Positions 1 through 64,000 of a stretch of DNA of 64,000 nt are shown in pieces. Source of the DNA: Desulfatitalea tepidiphila (lineage in GTDB: Bacteria; Desulfobacterota; Desulfobacteria; Desulfobacterales; Desulfosarcinaceae); contig NZ_BCAG01000001.1 of assembly GCF_001293685.1 (NCBI RefSeq), positions 992,001 through 1,056,000 of the forward strand, written 5' to 3'. Below the pieces are notes generated by a model, which ran no database searches, was not told the origin of the DNA, and worked only from the letters and a program-made list of their open reading frames with translations. The stretch's first letter is position 1. Every line of letters begins with the position of its first letter. Both the position numbers and the translations under genes were made by a program.

Positions 1-1
1 G

Positions 2-1084
2 ACCACGGCCATGGCCGGCGACGAATTCGTCGGCGATGATCTGGCCCAGATGTGGATCGCCGAAGACGGCACCATTCGTTCGGTCAACCCGGAATGCGGC
101 ATCTTCGGCATCGTGGAAGATGTCAACGAAGAGGGCGACCCGGTGCTGATGCGGTGCCTGCGTCATCCGGGGACCGAAGTGATCTGGTCCAATGTGCTCA
201 TCGATGAAAACGGCGTGCCCCAATGGGTCGGCAACGGCGAGCCCACCCCGCTCAAAGGCCGCAATTTCCAGGGCGACTGGGAAAAAGGGATGAAGGATGC
301 CAAGGGGAAAGAGATCCCCATCTCGCATCCCAATGCGCGGTGCACGCTGGCGTCGAGCGCCCTGAGCAACTATTCCACCCTGGCCGAGGACCCGACGGGC
401 GTCGAAACACGTGTCGTGACCTACAGCGGTCGCGACAGCGACACCATGCCGCCGGTCTGGACGGCCCGCAATTCGGATGAGGGCGTGGTCATCGGCGCCT
501 GTATCGTTTCGGCGGCCACGGCCACGGAAGTCGGCGCCACCGGGGTCAAGCGCGCTCCATGGGCCAATGCCCCGTTTATTCCCGGCCCCCTGGGCGACTA
601 CATGGACGCGCAGTTCAAGTTCTTCGGCAGTGGTCAGATCGGCAAAGGCAAGCGACCGGTCATGGCGGGGTTGAACTACTTTTTGACCCACGAAGCCCGC
701 GGGGGCACAGGCAAAAAGTTGCTCGGCGAAAAACGCGACGTCAAGGTGTGGCTCTCCTGGCTGGAAAGACGCGCCCACGACGAGGTGCAGGCCATCGAGA
801 CGCCCATCGGCTTTATTCCCAAGTATGAAGACTTGAAGCGCCTTTTCAAGGCCCGCATCGACAAAGACTACCCGCGCGACCTCTACGACAAGCAGTTTTC
901 ACTTTACATCGACAATATCGTCAAGCGCATCGATCTGCAGTTGGACGCCTATGGTAAAGAAGACAACCTGCCGGCGCGGCTTTTCGAAGTACTCAAGGTG
1001 CAGCGCGAAGGGTTAATGGCGCTCAAGGAAACATACGGGTCCATCGTCACCCCGGCGCAGCTGGAAGCCGCATCTGGAAACTGA
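2..1084 (+). CDS. pckG: Phosphoenolpyruvate carboxykinase (GTP), 5' end missing
   Basis: This is the C-terminal 360 residues of GTP-dependent PEP carboxykinase, which interconverts oxaloacetate and PEP using GTP/GDP in the cytosol (gluconeogenesis or anaplerosis). The reading frame is open from base 2, so the start and the N-terminal third lie left of the window. The opening TTAMAGDEFVGDD and the following NPECGIFG match the nucleotide-binding part of the GTP-type family (usually about 600 aa), not the ATP-type. A strong hairpin terminator follows the stop. Family assignment is by recognition of these segments. Codon use fits a GC-rich chromosomal gene. Confidence 0.95.
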   Translation, partial: TTAMAGDEFVGDDLAQMWIAEDGTIRSVNPECGIFGIVEDVNEEGDPVLMRCLRHPGTEVIWSNVLIDENGVPQWVGNGEPTPLKGRNFQGDWEKGMKDAKGKEIPISHPNARCTLASSALSNYSTLAEDPTGVETRVVTYSGRDSDTMPPVWTARNSDEGVVIGACIVSAATATEVGATGVKRAPWANAPFIPGPLGDYMDAQFKFFGSGQIGKGKRPVMAGLNYFLTHEARGGTGKKLLGEKRDVKVWLSWLERRAHDEVQAIETPIGFIPKYEDLKRLFKARIDKDYPRDLYDKQFSLYIDNIVKRIDLQLDAYGKEDNLPARLFEVLKVQREGLMALKETYGSIVTPAQLEAASGN

Positions 1085-1127
1085 TCGACGATTGCACCTG
1101 GCCGACGGCAATTGAGAAAATTGTGCG

Positions 1128-1160
1128 AACGGGCGCCGGACAAAGTTCGGCGCCCGTTTT
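1128..1160 (+). terminator. Rho-independent terminator after pckG
   Basis: A perfect 11-bp stem (AACGGGCGCCG pairing with CGGCGCCCGTT) closes a 9-nt loop and runs into TTTT. It lies 44 bp after the pckG stop and before the next gene. Confidence 0.85.
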
Positions 1161-1242
1161 GCCGTTATAAAGAAGCTGCGCGATCATCGGCATCGGGTAT
1201 TGTGGTGTCGGATGGTGCAACAGGCTCGAGAAAGAAAAGCAA

Positions 1243-2490
1243 ATGCCCGAAAGCAGCATCCTCAAGGTCGTCTTCAGCCGCCGCATGTTCACGGCCGCGA
1301 TCATGGGATTCAGCAGCGGATTGCCGCTGCTGCTCACCCTGTCGCTGCTTCAGGCCTGGATGACCAAGGAAGGCATCGATCTTACCGTCATCGGCTTGAT
1401 GGCGCTCGTGGGGCTGCCCTATACCTTGAAGTTCTTGTGGGCACCGATCCTCGACCGGTTCAACGTCCCCTATTTCGGACGACGAAGAGGCTGGTTGCTC
1501 GCCAGTCAATCGTTCTTGATGCTTGCCATCATCGGGCTGGGAGCGGTCGACCCGGCCCGGAATCCCTGGATGGTGGCTTTGGCGGCCCTGTGGGTGACCT
1601 ATTTCAGCGCCTCCCAGGACATCGTCATCGATGCCTACCGGCGTGAGGACCTCGCCGATACCGAACTGGGATTGGGGTCTTCTCTCTATGTCACCGGCTA
1701 CCGGGTGGGGATGTGGGTCGCCGGGGGCGGGGGCTTCATCCTCGCCGACCTCATGCCGTTCTCGATGGTCTATCTCATCATGGCCTGCTGCATGCTCCCC
1801 GGCATCCTGACCACCCTGGTTTCACCCGAACCCACGACGCCCCACGGCATTCCTCGAAGTATCAAGGAGGCGGTCGTCGATCCGTTTGTCGAATACTTCA
1901 GCCGCAAAGGGGCCGTGTGGGTGCTGGCCTTCATCCTTCTATACAAGATCGGCGATACCATGGCCAGCGCCATGACCACCCCCTTTTATCTCGACCTGGG
2001 TTTCTCGATGACCCAGATCGGCACGATCGTGAAGACATTCGGGGCCGGTGCGATTATCGCAGGGGGATTGATCGGCGGCGTGTTGATGATCCGACTGGGC
2101 ATCAATCGAAGCCTGTGGGTGTTCGGTGCGCTGCAGGCCGTCTCCACGGCCGGATTCATGGTGTTGGCACAGATCGGCCCGAGCGTGTCGGCCCTGACCG
2201 CAGTCATCGCCTTCGAAAATTTAAGCGCCGGCATGGGTACCTCGGCTTACGCGGCTTTCATGGCCAGCATCACGAACAAGAAATTCACCGCCACCCAGTA
2301 TGCGCTGCTCACCAGTCTCATGGGGATCCCCCGGGTGATCGCCTCCTCGGGCACCGGATATATGGCCAAGTCCATGGGTTGGCACCTCTTTTTTCTGTGC
2401 TGTACGCTTGTCGCCATTCCAGGGCTCTTGCTGCTGCTCAAATTCGCGCCATGGTCCTCGAATGGAAAGAAGACGGCGACGAGCGTTTGA
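1243..2490 (+). CDS. ampG: AmpG-like muropeptide MFS permease
   Basis: This is a 415-aa major-facilitator protein of the AmpG family. Family members import anhydro-muropeptides across the inner membrane for cell-wall recycling. The protein is a chain of about 12 hydrophobic segments. Family marks include the opening GFSSGLPLLLT, FLWAPILDR, the charged loop FGRRRGW (residues 78-84) and SASQDIVIDA (122-131). It is as long as the 12-helix AmpG core and lacks the two extra C-terminal helices of the E. coli protein. ATG 1243 places the first helix correctly. The next gene starts 127 bp downstream on the same strand. A related solute carrier of the same subfamily cannot be excluded. Confidence 0.82.
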   Translation: MPESSILKVVFSRRMFTAAIMGFSSGLPLLLTLSLLQAWMTKEGIDLTVIGLMALVGLPYTLKFLWAPILDRFNVPYFGRRRGWLLASQSFLMLAIIGLGAVDPARNPWMVALAALWVTYFSASQDIVIDAYRREDLADTELGLGSSLYVTGYRVGMWVAGGGGFILADLMPFSMVYLIMACCMLPGILTTLVSPEPTTPHGIPRSIKEAVVDPFVEYFSRKGAVWVLAFILLYKIGDTMASAMTTPFYLDLGFSMTQIGTIVKTFGAGAIIAGGLIGGVLMIRLGINRSLWVFGALQAVSTAGFMVLAQIGPSVSALTAVIAFENLSAGMGTSAYAAFMASITNKKFTATQYALLTSLMGIPRVIASSGTGYMAKSMGWHLFFLCCTLVAIPGLLLLLKFAPWSSNGKKTATSV

Positions 2491-2617
2491 AATTCTTTGG
2501 TGTTGTCATATATTGGTTTTTATTGGGGTTGCCGGATGTGTTGTGCTCATTCGGCGCGCGCAGTTTCAAATTCCCCGTCAAGAAGATCACCCCAAAGAAA
2601 TCGACAGGATGTCTGAT

Positions 2618-4354
2618 ATGAAGAGAGACAAAGCTTTGGAATTGGCCGCCAAGCGCCGTGAAATCCTGGCCTTGCCGCCGGAAAATGCACTGGAAGCCAT
2701 TTTGGATCACCCTTATCCTGTCACCCTGGTGCAATCCATGGCCGAGGAGGATTTCCTGATCCTGGTCCACAACATCGGCCCGGATGATGCCTTGCCGATC
2801 CTTGGAATGGCCTCCAACTCCCAGTGGGAATATGCGCTCGACATGGAGACCTGGAGCCGCGACCGCATCGATCCCCGGGCAATCACCCAGTGGTTAGATC
2901 GTCTCATGCGGGCCGACGCCGATCGTTTCACCCATTGGATCGTCAGTGAGCAGACCGACCTGTTTCGGTACTACCTCAACCGGCATATCCAGGTGCTCGT
3001 GCGAGAACACGATCAGGAAGCTTCGGACATCGGGGATGACTTCTTCACAGAGGACAACGTGCACTATGTCCGCCTGCGCCCCCTTGTGGATTCAGGACCC
3101 GATTCGGACGCGGACAACGCCAACGAGCATGAGGTGCGGGACATCTTTTTAAAGGATCTTCTCAAGCGCATCGCCGTTTACGACTATCCGATCTATCAGG
3201 CATTTCTCCTGGAATCGAGCGTGGTCCTTGCCGCCGAATCCGAAGAGGAGCTGCTGCGCTTGCGTAATGTCAGGTTGGCCGAGAAAGGCTTTCTGCCCTT
3301 TGAGGAGGCCGTGGGCGTCTATCAGCCGCTCACCGTCGAGCAGCTTTTTCAGAGAGATCCCAAGCCAGCTGTGCCGGGAGGCCGCGCGGTGGATACCTAT
3401 CCCTTGCCCATGGAAAAAGCGGGTGGGCGGGCGCAAGAGAATCGTTTTGCCCGGATCGTTTCCACCCTCCAGGATGAAGGGGCCTTGCAGCATCTTCAAA
3501 TGGAGTTCGCCGGTCTGTGCAACCAGGTGATCGCCGCCGATCAGAAGAAGATCACCGACAAGGAAGTGCTTTCGCAGATCGTGGATAAGGTGGCTGGATT
3601 CATTAGTATCGGCTTGGAGCAGGTGGACCATGTCTCCGAAAAGGCCGATCCCTATCGCGGTGCCAACCTGGTGCTGACCTATTTGCTGGCGGACATTTTC
3701 CGGGTGGGTTACGGCTGTGCCCTGCGGCTGAAATGGCAGGCCGAACGGTGGCGTCAGGCGAGCTGGTTCGGTCGCGTGGGCCTGCCCCTCTCGTTCTGGG
3801 GAGAGGCCTGGCTCGGCGTGCTGGGCGGCTTGCTGATCAAAAAGCCTCTTTACTTCGATCATTATGCCAGCGGCGTGCTCTACAGGGAATTCGGTACGCT
3901 GTCCGATATCCACCGCACCGAAGGCCGGCTTGAACGCATCATCGCCTTCGACGATCTGATTGCCCTGATGGGCATCGAGCTGCCTCGAATCAAGGCCAAT
4001 ACGTTCATGACCTATCAGAATTTGCTGCTGACCCTGTGGGCTGGACACGAGTTGCAGGTCAGCAAGGATCCCCGGGTGCTGCAGCCTCTTTCCCTGCCTC
4101 AATTGAAGGCCTTCTATTCCCGGCTTTGGGAAGCGGGCCAAATGCCGCGTCGTATCAAAGAAGATAGGCGCGAGCGATTCTTGAATTGGCTGGCGGAGCA
4201 GAGCGGATTGGCCGCCCACGAGATTTCGGGGCGCATGGGGGCGGCCCTGGAAGATCTTTTTCGGCTGGTGGAAAATGAATTGGGTACGGTGGCGGTCGAG
4301 GATCTGGACCCGCGCTACGTGCAGCTTTTTTTAATATCGTCGACTATTGTATGA
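2618..4354 (+). CDS. DUF6178 family protein
   Basis: This soluble protein of about 578 aa resembles the DUF6178 family, known mainly from Desulfobacterota and without an assigned function. The opening LAAKRREILALPPENALEAILDHPYPVTLVQSM (shown here only as its start LAAKRREILALP) is typical. I see no membrane segment, signal peptide or catalytic motif. An open frame extends back to 2408 inside ampG, but ATG 2618 has AGGA 8 nt upstream, and ATG 2609 is a near alternative. The gene converges with the rhomboid gene, and their 3' ends overlap by 11 bp. Confidence 0.75.
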   Translation: MKRDKALELAAKRREILALPPENALEAILDHPYPVTLVQSMAEEDFLILVHNIGPDDALPILGMASNSQWEYALDMETWSRDRIDPRAITQWLDRLMRADADRFTHWIVSEQTDLFRYYLNRHIQVLVREHDQEASDIGDDFFTEDNVHYVRLRPLVDSGPDSDADNANEHEVRDIFLKDLLKRIAVYDYPIYQAFLLESSVVLAAESEEELLRLRNVRLAEKGFLPFEEAVGVYQPLTVEQLFQRDPKPAVPGGRAVDTYPLPMEKAGGRAQENRFARIVSTLQDEGALQHLQMEFAGLCNQVIAADQKKITDKEVLSQIVDKVAGFISIGLEQVDHVSEKADPYRGANLVLTYLLADIFRVGYGCALRLKWQAERWRQASWFGRVGLPLSFWGEAWLGVLGGLLIKKPLYFDHYASGVLYREFGTLSDIHRTEGRLERIIAFDDLIALMGIELPRIKANTFMTYQNLLLTLWAGHELQVSKDPRVLQPLSLPQLKAFYSRLWEAGQMPRRIKEDRRERFLNWLAEQSGLAAHEISGRMGAALEDLFRLVENELGTVAVEDLDPRYVQLFLISSTIV

Positions 4355-5318
4355 CAACGCGCAACAGCAAGTCGCCGCGCCCGCCGTCCCTGAGCTGGCG
4401 GCCAGCCCCCTTGAGTCTCAGGATCTGATTGGCGGTGATGCCGGGTGGCACGTTGACCCGGTAAATTTTGCGCTGCAGGCCGCTCGGTACGTTGACCAGT
4501 TTACGAGCCCCCACCAGAGCTTCATAGGGCGAGACCGAGATGGTGGCATGTATGTCGGCACTGGGTTCGGCGGCATCGGGGCGCGCCACCTGCAGGCGAT
4601 GGGTATGCTTTTTTGCCGTCACCCGCCGGATCTGGGAGGTCACCCCGGTTCCGGGAAGGACATCGAAGATCTTTAAGAAGATCATGCCGAAAATGAATCC
4701 ACCGATGTGGGCCCACCAGGCGATGCCGCCGGCCGTTCCCCCACTGGCGGTGGCACTGAGAAACTGCATCAGGAACCACACTCCGAGAAAAAAGAAGGCC
4801 GGTATCTCTACAAACCAGGGAATGAAAATGATGGGAATCAACGTCAGGATCCTGGACTTGGGGTGCAGTAGAAAATAGGCCCCCATGACGCCGGCGATGG
4901 CACCGCTGGCCCCGATGGTCGGTGCCGTGGATTGGGCATTGAGGATCAGGTGAGACAGTCCGGAGGCGACGCCGCACAGTAGGTAGAACGCAAGATAGCG
5001 CACCGGTCCCAGATGATCCTCCACATTGTCTCCAAAGATGTAGAGAGACCACATATTGCCCAGAATGTGAAGAAACCCGCCGTGCAGGAACATGAAGCTG
5101 AGCCAGGAAAAAATCTGCTGAAAAAAAGAGATCTGGTAATACTCGGCATATCCTTCGACCATGTAGCGGGCCGGAACAAGCCCGTAGGTGAAGATAAAGC
5201 GATTGATTGCCGGGCCCTGCATGAATTGAATCACAAACACCACGACGTTCACGGCGATCAACAAGTTGTTCACCATGGGGACGTTTTTGGATGGGGTGGT
5301 GTCGCGAATCGGAATCAT
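4344..5318 (-). CDS. Rhomboid intramembrane protease with C-terminal DnaJ-C-like domain
   Basis: Residues 1-220 form a rhomboid serine protease with about six hydrophobic segments. It has HILGN (84-88), the nucleophile motif GASG (Ser138) and the catalytic His204 in AHIGGFIFG. Such enzymes cleave transmembrane segments within the membrane. After a linker (about 225-255) the last 65 residues resemble the C-terminal substrate-binding domain of DnaJ/Hsp40: SPYEALVGA, VNVPPGI, LRLKGAG and GGRGDLLLRV follow the order seen in DnaJ proteins. The rhomboid call is firm. The chaperone-like tail is inferred from motif order only and may present substrates to the protease. The gene is convergent with the DUF6178 gene. 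Confidence 0.85.
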   Translation of the reverse strand: MIPIRDTTPSKNVPMVNNLLIAVNVVVFVIQFMQGPAINRFIFTYGLVPARYMVEGYAEYYQISFFQQIFSWLSFMFLHGGFLHILGNMWSLYIFGDNVEDHLGPVRYLAFYLLCGVASGLSHLILNAQSTAPTIGASGAIAGVMGAYFLLHPKSRILTLIPIIFIPWFVEIPAFFFLGVWFLMQFLSATASGGTAGGIAWWAHIGGFIFGMIFLKIFDVLPGTGVTSQIRRVTAKKHTHRLQVARPDAAEPSADIHATISVSPYEALVGARKLVNVPSGLQRKIYRVNVPPGITANQILRLKGAGRQLRDGGRGDLLLRVVIQ

Positions 5319-5394
5319 GGGGACAACGGCTGACGTTTAGGAGATGAAGTGTTTAATCAAAGACTTCCTTCACTTAAAACTTAACACTTAAATT

Positions 5395-6237
5395 TTATTT
5401 TATCCTCATGCTCAGATCCACTGCCCGGGCCGAGTGGGTCAAGGCGCCGACCGAAATCAAGTCCACGCCGGTGGCGGCCAGGGCCTTCAGGTCTTTCTGT
5501 GTCACACCGCCGGAGACTTCCACCAGCGCCTGTTTGTCGATTTTGCGAACCGCCTGGCGGATCATCTCCAAATCCATGTTGTCGAGCATGATCACGTCGG
5601 CCCCGGCAGCGATGGCATCGTCGACTTCCGCCAGCGTGGCCGCCTCGACTTCAATCTTGGTCAAATGGGAAACGCGGCTTCGGATGCGCGCCACCGCCGG
5701 GCCGATGCCGCCGCATCCCGCAATGTGATTGTCTTTGATCAATACCGCGTCATACAACCCCATGCGATGGTTGGCCGCTCCCCCGATGCGGACGGCGTAT
5801 TTTTCCAGCACCCGCCACCCCGGCGTGGTTTTGCGGGTATCCACCAGGCGTACCGGATGATTTTCGATCAGCCGCATGTAACCCCGAACATTTGTGGCGA
5901 TGCCCGACAGGCGCTGCATGAAGTTGAGGGCCGTGCGCTCTCCGGTCAACAGGGCGGACAGGCGTCCGATCAATTTCACGACGGTACTGCCTTTCTCTAC
6001 GTCTTGGCCGTCTGCGGCATTCGCCACGAATTCGACGTCTGGATCCAGGCGCTGGAAAACCGTTTTGGCGACCGCCAAGCCCGCTACCACGAGGTCTTCC
6101 TTGGCTACGATGCTTGCTTCGGACATGGCATGCGGGGGGATAAGGAAGTTGGTGGTGATATCTCCGCTGCCGATATCTTCTTCCAGGGCCGCGTCGATCA
6201 AACGATAAACGGCTGCCGTAAAGATAAACTCGTCCAT
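5395..6237 (-). CDS. nadC: Nicotinate-nucleotide pyrophosphorylase (carboxylating)
   Basis: NadC converts quinolinate and PRPP to nicotinate mononucleotide, CO2 and PPi in de novo NAD synthesis. The protein is 280 aa, the normal family length. Diagnostic segments are EEDIGSGDITT near the N terminus, VDTRKTTPGWR (132-142), NHRMGLYDAVLIKDNH (156-171) and MLDNM near the C terminus. The start has no competing upstream methionine. The rhomboid gene follows on the same strand after 76 bp of AT-rich DNA, so co-transcription is possible. nadA and nadB are not in the window. Confidence 0.96.
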   Translation of the reverse strand: MDEFIFTAAVYRLIDAALEEDIGSGDITTNFLIPPHAMSEASIVAKEDLVVAGLAVAKTVFQRLDPDVEFVANAADGQDVEKGSTVVKLIGRLSALLTGERTALNFMQRLSGIATNVRGYMRLIENHPVRLVDTRKTTPGWRVLEKYAVRIGGAANHRMGLYDAVLIKDNHIAGCGGIGPAVARIRSRVSHLTKIEVEAATLAEVDDAIAAGADVIMLDNMDLEMIRQAVRKIDKQALVEVSGGVTQKDLKALAATGVDLISVGALTHSARAVDLSMRIK

Positions 6238-6360
6238 GGTCGATCCGCTATGTCAATCCGGCCGGAGCCGGAGGGTGAATAAAAAAATCGATGTTGCTCG
6301 CTGCCATCATCGGTTCCCGGCCTGGCGTCGGTCAAGTCCCCGGCGGCGGCAAGGATCAGC

Positions 6361-6405
6361 TCGTTTAAATGTAAACGAAAAGGGGATTAGTCGTGTAATC
6401 CCCTT
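6361..6405 (-). terminator. Tandem hairpins, rho-independent terminator
   Basis: Bases 6380-6405 form a perfect 10-bp stem (AAGGGGATTA / TAATCCCCTT) with a 6-nt loop. Read on the minus strand it is followed by TTTTCGTTT, as expected for the end of the acidic repeat gene at 6506. A second perfect 7-bp stem (TCGTTTA / TAAACGA, 6361-6378) follows directly. Confidence 0.75.
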
Positions 6406-6505
6406 GACTTGATGAGCGGGATGATTGTTTTGCGCTCCGCAATTGCCGGTCAGCAGCGGAGATTCAAGTGATCATCGCCGCCGCAGGCTGATGATGACGG
6501 GCCTG

Positions 6506-7843
6506 CTACTCGTCCTCGCCCTGGTCTTCCATCATACTGCGTTTAAGGCTTTCCATTTCGCGAGTGACCACTTTTTCTACGACTGAGGCAATGTGTCTTT
6601 CAATGGTTTCGGCGTATTTGGTGCGGATGATTCTCTCAATGACGTCTTCAAGTTCTTTGTCGGTCAACTCGGTCGCCCCCCCCATTGCCTCACGGACTTC
6701 ATTCAGGTCGATCACGTCATCCCCCCGGCCGGCGGATGCGTCTGGGCCGTCGGCAAACATGGACTCCAATTCTTGCGACAGCTCCTCTTCAATTTTTGTC
6801 TCGTTCCTGCGGACATGGGCCAGAACACGGTCCAGGCGAATGACCTGATCGCCCTCCTGTATAGTTGAACCGGAGGCGCCATCATCGCTCGGCTGAACAT
6901 CCGTCAGCTCGATGATATCCTCTTCTTCAGGCTCCGAGAGTGACGTCCCGGCGGCCTCCAATTCCTCCGGGTCAACGCGATCGGTCAACTCGATGATGTC
7001 GTCATCTTCTCCTTCCGAAGACAGAGAGATGGCCCCTGCAGCGGCAAGCGGCATGGCCAACGTTTGTGGGTCGACGATATCGACGAGCTCGATGATATCC
7101 TCGTCATCCGGGGATTGCTCAGCTGTGGATGCACCGCTCGATGCTGCTTCAACCAACATGGCCGGCTCGACCAGATCGGTCAGTTCGATGAGGTCTTCTT
7201 CGTTATCCGGTTCCTCGATAGTTGACCCGCCCAGCATCGCTTCCGGTTCAGAGATATCGATGGCGTCGGTCAACTCGATCAGGTCATCTTCCTCCTCTTC
7301 GGGCAGGTCGATCTGCTCGTCCGGTGCCTCCAAGGCGGTGGCCTTTGGATCGATTCCGACCTCCTCAGACATGCCGGCCAACTCACTTTCAGAACCAGCG
7401 ACTTCATCCAGGGACGGTGGTGATGCGGTTAAAGGTGCACTTCGATCGGCCAATTCTGCTTGAAGATCCAAGGCCTCCGAGGCGGGCGCGTCTGTTGCTT
7501 CGGGTCGTGGCTGAGGGGGAAGTTCTTCTGCCTGCATCGCATCAAAGGCAGCGTCGATATCGGCTTCGATGCCGGCGGCATTTCCAATTGCCGGAAGTCC
7601 GGAAGATGTTACGGCACTTTCGGCGGGCATGGGTTCCGGCGTTTCTGGCGTGGGCGTTTTCGATATGGGCTCGGGCCGGACTGATTCATCAGGGGCCGAT
7701 GGCACCGGGCGCATATTCGCCAGATCGATAATTCTGTTTTTGTTACCGTCCCGCAGTTCCATATCAGGCGTCAATTCGACGATACGTCCTTTTTTGTCCG
7801 CCGAACCTGCGGGCTTAGTAGTAGGTTCTTTCATATCTTTCAT
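6506..7843 (-). CDS. Acidic protein with repeated I-E-L-T-D motifs
   Basis: This is a protein of about 445 aa with no recognised catalytic domain. The middle carries five to six short repeats of the type D-(L/I)-I-E-L-T-D-x-(V/I)-(D/E)-P, separated by acidic and Ala/Ser/Pro-rich stretches. The last 80 residues (VIDLNEVREAM, then a charged helix rich in E, R and K) look helical and oligomeric. The N terminus also contains single IVELTPD- and IIDLAN-like units. An upstream in-frame ATG exists at 7939, but ATG 7843 has GGGAG just upstream. No signal peptide or membrane segment is visible. Repeats of short linear motifs suggest a scaffold that binds a partner several times; this is inference. Confidence 0.6.
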   Translation of the reverse strand: MKDMKEPTTKPAGSADKKGRIVELTPDMELRDGNKNRIIDLANMRPVPSAPDESVRPEPISKTPTPETPEPMPAESAVTSSGLPAIGNAAGIEADIDAAFDAMQAEELPPQPRPEATDAPASEALDLQAELADRSAPLTASPPSLDEVAGSESELAGMSEEVGIDPKATALEAPDEQIDLPEEEEDDLIELTDAIDISEPEAMLGGSTIEEPDNEEDLIELTDLVEPAMLVEAASSGASTAEQSPDDEDIIELVDIVDPQTLAMPLAAAGAISLSSEGEDDDIIELTDRVDPEELEAAGTSLSEPEEEDIIELTDVQPSDDGASGSTIQEGDQVIRLDRVLAHVRRNETKIEEELSQELESMFADGPDASAGRGDDVIDLNEVREAMGGATELTDKELEDVIERIIRTKYAETIERHIASVVEKVVTREMESLKRSMMEDQGEDE

Positions 7844-8217
7844 AAATCTCCCGGCTCTGATATACAGACCGCGCCTGATGTTGAAACGCGCCAGCCCGGC
7901 CTTGCCCAAGACCGTCGGTCCGATAAAACGGCCGAACAAGAGGCCGAATAAGAGATCGATACTAAAATAGAGTACCGCCGACGCTGCTTGATCCTTGCCA
8001 TGTGATGCTATCGGACGGCAATGGCAAAAAGTTTAATTTTTATCGGTCACTTGGCTTTCGAAAACTACCATATGGATAAGATGGTGTCAAGCAGTTTGGT
8101 GCTTAAGATATTCATTCAATTAGAAATTTCACGATTTCGGCTTTGAACGGGTGCCTCCGTAGACCGTTTTGGCAGGTGCCCGTTGAATGCCCACAAAAAA
8201 AGATCCGGATACACCCG
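7844..8217. other. Divergent intergenic region
   Basis: This is 374 bp of relatively AT-rich DNA between two divergent genes. Apart from the minus-strand promoter candidate at 8062-8090, I see no RNA gene or repeat. Confidence 0.5.
8062..8090 (-). promoter_or_regulatory. Sigma-70-like promoter candidate for the acidic repeat gene
   Basis: On the minus strand a perfect -35 box TTGACA (8090-8085) is followed, after exactly 17 bp, by TAGTTT (8067-8062), a 3/6 match to the -10 consensus. It lies about 220 bp upstream of the start at 7843. Confidence 0.4.
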
Positions 8218-8976
8218 ATGCGTCGTTTCTTTTTGCCGCCCGAGAGCATGTCCAGCGATCCACCCGTCATCGAGGGGCAGGATGCGCGGCATATTGGCAC
8301 TGTGCTTCGGTTGGTGCCGGGTGATACCTTGGTGGTTTTCGATGGCACCGGCAACGAATACAAGGCACAAATCCTATCGCTCGGCGACCATCAGGTGCGT
8401 ATTCGACTCTTGGAACGCCTCGTCCCTCACACGGAATCCCCGGTGGAAATCACCCTGGCCCAGGGCTATTTGAAAGACAAAAAGATGGACGAGTTGGTCC
8501 GCCGACTCACCGAGTTGGGTGTGACCCGTTGGGTACCTTTTATTGCCCGGCGATGCGTGGCCCAACCCGATGCCCGGCGGAGCAGTGCCCGTTACGAGCG
8601 GTGGCACAAGATTTCGTTGGAGGCGGTCAAGCAGTGCCGCCGAAGCAAACCCCTTGTTATCGAATCCCCGCTTTCTTTCGAACAAGCCCTCCAACAGGCC
8701 CAATCTTCCGATCTAAGGCTTTTTTTCTGGGAAACCGGAGGCGAAGATCTGGCTGCTCTCATAAAAACGCCTGCAAAGCCTATGCGTATCTTTCTCATGG
8801 TCGGCCCTGAGGGTGGATTTGACGCGGTTGAGCATGACGCCGCCGAAATTCATGGCTTTAGGACCGTGCATTTAGGACCCCGCATCTTGAGGGCCGAAAC
8901 CGCAGCCCTGGCCGTCAGCGTCCTGGCCCAGTACCTTTTCGGCGACTTAGGACAAAATGTGCTTGACAATCCATAG
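8218..8976 (+). CDS. rsmE: 16S rRNA (uracil-1498-N3)-methyltransferase
   Basis: RsmE is a SPOUT-family enzyme that methylates U1498 of 16S rRNA using S-adenosylmethionine. The start MRRFFLPPES is typical, although the frame is open back to 8143. The SPOUT knot is marked by LMVGPEGGF (GPEGGF at 196-201) and LGPRILRAETA, which form the cofactor-binding loops. An N-terminal PUA-like part (HIGTVLRLVPGD) precedes it. Its length of 252 aa is normal. It stands upstream of tRNA-Phe and appears to be the last intact chromosomal protein gene before the integrated DNA. Confidence 0.95.
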   Translation: MRRFFLPPESMSSDPPVIEGQDARHIGTVLRLVPGDTLVVFDGTGNEYKAQILSLGDHQVRIRLLERLVPHTESPVEITLAQGYLKDKKMDELVRRLTELGVTRWVPFIARRCVAQPDARRSSARYERWHKISLEAVKQCRRSKPLVIESPLSFEQALQQAQSSDLRLFFWETGGEDLAALIKTPAKPMRIFLMVGPEGGFDAVEHDAAEIHGFRTVHLGPRILRAETAALAVSVLAQYLFGDLGQNVLDNP

Positions 8977-9024
8977 AGGGGTCTACTAAAAAGGCGCTTT
9001 CCATCAAGGTGGACCACGGTTTGT

Positions 9025-9100
9025 GCCGAGGTAGCTCAGTCGGTAGAGCAGGGGACTGAAAATCCCCGTGTCGGCAGTTCGATTCTGTCCCTCGGCACCA
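9025..9100 (+). tRNA. tRNA-Phe (GAA)
   Basis: The 76 nt fold into a standard cloverleaf: acceptor GCCGAGG/CCTCGGC, D arm GCTC/GAGC, anticodon stem GGGGA/TCCCC with loop CTGAAAA (anticodon GAA), T arm CTGTC with TTCGATT loop, and an encoded CCA end. The adjacent integrase points towards it, so its 3' half is very likely the attachment site of the downstream element. Confidence 0.97.
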
Positions 9101-9109
9101 TAAAAATCA

Positions 9110-9146
9110 AGGGGTTACAGCGTTAGCTGTTGCCCCTGTTTTTTTC
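9110..9146 (+). terminator. Terminator downstream of tRNA-Phe
   Basis: AGGGGTTACAGC and GCTGTTGCCCCT pair around a GTTA loop, with one internal mismatch, and are followed by seven T. The hairpin also covers the stop codon of the convergent integrase gene. Confidence 0.75.
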
Positions 9147-10220
9147 TGTGTGAGAATCCGTGTGAGACTTTTTTCTCGCCCGCTCGAAAACTGCGATGGC
9201 ATCGCGTTCCATATCCCCAATGCTGTGCAGATAGATTTCAGTGGTCTTGCGATTCTCATGTCCCAGGATTCTTTGAATGGCGCCGAGTGGCACATTGCTG
9301 CCATCCATTAGTGAAGCGCCGGCATGTCTCAGCGGATGAAACCTGAAATATCGCACGCCAGCTTTTTCACATAGTCGTTTCATAAGTTTTTTACGATCGT
9401 CAAATGGTCCTTCCACGAAGCAACCGTTTTTGCGGCTCCAATAGCGATGCCAGAACACCCAAGGCTTGCTTGCATCCCGATTGTCATAGCGACTTTTCAA
9501 GACCTCGTAAAGTTTCTGGGTCATAGGGATCTTGCGAGGTGTCAGGTGGCCGCCTTGTTTTTTTCGAGTATACAAAATGACGAAACGCGCATCCAGATTC
9601 ACGTCTTCCCAACGCAGGCGGTTAATTTCACTTACCCTGGCCATAGTTTCTCGAATGGTCCATAAGTAATCCTGCGTTTCAGGGTCTGCGGCCGATATCA
9701 CCTTATCGATTTCCTCATTGTTGGGCACAAACTTTACTCTCTTTTCAACCGGAAAAAAGTCTATGCCCTCTGTCGGGTCGCTGACTATCAGTTTTTTGCG
9801 GATGCCGTAATTCATGGTTGCTCGCAAATACCTCAGGTCCTTGTTTGCTGTGAAGGCCGAAATCCGGCGGCGCTGCGAAAGGTGTTCCTCAATCATTTGC
9901 TGGGTTATTTCGCAGCACATTTTGTGCCGCCATTTTTTCATCCATCCTCGCGCCAGATAAGTGTAGCAGCGATAATGTTCCTCCGAATTGTATGCCCTCA
10001 CATGATCCAGCCGCCTATTGACCAAGTCCAAGAAGGCCATGTCGATCTGGATTGTCTCGGACTGTGTCGGCGGCGGCGCCGGATTTACAATCTCCTCCCT
10101 TCGTTCGTTTTCCGCCTTTCGAGCGGCGCCTTTTGTCTTGAACCAGCCCCTGGTGTGCCTGGTCCCGTTCAGGGTGAAGTCGTATCTCCATCCCTTTGCC
10201 TTTACCGAATAAACGCTCAT
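9123..10220 (-). CDS. Tyrosine-type site-specific integrase
   Basis: This phage-type integrase of 365 aa catalyses recombination between the element and its target, probably the tRNA-Phe 3' end 25 bp away. An N-terminal AP2-like arm-binding part (VYSVKAKGWRYDFTLNGTRH) and a SAM-like core-binding domain (about 60-160) precede the catalytic domain. The catalytic residues are Arg195 in TMARVSEIN, His295 and Arg298 in FHPLRHAGAS, His321 in ILGHENR and the nucleophile Tyr330 in TTEIYLHS. The stop lies inside the tRNA terminator. The HTH gene just upstream overlaps the 5' end. Confidence 0.95.
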   Translation of the reverse strand: MSVYSVKAKGWRYDFTLNGTRHTRGWFKTKGAARKAENERREEIVNPAPPPTQSETIQIDMAFLDLVNRRLDHVRAYNSEEHYRCYTYLARGWMKKWRHKMCCEITQQMIEEHLSQRRRISAFTANKDLRYLRATMNYGIRKKLIVSDPTEGIDFFPVEKRVKFVPNNEEIDKVISAADPETQDYLWTIRETMARVSEINRLRWEDVNLDARFVILYTRKKQGGHLTPRKIPMTQKLYEVLKSRYDNRDASKPWVFWHRYWSRKNGCFVEGPFDDRKKLMKRLCEKAGVRYFRFHPLRHAGASLMDGSNVPLGAIQRILGHENRKTTEIYLHSIGDMERDAIAVFERARKKSHTDSHTEKNRGNS

Positions 10221-10383
10221 AGAGGTCCTCCTTTCTGGGGAAGAGCAGAGAACCTCCGAGTTTCCTGCCGCCCAACGCCTGCCAGTGCTTATAGACCCAG
10301 CTGGGGCTTTTGCGCAGGTATAGGGCGACCTCCTCGGGTGTCAAAATATCGTGACCGCCGGGATTGTCAATGGAATCTGTCAT
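10015..10383 (-). CDS. Helix-turn-helix protein, likely excisionase or regulator
   Basis: This is a small DNA-binding protein of the MerR/excisionase fold. Residues 12-60 contain DILTPEEVALYLRKSPSWVY, then LGGRKLGGSLLFPRKEDL, the usual HTH-17-like pattern. Excisionases of this type direct the integrase towards excision. ATG 10383 (MTDSIDNPGG) is preferred over the upstream in-frame codon. The reading frame runs 206 bp into the integrase gene in another frame. The low-complexity basic tail (about residues 65-122) is probably a by-product of this overlap, so the functional part is the first 60 residues. Confidence 0.7.
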   Translation of the reverse strand: MTDSIDNPGGHDILTPEEVALYLRKSPSWVYKHWQALGGRKLGGSLLFPRKEDLYERLFGKGKGMEIRLHPERDQAHQGLVQDKRRRSKGGKRTKGGDCKSGAAADTVRDNPDRHGLLGLGQ

Positions 10384-11055
10384 GATGACCTCTGTCCTTC
10401 CCGGGTCCAGAGGTAACATCTTATAAATTCGGTCAGTTATGACCTGTAACTAAATCGGTGATGCGGGTAATTGGGGTGGGTTGGCCGGTGCACTATGGCG
10501 GCGGCCGTAACATGATCGGGGTTCGGGACCCTGTGTCTGATTGATGTCGCTCGGCGCTGCAAATGCGCCCTTTACTTCATGCGCGTATTAATACTACCGC
10601 TATGGTCAGCTGTCAAGCACCTGCCAGCCCTGACGGGGCGCCCGCGCCTTAGTATACTGATGCCGCATACTGTCTAAGTTTGACGCGATCATGGACACTG
10701 TCATGAACACTGAGCTTAGCGACTATCATGTATTGACAGCTGAAATGGAGGATTTGCCGAAAAATGAAGTCGCGTCTGAATTTTTGCCATCGACCAAGGA
10801 TGTGGGGAATACGTAGATTAGCTATTTGTCGGGAGGCCCTGAAGTGGGCAGTTGAATGTAGGACGTATGAGAGGAGATTGGCTATGCTGTTAGCTGCATT
10901 TGAAATAGAGGACATTTCTCGACGTTCGCCTTTGATGTCGTGAGGATTTGTATCGATGCTTGTCCAGGACAAGATTTTTGATGTTTATGGATATTTATCT
11001 TGCTGAAATTTTTTTTGAAATTATGAGAATAATTGCTTAGACGACTGCCTCAGCG
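10384..11055. other. Gene-poor stretch upstream of the Xis-like gene
   Basis: I see no convincing gene in these 670 bp. One minus-strand open frame (10649-10972) lacks a ribosome-binding site and any family resemblance. The left part should hold the promoter of the HTH-integrase pair. Confidence 0.5.
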
Positions 11056-11133
11056 ATCCTTGCAAAGGACGCCCCGAAGGGGGCAGTCCTTGGAAAGGAT
11101 TTTTGGAAGAAGAGAGTTGACAAACTCTTTTTA
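11056..11133 (+). terminator. Two consecutive strong hairpins with T tracts
   Basis: Bases 11056-11100 form nested stems (ATCCTT/AAGGAT, AAGGAC/GTCCTT, GCCCC/GGGGC) followed by TTTTTGG. Bases 11113-11128 form AGAGTT-GACA-AACTCT followed by TTTTTAAAT. They could end transcription before the origin-like region or be part of it. Confidence 0.6.
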
Positions 11134-11269
11134 AATATTTACATATTTATAGAAAAAATAATTCAACAATATCAATATCTTTCAGAATAAAACATACGCG
11201 TTATTTGTAAAATCATACGCGTTATTTTCAATTTTATATGCGAATTTTCATAAATCCTACGCGTTATTT
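11126..11269. repeat. Iteron array and AT-rich DNA, candidate replication origin
   Basis: Four iterons with core TACGCGTTATTT start at 11195, 11216, 11237 (variant TATGCGAATTTT) and 11258, a constant 21-bp period that puts them on one face of the helix. About 65 bp of almost pure A/T sequence (11126-11190) precedes them. Iterons next to an AT-rich unwinding region are the classic layout of plasmid origins. The rep-like gene ends 20 bp to the right. Confidence 0.75.
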
Positions 11270-11289
11270 TCTGTCATGACGCTGATAAT

Positions 11290-12453
11290 TCAAGTGGTTT
11301 CAACTGCTTCCGGCGCCGGAGCTTTGCTTTTCCCGCGCTTTTTTTGGGGCGTCTCTAAGATCACCCTGTAGAGTCGTTGCTTGGCATATTTAGTCGAGGT
11401 GAAATCCTGGATCAACCCCTTTTTTTTCATCTCTTCAAATGCCAGCTTGATAATAGAATAGACCCCGCTGTTGTTGCTCCAGCTCAAATCCAGGAAGGTC
11501 TTGATCTCTTCGAACCATAAATTTATTTGAGCAGAGGCGTTTTTCCCGGCCACCTTATTCAATATAAAACGTTTGTAAAGGAAATAGGCGTTTTTCCCCA
11601 AATCAAGCACTTCATCGGGGGGCCAGTCGGTATCGAATACCAAAGTGTTGTGAATGATCATTTTCCCCAGCGGCGATTTAAAGTTTACCACCAAATGATC
11701 ATCTTTCAAATCCATGAAAAAAATCTGCTCAAAATGGTCCATCACATACACTGCGTCCACCATTTCGCCCTTATCAATCCTTATTCCCTTTTTATTAAAT
11801 TGGGGTGCCTTGGTTATACATTTGACAATGTAGTTCATCTTAAATTTCGTTTCGGCAATTCTTTGAGCATGCTCAAAGAATTTATCCTTATAACGTTCAA
11901 GCACGGGATAGTTTTTAAAAAGATCCAATTTGCTAAAGGAATATTGGATGTCGCTGTTAAAGGCGGATTCCGTTTGGGCCATATTTCCTAAAAATTGCTG
12001 ATATTTGTAATTCCTATTCAAAAAATCCTGAAAATGCTCTTCAAAGGTCGGTTTTTTATATTCGTCATCAGATTGCTTTGCATACGCATCTCTCTCGATT
12101 TTCTCGACATCATGACCTTCTTGGATGGAAAATGCTTTGATTGGATTTTTGCTCAGATATGCCATCACGATTGGAGTGAAAATCTTACCGCTGAACCTTT
12201 GGTTTACTTCGATAGCGTCATTTGACCGCCAGGATTTGGGAATATTTGAGTATTTTGAATAATATCCCTTAAAAATCGTGTGTAAAATGATGTCCAGAAC
12301 AATTGACTGGTGATGGTTCCACGTCCCATCGATGGCATAGTTTGGCAGACTGTGGGGCATCTGTTTCTGTGCTGGATTGTGCATATCCACAGGCGACAGT
12401 GTGAAATTCAACTGGCGATTGGTGATGATACTGCGTTTGGATTTTATTGGCAT
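11290..12453 (-). CDS. Replication initiator-like protein (Rep)
   Basis: This is a protein of about 387 aa with low-GC codon use, unlike the chromosomal genes. I do not recognise a named Pfam family with certainty. The N terminus (RQLNFTLSPVDMHNP) and the segment KNAYFLYKRFILNKV followed by a helical basic tail (TKYAKQRLYRVILETP) resemble plasmid initiator proteins with winged-helix DNA binding. ATG 12453 follows GGGGGA at 7 nt; the frame is open back to 12495. The iteron array lies just after its stop and a perfect inverted repeat lies upstream, supporting a self-regulated initiator. The functional call rests largely on this context. Confidence 0.55.
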   Translation of the reverse strand: MPIKSKRSIITNRQLNFTLSPVDMHNPAQKQMPHSLPNYAIDGTWNHHQSIVLDIILHTIFKGYYSKYSNIPKSWRSNDAIEVNQRFSGKIFTPIVMAYLSKNPIKAFSIQEGHDVEKIERDAYAKQSDDEYKKPTFEEHFQDFLNRNYKYQQFLGNMAQTESAFNSDIQYSFSKLDLFKNYPVLERYKDKFFEHAQRIAETKFKMNYIVKCITKAPQFNKKGIRIDKGEMVDAVYVMDHFEQIFFMDLKDDHLVVNFKSPLGKMIIHNTLVFDTDWPPDEVLDLGKNAYFLYKRFILNKVAGKNASAQINLWFEEIKTFLDLSWSNNSGVYSIIKLAFEEMKKKGLIQDFTSTKYAKQRLYRVILETPQKKRGKSKAPAPEAVETT

Positions 12454-12493
12454 TGCTGCATCCCCCATAACGATTACATTCCCCAAGGATGCC

Positions 12494-12540
12494 AAGTCAG
12501 GATCAGGTCGTTATGGTTGGGGAAAACCTGATCCTGACTT
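12494..12540. promoter_or_regulatory. Perfect 15-bp inverted repeat upstream of rep
   Basis: AAGTCAGGATCAGGT (12494-12508) and its exact reverse complement (12526-12540) flank a 17-bp centre. The repeat lies 41 bp before the rep start codon with no T tract after it, so it reads as an operator or structured leader rather than a terminator. The remaining DNA to 12801 is AT-rich and probably promoter. Confidence 0.7.
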
Positions 12541-12801
12541 GCAACCACAGTGAAATGGGCATTTCCGAGAACCTTGCGCAGGGTCCTCAAGACGGTGCGT
12601 CCCCGCCTTTGAAGTTTGTTCTCGAGTTGTATCGGCAACTTCCGGAATTTTCATAAGGACATCAACTGATCTCGCATGTGACCCGTGCAGATACCTGCTG
12701 TGGATTTGAGTTTCCAACCGGCAAAAAATTCGGGACGACTTTAAAATTTTTCGGAACAAAATATAAATTGAATACAAATCAAATTCACAGGAGGACGTAA
12801 C

Positions 12802-12972
12802 ATGAGAAAGAAAATCTACACGCGCAATGTCGGAGTGATGCTCTCGGATGAAAACTATCAGCGGTTGGTCGACATCACCGACGATCTGGAAGTCACGGTA
12901 TCAGCGTATATTCGCAAGTTGATCGAGGAAAAATTGAGCGATGCGGAAAAGGAGTTGGCCAATGAACGATAA
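12802..12972 (+). CDS. Small ribbon-helix-helix-like protein
   Basis: This protein of 56 aa begins MRKKIYTRNVGVMLSDENY and continues LEVTVSAYIRKLIEEK. This beta-strand then two-helix layout is that of ribbon-helix-helix regulators (Arc/MetJ, plasmid CopG-like). AGGAGG stands 7 nt before the ATG. The stop overlaps the start of the next gene by 11 bp, so the two are co-translated. A plasmid copy-control or partition regulator is likely. Confidence 0.75.
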   Translation: MRKKIYTRNVGVMLSDENYQRLVDITDDLEVTVSAYIRKLIEEKLSDAEKELANER

Positions 12973-14749
12973 TCAACAACCTGAAACATCTGAGCTCGAT
13001 ATCCTGATCGATCAATTGCCAGAGCAATTCCCGGCCGCCGTAGAATCGATCAAACACGATATCGCACCGCATTTGATCGAGTGCAATCCCGGTTTGCGAG
13101 ATCATTTTATCAAACTGATCAAAAAGCGAACCCATGCGGCATCCATCAAGTCGGTGGCCATGTTGATCGATGAGGCGATTAAAGAGATCAATGGGAGTGG
13201 TTCCGGTGATAATGAAAATGCAATTGAAAGCGCACCCGAGGACCCTGAAATCATCGATGCCGCGGATCAAATTGCAAATGATCCCCTGTTATTCAAAAAC
13301 AAGATCGATATCGTCAACCAACTGGGCGTCATCAATGAACGAAAGAACATCGGTCTGTATCAATTGGTGATCGACAGCAGAGTCTTACCCCTGGGAAGTG
13401 CGGGATCGGATGCCCTGGCCATAAAAAACAGCGGTCATTACGGCGCTGGCAAATCATTTCCCCTGTTCAGTTGCTTGAAGCTGTATTCAGAGCGGGCCCA
13501 CCACCTGATTTCAAGCGGTTCGGAAAAGAGCCTGTATTCGATAGAAGGCGGATTAAAGCATAAGGCGTTGATCCTGGCAGAGGCGCTCACACTGGAGTCC
13601 AATGGTCGCAAAGACAATGAACTTGCCTATGCCATTCGCACACTCGTATCGGAAGGATGCTTGAAATATCAAACCACGGGATACAAGAACAAAAGACCGG
13701 TTGCCGTGATCAAACAGATTGCCGGACCAACATCTTTGGTGACCACCACCATCAGGGGAAAACTTGAAGATCAGCTCGATGATCGCATGATCACCGTCCA
13801 TCCCAACACATCGACCATGCAGACCAGAGACATCATCGAGAAAACAGCACAGACGGTAAGCGGGACCCAGACCAGAGTGGACGATAAGATCCTGCGGGCA
13901 TACCAGCACTTTCATGACAGTTTGGTTTCGGCGGACGTGGTGATCCCTTTTGCATCCGATATCGCATCATTTGTCAGTCGAAATGGATCATTGCCCCTAT
14001 CGGCAAGACGGTCGTTTAAGCGGGTGATGTCCGGGATCAGGACCATGACATTGCTTTATCAGAAACAACGCCACAGAGACGAGCAGGGACGGTTTATTGC
14101 CGACTATTTGGACTATGCCATTGTGTATCAGCTGCTCGAAGAATCATTTGCAGAAAGTCTCGGGGAGGTAAAGCGTCATACCGACGGCAGGATTCGTATC
14201 ATTGAAAGCGAGGGCATGATCACGCCTCGGGCGCTGTCTGAAAAAACTGGAGTGTCGGTTGCCGCAATATCCCAGTGGACCAGACAGCAAGTTGATAAAG
14301 GTGTGTTGCGCTGGTGCGATGAGCTCGGTGAAATGTTTGAAGATGAAAACATGCTGGAAAAAGCAAAACGTTCGGGGAAAGCATATTTGTGTGTCACTGG
14401 AAATAAGAGTTTGCCATCCCCATATCAGCTAACCGGCGATCCAAGATGGAATCGAGGCGGTGAGTTTTATGCTGCATATGATCTGCAGTTAGACGCCGGT
14501 CATGATGATGATCAGGCGTCAGCTGGGATTGAAAGCCATATCGAAATCCCGTTTTGTGGTGATGATATTCCGATCAAGCAGGGGGAAGCTGTTAAGGTGT
14601 TAAGCATTAAATCGCACGATCAGGTATTAAAAATGACAGATGAATCGCTAAAGAATCAGAAAAGCGATGATTTTGATGAATTTTTGGGTGAGGGTTTGCC
14701 CAGAAAATTTTGTAGAGCTTTTAATTTCGATGGGTTGATAACGTTCTAA
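12962..14749 (+). CDS. P-loop ATPase of the mobile-element primase/helicase type
   Basis: This protein of 595 aa has a Walker A motif GHYGAGKS (158-165) and a candidate Walker B strand in GLKHKALILAEALTLE about 50 residues later. The order of segments after the P-loop (KALILAEA, then LAYAIRTLVSEG, then TSLVTTTIRG) resembles the ATPase part of element-encoded primase-helicase proteins. A possible winged-helix segment (ITPRALSEKTGVSVAAISQW) lies near residue 425. No CHC2 or TOPRIM domain is visible. ATG 12962 has AGGAG upstream. Paired with the RHH gene and an iteron origin, it is probably a replication ATPase. Confidence 0.55.
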   Translation: MNDNQQPETSELDILIDQLPEQFPAAVESIKHDIAPHLIECNPGLRDHFIKLIKKRTHAASIKSVAMLIDEAIKEINGSGSGDNENAIESAPEDPEIIDAADQIANDPLLFKNKIDIVNQLGVINERKNIGLYQLVIDSRVLPLGSAGSDALAIKNSGHYGAGKSFPLFSCLKLYSERAHHLISSGSEKSLYSIEGGLKHKALILAEALTLESNGRKDNELAYAIRTLVSEGCLKYQTTGYKNKRPVAVIKQIAGPTSLVTTTIRGKLEDQLDDRMITVHPNTSTMQTRDIIEKTAQTVSGTQTRVDDKILRAYQHFHDSLVSADVVIPFASDIASFVSRNGSLPLSARRSFKRVMSGIRTMTLLYQKQRHRDEQGRFIADYLDYAIVYQLLEESFAESLGEVKRHTDGRIRIIESEGMITPRALSEKTGVSVAAISQWTRQQVDKGVLRWCDELGEMFEDENMLEKAKRSGKAYLCVTGNKSLPSPYQLTGDPRWNRGGEFYAAYDLQLDAGHDDDQASAGIESHIEIPFCGDDIPIKQGEAVKVLSIKSHDQVLKMTDESLKNQKSDDFDEFLGEGLPRKFCRAFNFDGLITF

Positions 14750-14806
14750 TTCATATTGGGATGCATTCTGTGATGGGGGGCATCCATTTTAAAGGAGAAA
14801 CAGGTT

Positions 14807-14995
14807 ATGGGTATGAAATATTGTCCACAGTGCCGAGCAGTCGTATTGACCAAGGCGCTTCAAAACTATTCACAGGTAGTCATCAATGGAGTTCCAGGAA
14901 AGAGACGAAAAATCATTCATCTGGAGGAAGATGGTGGTTGCGGTCACAGCTGGTATACGGTCGAGTTACTGGAAGAGGTGCTGGATAGGAATTGA
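14807..14995 (+). CDS. Small zinc-ribbon-like protein
   Basis: This protein of 62 aa has CPQC near the N terminus (residues 5-8) and GCGHSWYTVELL near the C terminus, an arrangement fitting a zinc-binding ribbon. AGGAG precedes the ATG. It lies 57 bp after the ATPase gene on the same strand. A transcription-related or DNA-binding accessory role is possible, but no family was recognised. Confidence 0.6.
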   Translation: MGMKYCPQCRAVVLTKALQNYSQVVINGVPGKRRKIIHLEEDGGCGHSWYTVELLEEVLDRN

Positions 14996-15056
14996 TGGAT
15001 ACAATGGGACACTGGCCGATCTTAATGTTTGATCGGCCAGTTTCACACCAAAACTT
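14995..15056 (+). repeat. Structured repeat, copy 1
   Basis: TGGATACAATG is followed by a perfect 11-bp hairpin (ACTGGCCGATC, 15011-15021, with GATCGGCCAGT, 15031-15041) and then TCACACCAAAAC. A second copy lies at 15688-15766. Confidence 0.7.
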
Positions 15057-15062
15057 AACTCC

Positions 15063-15512
15063 TTAAGTTAAATAATAGTCTTCAATATCTTTGATTATAG
15101 CAGCATTTAAAAGTTGAGATATTCCATCACATTCACCACTATTTTCAAACCTATCAAAATTACTGAATCTACAACAAGTAGCCCTTACAACACATCCTTT
15201 GCATTTATAATCAAAACCAAATATATCATGAATTAAAATAGAATATTCCAATGCTGCTTCAGAAATGTCAGGTCCATAAGGTTGTTCCATCTCAATAGAC
15301 CAACTCTCGTCTATAGGGATACATTTATATATTTCATTAGGTTGGACCTTCCACTTATCAATTAAGTTAGTAATCATATTAAGAGCATCAATTCTTTCTT
15401 TAGACTTCATGAGTTGTCTTGCTGGTTCTCTACTGGCATGAAATGAAAGAATTTTATTTTTGTCCCGTTTAATATCAGATATGGGTATACCATATGTAGG
15501 ATCAGCATCCAT
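15063..15512 (-). CDS. AT-rich orphan gene, Cys-rich hypothetical protein
   Basis: This protein of 149 aa has strikingly low GC compared with both neighbours. The C-terminal half holds a cysteine cluster (CKGCVVRATCCRF, then GECDG), which could bind a metal. No family was recognised. The gene and 200 bp beside it lie between two copies of a structured repeat, like a cassette. It is transcribed against the surrounding genes. Recent transfer is likely; function is unknown. Confidence 0.5.
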   Translation of the reverse strand: MDADPTYGIPISDIKRDKNKILSFHASREPARQLMKSKERIDALNMITNLIDKWKVQPNEIYKCIPIDESWSIEMEQPYGPDISEAALEYSILIHDIFGFDYKCKGCVVRATCCRFSNFDRFENSGECDGISQLLNAAIIKDIEDYYLT

Positions 15513-15908
15513 TTTAAACTGCCTCCATTTCCTTTGTATTTTGATAAACGTCTAAAGAAAAAACCTGCCATAATTTATTTAGTTTCTGGATGTGTAGAAC
15601 TTAACATCTCGAGGGGTCCCCGTTTCAATCGTTCCTTTATGGCGCCGGATATGATGGAGTAAAAATCGTTATTCAGCAGGCCCTAATTAATGGATACAAT
15701 GAGGTTTATGGCGGGCACAGGGCACTGGCCGATCTTTGCGGTTGGTCGGCCGGTGTCACACCAAAACCCCTCAGATATAAAAAACATCCCGGTTCCGTTC
15801 TGTGATCTGCAGATTTTAGGCGCGCGTCTCACTGTTCCAAATTTTAGTCTCGAGAACAAAATACACATAATACGCAGTTGCTGCGTTTTTCCAAGGAGGA
15901 CCTTATGT
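15513..15908. other. Intergenic region with second structured repeat
   Basis: These 396 bp hold no gene I can support. They contain the promoter side of the AT-rich gene and, at 15688-15766, the second structured repeat, then a leader with AGGAGG for the gene at 15909. Confidence 0.5.
15688..15766 (+). repeat. Structured repeat, copy 2
   Basis: TGGATACAATG, an 18-bp insertion, then ACTGGCCGATC (15724-15734) pairs with GGTCGGCCGGT (15744-15754) using two G-U pairs, then TCACACCAAAAC. Compared with copy 1, the right arm has changed while pairing is kept. Confidence 0.7.
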
Positions 15909-16232
15909 ATGCGTAACACATTCAAGTTGCCCAGCCAAACGTACATCGAGCTTGACCAGCCAGAAATTTACAAGCGTTTTATAGAGGGATATTTCCAGCT
16001 ACTTCGGGAAAATCTCCAATCATATAAGGTGATGGACGAAAATTGCGTATTGAAAGAGATCCGATATTCATGCGGTCAGGAACACAACTCTCGAAATCCA
16101 AACTGGCGGCCATTTCAGTATCTCGAGCAATATTGTCGTAGTTGGGGCTACGACGACATGGAGGCACAGGATCTAATCGAGGAAAAGATCGGCCGCCGGT
16201 TGACATGTGAGTGCGAGTTGTTGGCGGGATGA
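15909..16232 (+). CDS. Hypothetical protein
   Basis: This protein of 107 aa starts MRNTFKLPSQTYIELDQPE. AGGAGG lies 9 nt before ATG 15909. It is acidic with aromatic residues and an EIRYSCGQ segment. I recognise no family, membrane segment or catalytic motif. Its 3' end overlaps the convergent gene by 60 bp. Confidence 0.5.
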   Translation: MRNTFKLPSQTYIELDQPEIYKRFIEGYFQLLRENLQSYKVMDENCVLKEIRYSCGQEHNSRNPNWRPFQYLEQYCRSWGYDDMEAQDLIEEKIGRRLTCECELLAG

Positions 16233-17054
16233 ACGGCCGTAATTTGATAACTGAAAACCGTACCTGCCCCACTCGTATAGAATCCTGTCGAGGTAGTACG
16301 GTTCGATCTCGACGGCATCTGCCAGCCACTGCGATAGCAGGAAATGCCTCTTGTTGCTCAGGTGCCTGCAGTCCTCATACCCTCCGAACAGCCCCTTGAA
16401 CTGCCCAAGAAAATGGTGATCGACCTTGACGAAGCGGACGAATCCGATCTCCTTTATGAAATCGCAGATCAACGCCGGACCCACATTGTAGATGGGCTTG
16501 GCAAAGTTAACGACAAATTTCCACATTGCCTCAGGGCTGGAGGCCGATACCTGCTCGATTAATTCATAGAAAGGCTGCAGCCCACTCGCAAGGCGCTTTG
16601 CCATCTCTTTTGAGCCGTCCAACATCACTCGTAGCATGCGGGGCATAGGTTGGTTGGACGTCAAATCGAACTGCATTTGTCGCTGGATGTTCATGGCAAC
16701 GGCGTACAAGTTTTTGGGATACCACGTCTCATCATCCAGAAATGAGCTCTCGGCAAACACCATCTCAAGGAGCAGGCCAATAGTACCTGGTGTAGGGATT
16801 TGGCCGAGGACCCGAGTGCCATACTTTCGCAGGACCGAGTAAGTGTAGCAGCTTTTAATGAAGGATCTCATGAGTGAGGGGATGTCGCTGGGCTGCTCTG
16901 GCCGCAGGCCGTTGGCCAGATACTTTATGATTTCTGTGCGATCAAGATCATCCATCTCCACGGACGGATCATTTGCCAGCCTCACCAGAATGCTTCGCCG
17001 GCTCTCAAGTTGCCGCTTGGCTTCCGCGACCTGCGATGAATCAAGTCGTATCAT
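16173..17054 (-). CDS. Hypothetical protein with HhH-GPD-like segment
   Basis: This protein of about 293 aa has a segment (about residues 210-240) that reads YNVGPALICDFIKEIG then VKVDHHFLG. It resembles the helix-hairpin-helix plus 'VDxHxxR' stretch of base-excision DNA glycosylases, and is followed by YYLDRILYEWGRYG. No Fe-S cluster motif is visible and the usual catalytic Lys/Asp pair cannot be assigned with certainty. ATG 17054 (MIRLDSSQVAEAKRQ) is favoured over 17099. It lies downstream of the defence-type operon but is separated by a decayed BRO gene, so membership is doubtful. Confidence 0.5.
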   Translation of the reverse strand: MIRLDSSQVAEAKRQLESRRSILVRLANDPSVEMDDLDRTEIIKYLANGLRPEQPSDIPSLMRSFIKSCYTYSVLRKYGTRVLGQIPTPGTIGLLLEMVFAESSFLDDETWYPKNLYAVAMNIQRQMQFDLTSNQPMPRMLRVMLDGSKEMAKRLASGLQPFYELIEQVSASSPEAMWKFVVNFAKPIYNVGPALICDFIKEIGFVRFVKVDHHFLGQFKGLFGGYEDCRHLSNKRHFLLSQWLADAVEIEPYYLDRILYEWGRYGFQLSNYGRSSRQQLALTCQPAADLFLD

Positions 17055-17166
17055 GGTATGCTCACCCTGAGCATGAGGAAGGATCACTATCGTCACCATA
17101 GATCCTAACCAGCGACTTACTCAAGAAAAAACTCACCACCCCCTTGTTCAAAGGCCCACAGAGTGA

Positions 17167-17367
17167 GTTGCACCCAAAGTGCTCCTCGCCAAGGACGTGT
17201 GTGACGTGCTGGGGTATTTGAATTCCCGTGATGCCATTGCAAGGCACTGTAAGCACGCACAAAAAATGACTGTGTTGAAACAGCACAGTCACAGGGGTGG
17301 TGCCCAGTTCATCACCATCATCCCGGAGTCGGATATGTACCGGCCGACCCTGCCTATATTAAGGTAA
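17167..17367 (+). pseudogene. BRO-N (antirepressor) domain remnant
   Basis: The frame read from about 17179 gives VLLAKDVCDVLGYLNSRDAI, then GGAQFITIIPESDMYR, the core of the BRO N-terminal domain of phage antirepressors. There is no proper start and the frame ends after 60 residues, before any C-terminal domain. It is a fragment left by an earlier phage insertion. No gene is supported between 17368 and 17562. Confidence 0.65.
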
Positions 17368-17562
17368 GCGCCTGGTATGTGCCGGTGCCCTGCCACCAGA
17401 ATTCCCCTCCAGTGCCAAAAACACCGAGCTGGCTCCCGATTTTTTCGACAAAACGGCGGGCCAAGGGTAAGGTATGGGTTTCGGGAGATCGTTCAAAAAA
17501 ACGCTACTCACTCAGGAAAACGAGGGCTCAACGCGGGATTCGTTTGTTGTCCCTCCCTTCTA

Positions 17563-20475
17563 CTATTCTTCGGTCCATAAAATATCGGCCTCATCAAGAG
17601 GCTCGTCCACAGCATTACGCAGCCAAGATGGATCGAAACCGTCAGCAGATGAACCCTCGATGCGGATTCGCACCTTGGCGCCGTCGGACTTGTCGGCGAG
17701 GTTCGCAATAGCCGGGAACGCTTTGAAGACCTGTTCCCTGGTGGCTTCGAATGTCATGGCGATCGTTTTCCTTCGACCGGCAGACTCCGCACCTGTAGTT
17801 AATGGTCCCGTAGTGCTTCCAATACCGGTGCTGGTTGGGTCTTCATCCACACTTGGTGTGGGAAGAACTGTGCCTGTATCGACCGGAAACGCTCCGAAGG
17901 GTTGTGCTGCCGGGACCTCTGGGACTGCCTCCGGCATCATGATGAAGCCAGAATCGAAATCGATCTCGTCATCAGCAATAGAGCAACCGATGATCACCTT
18001 GTCGCGGTTCACCTTGTATTTTCCGTCAGAACCGAGAACAAGGTTGCCTCCCATTGCGTAGGCGAAGACGTTTTCCAATACCCCGCGAGCGATCCCCTTG
18101 CGCAGGACCAATCCGGACTCCAACCTGGGAGGCACAATATCCCGGAAAAACGACTCGAGGACATCGGATGCCTTGATGCCCATGAGCAGCAGTTCTCCCT
18201 CGACTAAGGATTTGCCAAGCCGCACTCGCTCGACGATTTTCTGCGGGTTTACCTTTCCGTGAATGCGCGGCGTCCCAATACTGGTAAGCAGTTCCATAAT
18301 GCGCTCGTGGACGCCGGTCGCCTGAAGCGGCCGTCCACCTCGTTCCACTTTTTCGATCTCCAATTCGCCACCCTGAACCCGAGGCAACCAGACGGCTGTG
18401 TAAAGCTCCCGGAAGCACGACTCAACGGCAGACTGCTCCGTACGCTTCCGTTCCCGAAGCTGTTCAAGCTGGTCCTTGGTAAGCCGAAGTTGCTGCTTCT
18501 TGCCTTCAACACGGTCGATGGCCAAAAGATACCGGACGGCGCGCCGTAAGGCTTCGATCTGTTTTTTTTGCGGAATGGCGAGTCCCAGCCCGTTCCGGAA
18601 TCGTCGGGGACGATCTCCGTATTTGGTCAGGTACTCCTTGGCCTGGCGTTCCTGCTCCGACTTGCCCTCGGCGGCGAACTCAAGGGGCAGGTAGGCAACG
18701 AGAAAACGGGGGTCCTCGTCGGGGATGTCCTGGCTCTTAGCTGGCCAGACGATGGTCGTGTGATGGCCGGCCAGCTGGGCGTCCAGCATTTCCATGATTT
18801 GACTTCGGACCGGGCCGTGGCCGCGCGCCTGGGAATCCTCACGGGCAACGGTCTGTTCCGCGTCCTCGATCAGCTTGGTGACATTCGGGTCCTTCTTAAA
18901 GCAGTACCGGACCCCGTCATAATGGAGGTACAAGCATGTGTTGCGAAGCTCGGACAAGACGGCGGTGGCCGTGATGTTGTCCAGCTCGGGACCGACGCTT
19001 GCCGCAAGCAGTTCGTTCTCCGTTACGCCAGGTGGCAGCGTCTCCTCGCTGCCCGAGCCCTCGCGTCGCAATCCACCAAACGAGTATAGAAGGATGGACG
19101 TGGCAATGCGCGTGGCGGGTTTCACGCTGGCAAGCGCAGGCGTCTCACGCGCCATCCTTTCATCAATGCGTTTCGCCCGCGCGTTCGGCCCATCGATATC
19201 TGCCGTGATGACAGGGTCGTAGTCGTTCTGGACCCCAAGCTCTTTGAGCATCTTCACCCTGACATTCACGTCCTTCACAGGCACGTCTCCGGGCCCAAGA
19301 AGCGCCTTGGCCCCGCCGTTCTTCTTCAGGGAATGCATGCATGAGGCGAGAAAACGGAGGGCACCCCGTGTCCGCTGAAAGGCATCCACAGCCGTCCAGC
19401 GTTCCCTCATGATATCGATGAGCGCTGGATGGAATGGATACGCCCCCCGCATCCGATTCCTCAACAGCTGGCCTTCCTCATCAGCCTGCCGACGCTCCGA
19501 CGGCGTTTCGGCATAGGCACGTTGCATGCCGGTTATAACGTCCTGATATGCCATGGATACCTCGGTGGCAGAGGAAGCGTCGGGAGCTTCGCCAAGAAGA
19601 CGCCGCTGAAGAATTGGCAGGACCTCGTCCCCCGAGACTGGTTCTCTGAGCTGGTCCACCCTTGAAGCGAGCTTGTCGATCTCGGCAAGCAACCCGACAT
19701 TGCCCAGGGCCTCCCTGGCACTCCAGGTAAGGGAATAGACGAGCGCCGCCTTCTCACTGCCGGCCACCTCGACGGTCAGGTTCTGAAAGAAATCTTTTGC
19801 CTGGCGCTGCAGGGTGGAATCCAGGACACTGACCGCAGCGGACCGCTCCATGTATTTGAGTACCTCATCAAGGAGGATCAGAACCGGACGACCTTTTGAC
19901 CCCTTGGTAAGCAGATCACGAATTACATCCCCTCCTGGGGCCACGCGGTCCTTGTCGTGATTGGCAACGATGGGATAGGCATTTTCAGGATCGATTTGCC
20001 AGGCAATCCAACCCCACATGGTTTGAATGGTCCGTCCGTCATCCAGCGTCTTGCCATTACGGGCGTCGAATTTCTCGCCGTCGAAAACGGCCACGGCCAC
20101 ATTGCCGGGTCGGGTGAATTCCTTAGCCTCCGGCATTCCGTCCAGCGCTTCTCGGTTTCGTGCGGCATGGAAAAGCGACGCCAACGTGTGAGACTTTCCT
20201 CCGCCGAAGGGTACCCGTAGCTTCAGAACCCGATTGTATCCAGATTTGCCGGAAAGGGACGCCAGCACTTCTTCAAGGAGCTTTCGCAGATCCGAGGTCA
20301 GGTAGGTTGCCTGAAAAAAGGCCCCGGGATCGCGGTTGACCACGGGCACGTTGGGATCACCGGCAGCAATGGCTCCGAGATCAATGGCGAACACTGCCTC
20401 GGTCAGCGCACCTGCTTCTACGTCTGGATGAAGTTTGACCAAGTCGGTCCAAGGACGAAGTGCGTGTGTGTTCAC
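17563..20475 (-). CDS. DUF499 domain P-loop ATPase
   Basis: This large ATPase of 970 aa belongs to the DUF499 family (about 1000 aa), which recurs beside DUF1156 methylases in defence islands. The N terminus carries Walker A in VPFGGGKSHTLASL (GGGKSHT 91-97) and Walker B in PVLILLDEVLKYM (near residue 200). A basic, helical middle and an Ala/Thr/Pro linker near residue 880 lead to a small C-terminal domain (FEATREQVFKAFPAIANLAD). It overlaps the DUF1156 gene by 4 bp and is the last of five coupled genes. An energy-dependent DNA-processing or signalling role is inferred. Confidence 0.85.
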   Translation of the reverse strand: MNTHALRPWTDLVKLHPDVEAGALTEAVFAIDLGAIAAGDPNVPVVNRDPGAFFQATYLTSDLRKLLEEVLASLSGKSGYNRVLKLRVPFGGGKSHTLASLFHAARNREALDGMPEAKEFTRPGNVAVAVFDGEKFDARNGKTLDDGRTIQTMWGWIAWQIDPENAYPIVANHDKDRVAPGGDVIRDLLTKGSKGRPVLILLDEVLKYMERSAAVSVLDSTLQRQAKDFFQNLTVEVAGSEKAALVYSLTWSAREALGNVGLLAEIDKLASRVDQLREPVSGDEVLPILQRRLLGEAPDASSATEVSMAYQDVITGMQRAYAETPSERRQADEEGQLLRNRMRGAYPFHPALIDIMRERWTAVDAFQRTRGALRFLASCMHSLKKNGGAKALLGPGDVPVKDVNVRVKMLKELGVQNDYDPVITADIDGPNARAKRIDERMARETPALASVKPATRIATSILLYSFGGLRREGSGSEETLPPGVTENELLAASVGPELDNITATAVLSELRNTCLYLHYDGVRYCFKKDPNVTKLIEDAEQTVAREDSQARGHGPVRSQIMEMLDAQLAGHHTTIVWPAKSQDIPDEDPRFLVAYLPLEFAAEGKSEQERQAKEYLTKYGDRPRRFRNGLGLAIPQKKQIEALRRAVRYLLAIDRVEGKKQQLRLTKDQLEQLRERKRTEQSAVESCFRELYTAVWLPRVQGGELEIEKVERGGRPLQATGVHERIMELLTSIGTPRIHGKVNPQKIVERVRLGKSLVEGELLLMGIKASDVLESFFRDIVPPRLESGLVLRKGIARGVLENVFAYAMGGNLVLGSDGKYKVNRDKVIIGCSIADDEIDFDSGFIMMPEAVPEVPAAQPFGAFPVDTGTVLPTPSVDEDPTSTGIGSTTGPLTTGAESAGRRKTIAMTFEATREQVFKAFPAIANLADKSDGAKVRIRIEGSSADGFDPSWLRNAVDEPLDEADILWTEE

Positions 20476-23400
20476 TTTTTGGCCTCCGAAAATGGCATTC
20501 TCAGTTGTTTAGATTTCGGATCTACATTAGAAAGGCCGGCCTCAACCAATTGCCGCCAGTTGGCAACGAGTTTCTTTAGCGCAGCCACTTCCGCCGGGGT
20601 AGTCGCCAGTGTGTGTTCCGGTCCGTCGTCCTTCCTGCCGGCCAACGCCGTTCCAGCCAGGGTTTGGGCTACCAGACGCAATCGCTCCCTGTCCGGCCTC
20701 GCCTCGCCGAGGAAATCATTCAGCTTGCGGGGCTCGTTTTCCAGCAGCCAGAGGATGCGGTGCAGGGTGTCGATCAGAGTGGCGGACTTACCGTCATCCT
20801 TTGGCATCCCCAGCTTTTCGTCATCACCACGTTCGGTGAAATCGCGCAACCGGTATTTACCTTTCTTCTTTTCGACCAGCACGCGGCTACCTGATGCGAG
20901 ACCGTTCGGGCCGTCCAGCTCAACGTTCTGGCCATAGGTAAAGACAATAGCCTCGCCCGCGTCTATCTCGGCTGCTTTATATGTGTACCGCCAGAGCACG
21001 TAAAACCGGCTTGGCCCGTCCACTCCGGCTACCCCGCTTCCGGGGACCCCGAAGATCTTCTCGAGAAGTGTCTCCAGCACGACTCCTTCCACCTCGGCCA
21101 GAAACTTCTCGGCCGGGACCTCCTCGCCGTTTGCGTACTCCACCTTTGAAAACCGGGTGAAGGCGCGAAGACCTGCACCCACGGCAGCAATGACCAGATC
21201 CGCTCCTGTGATGCCCATTTTCCAGAGTGAATCCACGCGCTCACGGACGATTTTGTCAAGTTCGGAGCGTATTTCGTCCTCATATGACCCGGTTAATGCA
21301 CCTTCACGTTTGCGGGCAACCAAAAAGATGCTGGACGCAAGCGCCGCTGTTTTTTGCGCATTCTGACGCACTTTTCGTTCCATATCGACCGGCCAAGCCT
21401 CCACAACCAAAAACCCAGCTTTCATCAAGGCATTGATCAGTGTAGACCAACCTGCAGTTGTCTTGTGAGCGTACACGCAAATCAGCGGCATACCAGGACG
21501 AAGGACACGGTTGCATTCGATAAATGCTTCCTCCATCATCTTTTCGTATGCTCGGTCGGCGGTGTCTTTCGATCCTTGGTGCCGGTACTTCGCCGCAATG
21601 GCTTCGTTCTTTTTCGGCGTCAGTTCAGAAGCGAAATGTTCCGAGTGGATGTGTCCAAGGGATCGTTTGTGCCATACAAAGAAATGGTCCGCCAAGTTGG
21701 AGTAGGACCGGCTGTCGTAATAGGGCGGGTCAGTGATAATTGCGTCAAAAGTGTTCTGTTGCCAAGGCGATTTCAGAGCTGAGCCACGTGCAATGATACC
21801 GGGGTAACCAGCCACGGTGAATTCCTCGAGTGCCGCAGCAACATAATCAATAGCGCTTGGCCAACTTCCAGAGGTGTCGACAATGGGATTGGCTTCGGCG
21901 AAATCCATAATCATAGGCAGGCCAGGGCTGTCGAATGTGTGAGCTACGAATTCAGGCTGCCAAGTACAGAAAGAAGTACAATAGTCTGCCAGCCGACCGA
22001 GCGCCATGCTGAGGCAGGTTGCCATAGCCTTAGCAACATCAGGGTCCCCCATCGCTTTGACCAATTCGTCATAGGCTTTTCGGATTTGCCCGGCGAAACA
22101 AGTCATCGCAAGAAGCTGACGTGGTGTAAGGATGTCGCGCCAGTGAGTGAAGCCGTAATGCTGAACATCGAAAGATCGGGGATTCGGTTCAAGAGGTTCG
22201 TTGGGTATGGTCACCCCGTATGCCGCAGCAGCTTCTTCTGCACGCTTATCGAGGCTGCTTTCATCCAAGGCTTGATTGGGAGCGTCTGACGTTGGGAGAT
22301 ATTTCTTTCCGGCAGATCTTGTGCTGGTAGCGACGACGGCCATGAGACGGTGCCCATACCGCTTTGCACAACCTTCGGCCTTCACATAGTCGCTGTCAGC
22401 AACAGTCCCACAAAGCGAACAGGTTGCGTCACCTCTCTTTGAACCTGCTGAAGGGTTGAATCCCAACCCGGCCTCAGACCTTGCTTCAACAACCTCGAAA
22501 CGACTGTCCTTGTTTTTGGGATCAACGCAGATTTTCACGGCTACGTACTTGGGGTCACTTCTTTTTCCGCCACTTTTCTTGCACAGCCAAGTCTGCCTTA
22601 CCAGCGGAACAGCAGCCCCGCACAAAGGGTTTTTGCAGCGAACAGTCCGCGTCCAGATATAGGCAACTGGCACAAGGTAGCCCGGCGGGACTGTTTCCTT
22701 TTGAGATGACTGCCACATTTCGGGCTGTATAGCAGGTTTGTTCACTTTGTAGTAGGGATCGGGTATGAGCGGGTAAAGGTCGCCGATTTGGACCTTGACC
22801 TTCTTGAGTACCCACTCACCCCAGTAACGGACCTCATTGGCCAATCCGCCCCAGGTAGTTTCACCCTTCGTGTTTTTTGGGCCAGTCATGCCATGGGTAT
22901 TCGGGTCGGGTTTTCCGTATTTCTGTGGATAGACCAGGGTACAAAGCTCAATGATGTGCGCCACCGGGTTGAGATCGAGAGCGTAGGCCTCGCAGCCGAG
23001 ACGCAGGGCTTCCAAGGGGATGGCGCCGCCGCCTGCGAACATGTCCAGCACCTTGGGACGTGGGGCCCGGCCTTCTTCGATATCCTCGACTGTGACTTTC
23101 TTGCCGGTCTCTTTGGTCAACCGCTCGGCGTGGGCTTCGAGAATGTGTTTCTGGGCTTCCCTTATTGCACGTTCTATGTCTGCTTTTTGCTGCTTTTTAG
23201 AGTCTGACGGATAGCGGCATAGGCGTTGAATAAACTTGGACGCACTGGCCCGGCCAAGGCTCTGCTTCTTGTTGTCTGGCCCGTTTTCCGGAACGAACTT
23301 CAATGCCGGCACCAACGCGCCATATACTGCAGCCCGGCAAGCCACCAACGGTCGTCTTGCCCACCAAAGGTGGAGAGTCGAGATGTGCCCCTTGCGAATG

Positions 23401-23477
23401 GATTTCTCCCTCGACGCTTCGGCGCTGATGGCCTTTATCGGCAGGAAGTCTTCAATCAATCTACGGTCGTTGGTCAT
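20472..23477 (-). CDS. DUF1156 family DNA methyltransferase
   Basis: This putative S-adenosylmethionine-dependent DNA methylase has 1001 aa. The N-terminal DUF1156 region contains EDFLPIKAISAEASREKS and HLWWARRPL (residues 10-43). The cofactor motif is DMFAGGGAIPLEAL (FAGGGA 147-152) and the catalytic motif TDPPYYDSRSYSNL near residue 582, an amino-methylase type (adenine-N6 or cytosine-N4). Two cysteine pairs (CKNPLC and CSLCGT) suggest zinc ribbons between the motifs. In the operon it probably marks self DNA. The start overlaps the ParA gene stop by 4 bp. Confidence 0.88.
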   Translation of the reverse strand: MTNDRRLIEDFLPIKAISAEASREKSIRKGHISTLHLWWARRPLVACRAAVYGALVPALKFVPENGPDNKKQSLGRASASKFIQRLCRYPSDSKKQQKADIERAIREAQKHILEAHAERLTKETGKKVTVEDIEEGRAPRPKVLDMFAGGGAIPLEALRLGCEAYALDLNPVAHIIELCTLVYPQKYGKPDPNTHGMTGPKNTKGETTWGGLANEVRYWGEWVLKKVKVQIGDLYPLIPDPYYKVNKPAIQPEMWQSSQKETVPPGYLVPVAYIWTRTVRCKNPLCGAAVPLVRQTWLCKKSGGKRSDPKYVAVKICVDPKNKDSRFEVVEARSEAGLGFNPSAGSKRGDATCSLCGTVADSDYVKAEGCAKRYGHRLMAVVATSTRSAGKKYLPTSDAPNQALDESSLDKRAEEAAAAYGVTIPNEPLEPNPRSFDVQHYGFTHWRDILTPRQLLAMTCFAGQIRKAYDELVKAMGDPDVAKAMATCLSMALGRLADYCTSFCTWQPEFVAHTFDSPGLPMIMDFAEANPIVDTSGSWPSAIDYVAAALEEFTVAGYPGIIARGSALKSPWQQNTFDAIITDPPYYDSRSYSNLADHFFVWHKRSLGHIHSEHFASELTPKKNEAIAAKYRHQGSKDTADRAYEKMMEEAFIECNRVLRPGMPLICVYAHKTTAGWSTLINALMKAGFLVVEAWPVDMERKVRQNAQKTAALASSIFLVARKREGALTGSYEDEIRSELDKIVRERVDSLWKMGITGADLVIAAVGAGLRAFTRFSKVEYANGEEVPAEKFLAEVEGVVLETLLEKIFGVPGSGVAGVDGPSRFYVLWRYTYKAAEIDAGEAIVFTYGQNVELDGPNGLASGSRVLVEKKKGKYRLRDFTERGDDEKLGMPKDDGKSATLIDTLHRILWLLENEPRKLNDFLGEARPDRERLRLVAQTLAGTALAGRKDDGPEHTLATTPAEVAALKKLVANWRQLVEAGLSNVDPKSKQLRMPFSEAKK

Positions 23478-24487
23478 GCATTTCTCCGGCGGATGCTCAT
23501 TTTTTTCATCCGTTCCATCAGTTTTTCAGCAAGAGCTTTGAAATCGCCGTATGCCTCATGAGCTGCCTGGGCGTGGCTACCGATTGCACCGTCGGCAGAG
23601 GTAAGATGAAAGATCGGTTTACGTGCCTCTTGCCCCATGGGTATCAAACTTCGATAATGTTTCAATGTGGCCAGACATTCTTCATCCTGTGACGGTTTCG
23701 TGGCGGAAGTAGATTGTTGAAGCACGGCTTCGTGATAGACCCTCGGCATCCGATTGACCCATTTATCATAGGCTTTGACCGGACGGCTGAGTCGAACGCT
23801 GTGTTGCTGAACGATGTAGCCCAATGGTTTCATTCGTCCTTCAGGAATTTCAAATTGGGGTGATTGCCAATTATCTACGCGCTTTTTCCAACCCTCTCGC
23901 CATGAGCGAAGTGTCGGGCCTAAATTCTTCAAACCCTGAAGAGAAAAAAGGTCAGCGCCCAATGGAATGGCAACAAAATCGGAACCAATAAGAGCCGAAC
24001 GATTGATTGCACCAAGATTGGGGCCGACATCCACAAGGACAATATCGGCACTCACTTGTTGGGCCGCCATTTGTGCAACTTGCCAAAACGCTGTCAGAAT
24101 GCGAAAGTAGCGATACAAATTGGGGTCGCCCATACTCTTCGGCCAAGATTCGGATAACAGATCTTCAAATGATGCCAAAGCCACATCTCCGGGGATCAAA
24201 TACAGCCCTTGCGTTATTTTTTCTATACTTGGCTTGATGATATCCCCTACCTGGGTAAGTGGTTTGATGGCCTGATAAATCGTTGAGGGCTTTTTTCCTT
24301 CCTCCTCCCATATGCTTTCGAGTTCATCTTCATCGAGAAACGCTGCGGTCAGATTGGCTTGGGCATCAAGATCAACGGCAACAACCGTATGGCCAAGCTC
24401 GGAAAACATCCAGCCCAGATGATAGACGAGCGAGGTTTTGCCAACTCCGCCCTTGTTGTTGAAAAACGTGAGGACTGGAACACTCAT
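23474..24487 (-). CDS. ParA-family ATPase within defence-type operon
   Basis: This protein of 337 aa is of the ParA/MinD (SIMIBI) class. It has the deviant Walker A KGGVGKTSL (12-20), switch I-like VDLDAQANLT and a Walker B-like strand ending in VLVDVGPNLGAINRSAL. ParA proteins dimerise on ATP and bind DNA or membranes to position cargo. No ParB or centromere repeats flank it. It is locked between the AlbA_2 and DUF1156 genes by 4-bp overlaps, so it belongs to this operon and is not a plasmid partition gene. The C-terminal third is longer than in a minimal ParA. Confidence 0.88.
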   Translation of the reverse strand: MSVPVLTFFNNKGGVGKTSLVYHLGWMFSELGHTVVAVDLDAQANLTAAFLDEDELESIWEEEGKKPSTIYQAIKPLTQVGDIIKPSIEKITQGLYLIPGDVALASFEDLLSESWPKSMGDPNLYRYFRILTAFWQVAQMAAQQVSADIVLVDVGPNLGAINRSALIGSDFVAIPLGADLFSLQGLKNLGPTLRSWREGWKKRVDNWQSPQFEIPEGRMKPLGYIVQQHSVRLSRPVKAYDKWVNRMPRVYHEAVLQQSTSATKPSQDEECLATLKHYRSLIPMGQEARKPIFHLTSADGAIGSHAQAAHEAYGDFKALAEKLMERMKKMSIRRRNA

Positions 24488-25695
24488 GGTCGCCTCCTGA
24501 CCGTGGCCAGCACGGTCATCGGTTCGATTTGGAATTCAAGATCCGGGTTGCCGTTCTTTTTCAATTCTGCTCTGGCTGTCTGAATGCCAATGCCGAACCG
24601 CTGTACAAATCCCAAAACTTTCATAGCATCGGCCAGGTTTGGATTGCGGTAATCCGTGATGCCTGGCCGACCAAAATTTTCTCGGTTTACAATGCCGAAG
24701 GGACCGCCGGGATTGCTGATCTCGATACGGTCGTCAAACCATGTGGCACGCACCGGTGTATTGGTATTTTCATACACCCGGTGCATGACGGCATTGCGGA
24801 TCAATTGCTGTAATGCTGCCCGAGGATAGGGCATCATCCTGGATTCTCGATCCTCTGAAGTGATATCGACATGTATGCGGTTATGGGAATCCATCTTTTC
24901 GTCGATTCTTCGCAGTACTTGTGCCAAATCGCCGTCGATGAGGGCTTCATCTTGAATGGGATCGCTCAAATCCGTACCTTCAATTCGCAGGAACTGAATA
25001 TATGCACCGGGTATCCAGTCTCTTGGAGTTACTCCGATTGTCAAGATTCCCAATATTGTTGGCGCCGGATCGCCAACCGAAGCTATCATGCGACATGAAG
25101 CCAGCTTCTGCTCATAGGATCGTTCGTTGGATGCAATGACGTCAGCAGCAAAGGCGTTCGGCAGGTAAGTCTGTTCAAACAAAAGACGGCTGAGCGCGGA
25201 CAAATCGCAGGTCGGTAAGGGTTGGACATCGAATGGGAGATCTCTATAACGACGTTTCTCGTTTAGAATCCGTTCTTCTTGCGGGGTTGCGATTGCGCCG
25301 CGGGGACCGGTCCTGACCCATATCCTTCCTTTATAACGGACCGGAGGCGTATCGGATGGTTGCACCTTGACCACCGCCATCTCAACACCCTTTAGGATGC
25401 GCTTTTCCACAATAATGGAAGGCAGTGGAAGGATATTGCCATCGGTCTTCATATCGGAGAGCGCAAGGAGCAGTTCGTCGGTTATTGGCAATGCCGATGG
25501 GGTTCCATCATCTTTAGCCCCTACAAATAAAATCCCGGCTTTTTGATGATCGGGCAAATCGTTAGCGAAAGCGCACACCGCCTGCCGCCCTTTGTCTGGG
25601 GCGTCTCCTTTCCATGACTCCTTTCGCTCGGCAAGATCGGATTCTATATCGTCAAGAAAGGTTTCAAGCTCTTTATCGGAATAGCTCATATTCAT
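24484..25695 (-). CDS. AlbA_2 (Schlafen-type) plus HATPase protein, RecG-like
   Basis: This protein of 403 aa opens with an AlbA_2/Schlafen-type nucleic-acid-binding domain: the residues ESWKGD near 22-27, FANDLPDHQKAGILFVGAKD, and VRYKGRIWVRTGPRGAIAT. The C-terminal half is a GHKL-type ATP-binding domain (HATPase_c_4) with LIRNAVMHRVYENTNTP, IEISNPGGPFGIV and the closing YRNPNLADAMKVLGFVQRFGI. Such proteins are often misnamed RecG-related helicases or transcriptional regulators. It is joined to both neighbours by 4-bp overlaps. A sensor role for nucleic acid or nucleotide is inferred. Confidence 0.85.
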   Translation of the reverse strand: MNMSYSDKELETFLDDIESDLAERKESWKGDAPDKGRQAVCAFANDLPDHQKAGILFVGAKDDGTPSALPITDELLLALSDMKTDGNILPLPSIIVEKRILKGVEMAVVKVQPSDTPPVRYKGRIWVRTGPRGAIATPQEERILNEKRRYRDLPFDVQPLPTCDLSALSRLLFEQTYLPNAFAADVIASNERSYEQKLASCRMIASVGDPAPTILGILTIGVTPRDWIPGAYIQFLRIEGTDLSDPIQDEALIDGDLAQVLRRIDEKMDSHNRIHVDITSEDRESRMMPYPRAALQQLIRNAVMHRVYENTNTPVRATWFDDRIEISNPGGPFGIVNRENFGRPGITDYRNPNLADAMKVLGFVQRFGIGIQTARAELKKNGNPDLEFQIEPMTVLATVRRRP

Positions 25696-28600
25696 TCCTC
25701 ATTACCTGATAGATCAATTGCCTCTGCAGAAATTTCATAGAACCTTGCCGCCACGATCTCTTTTTTGGCGTGGTCGAGCTTGGCAGCAGGATTATGGATA
25801 CGCACAAGCTCAGTGGAATCGCCCAATGGGTTCCAAACCACATACAACCAGTAAGTCCCGGCCAACTGTTGGGCCTTATACCACTCGTTGGTGGTTAGTC
25901 TAACTGGTTGCCCTCGTAGACGTCCCTTGACCTCGATTCTCTTGACGAACACTTCACCGGTGGCTTCGTCAGCGATTCTGTGCGCGCGAATGTCGAAACC
26001 CAACTTCAGATGGCCAACGCGTTCGATGCACTCCTTGGAAAAGCCCTCGGCGATCAAAGCCTCAATCACCTTGTTCTCTGCGGCGATCTCGCTCTGCCGG
26101 CGAACATTTGGATCAAGTTCATCGGCCAGGTCGGCAAGCTGGGCCTGGATATCGGCATCAGGGGGGATGACAAAGGCTGTTCCAACATGTTTGACCGGCC
26201 CGGTCCTGGCAATCTCAAGTCGTTTTAAGCCGTCGAGACGCTCCTGTCGTGCGCGCTGGAGTTCATCCACATACTTCCTGGCCTCATCCGCAGGCAACTT
26301 GTATTCCGGTTTCGAGAAGACCTCGGCGGCAAGCAGCATGGCCCGCTCTTGAGCCCGGTCGATCCGGGCCTTAAAAGATTTTTCCAGGTATTCCCGGCAT
26401 ACCCGTGCGAAATGCTGCCGCTCACTCTGACAACGGGCGCGGCATTCGAGCTGATAGGTCCGTTTCAGGAAATCGGTAGCCCCCTGCGTGGGTTTAGGAT
26501 CGATTTCCTGCGGTGGATGCGGATGCGCTGCCAAGTTAAGAAGGATGTCGCTCGGTATCACCTCATAATGCCCTTGTTCTTCGCGAACGGCCACAAGCTC
26601 GCCATAAAGCGGCACATCGTTTCCCTTTGAATCCTTGCCACGGATGGATATCTCGAAAAGGTGGATACTATAGGTCGCACTGCATAGGGGATCAACTAAG
26701 AACCCGATGCCTCCGATCAACCCTGTCAACCGCTCATTAAGTTTCTCGTCCACCGCTGCGTAAAGAGGATGCCCCGGTCCCATCAACACTGCGTCCAGAT
26801 GGGCGTCTTGTTCGAGATGGTGCTTGTGGAAGGTGATCTTGCGATAGCTCGATTCCGGTTTGCCGATCCTCTGTACAGAGCGGAGCCTTTCCGAGCGCAG
26901 ATTCGCAAGAACGTGTTCGACGCGCCACAGCCCGTCGGCCCTTGGTTCGACCCGGAGGCCAACCTCCTTCGCTGCGGCAACGAACTGCGCTTCAACATAT
27001 CGAGGCATAAGCCGACGCTCTTCGACCTCAAGGTTGCGGTGTTGAAATGCAGAAAAATCAACGTGGCTGCGCGCAAGCGCAATGCCCGTGGCTTCCTCGT
27101 ATTCCTTGAGCTTGGCCGGATCAATCCGGTCAATCTGGTCGAGGTACTCATCGAGACGTCTGGGATCGTAGGCCGCATCTCGGAGCATGTCCGGGAGGTT
27201 CACGTCGTTCAGAGACAGCACCTCACCGATCACATCGAACACGCGGCCTTCAAGTGCCTCGTTCATCTGATCGAGCTTTTCCAGTAGGCGATGAAGAATC
27301 CGGCCTTCAACGATAGGCTGGCCATCCTCGGATTCCGTAGCCACGAAGTTGAAAGCATAAACATCCCGGTCTTGGCCGATGCGGTGGATACGGCCCAGTC
27401 GTTGTTCCAGCCGAGTCGGGTTCCAGGGCATGTCATAGTTGATCATTAGGTGGCAAAATTGGAGATTGATACCTTCGCCGGCGGCTTCCGTTGCGATACA
27501 CACCTGTGCCCCGGTCCTGAAAACCTCCTGCGCGCGTTTGCGCTCATGAGGGTTCATGCCGCCGTGGATTTCGCATGTACTAAACCCCCATCTTTCAAGG
27601 TAATCGCGGACGTATCCCAGGGTATCCCGATGCTCGGTAAAAATAAGGAGCTTTCCCCGGCCGTCCTTCAGTTCAAGAAACTGCGCCTCGCCGAGGCACT
27701 GTCTTAATGCGGCCAGCTTGGAATCGTTTGCGTTTTCGCGAACCCGTCGGGCTTGCTCCACCAGTTCCTTTAGGGAGGAGATTTCGGAGCGTAACTGCTC
27801 GAGTTCCAGCGCAGCCGTATATTCATCTACCAACTGATCGCGGACCGTATCGTCGAGATCGTCTTCTTCCTGCTCGGCATCAGGCAGGCGGCCCTGCAGA
27901 ACGGCAAGCCGCTTGGCGCGCTGGGCCGGAGTAAGCCCCTCGAGCTCCTCCAGTAGATCTTCCTGTTTTTTTTGCCGCCGCTTGATCGATTCGTGAATGG
28001 CGCAGGTAGAGCTTACCAATCGGCGCTGCAGGACGGTTCGGGTCAATGCCGCGGACGAACGCCGCTGGCCTGTCTGTTGCGGGATGAATTCGTTGATGTA
28101 AGCAGTGACACTCTTGTAAAGGGCGTACTCGTCACTGTTCAGACAGAATGTGACTGTGTTGGTGTGACGGTCAGGGAAGAGCCGTTTCCCATTGGCGTCC
28201 TTGAGGTCTTCTTTAAGCCGCCGGAGAGACCATGGGGAATCTTTTCCGAGACGGAAAACGTCTTTGCGGATTGCGGCGGCCTGTTTACCGAGACGGTGCG
28301 GTTCCGGGAACAGGTCAGGATCAATAAGCCGGAGGAAATGAGCGAACTTATCTTCATCCCCGTGATGAGGGGTGGCGGTCAGCAAGAGGACATGATCGGC
28401 CTGGGAGGTGAGACGCGATGCCAGGTCGTAGCGCTTTGTTGTCGTAACCTTGGATTCGCGATTCTGTCCACCTGATGCTGTCCGGGCCGAACACTTGTGG
28501 GCCTCGTCGATGATGACCAAGTCCCATCTCTGTTGCCAGACACGCTCACGAACGTCTTCCTGCTTGGCATAGTCAATGGAAGCGATAATTTGTGAAGATC

Positions 28601-29207
28601 TCTGCCATGGATTGGTCAATTGCTGCTGGTCCACAGCCGCAAAGATAATGTCGAAAGGCTCACCGAACCAGCGGAGCATCTCGTCTTGCCATTGTATGGT
28701 GAGTGGGGCGGGGCATAATATAAGAATTCGCTCAATTGCCTCCCGAAGCTTCAGTTCCTTTACCAGGAGACCTGCCATGATCGTCTTGCCGGCTCCCGGA
28801 TCATCTGCCAGAAGGAAGCGCAACCTGGGCTGAGGGAGCATTGCCTTGTAGACTGCTTCGATCTGGTGCGGCAGGGTTCGTATTCCAGAAAGGCTTACAG
28901 CAAACTGCTGATCGTGCGCATAGGCCAATCGCACTCGGGCGGATTCAACCAGAAGCCGAAGTTTCTCGGCGTCCACGGGCTTTTCTGTTTTCGCTTCGCC
29001 AAGCCCCCTTGCAAGCACGGCTACAACCTCTTCGGCGGAGATAACAGCCTCTTCCAACGATCCGTCAGTAAGACGCACCCGACACTCATATCCCGCTGAA
29101 TCATCAGCACCGAGAGATCGAGCACCCTCCAAGGTTACCAAGTCATCAAAATGTCCAGGAAGGCTGATTCGATGTCCTATATAAAACTTGAGCACCTCAT
29201 TATTCAT
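25692..29207 (-). CDS. SNF2/DEAH helicase with C-terminal DUF3883
   Basis: This superfamily 2 helicase/translocase has about 1171 aa. Walker A is in LADDPGAGKTIMAGL, the DEAH box in VIIDEAHKCSA, and the second RecA-like lobe contains LLIFTEHRDTLGYV, IATEAAGEGINLQFC and RLGRIHRIGQ (motifs V and VI of the SNF2/RapA type). The last 120 residues (GFDIRAHR, then RIEVKGR and WYKAQQL) match DUF3883, a nuclease-related domain common in defence helicases, with a DIRA...EVKGR pattern recalling PD-(D/E)XK. The frame is open to GTG 29285, but ATG 29207 (MNNEVLKFYIG) places the family N terminus better. It is the first gene of the five-gene operon. Confidence 0.88.
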   Translation of the reverse strand: MNNEVLKFYIGHRISLPGHFDDLVTLEGARSLGADDSAGYECRVRLTDGSLEEAVISAEEVVAVLARGLGEAKTEKPVDAEKLRLLVESARVRLAYAHDQQFAVSLSGIRTLPHQIEAVYKAMLPQPRLRFLLADDPGAGKTIMAGLLVKELKLREAIERILILCPAPLTIQWQDEMLRWFGEPFDIIFAAVDQQQLTNPWQRSSQIIASIDYAKQEDVRERVWQQRWDLVIIDEAHKCSARTASGGQNRESKVTTTKRYDLASRLTSQADHVLLLTATPHHGDEDKFAHFLRLIDPDLFPEPHRLGKQAAAIRKDVFRLGKDSPWSLRRLKEDLKDANGKRLFPDRHTNTVTFCLNSDEYALYKSVTAYINEFIPQQTGQRRSSAALTRTVLQRRLVSSTCAIHESIKRRQKKQEDLLEELEGLTPAQRAKRLAVLQGRLPDAEQEEDDLDDTVRDQLVDEYTAALELEQLRSEISSLKELVEQARRVRENANDSKLAALRQCLGEAQFLELKDGRGKLLIFTEHRDTLGYVRDYLERWGFSTCEIHGGMNPHERKRAQEVFRTGAQVCIATEAAGEGINLQFCHLMINYDMPWNPTRLEQRLGRIHRIGQDRDVYAFNFVATESEDGQPIVEGRILHRLLEKLDQMNEALEGRVFDVIGEVLSLNDVNLPDMLRDAAYDPRRLDEYLDQIDRIDPAKLKEYEEATGIALARSHVDFSAFQHRNLEVEERRLMPRYVEAQFVAAAKEVGLRVEPRADGLWRVEHVLANLRSERLRSVQRIGKPESSYRKITFHKHHLEQDAHLDAVLMGPGHPLYAAVDEKLNERLTGLIGGIGFLVDPLCSATYSIHLFEISIRGKDSKGNDVPLYGELVAVREEQGHYEVIPSDILLNLAAHPHPPQEIDPKPTQGATDFLKRTYQLECRARCQSERQHFARVCREYLEKSFKARIDRAQERAMLLAAEVFSKPEYKLPADEARKYVDELQRARQERLDGLKRLEIARTGPVKHVGTAFVIPPDADIQAQLADLADELDPNVRRQSEIAAENKVIEALIAEGFSKECIERVGHLKLGFDIRAHRIADEATGEVFVKRIEVKGRLRGQPVRLTTNEWYKAQQLAGTYWLYVVWNPLGDSTELVRIHNPAAKLDHAKKEIVAARFYEISAEAIDLSGNEE

Positions 29208-29297
29208 CTGGCATCCCAGCACCGTCATTTTCAGGACAAAGGCATACGCTCGATAGCATGATTCTGTATCCCCAGTCCTATCCACTACTTAAAGGAG

Positions 29298-29558
29298 ATG
29301 ATAGCAGCAACATACTCGGAAGTGCCTGAATGGTCAAGCAAAGCCTCGTTCTCCGTACTCGGTTTTGCAGGGGGCGCTTTCGGCACCTATTGTAGCATCA
29401 GGAACGCCCAAGGCCCACTCGAAAGAGCCTTCATGATCAAGGCATCCATCGTGACCTGGATCGCCTTGCTGGTTTTCTTGGGTCTTCTCCTTGGACTGCC
29501 ATCTCCCTACCGGTTCCTAATGTGGATCCCGTACCGCTTCCCCATCTATATATATTAA
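29298..29558 (+). CDS. Small membrane protein, possibly truncated
   Basis: This frame of 86 aa has a soluble start, SVLGFAGGAFGTYCSIRNAQ, and two hydrophobic segments (KASIVTWIALLVFLGLLL and FLMWIPYRFPIYIY). GGAG overlaps the first ATG closely, so the true start may be a few codons later. The ending suggests loss of the natural C terminus. No named family was recognised. It starts 90 bp from the divergent helicase operon. Confidence 0.45.
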   Translation: MIAATYSEVPEWSSKASFSVLGFAGGAFGTYCSIRNAQGPLERAFMIKASIVTWIALLVFLGLLLGLPSPYRFLMWIPYRFPIYIY

Positions 29559-29621
29559 TCCCCAATAGACCACCAAACCCATCCCACCTAAATCCATCAA
29601 CCCAACCAAGGAGGCAAATCC

Positions 29622-29911
29622 ATGCTCAATTCCTGCATTTTAACCGGCAACCTGGGCGCCGACCCCGAGATTTTCTATTCCAGCGAGGGCGACCCGGTAG
29701 CCACATTTAACCTGGCCTTCCGGTCATCCAAGAAAAAGACCGGCTGGATCAAGATCACCTGCTTTTGCATAAAGGCGCCCGCATCACTGTAGTCGGCATC
29801 CTGGACCAGAATAAATGGGAAACCGATGAAGGCGCCACCCGCACATCGATCCAGCTCATTGCAAATACCATCGAGTTTATCAAAACAGACGGCATCCGCC
29901 ACACCCAATGA
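29622..29911 (+). pseudogene. ssb: Single-stranded DNA-binding protein remnant
   Basis: The first 35 codons (MLNSCILTGNLGADPEIFYS, then VATFNLAFRS and GWIKITCF) are the start of an SSB with a good GGAGG. The frame then shifts: the downstream part HKGARITVVGILDQNKWETD and SIQLIANTIEFIKTDG continues SSB in another frame after a deletion of roughly a dozen codons. The acidic C-terminal tail is missing. It is an inactivated element-borne ssb. Confidence 0.8.
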
Positions 29912-30022
29912 TTTTTTATTGTTGATTGTACTTGGCAACCATAAAAATATCTGCTCAACAGGGATTGCAAACGTTTGGAATCCTCAGGCAATTCGCAGAA
30001 TGTTGACAGAAACGACAACCAA

Positions 30023-30141
30023 TTAGGTGTTTAGGGTGTTTTGAGGTGTTTAGCTGGAGGGTTAACACCTAATAAGTGGGCTATTGCATTGTTTTATTTA
30101 TGAAGATTTGATTCGATTATTTAGGTGTTAAGGTGTTTAGG
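30023..30141. repeat. Cluster of AGGTGTT repeats
   Basis: The heptamer AGGTGTT or a close variant occurs at about 30025, 30034, 30044, 30123 and 30130, and inverted at 30065 (AACACCT). Binding sites for a protein, or decayed iterons, are possible. Confidence 0.45.
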
Positions 30142-30557
30142 GCGATTTCGGCTGTTGGATTATTATTCTCGCATCATAGGCTCGAACATACCTGAAATTC
30201 ATGGTAGTAACCTGTCGCCAAGATTTATAGCTGTACCGTTTGGTAATCACTCGGATTTAGGGTACGTTGATTGTTACGTATAGCCGTTTATAATCACAAC
30301 TTGGGCAATTCTGCAGGTACTGGTATTTAACAACAGGATTCGATAGCCTTAAGGTTCCCGGGAATTCTCAATCCATTATCTAAAGCAACCACAATATATG
30401 GTATGGTCCAGACAGAGGCCGGGGTGCTGAATGTTTATATCATTCCTCGACGGCCGCAATTGGATGAACAATGGCGAATATGGCCAACATTCCTTTGAAG
30501 GGTCTCTACCACTATGCGAAAATGGGTGCTACGTTTGAATGGGATATTATTAATCAG

Positions 30558-30593
30558 GACTCGGGTTAGACTCGCGCCACCTCCACCATTTAG
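30558..30593 (+). other. Orphan tmRNA (ssrA) 3' end-like sequence, candidate attachment site
   Basis: The sequence from GGACTCGGGTTAGACTCG to GCGCCACCTCCACCA matches the T-arm/acceptor/CCA end of bacterial tmRNA as I remember it, with about three mismatches in 31. No tmRNA body precedes it. Such displaced 3' ends mark the far side of elements inserted in ssrA. Confidence 0.5.
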
Positions 30594-30600
30594 AAAAGAC

Positions 30601-30648
30601 AAACCCGTCTCTCTGGGGTTATTCTCCGGGGTGACGGGTTTTCTTTTT
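30601..30648 (+). terminator. Terminator after the tmRNA-like end
   Basis: AAACCCGTC (30601-30609) pairs with GACGGGTTT (30633-30641), and TCTTTTT follows. It is placed where an ssrA terminator would be. Confidence 0.7.
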
Positions 30649-30948
30649 CCCCTTGTTTCTAAAGGGTTTGCGCCCGTTTCACATCTTTCCAAAGCACCTC
30701 TCCGCACCATCGATTTTCCCCATCCTCCCGCCTTTTTTTCTCTGTTTGGCCCCTGATTCTCTGTTTTCTCCGGACCAAGTCCGAAGCTCGTCCGGAAAGC
30801 TACATCCTTGATTGATATGGGTTTGCGGCTGGTTGCCATTTTGGGCGGTTGTCTTATGTCATCGTTCGATGTCGCAACCGGACGTTTTTTTCGAAATCGC
30901 CCGCCTCGGCCATGAAAAGAAGCGCGGTCAACTCCGGTTTCCTGCCCC

Positions 30949-30981
30949 CTAAAGAAGAAAAGCCGACGCTGATGGTCGGCT
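30949..30981 (-). terminator. Terminator of the integration operon
   Basis: AGCCGAC (30961-30967) and GTCGGCT (30975-30981) form a 7-bp stem. Read on the minus strand it is followed by TTTTCTTCTTT, 27 bp after the last stop of the operon. Confidence 0.75.
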
Positions 30982-31007
30982 CTCTGGGGCGGTCTCCGGT
31001 CCGGTCG

Positions 31008-31430
31008 TCAGTCGGTGGCAAAGCCGAACTGGCGGCGCTGCTCGGCCCAGTCCTCCGGGAAGGTCTGGGTCAGTTTGGCCAGCGAGAGCCCGTTGGGTTC
31101 CTCGCCGTTGATCAGGGCTTCCACGATGTCGGGGGCCAGGGTCGTCAGTTTGAGGATGCGGGCCACATACGAGCCATCGACGTCGAGGGTACGGGCAAGC
31201 TCGCTGATGGACTTGATCTGGCCGGATTCGAGGATGTCGGCCCAGGAAAAGGCCCTTCCCAGCGCCTGAAGGACGGCGGACTGCACCGGTTCCTGCGCTC
31301 CGGGGATATCTCCATCCAGGGCCTGGGGAGCGATGACCGTCTTGCGGCCGCGCATGCGCCGGATCAGCATCGGGATGTGGATCTGCAGGTTGCCGTTGTC
31401 GGCTACGGTAATGGTCGGCTTCATTTTCAT
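31008..31430 (-). CDS. HTH protein of the recombinase operon (KorB/ParB-like HTH)
   Basis: This protein of 140 aa starts MKMKPTITVADNGNLQIH. The middle contains a helix-turn-helix, IKSISELARTLDVDGSYVAR, then ILKLTTLAPDIVEALINGEE, like the HTH of ParB/KorB proteins. ATG 31430 overlaps the recombinase stop in an ATGA, so it is translationally coupled. Homologous small HTH genes commonly follow serine recombinases of this type. A directionality or regulatory role is likely. Confidence 0.75.
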   Translation of the reverse strand: MKMKPTITVADNGNLQIHIPMLIRRMRGRKTVIAPQALDGDIPGAQEPVQSAVLQALGRAFSWADILESGQIKSISELARTLDVDGSYVARILKLTTLAPDIVEALINGEEPNGLSLAKLTQTFPEDWAEQRRQFGFATD

Positions 31431-33013
31431 CGGCTTACCCTCCGTTCGGTGACTTCGCATGCCAGACCAGCCAGCTCGGCGATGAGTGTTGTCAGCCCGT
31501 TGGTGCGCAGCTCCATATCGATTCCGGTCTCCCGGATCTCCACCTTATCCACCAGGAGGCGGATGAGCCTGTTTCGCTCCACCGGGAAAAGGTCTTCCCA
31601 GAAGCCCTCGACATTCTGGAAGGCCTCCGAGACATCCTGCTCCGTGATGCTGTTCCCCCGGTAGGCTCTGCATCGCTCGCTCACGTGCGTCAGTTGTTTC
31701 GAGAGCTCGACCGCCTGGCGGTTGACGGTCGTGAGCATCTCGGCCTTGCCCGGCTGATCGCTGCCGGGTTTCATCAGTTCGAGTGCCTGCTCCCTCGCCT
31801 GCGACAGCTCCATCTCGAGCTGGGCTTTCTGCTTGAACAGCCGCTCCCGCTCCGCCTGCTCGATGTCCCGGGCCGCGAAGAAGGTTTTGGCCACCAGCGT
31901 CGGCGTGCGAAACACCGCGCTCAACTGCTCAATCACGGCCTGCTCGATGTCCCCGGCGGGAATCCGTTTGAGCGGACACCGGCTCACGGTCCGCTTGCTG
32001 TCCTTCTGGCAGATGTAATAGGTGTAGTGGCGGCCGTTCTTGCGGGCGTAGGTCGGTCCCATCGCGCATCCGCAGTGGCCGCAGCGGATAACGCCCTTCA
32101 GCGGGGCAACCATTTTGGTTCTGGCCATGGAAACCTTGACCGGCTTGTTGTCCTCCAGGATGGCCTGCACCTTGTCCCAGGTTGTCCGGTCGATGATTCC
32201 TTCGTGCTCGCCGGGGTAGCTGCGGTCCTTGTGGGCGATCTCACCGATATAGATCCGATTGTTGAGAAGCCGGTAGATATGGGCGGTGTTCCATTCGGAG
32301 CCCTCGCGAACCTTGCCTTTCTTGGTGGTCCAGGCCTTGGTGTGGTATCCCTGTTCGTTCAATTCCTGGCCTAGCTTCTTGGCCGAGCCGATCTGGATGA
32401 AGCGGCGGAAGATGTACTGCACCGTCCTGGCTTCATCCGGGTTGACCATCAGTTTCTTGTTCTCCCGGTCGACGTCGTATCCGAGGATGGGTACGCCGCC
32501 GCAGTATTTCCCCCGGCGCTTTGCTGCCGCCACCTTGTCCCGGATGCGCTCGGCGATGACTTCCCGCTCGTACTGGGCGAATGTGATCAGGATGCCGAGA
32601 AACATCCGGCCGGTGGGATCGGTGGTGCTGAAGTGCTGGGTGACCGAGACGAAGCTGACACCCTTCTCGTTGAAGAGGTCGATCATCTTCATGAAGTCCA
32701 GCAGCGAGCGGGACAGCCGGTCGACCTTGTAGACGACGATCACATCGATCTTCCCGGCGTCGATGTCTGCCAGCAGGCGGCGCAGCCCCGGACGCTCCAT
32801 GTTCCCGCCCGAGAAACCACCATCGTCATAGCGATCCGGCAGAGCCGTCCAGCCCCGCATCCTCTGAGCTTCGATATAGTGTTCCGCCGACTCCCGTTGC
32901 GCATCCAACGAGTTGAACTCCTGTTCGAGCCCTTCCTCATGACTCTTGCGGGTGTAAATGGCGCAGCGCAGGGTCTTGTTTTTGCCCGGCGCGACATTGC
33001 TGTTATCAAGCAT
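31427..33013 (-). CDS. Large serine recombinase (site-specific integrase)
   Basis: This protein of 528 aa has the resolvase catalytic domain first: nucleophile Ser25 in CAIYTRKSHEEG, then VIVVYKVDRLSRSLLDFMK and GRMFLGILITFAQYERE. A Recombinase domain follows (GVPILGYDVD), then a zinc ribbon (IRCGHCGCAMG with a second Cys pair ICQKDS and RCPL) and a long coiled coil (about 390-450). Such enzymes integrate phages between short attP and attB sites. It overlaps DUF2924 upstream by 8 bp and the HTH gene downstream by 4 bp. Confidence 0.95.
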   Translation of the reverse strand: MLDNSNVAPGKNKTLRCAIYTRKSHEEGLEQEFNSLDAQRESAEHYIEAQRMRGWTALPDRYDDGGFSGGNMERPGLRRLLADIDAGKIDVIVVYKVDRLSRSLLDFMKMIDLFNEKGVSFVSVTQHFSTTDPTGRMFLGILITFAQYEREVIAERIRDKVAAAKRRGKYCGGVPILGYDVDRENKKLMVNPDEARTVQYIFRRFIQIGSAKKLGQELNEQGYHTKAWTTKKGKVREGSEWNTAHIYRLLNNRIYIGEIAHKDRSYPGEHEGIIDRTTWDKVQAILEDNKPVKVSMARTKMVAPLKGVIRCGHCGCAMGPTYARKNGRHYTYYICQKDSKRTVSRCPLKRIPAGDIEQAVIEQLSAVFRTPTLVAKTFFAARDIEQAERERLFKQKAQLEMELSQAREQALELMKPGSDQPGKAEMLTTVNRQAVELSKQLTHVSERCRAYRGNSITEQDVSEAFQNVEGFWEDLFPVERNRLIRLLVDKVEIRETGIDMELRTNGLTTLIAELAGLACEVTERRVSR

Positions 33014-33530
33014 CCGAACCTCCCTCGGCTTTTCTGCCGTAAACCTTCTTCAGTCCGAAAAAGACTTTCCCGTTCCAGCGCGTCCCGGTGATCTCTCTGG
33101 CCACCGCGCTGAGCGACCGGAAGGTGCGGCCTTCAAACTCGTAGCCATCGGCAAGGACGATCACCTCATAGCGCCGGTCGTTCCATACCCGCACCAGTCT
33201 GGTCCCGGGCAGGATGGCCTCGTTCGATTTCCGCTCTTCTGGGATGCGTCGATTGACAGTGGCGACCGGGTCCTCCTTGGCGGCCTGCTGAAGATGGACC
33301 TTGGCCTGCTCGGACAGCCCGCCGTAGAAAAGCTCCTGGATGCGATAAGCCAGCCGCTTGATGAGGAATTGCTTTTTGTACTGGGGCGGCTCTTCTCCGT
33401 AGAGATCGAGCCATTTTTCCCGGAGCTGCTCCAGGGACATGGATTGCAGCAGAGCCATCTGCCGAAGGACCGAGTTTCGGGTTCGGTCCTGATTCTTGCC
33501 GCCCGTGGCGGCGTTGTGTAACTCATTCAT
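33006..33530 (-). CDS. DUF2924 family protein
   Basis: This protein of 174 aa matches DUF2924, a small family that almost always precedes a serine recombinase in prophages. Typical segments are SMSLEQLREKWLDLYGEEPP, FLIKRLAYRIQEL, then LVRVWNDRRYEVIVLADGYE and FRSLSAVAREITGTRWNG. The last part resembles a SHOCT-like or RAMA-like DNA-binding module. ATG 33530 has AAGGAG 6 nt upstream; the longer frame to 33599 is rejected. It overlaps the recombinase start by 8 bp. Function is unproven, and an accessory to recombination is plausible. Confidence 0.88.
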   Translation of the reverse strand: MNELHNAATGGKNQDRTRNSVLRQMALLQSMSLEQLREKWLDLYGEEPPQYKKQFLIKRLAYRIQELFYGGLSEQAKVHLQQAAKEDPVATVNRRIPEERKSNEAILPGTRLVRVWNDRRYEVIVLADGYEFEGRTFRSLSAVAREITGTRWNGKVFFGLKKVYGRKAEGGSDA

Positions 33531-33564
33531 TTTCAACTCCTTATTTTGGTTTCCGGACGAGTTG

Positions 33565-33807
33565 TCATGAATGAATGCTCTGTTCCGGCAATGAATCAAG
33601 TCCTTCTCCGAGCACAGGGGAAGAATCTTCGAAAACCTCTAACTCATTGCCCACACATGCGTTTTTTGCCTTTCGGCGTAGGACCGCCGTGGCCAGAATG
33701 GAGGCGGCTGACTGGAGCCTCGCCTCACCTGACAGGCGGCCGGGTTTGCCGTTTTCGCCAAGGTCATCCGTCCCCGGCACATCATTCATTTCCTGTACAT
33801 CCAACAT
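33565..33807 (-). CDS. Small hypothetical protein at head of integration operon
   Basis: This frame of 80 aa has GGAGG 6 nt before ATG 33807. The central part GRLSGEARLQSAASILATAV forms an amphipathic helix, ending LRRKAKNA. It lies 34 bp before the DUF2924 gene on the same strand and is probably the first gene of that operon. No function is recognised. Confidence 0.55.
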   Translation of the reverse strand: MLDVQEMNDVPGTDDLGENGKPGRLSGEARLQSAASILATAVLRRKAKNACVGNELEVFEDSSPVLGEGLDSLPEQSIHS

Positions 33808-34024
33808 CGAACACCTCCGGTTGGACCGGGGGGCTGGATGGCGTGGATGCCAGAAAACGGCGGCGGTCGGGATGCGCGTTCGATGGCACCCACAACCGCC
33901 TCAGCTCCGCCTCTGGTCGGTTATCTGGTTTCTAACTGTTCGTCCGGTTTCAAACCGGCTTTCTTCAGGCATTACCTACCGAGGGGCTCATGGAAGTGTC
34001 GGAAATCAGGTGTGAGATTATTTC

Positions 34025-34052
34025 TTGACCTGATGTGCATCAGGTTTATATT
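34025..34052 (+). promoter_or_regulatory. lexA-like promoter with palindromic operator
   Basis: TTGACC (34025-34030) and TATATT (34047-34052) are spaced by 16 bp. The spacer holds the inverted repeat CCTGATGTGCATCAGG (34029-34044), placed for repression. At 34066-34084, GGCGC-ATT-GCGCC runs into TTTTTG, a small terminator or attenuator before the gene. The remaining DNA from 33808 shows only a CCGGTTT-C-AAACCGG palindrome near 33948. Confidence 0.65.
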
Positions 34053-34108
34053 ATTAGGGTTTGTTGGCGCATTGCGCCTTTTTGTCTTTCAACAGAAATG
34101 GAGACTCC

Positions 34109-34732
34109 ATGGGCAAAGCGAAAACGGATGAGATAACGCCGTTGCAGCGAAAAACGCTCGAAGAGATATGTCGTTTCGTCGATGCCAAGGGTTTTCCTCC
34201 AACGGTGAAAGAACTGAGTGAGATCTTTGAAATCAGCCCGGCCAGCGCCCACGACCGAATCAATCAACTGGTGCGCAAGGGATACCTGAAGCGAGAGGAC
34301 GGAAAGTCGCGAGGCATAGCTGTTGCCCGCCGCCCCAGTGAGATGGCTGCCTCTCTGGTTTCAGTTCCTGTTGTGGGTATGGTGGCCGCTGGCCGCCCCA
34401 TCCTGGCCGAAGAGAACATCACAGGCCAGGTGCTGGTCGAGTCGGACGTCGTTCGTTCCGGACAGCACTTCGCACTCCGTGCGGTGGGGGACAGCATGGT
34501 CGGTGCCGGTATCAACGATGGCGATTTGATCATTGTGCGGCAGCAGCCCATCGCCGAGGACGGTGACATCGTTGTGGCGCTGTTCAACGACGAAGCGACC
34601 GTTAAGCGGTTGAGAATCAAAGACGAGCTCATCGAATTGGTGCCCGAGAACCCGGAGGTACGGAAGATCCGAATCAGGCCGGAGGATGACCTTCGCGTGT
34701 TGGGCAAGGTCGTTGGGTGGAAACGGAATTGA
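34109..34732 (+). CDS. lexA: LexA-family self-cleaving repressor
   Basis: This repressor of 207 aa has LexA architecture. The N-terminal winged helix (LEEICRFVDAKGFPPTVKEL, then ISPASAHDRINQLVRKGYLK) binds the operator, and the C-terminal S24 peptidase domain has the cleavage site Ala94-Gly95 (VAAGRP), nucleophile Ser129 (AVGDSM) and Lys166 (ATVKRL). RecA filaments normally trigger self-cleavage on DNA damage. ATG 34109 with GGAG upstream is chosen over 34061. Its position between the leftward integration operon and the rightward genes suggests it acts as prophage repressor as well as, or in place of, the host LexA. It heads a three-gene cluster. Confidence 0.92.
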   Translation: MGKAKTDEITPLQRKTLEEICRFVDAKGFPPTVKELSEIFEISPASAHDRINQLVRKGYLKREDGKSRGIAVARRPSEMAASLVSVPVVGMVAAGRPILAEENITGQVLVESDVVRSGQHFALRAVGDSMVGAGINDGDLIIVRQQPIAEDGDIVVALFNDEATVKRLRIKDELIELVPENPEVRKIRIRPEDDLRVLGKVVGWKRN

Positions 34733-34778
34733 TCGAGACAGATATGGAAAAGTAACGACAAAACGAGAGGAGTAACTA

Positions 34779-35945
34779 ATGGCAACTTTCAACCTACGCC
34801 GCTTTTCGAAGCCGGAAATGCTCCGGCGAATCGACAGGAAGCATCTCATTGCCTTTCTGGAGCCTCATGCCGCCTATTTTTCAGCTCGCGGCGTAGAGTT
34901 GCCACCAGTCCAGCAGGAAAATGGCCTGGACTACAACGCGCTCAGTCACATTTTGCTGACCCCGGACGGCTCAACTCCAGACGACCTTGCAGAGGCCTTG
35001 TTCTATGTAAATGAAGTTTCGACTCCTGAAGGATTCGACTCCATTCAGGATGAGATCGCTGGAACGGACATCGACGTGGAAATAGGGGAGAACGCCGCAC
35101 CGGCAGACTTGGCTATACAGGTCTGGATGGCTGATCGGGAAATCATCGAGAAGGTACACGCCGAACAGTTCTTCATGAACGTCAGGTCCTTCGAGTATTT
35201 CAAGACCAAGAAAAACCCGCTGCCAGATTTCGTGCTGCCATCGGAGGAAACCCTCGCGGCCCTTGAAGCCGATCTTGACGAATGGTTTTCTAAGAAGCGT
35301 CGGGGCAAGTATTCCAAGGTGTTCGTTTATCCGAAAGAAGGCCACACATGGTTCCTCGTGCGCCACGGGAAGCCCTATGCTCGTGAGGCGGTCATTGAGG
35401 CCGGTGAGTCCACCAGTCAGTACTTCCGCCCTGAAAAATTCGACGTGCTTGCCTACAACCCCGTCATTGGGGAGATCCGCATGAACGCCGAAACCAAGGG
35501 CGAGAAGGAGCTCTACCGGAAGAAATTCGGGCTGCATCTGTTCGGCAACGAAGAGTTCTTTAGCGAGCGTAGCCGATTCGACCTCGAGCCACTACGGCAG
35601 ATCGGGGAAGAAGCGCTTCTTTGTGACGACGTGGAAGGCATTGAATACGTCAGACTGAAAGAGGTTCAGTTTTTTTGGGGTGGCGCACACAAGGATATAG
35701 AAATCCGGCGATCCGAGGACATGTTCGCTTCTCTCCGAGATCGGGATAAGACCCTTCCCGCTGGAGGCAAGATCGTCAAGGCGAGCTTCCAGATCAAATT
35801 CGACGGTTCCAAGACGCCCAGGTCGGTCACCTTGAGTTCAGGTAACCGAGCGCAATTCAAGCGGGATGGTGATGCCGAGGTTATCGAGCGCTGGCTCGGA
35901 CTCAGGGGCTTTATTGTCGGAGCCGGAGGGGCCTCGGATGAGTGA
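34779..35945 (+). CDS. Hypothetical protein, first of a LexA-linked pair
   Basis: This protein of 388 aa shows no recognised domain. It is soluble, acidic in the first half (IAGTDIDVEIGENAAP) and contains KVFVYPKEGHTWFLVRHGKP, then EIRMNAETKGEKELYRKKFG. The C terminus (KASFQIKFDGS, PRSVTLSSGN, EVIERWLGLRGF) looks like a beta-rich domain with a short helix. GAGGAG lies 5 nt before the ATG. It follows lexA after 46 bp and overlaps the next gene by 8 bp. It is probably controlled by the LexA-like repressor. Confidence 0.7.
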   Translation: MATFNLRRFSKPEMLRRIDRKHLIAFLEPHAAYFSARGVELPPVQQENGLDYNALSHILLTPDGSTPDDLAEALFYVNEVSTPEGFDSIQDEIAGTDIDVEIGENAAPADLAIQVWMADREIIEKVHAEQFFMNVRSFEYFKTKKNPLPDFVLPSEETLAALEADLDEWFSKKRRGKYSKVFVYPKEGHTWFLVRHGKPYAREAVIEAGESTSQYFRPEKFDVLAYNPVIGEIRMNAETKGEKELYRKKFGLHLFGNEEFFSERSRFDLEPLRQIGEEALLCDDVEGIEYVRLKEVQFFWGGAHKDIEIRRSEDMFASLRDRDKTLPAGGKIVKASFQIKFDGSKTPRSVTLSSGNRAQFKRDGDAEVIERWLGLRGFIVGAGGASDE

Positions 35946-37002
35946 CCCCTTCTGGGCATACCTGGAGACATTGCCTGGAAAGTCGGCGGCGCTGTTCGAT
36001 TGGGATAAGGCGCTCTCCGGTTGGGACCGGTATCCATTGTTTCGGGACAATTTTCTTCAACTGACCAAGAATCACGCGACCGCTGTGGATTGCCCGACGG
36101 AATGTGGCCTGGGATGCCCACGTAGTGTGATCACCCATGCGAAGACCGACATCCGAGCCGTCTGCATCGAAAAAGAACACGCGGCCATCCAACTCTCTCC
36201 ACGGCAGACGCTGATCTACCGGCTCAAGCAGTCAGCCATCAATGGCGCTATCTGCACGGCCATGGGAATTGAACACCGAGAGGCAAAACTCGATGGCCTG
36301 CCCCACACATGGAGACTGGGCGATTTCATACCCACGGCCGGGATGGACTTCCCTGTTGTGCTGACAATGCAGGACAGCAAGGACACGCTGGTAGAGGTCG
36401 TCCGATCATTATGCCTTTCGACCCCCAAACCCTTTGTTGTAATAGCGCCCACGCGCCTTCATCTGAGTCCTGCAGTTGAAACACTGCTGGCGCAGAAAGA
36501 CAGCCTTTTCGTCGCGCTGAACGAAGATCTGTACCTGGGTGATGCGCCACGACTCCTGACCTGTCGGGACAAGACTGAGATATTCGCTCCCCTTATCGAT
36601 CAGGTGCCTGGGCCGGATTCAGGCGGCACAGTGTTTTTCATGACACCGCCGGGCACCACATGGCCACAAATCAAGATTCAGTTCCGCGATGGCCATACCG
36701 TCACAATATGGGCGGGAGACCAGAGCGGTCGATACACCTATACGCAAATGGGAATGGCGAGCAGGAAGAATGGCAATCCAACCGAGCAATGGAAATTGCT
36801 TGAGGGGTTTGCCAACTCCAGTGGCGAGATCGACTGGCACAGCCGATACGCCTCGGACAAACTAAAGAAACAAAAGCAAGAGTTGTCGAAGCATCTGCGT
36901 GAATTCTTCCGGCTCGATGATGATCCCATCGAATGGGTCAAGGATACAAAAACCTACCGATGCAAGTTCCGCATCTTCCCGGAAGGTGCCGAGGTCTACT
37001 GA
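35938..37002 (+). CDS. Hypothetical Cys-cluster protein, second of a LexA-linked pair
   Basis: This protein of 354 aa starts MSDPFWAYLETLPGKSAALF. A tight cysteine cluster CPTECGLGCPRSV (near residues 48-60), with a later Cys in VCIEKEH, could bind zinc or an iron-sulfur cluster. The middle (PFVVIAPTRLHLSPAVETLL) is alpha/beta. The C-terminal region (NPTEQWKLLEGFANSSGEID, KQKQELSKHLREFF) looks like a winged helix. It overlaps the previous gene by 8 bp and ends at a terminator, so lexA and the pair form one unit. No function can be named. Confidence 0.7.
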   Translation: MSDPFWAYLETLPGKSAALFDWDKALSGWDRYPLFRDNFLQLTKNHATAVDCPTECGLGCPRSVITHAKTDIRAVCIEKEHAAIQLSPRQTLIYRLKQSAINGAICTAMGIEHREAKLDGLPHTWRLGDFIPTAGMDFPVVLTMQDSKDTLVEVVRSLCLSTPKPFVVIAPTRLHLSPAVETLLAQKDSLFVALNEDLYLGDAPRLLTCRDKTEIFAPLIDQVPGPDSGGTVFFMTPPGTTWPQIKIQFRDGHTVTIWAGDQSGRYTYTQMGMASRKNGNPTEQWKLLEGFANSSGEIDWHSRYASDKLKKQKQELSKHLREFFRLDDDPIEWVKDTKTYRCKFRIFPEGAEVY

Positions 37003-37322
37003 CCACCCTTAATATCCAAGCGAAATTAAAGCCCCGATTCAGGATTCTGGATCGGGGCTTTTTGCGTCTTGGAGGCCCGCCCGGTGAAATTTCACTGGGG
37101 CCGGGCAAAAAAAGTTAAAAAATTTTTCCTCTGTAAACCCACCACCAATCAGAGCCTTACGGGCTTTCCTCCTCCTTGAGCCAGGGCGTTTTTCGGGGTC
37201 GCAACGAAAATTCGCCAAAGCAGGGTGACAGGTCTGGTGAACACAAAGAGCTCACGACCGCCACCCGGGAAATTCATGCCGGACCTGTCTCCCGGTCGGT
37301 CCAGAAATGAAGGAGGTTCGGC
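37003..37322. other. Intergenic region with terminators
   Basis: Besides the terminator at 37031-37064, bases 37075-37106 form a long imperfect hairpin (GCCCG...CGGGC, with GTGAAATTTCAC inside) followed by seven A, a possible terminator for the opposite strand. The rest probably holds the promoter of the gene at 37323. Confidence 0.5.
37031..37064 (+). terminator. Terminator of the lexA operon
   Basis: GCCCCGAT (37031-37038) pairs with ATCGGGGC (37051-37058), followed by TTTTTGCG. It lies 28 bp after the operon's last stop. Confidence 0.88.
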
Positions 37323-37649
37323 ATGAACCAGACAAGTAAAGCACATCTCACCCCACCGAAGCGGCGACTCATCGAGCTGATGCAGGACATCAACTTCGGC
37401 CGCATCACCAACATTCCGGTCCGCGACGGCGAGCCGGAACTCACCCCTGACACAGTCATCGAGCGCGAGATCAAGCTGGGCGGACAAAGCGGTCCCCGGC
37501 CCGAGCGCGACCAAGATGACTTCATCCTCAAGCAAGAGGTCGTGGCGCTGCTGGAGCACCTCGCGCAGATGGGCAGCGGAAAAGTCTGCCTGCTCGAGAT
37601 CAAACACGGTCTCCCGTTCCTGCTGCGCATCGAGGAACGGGCAGCCTGA
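37323..37649 (+). CDS. Hypothetical phage early protein
   Basis: This protein of 108 aa opens MNQTSKAHLTPPKRRLIELM. It contains FGRITNIPVRDGEPE and a C-terminal HLAQMGSGKVCLLEIKHGLP. AAGGAGG stands 8 nt before the ATG. No family is known to me. It is upstream of the sigma-like gene and may be a small regulator. Confidence 0.65.
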   Translation: MNQTSKAHLTPPKRRLIELMQDINFGRITNIPVRDGEPELTPDTVIEREIKLGGQSGPRPERDQDDFILKQEVVALLEHLAQMGSGKVCLLEIKHGLPFLLRIEERAA

Positions 37650-37820
37650 ACACGTAACGACCTGAACCCTTAGACACTGGACAACAAGCTGGACGCATGG
37701 CGGAGGCTGTTGTGGGTGTCGCCGAGCCGAATACGGCAATTGGCGGCGTACCTGCGACCCCTTCGCCCACGCGACAGCTTTGTCCTGTGATCTGGCCCGT
37801 GCCGACACCCACGCGGACCT

Positions 37821-37839
37821 CCTCCTCGCTCCGAGGAGG
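37821..37839 (+). promoter_or_regulatory. Hairpin hiding the Shine-Dalgarno of the sigma-like gene
   Basis: CCTCCTCG (37821-37828) pairs perfectly with CGAGGAGG (37832-37839) around a 3-nt loop. The right arm is the ribosome-binding site, 5 nt before ATG 37845. Confidence 0.6.
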
Positions 37840-37844
37840 CCCCG

Positions 37845-38429
37845 ATGGTTTCACAAAATTCTTACGACGGCATCGACAAGTATGCCGCCGACCTCATTCG
37901 GCACAAAGCACGTCAACTCGTAGGCAAGGCCGGATTCACCGAGGACGACAGACCCGACCTCGAACAGGAACTGATGATCGATCTGCTGCAGCGGATGCGG
38001 CATTTCAATCCCGCCAAGGCCAAGAAGACCACCTTCATGGCCCGGATCGTCGAACGTCACATCTCCACCATCCTGGAGGCCCGGTTCGCCCAATGCCGGG
38101 ACTGGCGGCTCTGCCAAACCTCACTCAACGAACCCCTCGACAACGGCGAAGGCGACACCACCGAGCGGATCGAGTTCCTGGACAGCGAAGGTTCTCTGGG
38201 AGGCGGCACCCGCGAGACAAGGGAGCGCCTCGCCCATGAGATCCGCATGGATCTCGGCCAGGCCATCGCCTCGCTGCCGGAAGAGCTCCGGGATCTGTGC
38301 GTGCGCCTGCACGACAGCACCATGGCCGAAGTCGCCCGGGAGATGGGCATTCCCAGAACCACCCTCTACGACCGGCTGAGCAAGCTCCGGGACGCGTTCC
38401 GCGAGGCCGGGCTCGAGGACTACCTGTGA
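37845..38429 (+). CDS. Sigma-70-like RNA polymerase sigma factor
   Basis: This protein of 194 aa is built like a short sigma factor. A region-2-like part (RPDLEQELMIDLLQRMRHFN, then KKTTFMARIVERHISTIL) and a region-4-like HTH at the C terminus (LPEELRDLCVRLHD, then TMAEVAREMGIPRTTLYDRL) are separated by a linker. It would bind core polymerase and direct it to phage promoters. The Shine-Dalgarno is buried in a hairpin. The first copy of the repeated two-part promoter motif lies right after its stop, which makes it the prime candidate to read that motif. Confidence 0.82.
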   Translation: MVSQNSYDGIDKYAADLIRHKARQLVGKAGFTEDDRPDLEQELMIDLLQRMRHFNPAKAKKTTFMARIVERHISTILEARFAQCRDWRLCQTSLNEPLDNGEGDTTERIEFLDSEGSLGGGTRETRERLAHEIRMDLGQAIASLPEELRDLCVRLHDSTMAEVAREMGIPRTTLYDRLSKLRDAFREAGLEDYL

Positions 38430-38432
38430 TCT

Positions 38433-38463
38433 CCGACGCATCGGCTCCGCCTCCGGTAAGTAA
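38433..38463 (+). promoter_or_regulatory. Two-part phage promoter-like motif, copy 1
   Basis: CCGAC at 38433 and TCCGGTAAGTAA at 38452-38463, offset 19 bp. It lies between the sigma-like gene and the operon starting at 38534. An imperfect GCACC/GGTGC hairpin follows. Confidence 0.75.
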
Positions 38464-38533
38464 GCACCGTGCCGCATGGTGCGGCTATCCGGGGCCTCGG
38501 AAATCAGAACCTGAACAAAAGAGGAGTTCAACC

Positions 38534-38869
38534 ATGACTCACGACACTTACAAGTACCGTTTTGACGAGTCGGTCCCGGCCCAGGAACTGGAAGACACTT
38601 TCATGCTGGCGATGCTGGCCGTCGAAAGCCTGCATGGCCGTTCCCGTGTGCGGATGGAGAGCCGGTTCAATCTGGACAAGGCCCGACGCACCTGCGTGAT
38701 CGACGCCTCCACCGATGTCGGCAGCGACCTCGCCCGCATTTTCACCGGCTTCGCCACCAAGGAATACGGCGAACGCTCGGTCCTGATCGAACGTACCCAG
38801 CCGTCGGGTTGCGCCTGTGCCTCCAAGCATCGCGCAGCGCCCGCCGCCGAAGCGGGGGTGGCGGTATGA
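38534..38869 (+). CDS. Hypothetical phage protein
   Basis: This protein of 111 aa starts MTHDTYKYRFDESVPAQELE and contains RTCVIDASTDVGSDLARIFT and a short Cys-Ala-Cys near the C terminus. GAGGAG lies upstream. It is the first gene of the recombination/replication operon and overlaps the nuclease gene by 4 bp. No named family was recognised. Confidence 0.7.
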   Translation: MTHDTYKYRFDESVPAQELEDTFMLAMLAVESLHGRSRVRMESRFNLDKARRTCVIDASTDVGSDLARIFTGFATKEYGERSVLIERTQPSGCACASKHRAAPAAEAGVAV

Positions 38870-39882
38870 GCGAGCTGATGACCACCACCTATTCCATGTG
38901 GCGTCTGTTCCGCAACTGCCGCATGGCCTGCAAGTGGCGCTACATCGACGAGCTGGTGCCGCTCGAGCGCGACCCCAATCTGGCCTTCGGCTCGGTCATT
39001 CACGACTGCCTGGAGTGCTGGCACGGCGAGCGGGATCTGGCCAAGGTCCTCGACCACATCGACCGGACATATCCGAACCGGGCGCAGGACGATCATCAAC
39101 AGGCCGACTGGCATCTCGCCCGAGCCATGATGAGCGCCTATGCGGAACACTACCCGGCCGAAGAATTCGAGGTCGTCGCGCTCGAAAAGACCTTCGAAGG
39201 TCCCATCGTCAACCCGGCGACAGGCGCGACCTCGCGCAGTTTCATTCTCGCCGGAAAGGTGGACGGCATCGTCCGTCAAGATGGTCAGTATTTCCTGCTG
39301 GAACACAAAACCGCTTCACAGATCGACGCCAGTTACCTGGAACGGCTGTGGACCGACTTCCAGATCATCCTCTACGCCTGGTACCTGGAGCAGACCCACG
39401 GCATCACGGTCAGCGGCATCATCTACAACGTCCTGGTCAAGGCCAAGCTGCGCCAGGGCAAGGGTGAGACCGAAGTCGAATTCGAGGCCCGCCGGGCGGA
39501 GCTGATCGCCAAGTCGAAAACCGGCAAGAGCAGCGCCAAGCGCAAGCTGCCCGAGGACGACGACACCTTTCAGCAGCGGCTCCAGGAGAAATACCTCGAG
39601 CCGGGCATGTTCCACCGCGAGGTGCTCTACATCTCCCGCGACCAGTTCGAGGAACTGCGGGCGGAGCTGTGGGAACTCTCCAAGGCCATGCTCGACGCCC
39701 GTCGGCGCGACACCTTCTACCGCAACACCAGCTACTGCTTCCAGTACGGAAGGCCCTGCGCCTACTTCCAGCTCTGCCGCTCGGGCGGCAACCCCAACGT
39801 CATCGAAAACCATTTCCAACGGATCGCCCCGCACGAAGAGCTGCGGGACGGAGCCGGTGAAGACGCCGCTCCGGTGTTTTGA
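38866..39882 (+). CDS. PD-(D/E)XK nuclease family protein (Cas4/AddB-like)
   Basis: This exonuclease-type protein has 338 aa. The nuclease core is GKVDGIVRQDGQYFLLEHKT, whose Asp and Glu-x-Lys supply the metal-binding residues. An early His in FGSVIHDCLE fits the same fold. Cysteines near the N terminus (RNCRMACKW) and the end (SYCFQYGRPCAYFQLC) have the spacing of the Fe-S cluster found in Cas4 and AddB nucleases. In a phage operon with a Sak4-like ATPase it probably makes single-stranded ends for recombination. ATG 38866 overlaps the previous stop by 4 bp. Confidence 0.85.
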   Translation: MSELMTTTYSMWRLFRNCRMACKWRYIDELVPLERDPNLAFGSVIHDCLECWHGERDLAKVLDHIDRTYPNRAQDDHQQADWHLARAMMSAYAEHYPAEEFEVVALEKTFEGPIVNPATGATSRSFILAGKVDGIVRQDGQYFLLEHKTASQIDASYLERLWTDFQIILYAWYLEQTHGITVSGIIYNVLVKAKLRQGKGETEVEFEARRAELIAKSKTGKSSAKRKLPEDDDTFQQRLQEKYLEPGMFHREVLYISRDQFEELRAELWELSKAMLDARRRDTFYRNTSYCFQYGRPCAYFQLCRSGGNPNVIENHFQRIAPHEELRDGAGEDAAPVF

Positions 39883-39908
39883 AATCCCAACCATAAGGAG
39901 ACGAAGCC

Positions 39909-40679
39909 ATGCTTCCCAAGACCAAAAGCAAACCCAAACACACGCTCTCGGACCTCACCGCTCTGGTGTACGGCCCGAGCAAGATCGGCAAGAGCACCTG
40001 GTGCTCCAAGGCCGATGATGCACTGTTCCTGGCGACCGAGCCGGGCCTGAACGCCCTGGAGGTGTTTCAGACCCCGATCACCTGCTGGGACGATCTTCTG
40101 CAGGCCTGCGCGGAAATCGCCGAGGGCAAGCACGAGTTCAAGACCATCGTCGTCGACACGGTGGATAACGCCTACAAGATGTGCTCGGACTACGTCTGCA
40201 AGAAATTCAAGATCGAGCACGAGTCCGACCTGGGCTACGGCAAGGGCTACGCGCTGATCAACAACGAGTTCCAGCGCGTCATCAACAAGCTCGCCTTCCT
40301 GCCCTATGGGTTGATCCTGATCTCCCACTCCCAGGAACGGGACATCGAGACCCGGACCGGCAAACACACCCGCATCGTGCCGACGCTGCCGGAAAAGGCG
40401 CGGAAGCTGGTCACCGGTCTGGTGGACCTGATTCTGTTCTGCGACCTGGACATGAAAACCGGCGAGGACGGCAAGCCGGTCTGGCAGCGCGTGATGCGCA
40501 CCAAGCCCAGTCCCAACTACGACGCCGGTGACCGCACCGGCCGACTCCCCGAAGTCATCCCCCTCGATTTTTCGAGCTTCATGAAAGCGTTCAACAACAC
40601 GGCAGCCGGAGCTGCGGCGAGTGCCGCCCGGCCGAAGCCGGAGCCGACCGCGAGTGCGGCGGCGAAACCCCAACAGTAA
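39909..40679 (+). CDS. Sak4-like RecA-fold ATPase (AAA_24)
   Basis: This protein of 256 aa has Walker A VYGPSKIGKSTW (near residue 21) and Walker B FKTIVVDTVDNAYK. Later SHSQERDIETRTGKHTRIVP matches the AAA_24/Sak4 group of phage single-strand annealing or RecA-like proteins. The low-complexity Ala/Pro tail (last 25 residues) is probably disordered. It lies between a nuclease and a DUF669 single-strand-binding-type gene, the usual company of Sak4 in phage recombination modules. Confidence 0.85.
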   Translation: MLPKTKSKPKHTLSDLTALVYGPSKIGKSTWCSKADDALFLATEPGLNALEVFQTPITCWDDLLQACAEIAEGKHEFKTIVVDTVDNAYKMCSDYVCKKFKIEHESDLGYGKGYALINNEFQRVINKLAFLPYGLILISHSQERDIETRTGKHTRIVPTLPEKARKLVTGLVDLILFCDLDMKTGEDGKPVWQRVMRTKPSPNYDAGDRTGRLPEVIPLDFSSFMKAFNNTAAGAAASAARPKPEPTASAAAKPQQ

Positions 40680-40691
40680 GGAGATCCGACC

Positions 40692-41165
40692 ATGGAACAC
40701 TACGAAAACCAATCCAGCAGCAACCTCGACCTGGCGCAGTTCGACGACGCCTTTGAAACCGCCGAAGTCGAGGAACGCGAGTTCGAGGCCGTCCCCGACG
40801 GCAAGTACCAGGTCAACGTCGACCGGGTCGAACTGACCCGCGCCCAGACCTCGGGCAACCCCATGCTCAAGTGGACCCTGCGCATTCTCGCGCCGACCCA
40901 CAAGGGTCGTCTGCTCTGGCGCAACAACGTCATGGCCAGCAACGAGAACATCAAGTGGCTCAAGCAGGACCTCTACACCTGCGGGCTGCAGCTCCAGAAG
41001 CTCTCCGACCTGCCGGGCCACCTCGAGCAGCTTCTCAACATCAAGCTGGAGGTGACCAAGCGCACTCGCGGTGAAAACGAGAACATCTACTTCAACCGTC
41101 GCATTGTCATGGCCGACGATGCCGGGGCTCCCGGCGCGGCGATGGACGACATGATCCCGTTCTGA
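40692..41165 (+). CDS. DUF669 protein, probable phage ssDNA-binding protein
   Basis: This protein of 157 aa matches DUF669. It contains EFEAVPDGKYQVNVDRVELT, NPMLKWTLRILAPTHKGRLL and LNIKLEVTKRTRGENENIYF, and ends MDDMIPF, an acidic-hydrophobic tail like that of SSB. Such proteins accompany Sak4-type annealases and RecD-like helicases in phages and are thought to bind single-stranded DNA. AAGGAG precedes the ATG. The stop overlaps the next start by one base. Confidence 0.85.
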   Translation: MEHYENQSSSNLDLAQFDDAFETAEVEEREFEAVPDGKYQVNVDRVELTRAQTSGNPMLKWTLRILAPTHKGRLLWRNNVMASNENIKWLKQDLYTCGLQLQKLSDLPGHLEQLLNIKLEVTKRTRGENENIYFNRRIVMADDAGAPGAAMDDMIPF

Positions 41166-41647
41166 TGATGGACCGGATCACCGTTGTCGTCGACACCCGC
41201 GAACAGGAGCCCTACAGCTTCGATAGTGACAAGGTTTCGGCGGTTCGCAAGGCGCTGCCCGCCGGTGATTACTCACTGGTCGGCCTTGAGGAACGGGTGG
41301 CGGTGGAGCGCAAATCTCTGACGGATTTCGTCTCCACCGTCATCCGGGGGCGAAAGCGGTTTCACCGCGAGCTGGAAAAGCTCTCCGCCTACGAATCCGC
41401 CTGCGTGGTTGTCGAGTGCAACTTTCGCGATCTGGTCGATGGCCGCTACCGCAGCGATGCCCACCCGCATGCGCTGATTGGAACGGTCGCCTCCATCGTC
41501 GTCGACTTCGGTGTCCCCGTCTACTTCTGCTCGGACCGGCAGGCCGCCTGCCGTTTTGTCGAGGAGTACCTGACACGTTTTCACCGGAGGATCGCGAGAT
41601 GCCAAAAAGAAATGAGAGTAACCCGGCGCGACTCCGGGGAAGAATAG
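41165..41647 (+). CDS. ERCC4-type nuclease
   Basis: This protein of 160 aa has the XPF/ERCC4 nuclease motif in VVVDTREQEPYSF, AGDYSLVGLEERVAVERKSL and FHRELEKLSAYESACVVVE. The Asp, the Glu and the ERK triplet form the metal site. Related stand-alone proteins cut branched or flapped DNA. It starts on the stop of the DUF669 gene, and its 3' end overlaps the RecD-like gene by 49 bp. The last 15 residues lie within this overlap. Confidence 0.88.
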   Translation: MMDRITVVVDTREQEPYSFDSDKVSAVRKALPAGDYSLVGLEERVAVERKSLTDFVSTVIRGRKRFHRELEKLSAYESACVVVECNFRDLVDGRYRSDAHPHALIGTVASIVVDFGVPVYFCSDRQAACRFVEEYLTRFHRRIARCQKEMRVTRRDSGEE

Positions 41648-43827
41648 AGCGCGTTTACTATGCCGGACCCAAGTTCTCCGCAGGCCGACTGCTCACCCCG
41701 ACCGGTGAGGAAGTCCAGTTCGCGGGCAATTTGTTCGCCCGGGAAAATCAGCCTGTGGTCCTGCTCGGGTCGTGGGCCACCCATCCCAAATACGGCCGTC
41801 AGTTCAAGGTCGACGGGATGGAGCACGACCTCGAACTCGATCCGGAGGGGCTGATCCACTATCTGGCCAACCATCCGGAGATCAAGGGCATTGGTCCGGC
41901 CAAGGCCAGATTGATCGTCGAGAGTTTCGGAGACGCCTTTGAAGAAACCCTTCTGAACGACCCCGAGCGCATTGCGCTCAAGGCCCGACTGCCGCTGGAC
42001 GCGGCCAAGCGGCTGCGTGACGAATGGTTGAAGAACCGTAGCGTCAACACCATCATGGCCTGGCTGTCGGCATTCGGCCTGACCCATCATCAGGTCACCA
42101 CCCTGGTCGAAAGACTCGGCGGCAACTGCCTCGATATCCTGAAGGAAGACCCGTACATCCTCATTCGGGAGATCCGGGGATTCGGCTTCAAGAAGGTCGA
42201 CAAGATTGCCCGCAAGCTGGGAACCCCCAAGGACCATACCCCTCGTATCCGGGCCGGGTTGAATTTCTGCGTCCGTGAAGCCCTGGACAATGGCCACTGC
42301 TGGATCGAATACGAGGATCTGGTCGACCAGGCCAATCTACTGCTGGTCATGGATGCCCTGGATAGCCGGGTTCGTATCGAGAGCGCCCTCGACGCGCTCA
42401 TCGAAGAACAGGCGCTTTCCTGCGATTCCCACGGCGGGCGTTTCGTGGTCGCTCTGCCGGAGATCGTCCGCATGGAGCGGGAGCTGGCCGCGCTGTTCGG
42501 CCAGGCCGAAACACCCAACCCTCATTTTCAGTCCGTCAAGAAACTCGATGCTCTGATTCGGCGCTGCGCGGCGACGCTGAACGAGAAGCAGCTCGACGCA
42601 GTGCGCTCGGCACTCAATCACAGCATCAGCCTGATCTCGGGTGGAGCCGGTTCGGGCAAGAGCTACACCATCTCGGTCATCAACACCATCTGCGAGGAGA
42701 GCGATCTGGAGGTCGTGCTCGCCGCGCCGACCGGTAAGGCCGCCAAGCGCCTGGAGGAAGTCAGCGGTCGCAGCGGCACCACCATTCACCGCCTGCTCGG
42801 CTATGACGGCAAGGGTTTCTCGCGCAGCAAGGAGAATCCCATCGATGCCGACGTCTTGGTGGTCGACGAGTGTTCGATGGTCGACGTGCCGCTGGCCTGG
42901 CACCTGTTCGAGGCGGTCGATTTGTCGCGGACCACGGTGCTGCTGGTCGGCGATCACAACCAACTTCCGCCGGTGGGACCCGGAAACATCCTGCGCGATC
43001 TGATTCAGACACGTGCCATTCCCACGGTCATCCTCGACAAGGTCGTGCGCCAGGCTGGCGTCCTCAAAGAGAACTGCACCTCCGTTCTCAAGGGCGAGGT
43101 GCGCAAGACCAGCGAGGCGTCGGTGGGCGGATGTCGGGATTGGTATCTGGTGGATCAGTTCACCGACCCGATGGCTGCACGCTCGTTCCTGCTGGAGCTG
43201 TTTCAGGAGCGGCTTGACGCCCTGGGTTTCGACATCATCAAGGACGTGCAGGTGCTGACGCCGACCCACAAGGGGCCGCTCGGCACCAAGGAATTGAACG
43301 AGGAACTGCAGCGGCTCATCCAGCGCAAACTCTGGAACACCGAGGTGCCGCCGGTCGCCATGGGACGCCGCGCCCCGTTTCTCAAGCACGACAAGGTCAT
43401 CCAGACCCGGAACAATTACGACCTGAACGTGATGAACGGTGCCATCGGCTATGTGGTCGATGTTCTCGCGAACGGCACTCTGGTCATCGATTTCGACGGC
43501 ATGCCGGTGGAGCTGGAAAAGGGTTCGCCCGACCTGCAGGATCTGCAGCTCGCCTATGCGCTCACCATTCACAAAACCCAGGGTTCCGAGTTCCCCTGCG
43601 CCGTGGTGGTGGTCCACAAGGCGCATTCCTTCATGCACCACCGCAATCTGCTCTACACCGGGGTGACCCGCGCCCGGCGCACAGCCATTGTCCTGGGCGA
43701 CCATTGGGGCATCCAGAACTGCGCCAAGCGGTGCCAGGTGGATGACCGCCGGACCTTCATGCCCCTGTTCCTGGACGCCGCCCAGCACGCGGAAGACGAC
43801 TTCGCCCGTGTCGCGGAGGCCGAATGA
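41599..43827 (+). CDS. RecD2-like ATP-dependent 5'-3' DNA helicase
   Basis: This superfamily 1B helicase has 742 aa. An N-terminal OB-like domain (IERVYYAGPKFSAGRLLTP) is followed by helix-hairpin-helix units (IKGIGPAKARLIVESFG; IREIRGFGFKKVDKIA) as in RecD2. Walker A is ISGGAGSGKSYT (near residue 353), Walker B VLVVDECSMVD, and motif VI YTGVTRARRTAI. It is likely to unwind DNA during phage replication or recombination. ATG 41599 has GGAGG upstream; the longer frame from 41416 merely overlaps the ERCC4 gene. It overlaps the primase gene by 4 bp. Confidence 0.92.
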   Translation: MPKRNESNPARLRGRIERVYYAGPKFSAGRLLTPTGEEVQFAGNLFARENQPVVLLGSWATHPKYGRQFKVDGMEHDLELDPEGLIHYLANHPEIKGIGPAKARLIVESFGDAFEETLLNDPERIALKARLPLDAAKRLRDEWLKNRSVNTIMAWLSAFGLTHHQVTTLVERLGGNCLDILKEDPYILIREIRGFGFKKVDKIARKLGTPKDHTPRIRAGLNFCVREALDNGHCWIEYEDLVDQANLLLVMDALDSRVRIESALDALIEEQALSCDSHGGRFVVALPEIVRMERELAALFGQAETPNPHFQSVKKLDALIRRCAATLNEKQLDAVRSALNHSISLISGGAGSGKSYTISVINTICEESDLEVVLAAPTGKAAKRLEEVSGRSGTTIHRLLGYDGKGFSRSKENPIDADVLVVDECSMVDVPLAWHLFEAVDLSRTTVLLVGDHNQLPPVGPGNILRDLIQTRAIPTVILDKVVRQAGVLKENCTSVLKGEVRKTSEASVGGCRDWYLVDQFTDPMAARSFLLELFQERLDALGFDIIKDVQVLTPTHKGPLGTKELNEELQRLIQRKLWNTEVPPVAMGRRAPFLKHDKVIQTRNNYDLNVMNGAIGYVVDVLANGTLVIDFDGMPVELEKGSPDLQDLQLAYALTIHKTQGSEFPCAVVVVHKAHSFMHHRNLLYTGVTRARRTAIVLGDHWGIQNCAKRCQVDDRRTFMPLFLDAAQHAEDDFARVAEAE

Positions 43828-46800
43828 GTATGGGCGGAACGGATAACGTCAGGGAGTATTACCGGCTCGTCACCGAGATGGACATCGGTGAGGTGGCCCG
43901 GGAACTCCTGCCGAGACGGATCACCCAGGAGACCGGCCAGCGCCTGATGTGCGACTGTCCCAACCATCAGAGCCAGTCGCGCCTGTCGTTGCATGTGATG
44001 CTCGACAAGCAGGGCTGGTACTGCTTCGGCTGCGGGGTTGGCGGTGACGTGCTGCAGCTCGTGGAGTTCATTCAGACGGGCTCTGTCACCGCCGGGCAAT
44101 CCGGTCCGATGCCGGACAGCCACCGCCAGGCCCGGGACTATCTCGCCAAGAAGGCGGGTTTGCCGCCGCTGTCGCGCTATGGCCTCAGCCAGGAGCGTCT
44201 GGCCCAGACAGAGGCCGACCGCGCCTTCGAACTGCGGGTCAAGGACGCGCTGACGGCGCTGGCCAAGCTTTACCACGCCAAGCTCAAGGAGTCGCCGGAG
44301 GTCCTCGACTGGCTGAAATCCAAATACGCCTTGAGCGAGGAGACCATCGACGATCTGCTGATCGGCTATGCGGACAACGCCTCCGGAGCGGTCGCTCAAC
44401 TGACCGGAGGTGAAGACGGTTTCTCCAAACGGGAGCTTGCCGCCACCGGCGCTTTCCGGCCCACCAGCCAGGACGGCCTGACGCCATTTTTCGAGCGCCG
44501 GATCGTTTTCCCCTACTGGAGCCGTGGCCGGGTGGTATTCATGATCGGCCGCAAGACGCCGTGGACCCCGGACGTGGGCTGGGAGCAAGGGAAAAACAAG
44601 AAGTTGCCGGTTCACGACGAGCACCAGCGACCCTACGTCGCCGATTTCATCAACAACGCGCTGCTGTTCAACGAGGACTGTCTGCTGGCCAGGCCCGGCA
44701 AGGTGATCATCACGGAGGGGGTGACCGATTGTCTGGCGCTGATGCAACTGGGCCTGCCCACCGTATCTCCGGTCACCGTCCGCATCCGGGCCGCCGATTG
44801 GGAGCGCCTGATCCCCAAGCTGCGCGGCGTCGAAACCGTATACATCTGCCAGGACAACGAACTCTCCCAGGCCGGTCTCAAAGGGGCGCTGCAAACCGCC
44901 CGCACCCTGGCCGAACACAAGATCGACACCCGTCTGGTAACGCTGCCCTTATCGGAGACACAGATCTCGGCCCGGCAGGAGCTGACCGAACGGTTCAGCC
45001 TGACGGCGAGCGTGGGGCCGAAGGAACTGGCCAAGCTGCTGGCGGGACGTCCAGCCGAAGAAATCCAGGCGGCCGAGGCGCTTCTGGCCACCGCCAAGAT
45101 CGACGTCAACGATTACATTGCCGCCGGGCATACCCGGGAGGATTTCGAACGCCTGCTCGCCGAAGCCAGCACGCCCATCGAGTTCGGCGTGCACTCGCTG
45201 CCCGAGGGCGCTGAAGAAGAGGAGCGCAACCGCCTACTCGAGCCGATCCTGGGAGAGATTTCCGAGCAGTCGCCGTTGGAACAGGCCCGTCTGCTGAAGC
45301 TGGTGCAGGAGCGCATCGGCGGTGGCGTCTCCATGGCCACCCTGAAAGAGCAGATCCGCGCCATCCAGAAGGACCGCAAGGTCGAGTTCCGTAACGAAAA
45401 GAAAAAGGCCAAGCGGATGTCCGGCGCGATGCCCGGATCGTGCCGCACCCGGGTCGACGAGGTGCTGATCGACACGGAACTGGAGAACGGCGCTCCCGAT
45501 TACACCCTGGCCGCCGAGGCCGCCTACGACTGGTTCACCTCCAACGGTGCCCAGTTCTTTCACACCCTGCAGGGCGAGCCGTTCATGTATTTCGACAACG
45601 CCATCTACTGGATGGATTCACCGGACCGGGGCCGCAAGCGCCATTATGCGGCCATGCTCTACAAACACACGGGCATGGTGCCGACCACGGGCGGCGGACG
45701 GACATTTTTCGAGGTACTGCCCAGCCTGGCGATGATCCGTGGCCAGGTGCGCGACCATTTTTCCTGGCTGCACACCGATGTGGCTTCCTACACCGTCTAT
45801 TTCAATCTGAATAATCCGGAGCACGAGATCGCCAAGATCACCCCGGACGAGATTCAGATCATGAAGAACGGCGGTAACGAGGACGGCATCATCCTGGACG
45901 GCTCGCGCAAGATGAAGCCGCTGAAATTCCTGCCCGACGCCGACCTCGAAGAGGCGGACCGGCTCCTGGTCGATCTGCTGGTGGGCAACATGACCTGCCC
46001 GCAAGGAGATCGCTTTCTCATCCTTTCCTGGCTCTCCTGCTTCCTGCTGATCGATTTCGCCGGGACGCGGCCCATGACCCGCTTCGAGGGCTCGGCCGGA
46101 TCGGGCAAGACCACCGCCAGCAAGATCACGTCGACGCTGCTCTTCGGCGAGCCCCAGCACAAGAAGGCCACCGACGCGGCGAACTATACCGATGGCTCGC
46201 AGAACCCGCTCATCGTCCTCGACAACATCGAGGTCAAGCAGATGACCGAGGATCTGACCACCTTCATGCTGACCAGCATCACCGGCATCGCCAAGGAGAA
46301 ACGCAAGAGCGGCACCGACAGCGAGACCATCACCGAACGAACCAAATGCCTGCTGAACACCACCGGCATCGAGCCGCTGTGCGGGGAGCTTTCGGAGATA
46401 CTGTCGAGGTCCTTCGTCATCAACTTCGACCTCGCCAACCAGGCCAGCGACTGTTTTCTGGAATCGGAGGTCATCTCCGCCATCCAGCAGAACCGGGATC
46501 TGATCATCTCGGCCATCATGAAGCGGACCAGCCATGTGCTGGCGATGATTCGGGACGGAGCCCAGAAACAGGTCATGCGCCTGCTGCACCGAACCATGCC
46601 GACTCATGGCAAGCGCCGGTGCAACGACTACCTGAGCCTGATGTATCTGATGATGCTGGCCGGGTCCGAGGAACACGAGGTGACCACCGGACTCGAGGAT
46701 CTGAGCCCGCTGTTCATCGAGCAGATCCATTCCATCAACGACACCAGCCAGGAGATGGCGCGGGAGTCGAACCCCATCGCAACGGCGCTGGCATCGCTCT

Positions 46801-47135
46801 TCCATGCCTACCGAAACGCGGTGGAGCTGGACGAGAAGGCCCGCTACGGCGAGGACGACCGGGCAAACCACGTAGTGGGGTTCATCGAACGCTACCAGGT
46901 GAGGTTCGAGAACGAGAACACCATGGAGCCAGTGTCAGCGGGACGGTTGCTCGCGGCGCTGCGCAGGGTCGGCCGGGAATTCAACCTCGAGTTCGAATAC
47001 AAGAAACCCGCCCAGCTCGGTCGGCGCATCAGCAACGACCTGGATGTCATCCGGGACGCCGGGTTCGACATCGACCGGCAGCGCAACGCCCACACCAAAA
47101 ACTTTGAGTATTGGATCTGCCACAAGAGCAGGTAA
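43824..47135 (+). CDS. Primase-helicase fusion (CHC2 zinc finger, TOPRIM, P-loop ATPase)
   Basis: This replication protein has 1103 aa. The N terminus has a CHC2-type zinc finger (MCDCPNHQ with WYCFGCGVGGDVL, about residues 43-75) as in DnaG primases. A TOPRIM-like catalytic core contains KVIITEGVTDCLALMQLGLP (near residue 294) and VYICQDNE. After a helical linker the C-terminal third is a P-loop ATPase with Walker A FEGSAGSGKTTA (near 755) and Walker B PLIVLDNIEV, similar to element helicases. It probably primes and unwinds the phage origin. It ends the operon that starts at 38534, and the AT-rich ABC-F insert follows directly. Confidence 0.88.
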   Translation: MSMGGTDNVREYYRLVTEMDIGEVARELLPRRITQETGQRLMCDCPNHQSQSRLSLHVMLDKQGWYCFGCGVGGDVLQLVEFIQTGSVTAGQSGPMPDSHRQARDYLAKKAGLPPLSRYGLSQERLAQTEADRAFELRVKDALTALAKLYHAKLKESPEVLDWLKSKYALSEETIDDLLIGYADNASGAVAQLTGGEDGFSKRELAATGAFRPTSQDGLTPFFERRIVFPYWSRGRVVFMIGRKTPWTPDVGWEQGKNKKLPVHDEHQRPYVADFINNALLFNEDCLLARPGKVIITEGVTDCLALMQLGLPTVSPVTVRIRAADWERLIPKLRGVETVYICQDNELSQAGLKGALQTARTLAEHKIDTRLVTLPLSETQISARQELTERFSLTASVGPKELAKLLAGRPAEEIQAAEALLATAKIDVNDYIAAGHTREDFERLLAEASTPIEFGVHSLPEGAEEEERNRLLEPILGEISEQSPLEQARLLKLVQERIGGGVSMATLKEQIRAIQKDRKVEFRNEKKKAKRMSGAMPGSCRTRVDEVLIDTELENGAPDYTLAAEAAYDWFTSNGAQFFHTLQGEPFMYFDNAIYWMDSPDRGRKRHYAAMLYKHTGMVPTTGGGRTFFEVLPSLAMIRGQVRDHFSWLHTDVASYTVYFNLNNPEHEIAKITPDEIQIMKNGGNEDGIILDGSRKMKPLKFLPDADLEEADRLLVDLLVGNMTCPQGDRFLILSWLSCFLLIDFAGTRPMTRFEGSAGSGKTTASKITSTLLFGEPQHKKATDAANYTDGSQNPLIVLDNIEVKQMTEDLTTFMLTSITGIAKEKRKSGTDSETITERTKCLLNTTGIEPLCGELSEILSRSFVINFDLANQASDCFLESEVISAIQQNRDLIISAIMKRTSHVLAMIRDGAQKQVMRLLHRTMPTHGKRRCNDYLSLMYLMMLAGSEEHEVTTGLEDLSPLFIEQIHSINDTSQEMARESNPIATALASLFHAYRNAVELDEKARYGEDDRANHVVGFIERYQVRFENENTMEPVSAGRLLAALRRVGREFNLEFEYKKPAQLGRRISNDLDVIRDAGFDIDRQRNAHTKNFEYWICHKSR

Positions 47136-47204
47136 ATGGAATTTTTTTTTGCCCAAACTGGATGATATGACGACACTGAACTTTATCAAAATCAAAGGCA
47201 AAAC

Positions 47205-47233
47205 TTGACGCCATCATCCTGTGATGCTAAGTT
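47205..47233 (+). promoter_or_regulatory. Promoter of the ABC-F gene
   Basis: TTGACG (47205-47210) and TAAGTT (47228-47233) are spaced by exactly 17 bp in AT-rich DNA, ahead of the attenuator leader. Confidence 0.65.
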
Positions 47234-47249
47234 AAAAGCAAATTTATAT

Positions 47250-47416
47250 GGAGGTATACCCTTGAGAATCTAACGGAAACGAGCCTTCACGAAATTTTCG
47301 TGTTCCCATTTTGGATCGTTAAAATTATCCAAAAAATGGCGTTCTGTTTCCGTAGATCTTGGGTGGCTTCAGCGTTTATGATTTGAATGCCACGTTTAAG
47401 ACGTGGCATTTTTTAT
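47250..47416 (+). promoter_or_regulatory. Attenuator leader with 3-codon upstream ORF
   Basis: GGAGG (47250-47254) precedes a tiny ORF TTG AGA ATC TAA (47262-47273; Met-Arg-Ile). Then follow alternative stems: ACGGAAAC (47273-47280) with GTTTCCGT (47346-47353), an inner CACGAAA/TTTCGTG (47288-47302), CCATTTTGGAT (47306-47316) with ATCC...AATGG (47327-47339), and a final terminator AATGCCACGT/ACGTGGCATT with T tract (47386-47416). Ribosome stalling on the short ORF by an antibiotic would rearrange the stems and allow read-through. Confidence 0.75.
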
Positions 47417-47481
47417 TTTAGCTGATTTCATGGGAATGGGACGTCCAGTATGTTTTGTTACAGCATGCTTGGAGGTCAACA

Positions 47482-48993
47482 ATGTCAATATCTTTTCAAA
47501 ACGTTACCTTTTCTTATGATAGTGCAATATCCTCATTGCTTGAGGACATCACAGTTCATCTTGCGGAAGGATGGACAGGAATCGTAGGGCCAAACGGTGC
47601 AGGGAAAACGACTTTTCTGCAACTTGCGGCAGGACATCTACAGGTACAGCAAGGGACTATCAAACGGTCCGGACATATAGTTTTCTGCCCGCAGCGCACT
47701 GACGATGTTCCGGCACAGCTATCACTTTTGATTTCTACCGTTGAAGCAGAGGCATGCGTACTGCGTGGAAAGCTAAGGCTTGGCGATGATTGGGTAAGTC
47801 GCTGGCCGACACTAAGTCATGGCGAGCGTAAGCGTGCTCAAATTGCTGTCGCTCTCTGGCAACAACCGGATGTCCTTCTTCTTGATGAACCGACCAATCA
47901 TATTGATATTACGGCCCGTGAGCTGCTTATAGAAGCGCTTACGTCATTTCGTGGTATTGGCCTGCTGGTTAGCCATGACCGAGATTTGCTTGACCTTCTT
48001 TGCCAGCAATGTATTTTTCTCGACCCCCCTCAAGCCATAATACAACCTGGCAATTATACGAAAGCTGCCGCAGATGTTAAACGAGAAGAATCAAGTTTGC
48101 AGGATAGACGTCATAGTTTGCAACAAAACCTGGAACGATTAAAGGACGAGTCGAAACGTCGCTGCGCTAAAGCCTCACGCGCCAACAAAAAGAAATCGAA
48201 ACGTCATTTGGCACGTGGTGACAGCGATGGGCGTGCCAAAATCGACCTGGCTCGTGTTTCAGGACAGGATGGTCATGCCGGGCGTCTTGCTAAGCAATTA
48301 AAAGGTCGTATAAAGCATGTGCAGGAACAAATTTCTGATATAGAAATCAAGAAACGCTATGCAACTCATTTCTGGATCGATGGTTCCGTCTCTCCACGTC
48401 GAATCCTCTTTACTATTCCTGCTGACATAATCGCTCTCGATGAATCAAGAAAATTGCATATACCAGAGATTACAATGCTACGTGACGATCGCATTGCTAT
48501 TACTGGAGCAAATGGAATGGGAAAGACAACTTTTATTCGACATATTCTTAACCACATAAATATTCCTAATGAGCATTTGGTATATTTACCGCAAGAGATT
48601 GACATGATGAAAACCCGAAAAATCATGGCAGATGTAAATCACCTTTCTCATGAACAACTTGGTAAAATTATGACAGTGGTGAGTGCTCTTGGGTCACGCC
48701 CTGAACGACTGTTACATAACCTTGATATCAGCCCAGGTGAATTGCGCAAGGTGCTATTGGCGCTTGGAATTATTCGTCAGCCGCATTTAATTGTTATGGA
48801 TGAACCGACAAATCATCTCGATCTTCCAGCAATCGAGTGCTTAGAGAATGCCCTGAAAGATTGCCCCTGTGGCCTGTTGCTGATCAGCCATGATTTGCAT
48901 TTCCTCCAACAGGTCACTAGTAAACGGTGGCACCTGGGTCAACATGAAACGAACGTTATCATTTCTATAGATAATCGAAAGACAACGGATTGA
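47482..48993 (+). CDS. ABC-F ribosomal protection protein (antibiotic resistance type)
   Basis: This protein of 503 aa has two ABC ATPase domains and no membrane segment, which marks the ABC-F class acting on ribosomes, not a transporter. Domain 1 has Walker A GPNGAGKT (36-43), signature LSHGERKR and Walker B LLLDEPTNHID. Domain 2 has GANGMGKT (near 342), ISPGELRK and VMDEPTNHLD. The interdomain linker is long and very basic (ASRANKKKSKRH), as in drug-dislodging members of the Lsa/Vga/Msr type. GGAGG lies 7 nt before ATG 47482. Low GC content and its own attenuator leader point to recent transfer into the prophage as a moron. Confidence 0.85.
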   Translation: MSISFQNVTFSYDSAISSLLEDITVHLAEGWTGIVGPNGAGKTTFLQLAAGHLQVQQGTIKRSGHIVFCPQRTDDVPAQLSLLISTVEAEACVLRGKLRLGDDWVSRWPTLSHGERKRAQIAVALWQQPDVLLLDEPTNHIDITARELLIEALTSFRGIGLLVSHDRDLLDLLCQQCIFLDPPQAIIQPGNYTKAAADVKREESSLQDRRHSLQQNLERLKDESKRRCAKASRANKKKSKRHLARGDSDGRAKIDLARVSGQDGHAGRLAKQLKGRIKHVQEQISDIEIKKRYATHFWIDGSVSPRRILFTIPADIIALDESRKLHIPEITMLRDDRIAITGANGMGKTTFIRHILNHINIPNEHLVYLPQEIDMMKTRKIMADVNHLSHEQLGKIMTVVSALGSRPERLLHNLDISPGELRKVLLALGIIRQPHLIVMDEPTNHLDLPAIECLENALKDCPCGLLLISHDLHFLQQVTSKRWHLGQHETNVIISIDNRKTTD

Positions 48994-49446
48994 GTATTCG
49001 CAGCTCCGGTTTTGCGGTGGTGCGGTGATCACCGCTGTCCCTTGCGGTGGATGACCACCGCACGCCAAACCCTTGCCAGACAAGGCTTTCATGGCCTTTG
49101 CGGTGGTTGCGGTGGTAAATCCAGAGGTCTCACCCCCTATGGGTTGAAATATTTTTTCTACCTACCAACCCGACATCCCACGCCAGGCAAATTCCGGCCC
49201 AGCGTGAGAAACATTCCCCAAATACCACCGCAACCACCGCACTCTCTCTTCTCTTTCTTCATAACTATCTAAAAACAAATAACAAACAAAGAACTACCAC
49301 CTGCGGTGGGACAAGTAAACCTTCCACCGCACGACCACCGCGGCCACCGCACGTATCCACCGCAGCAGGTGGTCACCGACGGTTTCAGGGCAGCTCCGGT
49401 AAGTAACGGGAAAGGCGATTAACCCGTATTTCTGGAGCCTGAAGCC
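48994..49446. other. Gene-free stretch filled by GCGGTGG repeats
   Basis: No protein gene is supported here. The stretch contains the repeat array and, at its right end, promoter-like motif copy 2. Confidence 0.6.
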
Positions 49447-49541
49447 ATGAGCCTTCTGAAAACCATGATCAAGCACACCGCCGGAGGGCAGGAAGCCTCG
49501 GCAGGATGTGAAACCCCATCATTACCACCGCAACCACCGCA
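49013..49541. repeat. Array of TGCGGTGG / CCACCGCA sites
   Basis: The octamer occurs in direct orientation near 49013, 49043, 49099, 49108 and 49302, and inverted near 49055, 49225, 49234, 49324, 49344, 49357, 49525 and 49534, with one-base variants at 49021 and 49035's palindrome (GCGGTGATCACCGC, 49022-49035) and 49335. Pairs are often 9 bp apart. The last two fall inside the next gene and encode Pro-Gln repeats. Confidence 0.75.
49376..49406 (+). promoter_or_regulatory. Two-part phage promoter-like motif, copy 2
   Basis: CCGAC at 49376 and TCCGGTAAGTAA at 49395-49406, offset 19 bp. It lies 40 bp before the next start codon. Confidence 0.75.
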
Positions 49542-50217
49542 GCCCGCCATCTATGTCTCCACCGGACTCGATGTCCACGAGATCGAGGACGCCCGCGACC
49601 GGCCTGAAGACAGGGAGGTCAACGGCACGCTGTGCCGCCGTCTGTCGCCTGAATACTTTGCCTGGCTACGTTCCCGCATGGTCACGGCCCAAGCCGCGCA
49701 CAAGGCCGGAAAGCTCCCCGAGGATGCCTGGAATACGCTGCGGCAGCGATTCAACGCCCTGCAGGAGCTGGCCATCCGGGAATTCGGCAAGGAAAGCCTC
49801 CAGGAGGTCCTGCAGTCCTTTTCCCCGAAGAACTACCGGCCACCCGCGCTTCGTCCCGAGCCCCAGGAGAAACCCGTCGAAGCTCCCAGAAAGGACTGGA
49901 TTTATCCCGGGAACCAAGCTTGGAAATGTAAGCAGCCGGTGACTTCCCAGGCAGTCGCCAAGGTCGACGCCATCCGTGAGGAGGCCATGGCCAAGGGCTG
50001 GTCCGAGGCACGCCTCTACCAGAACCAGGGCCGATTCCGGTTTCCTTGCGGCGAGGACTACGGCCTGGTCTGCTTCGTCGATGGCGATCAGGAGATTGGC
50101 GAGGTCACCGAGCGTTCTATCGAAATTATCCATGGGCCGAAGTCCGGGCGTCCCAGCACGCTGCGGTTCTACAACCCGGACGTGCCGCAGCCGTGGATGA
50201 AGAAAGTGGAGGATTGA
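49447..50217 (+). CDS. Hypothetical phage protein
   Basis: This protein of 256 aa has a Pro-rich start (PPQPPQP, encoded by two repeat octamers). A helical domain (LSPEYFAWLRSRMVTAQAAH, WNTLRQRFNALQELAIREFG) is followed by a Pro-rich linker and a C-terminal part with DAIREEAMAKGWSEARLYQN and YGLVCFVDGDQEIGEVTERS. No family was recognised. It may bind DNA near the repeat array, but this is only suggested by location. The next gene starts 3 bp after its stop. Confidence 0.7.
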   Translation: MSLLKTMIKHTAGGQEASAGCETPSLPPQPPQPAIYVSTGLDVHEIEDARDRPEDREVNGTLCRRLSPEYFAWLRSRMVTAQAAHKAGKLPEDAWNTLRQRFNALQELAIREFGKESLQEVLQSFSPKNYRPPALRPEPQEKPVEAPRKDWIYPGNQAWKCKQPVTSQAVAKVDAIREEAMAKGWSEARLYQNQGRFRFPCGEDYGLVCFVDGDQEIGEVTERSIEIIHGPKSGRPSTLRFYNPDVPQPWMKKVED

Positions 50218-50220
50218 GCC

Positions 50221-50499
50221 GTGAAGAAAAAGAAACGCTACGCCAACGCCAAGGATGTCCTGCCCGAGGAACTCTTCGAGCAGATCCAGAAGCACTACAC
50301 CGGAATTCTCTGGGTTCCGGCACCGAGCCGGTTTTACCAGGAACGCCGTGACCTTGTGCTTGCCCTTCATCTGCAGGGGATCAGCAGCCAGGAGATCTCC
50401 AACCTCGCCGGTGTGACCACCCGCCGGGTCAACCAGATCATCGCCGCCGAACGAAAACAGGATCGGGACCGACAGTTGGCCATCGATTCCGGTAAGTAA
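50221..50499 (+). CDS. Small HTH protein (Mor/CD3324-like)
   Basis: This protein of 92 aa starts at GTG 50221. The segment YANAKDVLPEELFEQIQKHY is the opening of CD3324-like/Mor-type small regulators, and the C-terminal half forms a helix-turn-helix (LHLQGISSQEISNLAGVTTR). It may be a transcription activator of late genes. Its last codons (Asp-Ser-Gly-Lys-stop) are part of the third copy of the repeated promoter motif, so the promoter for the next unit is embedded in its 3' end. Confidence 0.75.
   Translation: MKKKKRYANAKDVLPEELFEQIQKHYTGILWVPAPSRFYQERRDLVLALHLQGISSQEISNLAGVTTRRVNQIIAAERKQDRDRQLAIDSGK
50469..50499 (+). promoter_or_regulatory. Two-part phage promoter-like motif, copy 3
   Basis: CCGAC at 50469 and TCCGGTAAGTAA at 50488-50499, offset 19 bp, overlapping the end of the HTH gene. 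A GGCGGGAG/CTCCCGCC hairpin follows before the small-terminase-like gene. Confidence 0.75.
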
Positions 50500-50590
50500 C
50501 CCCTGAACCGGCGGGAGCGCGTTTGGAGGCTAAATCGGCCTCCCGCCCCGCATCCCGGCTTGGGAAAACAATATTCGGCAGGATTTCCAC

Positions 50591-51091
50591 GTGGCACTGA
50601 ACAAACCGGACAAAGAGACGCTGGACCGCTGGCACCGCAACGAGGGCAAGACCGAACCGCCCCGGCGCGGGCCTGGTGCGCCCGAGGGCAACCAGAACCG
50701 GCTGCGTCACGGCATCTTTGCCGACCGCTGCCTGACCCCGGAAGAGAAGGTCATGTTCGATGCAATCATCGACCGCCTCAATCAGGACTTCGAGTTCAAC
50801 AAGTCCAGCGACTTCCTGCAGGTGGAGCTGGTGGGCGTCTACTCGGTGAAGCTGGTCCGCGCCCAGATCGAGGGGAACACCGACGCCGCCGAGAAGCTCG
50901 ACCGGATGATCCGCTGCCACATGAAGGATCTCAAGACCACCAAGATCGCCCGTGAGGGTGAGGAGCCGAAAGGCCCGCAGACCTCTCCGGCGGAATGGGC
51001 GGCGGCTCTGCTCGAGAAGGTGGCCGAGGCCGCCAATGCTCCGGCCTCGAAAACCTCCGGCCGCAAGAAACGCGGAAAGAATTGCGGATAA
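50591..51091 (+). CDS. Terminase small subunit-like protein
   Basis: This protein of 166 aa starts at GTG 50591. The motif RRGPGAPEGNQNRLRHGIFA is a common signature at the start of small terminase-like phage proteins. The rest is helical (MFDAIIDRLNQDFEFNKSSD, LEKVAEAANAP) with a basic tail. Small terminases recognise phage DNA for packaging. The large terminase would normally follow directly, but here 2.8 kb with a repeat array and recombinase genes intervenes. The call is by motif and order. Confidence 0.6.
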   Translation: MALNKPDKETLDRWHRNEGKTEPPRRGPGAPEGNQNRLRHGIFADRCLTPEEKVMFDAIIDRLNQDFEFNKSSDFLQVELVGVYSVKLVRAQIEGNTDAAEKLDRMIRCHMKDLKTTKIAREGEEPKGPQTSPAEWAAALLEKVAEAANAPASKTSGRKKRGKNCG

Positions 51092-51167
51092 CACCATGGA
51101 GGGCTTTTCCGATGACCCCGACACACGGCGACTTGCGGCAAACGACTTCAGCGGGAATTGCGGATAA
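51079..51167 (+). repeat. 13-bp direct repeat at the 3' end of the small terminase gene
   Basis: GAATTGCGGATAA occurs at 51079-51091 (including the stop codon) and again at 51155-51167. It suggests a duplicated gene end or a recombination footprint. Confidence 0.5.
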
Positions 51168-51247
51168 GACGTGTTCCTTGCACTTTCGGAATTGGCATTC
51201 TCCGGCGGCCGATCATCATTCCCACTCCTCGATTTCTTCCTGCAGCC

Positions 51248-51490
51248 CTCGATATCCGCTTGGCATGTGTGCGCATAAACCGAGCCGCATAACCCAAGTA
51301 GATATTGGCATGTTCACGCCGGGGCTCTCTCACACAACCCAAGTAAATATGGGCATGTCGAGCCCCAGTCAGAACCGGCCAAGCCCCGCAAACAGCCATT
51401 CCTTCGGCAGCGGCCCTCGCATATGCCAAGCAGATATTGCCATGTGTGTTCCGCGCCCGGAGCGCACAAGCCAAGCAGTTATAGCCATGT
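51248..51490. repeat. Degenerate repeat array with 45-bp period
   Basis: A 21-bp unit of the form (C/G)CCAAG(T/C)AGATATTGGCATGT ends at 51268 (partial), 51313, 51358, 51445 and 51490, with a decayed unit near 51378-51400. Spacings are 45, 45, 87 and 45 bp. The 24-bp intervals are GC-rich and different. All spacings are multiples of three, and the minus strand is open (51501-51148, repeats like HANIYLGYA), but there is no ribosome-binding site. Confidence 0.7.
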
Positions 51491-51691
51491 GCGGCCGACA
51501 AACAGAAAAGGAGAAATTCCGGTCAATCGATATTTCCCGCTCCGCCCGGGAGGAAGAGACCCTCCGTCATGATCATTCATCATCGGCGGATGTGTTCTTC
51601 TGCGGGCACTGTCATTCACTGTCTTCGACACTGCCTCGGCCAACGAAAACAGGAGCAGCCGAGGCCGCCCCCATCGTCGGGTCCGGAAGGA

Positions 51692-52606
51692 TCAGAGGCG
51701 TTCGAGGGCTTCCTCGAGCTGACCGTCCACGAGGTGGGTATAGATTTGGGTGGTGGACACGTCGCGATGCCCCAAGGCCCGCTGCACCACGAGCAGGTCG
51801 TTGGTCGCGCCGTAGAGGTGGGTGGCGAAGGTGTGCCGCAGCCCGTGCGGCGTCAGTTCCTTTTCGATCCCGGCCTTCCGCAGCCAGTGGGCGAGCCGGT
51901 TGGCTATCTGCCGCTGGCAGAGTCTGCAGTCCCGGTTCGACAGGAACAGGGCTTCCATTTCTGGGCGGCCGTGTCGACGACGCTCGGCCAGGTAACGGCG
52001 CAGCAATGTGCGGAGGTCGGTCTTGATGAACTTGACCTGCGGCACATTCCCCTTGGCCCGCACCCGCAGATGCTTGGCGTCGAGGTCGATGTCATCCATG
52101 TCGAGCGCGGCCAGCTCGCCAAGCCTGATCCCGGTGCCCAGCAACACCTCGATCATGGCGCGGTCGCGCAGCGTGGAGAAATCGGTCCGCCCCTTGAGCT
52201 CCTTGAGCAGACGTTTCTTTTCGGCGGTAGTCAGGAAGACCGGCAGCTTTCTCGGCAACCGATGCATGCGGATGGACCGGGCCGGGTTTTCACCGACCAC
52301 GCCCGCCTCGGAGGCCCAGGCGAAAAAGGCCCGCACCGCCGCCTTCATCCGATGGAGCGAGGCCGCCGAGCGTGGGCCTCGCCCGCTCTCGGTGACCGCC
52401 CCGGCGGAAAACACCTGGTCGAGGAGCCCGGCCGTGACCTCCCGGCAGACGATGCCCGGGGCCAGCTCCCCGGCCACGCGGACCACCAGGGCGAGGTCCC
52501 GGCGGTATGCGGCTATGGTCGCCGGGGAGCGTCCTTCGGCCGACAGGCGGGCACAGAACGCCTCTGTCGCGCCCGTCAGACCGAGGTCAGCCGTTCGGTT
52601 GCTCAT
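51692..52606 (-). CDS. XerC/D-like tyrosine recombinase
   Basis: This protein of 304 aa has an N-terminal SAM-like domain (FCARLSAEGRSPATIAAYRR) and a complete catalytic domain: Arg in GTGIRLGELAAL, HGLRHTFATHL (His and Arg), LGHRDVSTTQ and the nucleophile in IYTHL. It is of Xer/simple-recombinase size and lacks an arm-binding domain. It lies on the minus strand inside a rightward packaging module, overlaps the preceding core-binding-domain gene by 20 bp and faces the repeat array 200 bp away. It may act on sites in that array. Confidence 0.93.
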   Translation of the reverse strand: MSNRTADLGLTGATEAFCARLSAEGRSPATIAAYRRDLALVVRVAGELAPGIVCREVTAGLLDQVFSAGAVTESGRGPRSAASLHRMKAAVRAFFAWASEAGVVGENPARSIRMHRLPRKLPVFLTTAEKKRLLKELKGRTDFSTLRDRAMIEVLLGTGIRLGELAALDMDDIDLDAKHLRVRAKGNVPQVKFIKTDLRTLLRRYLAERRRHGRPEMEALFLSNRDCRLCQRQIANRLAHWLRKAGIEKELTPHGLRHTFATHLYGATNDLLVVQRALGHRDVSTTQIYTHLVDGQLEEALERL

Positions 52607-52961
52607 CGCTGGACTCCTTCACCCGGCTGTGGCCCATGGGCGTGCTTTTGGGCAGCGGCAGCTCCTCGATGCGCCCCGACTCCCTGGCCCAGACCATCAT
52701 CATGCGGAACACCCGGACGGTCTTGGCGACGGTGCGCTCGGCTCGCTCCTTGCCGTCGGGGAGTTTGAGCAGCAGGTCGGACTTGTAGAACTTGCCGACC
52801 TGGGGAAGCCGGATCTCGGCGAGCTGGCGATCCGCGCCGAAGAAGGCCTCAACCACATCGAGGTCCTTCCGGTAGGTGTAGAGGGTCCGCTCTTTCTTTC
52901 CGGATTCCCGCAGGTAGCCGATGAAAGCCTCGGCGGCTTGATGCACGGTGCATTCGGTCAT
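52587..52961 (-). CDS. Stand-alone core-binding (SAM-like) domain protein
   Basis: This protein of 124 aa is only the N-terminal half of a tyrosine recombinase: AAEAFIGYLRESGKKERTLY, TYRKDLDVVEAFFGADR, then RVFRMMMVWARESGRIEELP. The catalytic domain is absent, and the ending is a natural stop overlapping the full recombinase gene by 20 bp. It probably binds the same sites as a partner or modulator. A decayed recombinase is the alternative, but the clean overlap argues against decay. Confidence 0.75.
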   Translation of the reverse strand: MTECTVHQAAEAFIGYLRESGKKERTLYTYRKDLDVVEAFFGADRQLAEIRLPQVGKFYKSDLLLKLPDGKERAERTVAKTVRVFRMMMVWARESGRIEELPLPKSTPMGHSRVKESSDEQPNG

Positions 52962-52994
52962 GTCGATGTCTCCTTTGTCGGTGGCCCGGTGTGT

Positions 52995-53189
52995 TCAGGA
53001 CAGGAACTCGTCCAGCTCCCGCAGCAGTTCCTCGACGTGGCCGAGGGAGCCGACGCTCGCCCAGGTGATGTCCGGCTGCTTCGCGTCCGCTTCGAGCTTG
53101 CCGCGAATGCCCTCTATCAGCCGGGTGATGTTCTCCTGCTTTTCTCGGTACGCCTTGAGTGCCTGCTGGCGGTTTCTGTCGTAGGTCAT
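52995..53189 (-). CDS. Small helical protein, first of the recombinase trio
   Basis: This protein of 64 aa starts MTYDRNRQQALKAYREKQEN and ends HVEELLRELDEFLS, predicted to be almost entirely helical. GGAGG lies 6 nt before ATG 53189. It is 33 bp upstream of the core-binding-domain gene on the same strand, so the three form a leftward operon. Function unknown. Confidence 0.65.
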   Translation of the reverse strand: MTYDRNRQQALKAYREKQENITRLIEGIRGKLEADAKQPDITWASVGSLGHVEELLRELDEFLS

Positions 53190-53213
53190 GGCCTGCCTCC
53201 GGTTCCGGTTTTC

Positions 53214-53245
53214 TTGGATGCGGGACCATCCCGCGTCACATCCAA
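53214..53245. promoter_or_regulatory. Inverted repeat in divergent promoter region
   Basis: TTGGATG (53214-53220) and CATCCAA (53239-53245) flank an inner CGGGA-CCA-TCCCG hairpin. It sits between the leftward recombinase trio and the rightward lipoprotein gene, a good position for an operator. Confidence 0.5.
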
Positions 53246-53329
53246 TGACGCTTCTATTTCGTTGGAAATCAAGTGTTTGCAGAGATCTTTCTGCATGTGC
53301 CCCAAACCCATAAACCAAAGGAGATCAAC

Positions 53330-53602
53330 ATGTTGAAGAAGACACTCGAATGGACCATCCCGCTGGTCCTGGCCGGGATCATGACCGGCTGCGCCACCTA
53401 CCGGCCTCCGGCCCAGATCCAGTCGGCAGTGGCCACCGTCAACCGCCACACACCCGAGTATGTGACCGAGGCCAACAAGGCGCTGCGCGAGGTCGGCCAC
53501 CCGGACGCCGAGCGCCTGACCGGTGTCGGCCTGCGCCTGCAGACCGCCGTGGACGCCCTTGACCAGTGGGCCAACGGCACGAACCAGGAGGCAGGCCAAT
53601 GA
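53330..53602 (+). CDS. Small phage lipoprotein
   Basis: This protein of 90 aa has a lipoprotein signal: KKTLEWT, hydrophobic IPLVLAGIM, then the lipobox TGC with Cys23 or so as the acylated residue. The mature part is helical (EYVTEANKALREVGHPDAER). AAGGAG stands before ATG 53330. It overlaps the next gene by 4 bp. It could be a lysis accessory (spanin-like) or a structural lipoprotein; the order before the large terminase fits either. Confidence 0.7.
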   Translation: MLKKTLEWTIPLVLAGIMTGCATYRPPAQIQSAVATVNRHTPEYVTEANKALREVGHPDAERLTGVGLRLQTAVDALDQWANGTNQEAGQ

Positions 53603-53877
53603 AAGAGATTCTTCAGGAGAACAGCGATGCCGTTCGCCAGGCCGGTGAGGCCCTGGTCGAAATCGGCACCGAGCTGGCGGCGGGACGGATCGAGAACGCC
53701 CTCGGCCGTCTGGAAGCGGCCCAGCAGCAGTACCGGGCCTGGACGGAGTTGGACCAGGCCATCATCGACATTCAGGAAGCTGTCCACGACCGGAAGAACA
53801 CCCTGGCCGTGCAGCAAATCCTGACGGAACTGGTGGGCACCATCCTCGGCAACGCCTTGAGGACGGGAATGCACTGA
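53599..53877 (+). CDS. Small helical phage protein
   Basis: This protein of 92 aa starts MKEILQENSDAVRQAGEALV with GRLEAAQQQYRAWTELDQAI in the middle, all predicted helical and acidic. It is coupled to the lipoprotein gene (ATGA) and shares one base with the large terminase start. No family was recognised. Confidence 0.65.
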   Translation: MKEILQENSDAVRQAGEALVEIGTELAAGRIENALGRLEAAQQQYRAWTELDQAIIDIQEAVHDRKNTLAVQQILTELVGTILGNALRTGMH

Positions 53878-55400
53878 TGGCGGTAACCGACAAGGAGCGC
53901 AAACTCGCGGCGACCCTGAGCGATCCCGTGTTGTGGGGGCAAGCCTACCTCTACAACCGGGATGGCTCAGGCCGCGACTACTGGCCGCACCAGGTGGAGG
54001 ACCTGCGCTGCCCGGCCAAGAACATCATCCACCTCGACGGCCGGGACGTGGGCAAGTCCATCGTGCTCTCGACCGACGCGCTCCATTACGCCTTCACCAC
54101 CCGAGGCGGCCAGGGCCTCATCGCGGCTCCGCACCAGGGGCACCTCGATACCATCATCGAGGAGATTGAGTTCCAGCTCGACACCAACCCGGATCTGATG
54201 AACAGCATCGCCCTGACCAAGTACGGCAAGCCCAAGATCCACCGCAAACCCTACTTCCGCCTGGAGTTCACCAACGGTTCGGTGCTCTATTTCCGCCCGG
54301 CCGGGGCTTATGGCGACGCCTTCCGGTCCCTGCACGTGGGCCGCGTCTGGGTCGATGAAGGAGCCTGGCTGACCGAACGGGCCTGGAAGGCGCTCCGCCA
54401 GTGCCTCAAGGCCGGGGGGACGCTACGCATCTACTCCACGCCCAACGGCCTGCGCGACACCACCTATTACCGGCTCACCTCGTCGGATCAGTTCCATGTG
54501 TTCCGCTGGCCGTCCTGGCTCAATCCCCTGTGGACCGAGGAGCGCGAGGCCGAACTGCTGGAGTTCTACGGCGGCCGCGACAGCTCCGGCTGGCAACACG
54601 AGGTGGCCGGTGAACACGGCAAGCCCTCCTATGGGGCCTTCAATGTCGAGCAGTTCAACCTCTGTCGGCAGGATCTGCTGGAGTATCAGAAGATCGTCAT
54701 CACCGATTCCGAGCTGCGCGACTGCGACACCGAGGAAGCGGCCCACGACCGGCTGGAGATGCTGCTCAACCTCACGCCCCGCAGCGGGCAGTTCTGGATC
54801 GGTGGCGACCTGGGCTACACCAACGACCCCACCGAGATCGTCGTATTCCAGGAGACGGAGATCGGCGAGCGGACGCTGCTGAAGATGATCCTGCGCGTCC
54901 ATCTCGAACACGTTTCCTATCCGCACATCGCTCAGATCATCGCGCTGCTGGAGCGTTACTACACCCCGGCTGGCATCGGCGTGGACAACGGCGGGAACGG
55001 TCTGGCGGTGGTTCAGGAATTGCTCACCCTGGACAAGTACAAAGGGCTGGAGCTGGAAGGCAGGCTCAAGGGATACGACTTCGGCGGCATGACCCGGCTG
55101 GCGGTGCGAGACGGCAAGGAAATCAAGAAGCGAACCAAGGAGCTGATGACCAGCCTCATCAACGGAGCCCTACAGCGCAAGCAGGTCATTTTCCCCTCGG
55201 ACGACCTGGAGGTGGAAGACCAGTTCACCACCCACACCTACACCCTGCGGGACGGCAAGATTATATATTCCAAGGGCAACGACCACATCATCGACGCGGT
55301 GCGCTGCGCCATGCTGATCCGGGAGGAAGGAAACCTCGACCCGGTCGGCGAAGAGGTGGTTTCGCTCAAACCGGTCCTCACCAATCCGATCTTCATCTGA
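53877..55400 (+). CDS. Phage terminase large subunit
   Basis: This protein of 507 aa drives DNA packaging. The ATPase domain has Walker A DGRDVGKS (54-61), Walker B-like RVWVDEGAW and a coupling motif in YSTPNGLRD. The C-terminal RNase H-like nuclease shows GGDLGYTNDPTEIVVF (near residue 308), GVDNGGNG and the late acidic residue in NDHIIDAVRC. The start codon shares one base with the previous stop. It is separated from the small subunit-like gene by the recombinase insert. Confidence 0.93.
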   Translation: MAVTDKERKLAATLSDPVLWGQAYLYNRDGSGRDYWPHQVEDLRCPAKNIIHLDGRDVGKSIVLSTDALHYAFTTRGGQGLIAAPHQGHLDTIIEEIEFQLDTNPDLMNSIALTKYGKPKIHRKPYFRLEFTNGSVLYFRPAGAYGDAFRSLHVGRVWVDEGAWLTERAWKALRQCLKAGGTLRIYSTPNGLRDTTYYRLTSSDQFHVFRWPSWLNPLWTEEREAELLEFYGGRDSSGWQHEVAGEHGKPSYGAFNVEQFNLCRQDLLEYQKIVITDSELRDCDTEEAAHDRLEMLLNLTPRSGQFWIGGDLGYTNDPTEIVVFQETEIGERTLLKMILRVHLEHVSYPHIAQIIALLERYYTPAGIGVDNGGNGLAVVQELLTLDKYKGLELEGRLKGYDFGGMTRLAVRDGKEIKKRTKELMTSLINGALQRKQVIFPSDDLEVEDQFTTHTYTLRDGKIIYSKGNDHIIDAVRCAMLIREEGNLDPVGEEVVSLKPVLTNPIFI

Positions 55401-55409
55401 TCGCACCCT

Positions 55410-55440
55410 CCGACGCTTTCCACCCCGTTCCGGTAAGTAA
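55410..55440 (+). promoter_or_regulatory. Two-part phage promoter-like motif, copy 4
   Basis: CCGAC at 55410 and TCCGGTAAGTAA at 55429-55440, offset 19 bp. It lies 75 bp before the portal start. GC-rich hairpins (CGGCCC-ACAC-GGGCCG) follow. Confidence 0.75.
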
Positions 55441-55514
55441 CCGGCATCGAGCCGGGTTCGGCCCACACGGGCCGGATGTGCGGCTGTCATGGCCGAAACT
55501 ACCGAGAGGATCAC

Positions 55515-57023
55515 GTGGAAAGCACCGCCCATCAGGACGAACAACCCGAAAGCCTGGACACCACCGGCTTTGTCATCGCGCCGCTGGCCGCAGCGGCCGC
55601 GCTCGACTCGGCCGCCTTCAGCAAGGTCAACGCCGCCGAGGCGATTCCGGCCACCTGGGAAGAACGCGCCCGCAAGGCCTGGGAATACTACGTCGAGGAG
55701 CCGCTGGTGAAGAACTGCGTCAACTCCTGGCGCACCTTCGCCGTGGGCGACGAGATCAAGATCACCAGCGATGACGAGAACCTCAAGGAGCAGGCTCTGG
55801 AGGCCGCCTGGCGGTTGAACATCACGCAATTCATCAAGGACATGGTTCTTCAGCTCCTGGTGAAAGGCGACGCCATCGGCTTCAAGCGCTTCACCAAGTC
55901 CGGCCAGGATATCGAGGAGCTGGTCTGCGTCAATCCGGTTTCGGTCAAAGTCAAATACGCCCAGGGCGAGCTGATCGAGGCCCGCCAATTTCCCGAAGAC
56001 ACCCCCGGCGGCGGGGAATCCATCCCGCTACCCGTCGAACAGGTGGTCCACCTCAAATGGGACGCACCGGCCTTCTCGCCCCGGGGTAACTCCCTCGTGC
56101 TTCCCGCCTTTCAGGCCATCGAACTGCTGCGCGACTACCGCCGGGCCGAACAGGCCATCGCCAAGCGCTGGGCCACGCCCTTTCGCCTGCTCAAGGTGGG
56201 CGGCGCGTTCGGCCAGAAGATGGTGATGCCGGACCAGCGGATGCTCGAACAGGTTCGCGACATGGTCAACAAGATGGACATGAAAAGCGGCCTGGTGGTC
56301 CCGTTCTACGTCAATGTCGAAACCCACGGCACCGACGGCCAGGTCCTCAACGTCGAGGACAAGGTCAAGGAGGTGAAGGAAGACATCGTGGTGGCCCTGG
56401 GTCTGTCACGCTCGCTGGTGACCGGCGACGGTCCGAATTTCGCCACCGCCTCGGTGAGCATGCAGAAGATGATGGTCATGATCCGCGAGATCAAACAGGC
56501 CGCACGCAAGCTCCTCGACTGGGTGTTCGACGACTGGATGGAGCTGAACGGCCACGGCGACAAAAGCATCCAGTTCATCTTCAACGACCTCGACCCCAGC
56601 GACGCGGTCGATTTCAAGAAGCTCCTCATCGAACTCTACGACCGCAAGCTCATCAGCCGCTCCAGCCTTCAGCTCAAGATGGACCTGGACCCGGACATCG
56701 AGGCCGCCAACCGCGAGACCGAACGTAAGCAGATCGACCTGATGGACGAGAAGCAGGTGAAGCCGGTGGTGGATATGGTCGTCTCCGGCATTCTCAGCGT
56801 GCCTCGCGCCCGGAAGATGCTCGGGATTCCGGCAGAGGACGATGAACCCACGGCGGAGGCGGCTTTGGTCTGGTCGGGCGACCTGGAGTCCACCGGCGAT
56901 GCGGCCGTGTGCGACGAGTGCAGCCACTTCATTGCTGACACCAACCACTGCCGGGTCCACAACAGCGAGCGCACCTTCGACGCCCCGGCCTGTCGCTTCA
57001 TCGACCGCCGGGAGCCTCGCTGA
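55515..57023 (+). CDS. Phage portal protein
   Basis: This protein of 502 aa forms the dodecameric DNA-entry ring in related phages. Segments such as KAWEYYVEEPLVKNCVNSW, FTKSGQDIEELVCVNP, VEQVVHLKWDAPAFSPRGNS and ALGLSRSLVTGDGPNFATAS match portal proteins. The C terminus has an unusual Cys/His cluster (CDECSHFIADTNHCRVH, then CRF), perhaps a zinc-binding end. GTG 55515 with GAGAGGA upstream is chosen; the frame is open further upstream through the promoter motif. It shares one base with the next start. Confidence 0.88.
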   Translation: MESTAHQDEQPESLDTTGFVIAPLAAAAALDSAAFSKVNAAEAIPATWEERARKAWEYYVEEPLVKNCVNSWRTFAVGDEIKITSDDENLKEQALEAAWRLNITQFIKDMVLQLLVKGDAIGFKRFTKSGQDIEELVCVNPVSVKVKYAQGELIEARQFPEDTPGGGESIPLPVEQVVHLKWDAPAFSPRGNSLVLPAFQAIELLRDYRRAEQAIAKRWATPFRLLKVGGAFGQKMVMPDQRMLEQVRDMVNKMDMKSGLVVPFYVNVETHGTDGQVLNVEDKVKEVKEDIVVALGLSRSLVTGDGPNFATASVSMQKMMVMIREIKQAARKLLDWVFDDWMELNGHGDKSIQFIFNDLDPSDAVDFKKLLIELYDRKLISRSSLQLKMDLDPDIEAANRETERKQIDLMDEKQVKPVVDMVVSGILSVPRARKMLGIPAEDDEPTAEAALVWSGDLESTGDAAVCDECSHFIADTNHCRVHNSERTFDAPACRFIDRREPR

Positions 57024-60000
57024 TGCCATCGGACCTCAAGCAGCGCATCCAGGACGCCACCCTGAAAAGCCTGACGGCCCGCAACCGCTACAACGACCAG
57101 GTCACGGCCCAGCTCACTCAGGCGCTGAAACAGGCCGAAGACGAGGTCGCCCGCGCCATTCTCCAGTACCGCTCCCTCGGCTCCCTGCCGGACAACAAGC
57201 TCGCCGCGCTCAAGGGGCTGGAAAAGCTCCAGCTCGAACTCGACGACACCATGAAGCGGCTCAAACGGGAGCAGACCCTGGTCTTTCGCAAGACGACCAA
57301 GGACTCCTTCAAGCTCGGCATCCAGCAGGGAATCGGAGAGCTCGCCGACGCGGCGCTTCCGTTCTACGTCGACCTCAAGCCAGAAGGCATCGATAAGCTG
57401 GCCACCAAGGTGTTCACCATCGTCGACACCAACGCCCTCGACTTCATGGCTCAGTACAACCTCACACTCGCCGGTGACGTCCACCGCGAACTCGCAGACG
57501 GCATCAAGCGCACCATCCTGAACGGCGTCGCCACGGGCAAGGGAGCCGACGACATCGTCCGGGACATGGGCAAGGTGATCATCGACAAGGACTCCTTTCG
57601 CCAGGCCGGAAGCCGGGTGTTCAGCAAGGCGCAGTACCGCATGGAGATGATCGCCCGCACCGAGGTCCTCCGCGCCCACAATATGGGCAGGCTCAAGTTC
57701 CATGAGCGGGTCGGCATCCAGAAGCTGGAATGGCTGGCCATGGAGGATGAGCGCATGTGTCCGGTCTGTGGCGGCCTGGACGGCAAGACTTTTCTAATCG
57801 ACAAATTCCCACAACAACCCGCGCATCCGCACTGCCGCTGCACCAACATCGTGGCGTGGCCGATGACCGTTTGCGGCAGCGAGATGGCCGCCAAGGCCGC
57901 CGCCCAGGCATCGCAGGGGGACGCCTGCATTCTCCCGCCCCACGTGCTGGAAGGCATGGCCGACGCCCAGGCCAAGGAGAACGCCAAGCTCAAGAGCGCC
58001 TTTGAAAACGGCGACATTGCCGACCTCGGTTCGCTGACGGTCAAACAGCTCCAGACCCTAGCGAAACAGAACGGCGTGGCCATCGCCCGGACCAAGGCCG
58101 ATTTCATCAAGCTGCTCGATCTGGCCGAACCCGGGATCGATCACGGTGACCTGGCCGGAGCGGCACTCAGCGCCAAGCTCAAGGAACACAAGATCGGCCT
58201 GCTGCGGACCAAGGAAGAACTGGTCGATTTGCTCGGGCTGAAGCAGACGGAACTCAAACAGGCCAAGCTGCTCGCCGCCCAGATGGCGAAGATTCCTCCC
58301 GCCGAGGGGCTGGAGGGCATGACCGCCCAGCAGCTCAAGGAGATGGCGAAGGAGAACGGCATCTCCCTCAACATGACCAAACAGGAGACCATTGAGCTGC
58401 TGGACAAGCTGGAACCCGGCGTGGAGCACAGCGGCCTGATGGGCAAGGAACTCGCGGCGGCCAAACAGAAGCACGGCATCGGCATCCTCAAGAACAAGCA
58501 GCAGCTCGTCGAGGCGCTGCAGAAGAAGGCCGGTGCCGACATGGCCGAGTCGGTCAAAAAAAAGGCGGTCGACGAGGCCAAGCAGAAGTTGATCCTGAAA
58601 CAGAAAACGGCCCTCGAAGACGCCGCCAAGGCCGTGGTCGTTCCCGACACGCCGACCGGCTACAAGGATTTCCTCGACGCGATTGCCAAGGCGGAACAGG
58701 CGGTTTCCGGTGGCACCGATCTACCCCAGGATCTGCTGGCGGTCCACAGCAAGGAAATCGCCTTCAAGAAACAGCTCTTCCAGGACCAGGTCGGCAAGCT
58801 GAAATCGACGGAGCTCAAGACGCTCGCCAAGGAGACCAAGGTCCAGTATTGGCAGTGGGCCAACAAAGACGAGCTGACCACGCTCTTCACCGAGACCGAT
58901 CCCGCGAAAATCAAAGCGGTTCAGGCCAGCATCGACACCAAGCACGCCGCATGGGCCGAAAAACATGGCGGCAAGAAGAAACCCGCACCGGCCAAGTCCG
59001 CCACGCCGAAACCAGCTCCACAACCGAGTCCGGTCAAGCCGCCCGAGGCCAAGATCGGCAAGAAAGGCGCGGAGTTCGCCACCGTCGATGCCGCGTGGCA
59101 GCAGAAAGGTCTGCCGTCAAAATTCAAGAAAACCGGCAAGGCCGCTGTCGGCGGCGCACACGAAAAGGAGTTCTGGACCGACGAAAACGGTGACAAATGG
59201 CTGTTCAAGCCCATTGGCCGCAAGGACGATGAGTTCATCGCCTTCGGAGAGGAAGCCGCCTACAAGATCGGTCGCCTGATCGACCCCCATTCCATCGAGG
59301 TGCGCACCATCCAGTTGAACGGCCGCACCGGCTCCATCCAGAAATGGCGTACCGATCTGCGGGACGACTTCGATTTTCGCAACATTCTGCCCCAGGATCT
59401 GACCACCATCGAACTGGAGCAGATCCAGCGCGAGCATGTGGTCGACTGGATGATCGCCAACCACGACGGACATTCCAAGCAGTTCATCCGCGCCCGGGAC
59501 GGTCGCGTCTACGGCATCGACAAAGGCCAAGCATTCAAGTTTCTGGGCCAGGACAAGCTCTCGCTCGACTATCACCCCAACGGCGTCTGCGGCGAGGAAG
59601 AGCCGTTTTACAACAAGGTCTTCCGGGCGGCCAAGGAAGGGAAGGTACGGGTCGATCCGAACGCGACCTTTCGCTACATCCAGGAAGTCGAAAAGATCGC
59701 CGACGAGGATTACCTCGATCTGCTGCGGCCCTACGCCGAGGGACGGTTTTCCAAGGACCCGGCCGGGCTGCGGCATTTCTACGATCTGGCCCTGGAGCGG
59801 AAACACAATCTCCGGCGTGACTTCGAGGGCTATTACGCCGATGTGCTGGGGGATCGGGGCTTCCGTTTCGACAAGCTGAGCGCCGCCACCGGCAAGAAAA
59901 AGCTGCTCTCCTCCGCCGAAGAGACCCTGGTCGAGGAGGCCCGCAAACTAGGCTGGCAGGGCAAGACACTGCCCTTCGACAGTGGCGACGTTGAGGACCA

Positions 60001-61597
60001 GAACGCGCTGATCTTCACCGAGAGTTTCAAGGGGAAGAAGCGCACCGTGGTCAAGATGAAGATCCGGCCGGACACGGACCGCCGCATCGACGAGGTGCTG
60101 CGCAGGTATGTGCAGACGGCGGTCGGGGAAAAGGGACAACCGCTGGTCGAAGACAGCTTCTTTCCGACGATTCTGGACGCCGTCAAAAACGTCAATTTCC
60201 ACGTGGGCGACGGCAAGTACAACCGGACCAAGATCGACAAGGCCCTGCGCCTGCGCAAGAAACTGGAGACCCTGCAAAAGAGCACCGACCCCAAGGTCAA
60301 GGAGATGGCGGACCATTATCTGAAATGGGTGAAGGAGATCGAAGAGTCCGTCGACTGGGACCGGGCCACCAACGGCGTATTCGAGCAGTACCTGCCCAAG
60401 CTCGACGCGCATAAACCCAAGGAGAAACCGCCGTTCAAGGTGGAACGCGGCAAGGTGACCCACACCAAGCGCAGGATCGGTTCCGGCACCATTACCGTCG
60501 AGGCCGACGACATCGACAACCGGACGCTGTTCAATCAAAACTCCCGCATGCAGGACGGGCACCAGTACACCGTCACCTTCGAGGACGGCACCCGGGTCCG
60601 CTATCGCCCCTGGTCGGACACCAACCTCTATGCCCAGCGCGGCGAGTTGGAAATGATCCTGGACGGCGACGCTACCCCCGGACGGGTCGAGGCGATGCTG
60701 GAAAAGCTCGAACAGCTTGGGATCGATACCCGGGTGGCCACGGCGGAAAACGCGGAGCAGATGTACCTCGAAAAGCTCGCCTACATCCGCAAGACCGACA
60801 AGAGCGCCGACTACAAACGACTGCAGAAATCGCTCGACGACCGCAACGCCACCACCACCGAGCGGGTCCAGGCTCTGCGCGGCTATTGGCAAAAGGAACT
60901 GGGCGTCCAGGACATCACCCAGCTTTCCGGATACAACCCGCTGGGCGAATACCAGGCGGGCTTTCTAGACCGCGACGCCAAGGGCGGATACCGGCACCAG
61001 CTCCGGTTCGACATCACTGAGGAGGACCTGGAAAAACAGATGAAGGGCTATTCGCTGGTCCACGATCTGACCAACGGCGAGAGTATGTCCGGCTTCATCG
61101 ACTTGATCATGGAGAACAACGGAGCCATGGTCAGCACGGTCGAGAAGATGCGCATGGGCGTGGCTCCGGGCGGAATGTCCCCGGTGGCCGATATGCAGAC
61201 CGGCGGCGCGAGCTATTTCTTCACCCGGATCAAGAAGCAACCGGCCAGCGACGCCTCACCGGCCCTCTATTTCAAGAAACAGATGCTGCGGCGCATGGAC
61301 GCTATCAGTTATGACCATGACGCCTACGGCAAGGTGATTGATGACTACGTGCAGCGCAACCGGGGGGCCAGCATCGACGACTGGAAGCGGTTCTCGCAGC
61401 GCCATGGCAACGAGACCATCTTCAAATACTCGGTAACGCTGCTGGACAACATCGAATTCATCGTCGCCAGAAGCGACAACGAACGCCGGGAGATCATCCA
61501 GAGTTTCACCCGGCGCGGCATCAAGAAACTACCTGACGGGCGCAAGGTGGAGGACATCGTCCATACCCCGCAAAGCTGGAGCAAACGCAAACAATGA
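57023..61597 (+). CDS. Giant MuF-type head morphogenesis protein with kinase-like domain
   Basis: This protein has 1524 aa, several times longer than a simple Mu gpF-like protein. Residues 1-275 are MuF-like: ARTEVLRAHNMGRLKFHERV (near 211) and MCPVCGGLDGKTF with PAHPHCRC (245-267). Residues 330-505 hold tandem SAP-like repeats (LTVKQLQTLAKQNGVAIART; MTAQQLKEMAKENGISLNMT). A HipA/PI-kinase-like domain (about 690-900) has KWLFKPIGRKDDEF, the catalytic-loop pattern DWMIANHDGHSKQF (near 807) and YGIDKGQAFKF. The remaining 600 residues are not recognised. MuF fusions to toxin-like domains are known in temperate phages; here the cargo appears to be a kinase. Confidence 0.8.
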   Translation: MPSDLKQRIQDATLKSLTARNRYNDQVTAQLTQALKQAEDEVARAILQYRSLGSLPDNKLAALKGLEKLQLELDDTMKRLKREQTLVFRKTTKDSFKLGIQQGIGELADAALPFYVDLKPEGIDKLATKVFTIVDTNALDFMAQYNLTLAGDVHRELADGIKRTILNGVATGKGADDIVRDMGKVIIDKDSFRQAGSRVFSKAQYRMEMIARTEVLRAHNMGRLKFHERVGIQKLEWLAMEDERMCPVCGGLDGKTFLIDKFPQQPAHPHCRCTNIVAWPMTVCGSEMAAKAAAQASQGDACILPPHVLEGMADAQAKENAKLKSAFENGDIADLGSLTVKQLQTLAKQNGVAIARTKADFIKLLDLAEPGIDHGDLAGAALSAKLKEHKIGLLRTKEELVDLLGLKQTELKQAKLLAAQMAKIPPAEGLEGMTAQQLKEMAKENGISLNMTKQETIELLDKLEPGVEHSGLMGKELAAAKQKHGIGILKNKQQLVEALQKKAGADMAESVKKKAVDEAKQKLILKQKTALEDAAKAVVVPDTPTGYKDFLDAIAKAEQAVSGGTDLPQDLLAVHSKEIAFKKQLFQDQVGKLKSTELKTLAKETKVQYWQWANKDELTTLFTETDPAKIKAVQASIDTKHAAWAEKHGGKKKPAPAKSATPKPAPQPSPVKPPEAKIGKKGAEFATVDAAWQQKGLPSKFKKTGKAAVGGAHEKEFWTDENGDKWLFKPIGRKDDEFIAFGEEAAYKIGRLIDPHSIEVRTIQLNGRTGSIQKWRTDLRDDFDFRNILPQDLTTIELEQIQREHVVDWMIANHDGHSKQFIRARDGRVYGIDKGQAFKFLGQDKLSLDYHPNGVCGEEEPFYNKVFRAAKEGKVRVDPNATFRYIQEVEKIADEDYLDLLRPYAEGRFSKDPAGLRHFYDLALERKHNLRRDFEGYYADVLGDRGFRFDKLSAATGKKKLLSSAEETLVEEARKLGWQGKTLPFDSGDVEDQNALIFTESFKGKKRTVVKMKIRPDTDRRIDEVLRRYVQTAVGEKGQPLVEDSFFPTILDAVKNVNFHVGDGKYNRTKIDKALRLRKKLETLQKSTDPKVKEMADHYLKWVKEIEESVDWDRATNGVFEQYLPKLDAHKPKEKPPFKVERGKVTHTKRRIGSGTITVEADDIDNRTLFNQNSRMQDGHQYTVTFEDGTRVRYRPWSDTNLYAQRGELEMILDGDATPGRVEAMLEKLEQLGIDTRVATAENAEQMYLEKLAYIRKTDKSADYKRLQKSLDDRNATTTERVQALRGYWQKELGVQDITQLSGYNPLGEYQAGFLDRDAKGGYRHQLRFDITEEDLEKQMKGYSLVHDLTNGESMSGFIDLIMENNGAMVSTVEKMRMGVAPGGMSPVADMQTGGASYFFTRIKKQPASDASPALYFKKQMLRRMDAISYDHDAYGKVIDDYVQRNRGASIDDWKRFSQRHGNETIFKYSVTLLDNIEFIVARSDNERREIIQSFTRRGIKKLPDGRKVEDIVHTPQSWSKRKQ

Positions 61598-62106
61598 CCA
61601 TGAAGGACTTTATCGAACAAGAGAAACAGCGGCTGCAGGAAGCGCTGCACTGGTTCAACAACCGGGGCAGCCGCATGACCGTAAGGGAATCCGGGGATCT
61701 CTTTCTGGATACCCTGGTGGATAGTTTTACCGTCACCCGGATCGCACCCCATTTCGACACCGCTGGCAACCATCTGCGTACCGATTTCTGGCTGTTGTGG
61801 AAGGCACTCGGTTACGACGAGGGTTTTCAGCACGCCCACACCATCAAAGTGGTCGATGTCCGGGTCGAAGACACCCTGATGGCCGAACATGACGGCAAGG
61901 AGGCCGAAGGCTGGCTGATTGTCGAGCTGGCCGACGATCTGGGCCGGATTCACCATGTCGAAATGATGGAGCCGGTCTCGGAGCCCGAGCTCGCGGCGGA
62001 CTGGCAACGCTGGATCGCCTACCGACAAAAAAACGCCGAAAGATTCCACCGGATCGACGCCCAGCTTCTGGCAGAGCATCTCCGGATCGCGGAGGACTGG
62101 TCATGA
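61594..62106 (+). CDS. Hypothetical phage protein
   Basis: This protein of 170 aa starts MTMKDFIEQEKQRLQEALHW. It is acidic with SFTVTRIAPHFDTAGNHLRT in the middle. The 4-bp overlaps on both sides show coupling with the MuF-like gene and the next gene, so it may be an immunity or assembly partner of the large protein. No family was recognised. Confidence 0.65.
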   Translation: MTMKDFIEQEKQRLQEALHWFNNRGSRMTVRESGDLFLDTLVDSFTVTRIAPHFDTAGNHLRTDFWLLWKALGYDEGFQHAHTIKVVDVRVEDTLMAEHDGKEAEGWLIVELADDLGRIHHVEMMEPVSEPELAADWQRWIAYRQKNAERFHRIDAQLLAEHLRIAEDWS

Positions 62107-62456
62107 AACTGCGCTATATGATCGACTCGATAATCGCAGACCGGGAGGCCACCGTCCCGGAATACGTGCCCGTGGGCGTCTGGGTTCAGGGGTCGGGTCC
62201 CGGTCTGGATGTGGAGATGTACTACCTCGACCGGGGGCCGAGCGGGCTTGCAGACCGCAAGGACGAAGCCGCCTGGGTGGTCAACCGTCTGGTCGAGGCC
62301 GGGGCCACCTCGCTTCCGGCAGATTTTCTCGAATACCACCGGCTGTCCCGATCCCCCTATGACGGGGTCTTTTCCGAGATCACCGAGAGCGACGAATACC
62401 CCTCCCTCGACGCCTGCGGCAAGGCCGTTCTGGCCCGGCTGAACCCCGTCCGCTGA
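62103..62456 (+). CDS. Hypothetical phage protein
   Basis: This protein of 117 aa starts MKLRYMIDSIIADREATVPE and contains GVWVQGSGPGLDVEMYYLDR. It overlaps the previous gene by 4 bp and ends the transcription unit that starts at the portal. No family was recognised. Confidence 0.65.
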   Translation: MKLRYMIDSIIADREATVPEYVPVGVWVQGSGPGLDVEMYYLDRGPSGLADRKDEAAWVVNRLVEAGATSLPADFLEYHRLSRSPYDGVFSEITESDEYPSLDACGKAVLARLNPVR

Positions 62457-62472
62457 AATTCGCCGTCACCCT

Positions 62473-62503
62473 CCGACACATCGCCGACGCTTCCGGTAAG
62501 TAA
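62473..62503 (+). promoter_or_regulatory. Two-part phage promoter-like motif, copy 5
   Basis: CCGAC at 62473 and TCCGGTAAGTAA at 62492-62503, offset 19 bp. A GCTCcCCGC/GCGGaGAGC hairpin follows before the methylase gene. Confidence 0.75.
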
Positions 62504-62559
62504 CCGCTGAACGCTCCCCGCAGGTCGCGGAGAGCACAGCAAACTGACCGGAGACGTTG

Positions 62560-64000
62560 ATGGAACTGTTCGCCACAGACCTGGAAAGGCTGGCGTTTCT
62601 ACTGGAGGCCGATGCGGCGCTGACTCTCGATCCCGATGTGCTTGGGACCGAGGCCGCCGAACAGTCCGCTCCTGAAGAGCTCCCTCCCGAGAAACGCCCC
62701 AAGTACATCACCAACTACATCGGCAGTAAGCAGAAGCTCGTCGACTGGATCTGGAAGCATACCCCGGAAGGCGTTGGCACCGTGCTCGACGCATTTTCGG
62801 GGTCTGCGGTCGTGGCCTACATGTACAAGACCAAGGGCCTCCAGGTCATCGCCAACGACCGGCTCCGCTACTGCCACCACGCCGCCAAGGCGATCATCGA
62901 GAACAACTCGGTTCGCCTGAGCGAGGACGAGATCGAAGCGCTTCTGGCCGACAACGCCAAGGCGGGCAGCTTCGTCCAGGACAACTTCAAGGGCATCTTC
63001 TTCGCAAAGGGCGTCCATGCGCTGATCGACACCATCCGCGCCAACTGCGACAAGCTCTCCGGCTTCAAGAAAGATATCGCTCTGTTCGGCCTTGGCAAGA
63101 CCTGCATGAGCGGCAAGGGCGGTTTCGGCCACTTCTCGTCCTCCACGGACTATGGCCGCCGCCAGGACACTCCAGACGAGTTCAAGGATCGTCTGCGCAA
63201 GAACCTGCAGCGCATCAACGCCCTGGTCTTCGACAACGACAAGGAGAACAAGGCGCACCGGCAGGACATCAACGACCTGCTGCCGAAAGCCAAGGCGGAT
63301 CTGGCCTACTTCGATCCGCCCTACGCCACCGAGTTTTCGACCACCAACTACGAGCGGGCCTACCACTTTGTGGAGGGGCTCATGACCTATTGGGAAGGGC
63401 TCGAAATCAAGGCCGACACCAAGGTCAAGTATTACGAGACCGACCACAAGACCGTCACCAAGGCCAACGCCAGCGAATTCTTCCAGACCTTTCTCGGCAA
63501 TGCCAAACACATTCCGCACTGGCTGATTTCCTACCGCGATCACGCCTATCCCAACGAGCAGGAGATGAAGCGGATCATCGGCTCATTCGGCAAGCAGAGC
63601 CGGATGAAGTCCAAGGATCACCACTACGCCATCACCTCCAAGCACGGCGAGGCTTCCAACGCCAAGGAGCGTCTGTTCGTCTGCGCTCCCGGGGCCAAGG
63701 CCAGCGCCGAACGGGAGGAGAAGCCCGTTCCGATGGCCGCTGCCGCGAACTTCCACACCAGCATCCCCGTGGACATCCGGCTGGGCGATGGTGAACGCCT
63801 CGCGACCGAGGCCATGGATGTCAGTTCGGCGGGCGACCCCCAGTTCACCTTCGTTCTCTGCCGCACAGGGACCAACAAGAACGGCGACCACTTCACCGCC
63901 GAGGAGTTGTCCGGTCGGCACATGACGGCCGTGAACAAGAAGGTCGATCTGCAGCATTCGCAGGAGTTCAACGACATCGTCGGTGGCGTCGTCGCCGCCG
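62560..64000 (+). CDS. D12-class DNA adenine methylase fused to prohead-protease-like domain, 3' end missing
   Basis: The frame runs open from ATG 62560 (GGAG 7 nt upstream) through the window end, 480 residues so far. Residues 45-385 are a Dam/D12-type adenine methyltransferase: NYIGSKQKLVDWIWKH, the cofactor motif LDAFSGSAVVAYMYK and the catalytic LAYFDPPYATEF. After an Ala/Pro linker (near 390) comes a second part, PVDIRLGDGERLATEAMDVS, FTFVLCRTGTNKNGDHFTAE and KVDLQHSQEFNDIVGGVV. Its new-product, NGDxFTxEEL and LxHS...VGxV order resembles phage prohead (S78/XkdF-like) proteases. The methylase is certain; the protease call is by motif only. Position after portal and MuF fits a prohead protease. 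Confidence 0.8.
   Translation, partial: MELFATDLERLAFLLEADAALTLDPDVLGTEAAEQSAPEELPPEKRPKYITNYIGSKQKLVDWIWKHTPEGVGTVLDAFSGSAVVAYMYKTKGLQVIANDRLRYCHHAAKAIIENNSVRLSEDEIEALLADNAKAGSFVQDNFKGIFFAKGVHALIDTIRANCDKLSGFKKDIALFGLGKTCMSGKGGFGHFSSSTDYGRRQDTPDEFKDRLRKNLQRINALVFDNDKENKAHRQDINDLLPKAKADLAYFDPPYATEFSTTNYERAYHFVEGLMTYWEGLEIKADTKVKYYETDHKTVTKANASEFFQTFLGNAKHIPHWLISYRDHAYPNEQEMKRIIGSFGKQSRMKSKDHHYAITSKHGEASNAKERLFVCAPGAKASAEREEKPVPMAAAANFHTSIPVDIRLGDGERLATEAMDVSSAGDPQFTFVLCRTGTNKNGDHFTAEELSGRHMTAVNKKVDLQHSQEFNDIVGGVVAA

What the first reader, a model, noticed from the sequence alone, without database searches (positions are those of the whole stretch)
17563..29207. Five-gene coupled operon: SNF2-DUF3883 helicase, AlbA_2/HATPase, ParA, DUF1156 methylase, DUF499 ATPase
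All four junctions are 4-bp ATGA-type overlaps, so the genes act as one unit. Helicase, DUF1156 methylase and DUF499 ATPase are families that recur in defence islands; the extra ParA-like and Schlafen-type AlbA_2/GHKL proteins are not part of any defence system I can name with certainty (not DISARM, BREX or a standard R-M). The methylase suggests self-marking and DUF3883 a nuclease-linked attack. It rides on an integrated element, as defence cargo often does.
Basis: partly seen in the sequence, partly recalled or inferred. Interest (0 to 1): 0.83.

Follow-up and report, generated by a model that had tools for sequence, protein, structure and literature searches.

The report
Schlafen-ParA cassette inside Hma defence operon
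A known kind of bacterial anti-virus gene set has a second, separately mobile two-gene module (a predicted RNA-cutting enzyme plus a ParA-type ATPase) slotted neatly into its middle, at a spot where related bacteria carry many different toxin or defence modules.

Summary
In detail: five minus-strand genes, all four junctions 4-bp overlaps. It is not one unknown five-gene system. Three genes are a complete Hma system (PADLOC HmaA/B/C), renamed 'Type-1 BREX-related (BR)' in 2026. The other two, a Schlafen-type AlbA_2/GHKL protein and a ParA-like ATPase, form an autonomous pair: in 78 of 80 ParA relatives (59-81% identity, 20 phylum labels) the AlbA_2 gene lies upstream on the same strand; 3 of 80 touch genes like the window's Hma genes. 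The pair sits exactly between hmaA and hmaB. In six sibling Hma loci compared, DNA similarity stops near the hmaA stop and resumes at the hmaB start, and the slot holds other modules (DarT-macro, HD-domain, Schlafen, DUF4062-GHKL genes). The AlbA_2 protein keeps the Schlafen Glu-Glu-Asp pattern; its fold is closest to DIP2311 and its N-terminal part resembles the SAMD9 tRNase domain; the ParA is closest to DIP2308 of the same species. Distant ParAs pair with SIR2 or HEPN genes. Best reading: a restriction-like first layer carrying a swappable, ParA-gated toxic RNase as second layer. Function is inferred, not shown. New variant of a known kind.

The parts
25692..29207 (-). hmaA: SNF2/SF2 helicase with C-terminal NOV_C (DUF3883) PD-(D/E)XK-like nuclease domain; longest ORF starts at 29285
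   Evidence: PADLOC HmaA 625.6 bits, E 4.2e-188; Pfam Helicase_C, SNF2, NOV_C
24484..25695 (-). cassette gene 1: Schlafen-type SLFN_AlbA_2 RNase-like domain + GHKL/HATPase_c_4
   Evidence: Pfam; AlphaFold2 model pLDDT 90.7, pTM 0.65; DIP2311 Z 23.0 (rmsd 14.8), SAMD9 tRNase domain Z 9.4; E18/E23/D62 in 70/69/63 of 70 sequences
23474..24487 (-). cassette gene 2: ParA/Soj-like SIMIBI ATPase, 337 aa, ATPase domain starts at the N-terminus
   Evidence: Pfam AAA_31; model pLDDT 93.6; best PDB match DIP2308 3pg5; K12, K17, D39, D41, D153 in 49 of 49 sequences
20472..23477 (-). hmaB: DUF1156 adenine-type methylase, middle region divergent from siblings
   Evidence: PADLOC HmaB 443.7 bits; Pfam; identity profile
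17563..20475 (-). hmaC: DUF499 AAA+ ATPase without the N-terminal extension seen in some relatives
   Evidence: PADLOC HmaC 369.4 bits; Pfam DUF499
23478..25691 (-). HmaA|HmaB cargo slot, here filled by the AlbA_2-ParA cassette
   Evidence: DNA similarity to six sibling loci ends at 25716-25734 and resumes at 23470-23480; slot filled in 24 of 34 visible junctions of the phylum survey
9123..10220 (-). tyrosine integrase beside tRNA-Phe, possible integration module of the element
   Evidence: Pfam Phage_integrase; tRNA
31427..33013 (-). large serine recombinase upstream of the operon
   Evidence: Pfam Resolvase, Recombinase, Zn_ribbon_recom

Best explanation
A complete Hma / Type-1 BR system (helicase-nuclease HmaA, adenine methylase HmaB, AAA+ ATPase HmaC) carries an autonomous two-gene cassette in its HmaA|HmaB slot. 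First layer (inferred from the published BR model): HmaB marks self DNA at a site set by its variable middle region, HmaC scans and assembles on unmarked DNA, HmaA translocates and its NOV_C domain cuts. Second layer (inferred here): the AlbA_2 protein is a latent Schlafen-type RNase, most likely against tRNA or rRNA, held off by its own GHKL ATPase and by the ParA ATPase; a signal of infection, or failure of the first layer, releases it and translation stops (abortive infection). Shown: gene content, intact motifs, folds, autonomy of the pair, exact slot, different slot contents in siblings. Not shown: RNase activity, antitoxin or sensor role of ParA, any phage phenotype.
For: Near-full-length PADLOC matches to HmaA, HmaB, HmaC; for the pair only partial matches (50 bits to an Argonaute-associated model, 23 bits over 41 residues). 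AlbA_2 upstream of ParA on the same strand in 78 of 80 relatives, within 40 bp in 76; exact 4-bp overlap in 60 of 76 callable; 20 phylum labels. L055, L057, L058 of the 80 touch Hma genes; of the 43 with at least 3 kb on both sides only L058 does, and L111 has a distant helicase. Same genus: G010 carries the pair without Hma beside it. In six of six sibling loci compared, DNA similarity breaks at the slot edges. Slot contents in relatives include DarT+macro twice, an HD gene (one by Pfam, two more by likeness), SLFN, SLFN-NB-ARC-TPR, DUF4062-GHKL, YhcG nuclease, GmrSD, Fic, OLD-TOPRIM. E18/E23/D62 have nearly the spacing of Slfn13 E205/E210/D248; the AlbA_2 part matches the SAMD9 tRNase domain. 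ParA keeps its ATPase residues. Distant ParAs pair with SIR2 (7 loci) or HEPN (3 loci), and a ParA/HEPN dyad was proposed as toxin-antitoxin in 2013.
Against: No activity or phage data. By sequence the SLFN11/12 matches are at noise level (E 0.3-0.8, with a sortase at 0.28 in the same list); the SLFN link rests on Pfam, fold and residue spacing. D62 is N or K in 7 of 70. Flanks of 32 standalone pairs hold a mixture of defence and housekeeping genes, and no matched control was possible. Some distant ParAs have no partner (4 of 12 plasmid loci, 3 of 3 phage loci). The preference for A|B over B|C fades if the 12 invisible B|C junctions are all counted as filled. Many loci are short MAG contigs (37 of 80 have under 3 kb on at least one side). 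The tree shows the Hma-linked ParAs only weakly clustered (26 of 500 shuffles as low).
Confidence: 0.55

Rival explanations
1. The pair is a plain addiction (toxin-antitoxin) module: AlbA_2 toxin, ParA antitoxin, kept because it stabilises the Hma locus or the mobile element, without sensing phage.
For: DarT+macro pairs and a HigBA-type pair sit in the same slot in relatives; pairs stand alone in many genomes; Anantharaman 2013 proposed ParA as antitoxin for HEPN (passages).
Against: Gene order differs between partners (AlbA_2 upstream, SIR2/HEPN downstream of ParA); DarTG itself is reported as phage defence (title and start of abstract of PMC11481870 in the listing), so the two readings overlap.
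Confidence: 0.2
2. The pair is regulatory or positional: GHKL/AlbA_2 as transcription or DNA-binding regulator and ParA to place or segregate the element or the Hma complex on the nucleoid.
For: ParA fold and residues are those of Soj/ParA; the GHKL part resembles histidine kinases and SpoIIAB.
Against: No wHTH seen by Pfam in the 403-aa protein; no ParB-like match among the 13 window proteins scanned; partner swaps to SIR2 and HEPN effectors fit toxins better.
Confidence: 0.14
3. All five proteins form one obligate machine.
For: Four 4-bp overlaps; the same five-gene order in an Elusimicrobiota MAG, L058, and helicase-AlbA_2-ParA-DUF1156 in G161.
Against: 77 of 80 ParA relatives show no gene like the window's Hma genes in the DNA held (distant BR genes could be missed); ten close sibling Hma loci with a visible junction have another cargo (nine) or none (one).
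Confidence: 0.06

Closest known systems
Hma system (PADLOC; Payne 2021, PMC8565338, passages read)
   Same: HmaA, HmaB, HmaC all present at near full length and in operon order
   Different: Two extra genes between HmaA and HmaB; the paper describes a three-gene operon
Type-1 BREX-related (BR) system (Rakesh & Krishnan 2026, PMC12839542; sections 29, 33, part 1 of 35 and passages read, supplements not seen)
   Same: DUF499 ATPase + DUF1156 N6-methylase + SNF2 helicase with C-terminal nuclease; paper reports Schlafen-RNase/histidine-kinase/wHTH genes close to BREX and BR loci in at least 1017 taxa
   Different: The terms ParA-like, ParA ATPase, MinD and SIMIBI do not occur in its main text; no fixed exchange slot between helicase and methylase is described in the parts read
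ParA/Soj-HEPN dyad (Anantharaman 2013, PMC3710099, passages read)
   Same: ParA-like ATPase paired with an RNase-type toxin gene; ParA proposed as antitoxin
   Different: Here the partner is a Schlafen/GHKL protein encoded upstream of ParA, not a HEPN protein
C. diphtheriae DIP2311 (3lmm) and DIP2308 (3pg5), structural-genomics entries
   Same: Closest solved folds of the AlbA_2 protein and of the ParA; the locus numbers lie three apart in one species
   Different: Only about 16-24% identity; function and gene order there not examined
PrrC-type guard nucleases inside type I R-M operons (recalled, no call)
   Same: Toxic RNase gene embedded in an R-M operon as second layer
   Different: Unrelated proteins; coupling to the R-M complex not shown here

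Membership tests
Hma / Type-1 BR system | DUF499 AAA+ ATPase | tested here: met
   Pfam DUF499 E 6.6e-27; PADLOC HmaC 369 bits
Hma / Type-1 BR system | DUF1156 adenine methylase with SAM and DPPY motifs | tested here: met
Hma / Type-1 BR system | SNF2 helicase with C-terminal PD-(D/E)XK nuclease (NOV_C) | tested here: met
   NOV_C E 2.8e-14 at 1070-1161; D..EVK motif
Hma / Type-1 BR system | Methylation and phage restriction | not testable with these tools
   No methylome or phage data
Type-2 BR system | N-terminal HKD/PLD nuclease in helicase and DUF3780 gene | tested here: not met
   No such Pfam match in the five genes
BREX / Type-3 BR | PglZ (and BrxB/iSTAND) in the locus | tested here: not met
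   No PglZ or BrxB match among the nine proteins scanned, helicase list cut at 25 of 54
DISARM | DrmD at equivalog cut-off, with partner genes | tested here: not met
   NF038317 371 bits against cut-off 610
Schlafen-type RNase | AlbA_2 fold with Glu-Glu-Asp active site | tested here: met
   Pfam, SAMD9 tRNase Z 9.4, E18/E23/D62; sequence match to SLFN11/12 at noise level
Schlafen-type RNase | RNA cleavage | not testable with these tools
   -
ParA plasmid partition system | ParB/centromere-binding partner gene | tested here: inconclusive
   No ParB-like match among the 13 window proteins scanned; the other ORFs were not scanned
ParA/Soj-HEPN toxin-antitoxin dyad | HEPN partner beside ParA | tested here: not met
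   Partner is AlbA_2/GHKL

The most novel reading that the evidence does not exclude
ParA-like (SIMIBI) ATPases of about 330 residues are a general control subunit of two-gene toxic immune modules whose effector is exchanged (Schlafen/GHKL RNase, SIR2, HEPN). The Schlafen-ParA pair alone is an undescribed module spread over about 20 phyla. In Hma/BR systems the HmaA|HmaB junction is a dedicated bay in which such second-layer modules are swapped between closely related restriction cores, alongside exchange of the methylase recognition region.
Probability: 0.5. Interest if true: 0.75.

Novelty: new variant of a known kind. Interest (0 to 1): 0.6.

Why it matters
It would make a ParA-type ATPase, known for moving plasmids and chromosomes, a recurring switch of immune toxins, and give a precise map of where restriction-like systems load a second, suicidal layer. 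Siblings with 72-85% identical DNA over most of the core but different cargo are natural experiments: the same kind of restriction engine can be compared with Schlafen-ParA, DarT-macro, HD or no cargo, which makes the question 'do embedded toxins guard the host system?' directly testable.

Tried and rejected
Rejected: an unknown five-gene system (core is Hma); DISARM, BREX, Type-2/3 BR (membership rows). Considered: that slot cargo compensates for HmaC proteins lacking the N-terminal (HEPN-type) extension; not supported: of 17 loci, the extension of 157-173 residues occurs only in four with a filled slot, and the three with an empty slot lack it.

Led nowhere: direct-repeat and 3-mismatch searches for attR of tRNA-Phe; 16S in the own genome (no match); Rfam on 8-34 kb found only the tRNA; promoter/terminator scan at chance level. 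Flank survey of standalone pairs with PADLOC/Pfam: 124 ORFs from 32 loci (38 of the 80 were eligible; the list stopped at the residue limit, ORFs over 1500 aa left out) gave a mixture of defence families (each in 1-3 ORFs) and housekeeping hits, without a matched control. Absence from print rests (terms in PMC12839542) and on library searches, which cover only open-licence PMC papers; subscription papers and bioRxiv were not searched.

Dropped rows: the A|B slot count uses the 34 HmaB loci with both gene ends visible; the loci chosen because of ParA (window, L046, L058; L050 has no visible junction) and the plasmid loci L212-L217 were left out. B|C count: 17 of 29 loci visible; 12 not visible, of which one (L140, the same place as L168) has a 4.8 kb gap in the larger region. 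Fisher p 8.5e-5 applies to visible junctions only. Hma genes near the 80 ParAs were sought with the window's own proteins only (over 60 bits), so distant BR genes could be missed. Identical contigs: L043 = L055 and L016 = L061.
Full report
WHAT IS THERE. Five minus-strand genes overlap by 4 bp at each junction. Pfam gives SNF2/Helicase_C/NOV_C, SLFN_AlbA_2+HATPase_c_4, AAA_31 (ParA-like), DUF1156+methylase and DUF499. PADLOC gives HmaA (625.6 bits, residues 102-1152), HmaB (443.7) and HmaC (369.4) for genes 1, 4 and 5; the AlbA_2 and ParA proteins have only partial matches (50 bits to an Argonaute-associated model over residues 144-388; 23 bits over residues 3-43). So the core is a Hma system (PMC8565338, passages), which PMC12839542 reclassifies as Type-1 BREX-related (sections 29, 33, part 1 of 35, and passages). 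That paper's antiphage evidence for a helicase-nuclease (its reference 112) was seen only as a citation; the paper itself is not held.

THE PAIR IS AUTONOMOUS. Of 39 relatives searched, two carry the ParA at 65-69% identity: G010 (same genus) and G037 (same order) have AlbA_2 directly before ParA with no Hma gene beside them (the G037 AlbA_2 is shortened); G003 keeps a 46-residue remnant. AlbA_2 lies upstream on the same strand in 78 of 80, within 40 bp in 76; L109 and L127 lack it. Of 76 loci where both genes could be called, 60 have exactly the 4-bp overlap. Tree labels cover 20 phyla. L055, L057 and L058 of the 80 touch genes like the window's Hma genes: L058 (Elusimicrobiota MAG) has the same five genes, L057 an hmaA-end remnant, the pair and an hmaB fragment, L055 an hmaA-end remnant; L111 has a distant helicase (27%) upstream. 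Of the 43 loci with at least 3 kb on both sides, only L058 does so (plus L111's helicase). In a separate survey of 395 genomes of the window's phylum, 12 besides the own carry the ParA at E <= 1e-40. Of these 12, AlbA_2 is beside it in 10 (broken in L047 and L049, both genes broken in L052), SIR2 in one (L053), neither in one (L054); three sit in BR-type loci: G389 (same contig as L055), G161 (helicase-AlbA_2-ParA-DUF1156) and G291 (DUF1156 methylase-AlbA_2-ParA-helicase that by its N-terminus looks like the PLD type). On the ParA tree the Hma label (5 rows) needs 4 changes; window, L055, L057 and L058 fall in a supported 9-row set (99/86) that also holds five ParAs without Hma genes seen; shuffled labels gave 4.9 changes on average and 26 of 500 were as low. 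The cassette therefore seems to have entered or left such loci more than once.

THE SLOT. HmaB relatives were sought in 395 genomes of the phylum (43 with a match, own included). The closest siblings (hmaA up to 92%, hmaC up to 93% protein identity) lack the pair. In six of six siblings compared by blastn, similarity runs to window 25716-25734, stops, and resumes at 23470-23480, that is, at the end of hmaA and the start of hmaB. In one of them (G132) a second 144-bp copy of the hmaA end lies inside the slot; with the hmaA-end remnants before the pair in L055 and L057 this hints that cargo can move together with the hmaA 3' end. Ten close siblings (hmaA 55-92% identical) have a visible junction; nine are filled: DarT+macro (G352), HD-domain gene plus a small unnamed gene (G200 by Pfam; G292 and G312 by likeness), SLFN-NB-ARC-TPR plus a gene like the DUF4062 one (G132), DUF4062-HATPase (G236), SLFN-HATPase (G140), YhcG/DUF1016 nuclease (G427), unnamed genes (G171); G215 is empty. 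More distant ones hold DarT+macro+OLD-TOPRIM (G059), GmrSD (G368), Fic (G128), DUF4062-HATPase (G389), SLFN-HATPase (G208, G410, G179), AbiEii-like AAA (G371), YhcG (G161). On plasmids, a Planktothrix slot holds a HigBA-type pair (annotation). Counting junctions with both ends visible, the A|B gap is >= 400 bp in 24 of 34 and the B|C gap in 2 of 17, with 12 B|C junctions not visible; if all 12 were filled the contrast would fade. Between residues 201 and 700 the methylase is 20-56% identical to that of sibling G171 in each 50-residue block, but 82-98% between 751 and 950, as expected for exchange of the target-recognition part.

WHAT THE TWO PROTEINS LOOK LIKE. The AlbA_2 model (70 sequences, pLDDT 90.7, pTM 0.65) matches DIP2311 of C. 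diphtheriae over the whole chain (Foldseek E 2.3e-18; Z 23.0 but rmsd 14.8, so domains are differently placed), the SAMD9 tRNase domain at Z 9.4 over residues 2-153, a RecG-related AlbA_2 domain at Z 9.8 over residues 4-132, and many GHKL proteins over residues 229-403 at Z 9-10. SLFN11 appears in Foldseek at E 4e-4. By sequence the SLFN11/12 matches are at noise level (E 0.3-0.8; a sortase has 0.28), though they align the two glutamates. E18 is in 70, E23 in 69 and D62 in 63 of 70 sequences; spacings of 5 and 39 compare with 5 and 38 for E205, E210, D248 of Slfn13 (passages of PMC5862951). GHKL residues N301, H305, R306, G330 and G331 are in 70 of 70. The ParA model (pLDDT 93.6) matches DIP2308 best; K12, K17, D39, D41 and D153 are in 49 of 49. 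That both nearest structures come from one species with locus numbers three apart fits a partnership, but that locus was not inspected.

PARTNER EXCHANGE. Of 2870 plasmid records with a distant ParA (96 covering 80% or more), 12 loci at 24-34% identity were read: SIR2 directly downstream in six (L012, L013, L014, L218, L219, L224), HEPN in two (L220, L223), no partner in four (L011, L015, L221, L222). Two genomic loci add SIR2 (L053) and HEPN (L018), Pfam-confirmed; the others rest on annotation or phmmer similarity. Three phage ParAs (Pf1, ST160, a Helicobacter prophage) stand alone as annotated. A ParA/Soj-HEPN dyad was proposed as toxin-antitoxin in 2013 (PMC3710099 passages), so the ParA-plus-toxin idea is not new; the Schlafen and SIR2 versions were not found in the searches made.

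MECHANISM. First layer as in the BR model: self-marking, scanning, helicase-driven cutting (by analogy only). Second layer: a latent Schlafen-type RNase gated by GHKL and ParA ATPases, fired during infection or when layer one fails. The strongest indirect support is the company kept in the slot: DarT-macro, GmrSD, Fic, OLD-TOPRIM, other Schlafens. Rivals are an addiction module or a regulator.

SURROUNDINGS. A tyrosine integrase follows tRNA-Phe. In six relatives of the genus none of the window's genes beyond the tRNA was found after the same tRNA, apart from a 27%-identical integrase in one; one of the six contigs ends within 3 kb. No attR was found, and a hairpin like that behind the tRNA in relatives is still present directly behind it, so simple insertion into the tRNA end is not shown. 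The element's ends are unknown; a serine recombinase lies at 31427-33013.

Noticed in passing
L012, L013, L014, L053, L218, L219, L224: A distant ParA relative is followed directly by a SIR2-type gene in seven loci of different lineages: a possible ParA-SIR2 two-gene module, in L013 and L053 beside a DNA methylase gene.
   Followed up: partly
L018:3793-5321, L220:3989-5628, L223:3989-5630: Distant ParA followed by an overlapping HEPN gene, like the ParA/Soj-HEPN dyad proposed in 2013.
   Followed up: partly
L225:3067-4020, L226:3989-5062: Lone ParA-like genes of this broad family in inovirus Pf1 and in the repressor region of the P22-like phage ST160; no partner annotated beside them.
   Followed up: no
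window 30025-30156 and 14290-14604: Short AGGTGTT-type direct repeats upstream of the operon and again near 14.3-14.6 kb; could be recombinase arm sites or regulatory repeats.
   Followed up: no
window 15007-15054 and 15720-15767: A 48-nt direct repeat (83% identical, 713 bp apart) that looks palindromic, in the AT-rich part of the element.
   Followed up: no
L054:5024-9489: In G068 a remote ParA is next to a cyclase-like ORF and a nucleoside-deoxyribosyltransferase-like ORF (read by eye only), possibly another effector pairing.
   Followed up: no
window 20472-23477 against L167, L171: HmaB middle region far more divergent than its C-terminal part between siblings with 86-93% identical HmaA and HmaC: apparent exchange of methylation specificity.
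   Followed up: partly
L164 (oriented) 7409-7552; L055 843-971; L057 543-734: Extra or left-over copies of the hmaA 3' end beside slot cargo, as if cargo moved together with that end.
   Followed up: no
after tRNA-Phe, window 9100; L238-L243: None of the window's genes behind tRNA-Phe is found behind it in six relatives of the genus, except a distant integrase in L241; compatible with an insertion hot spot.
   Followed up: partly
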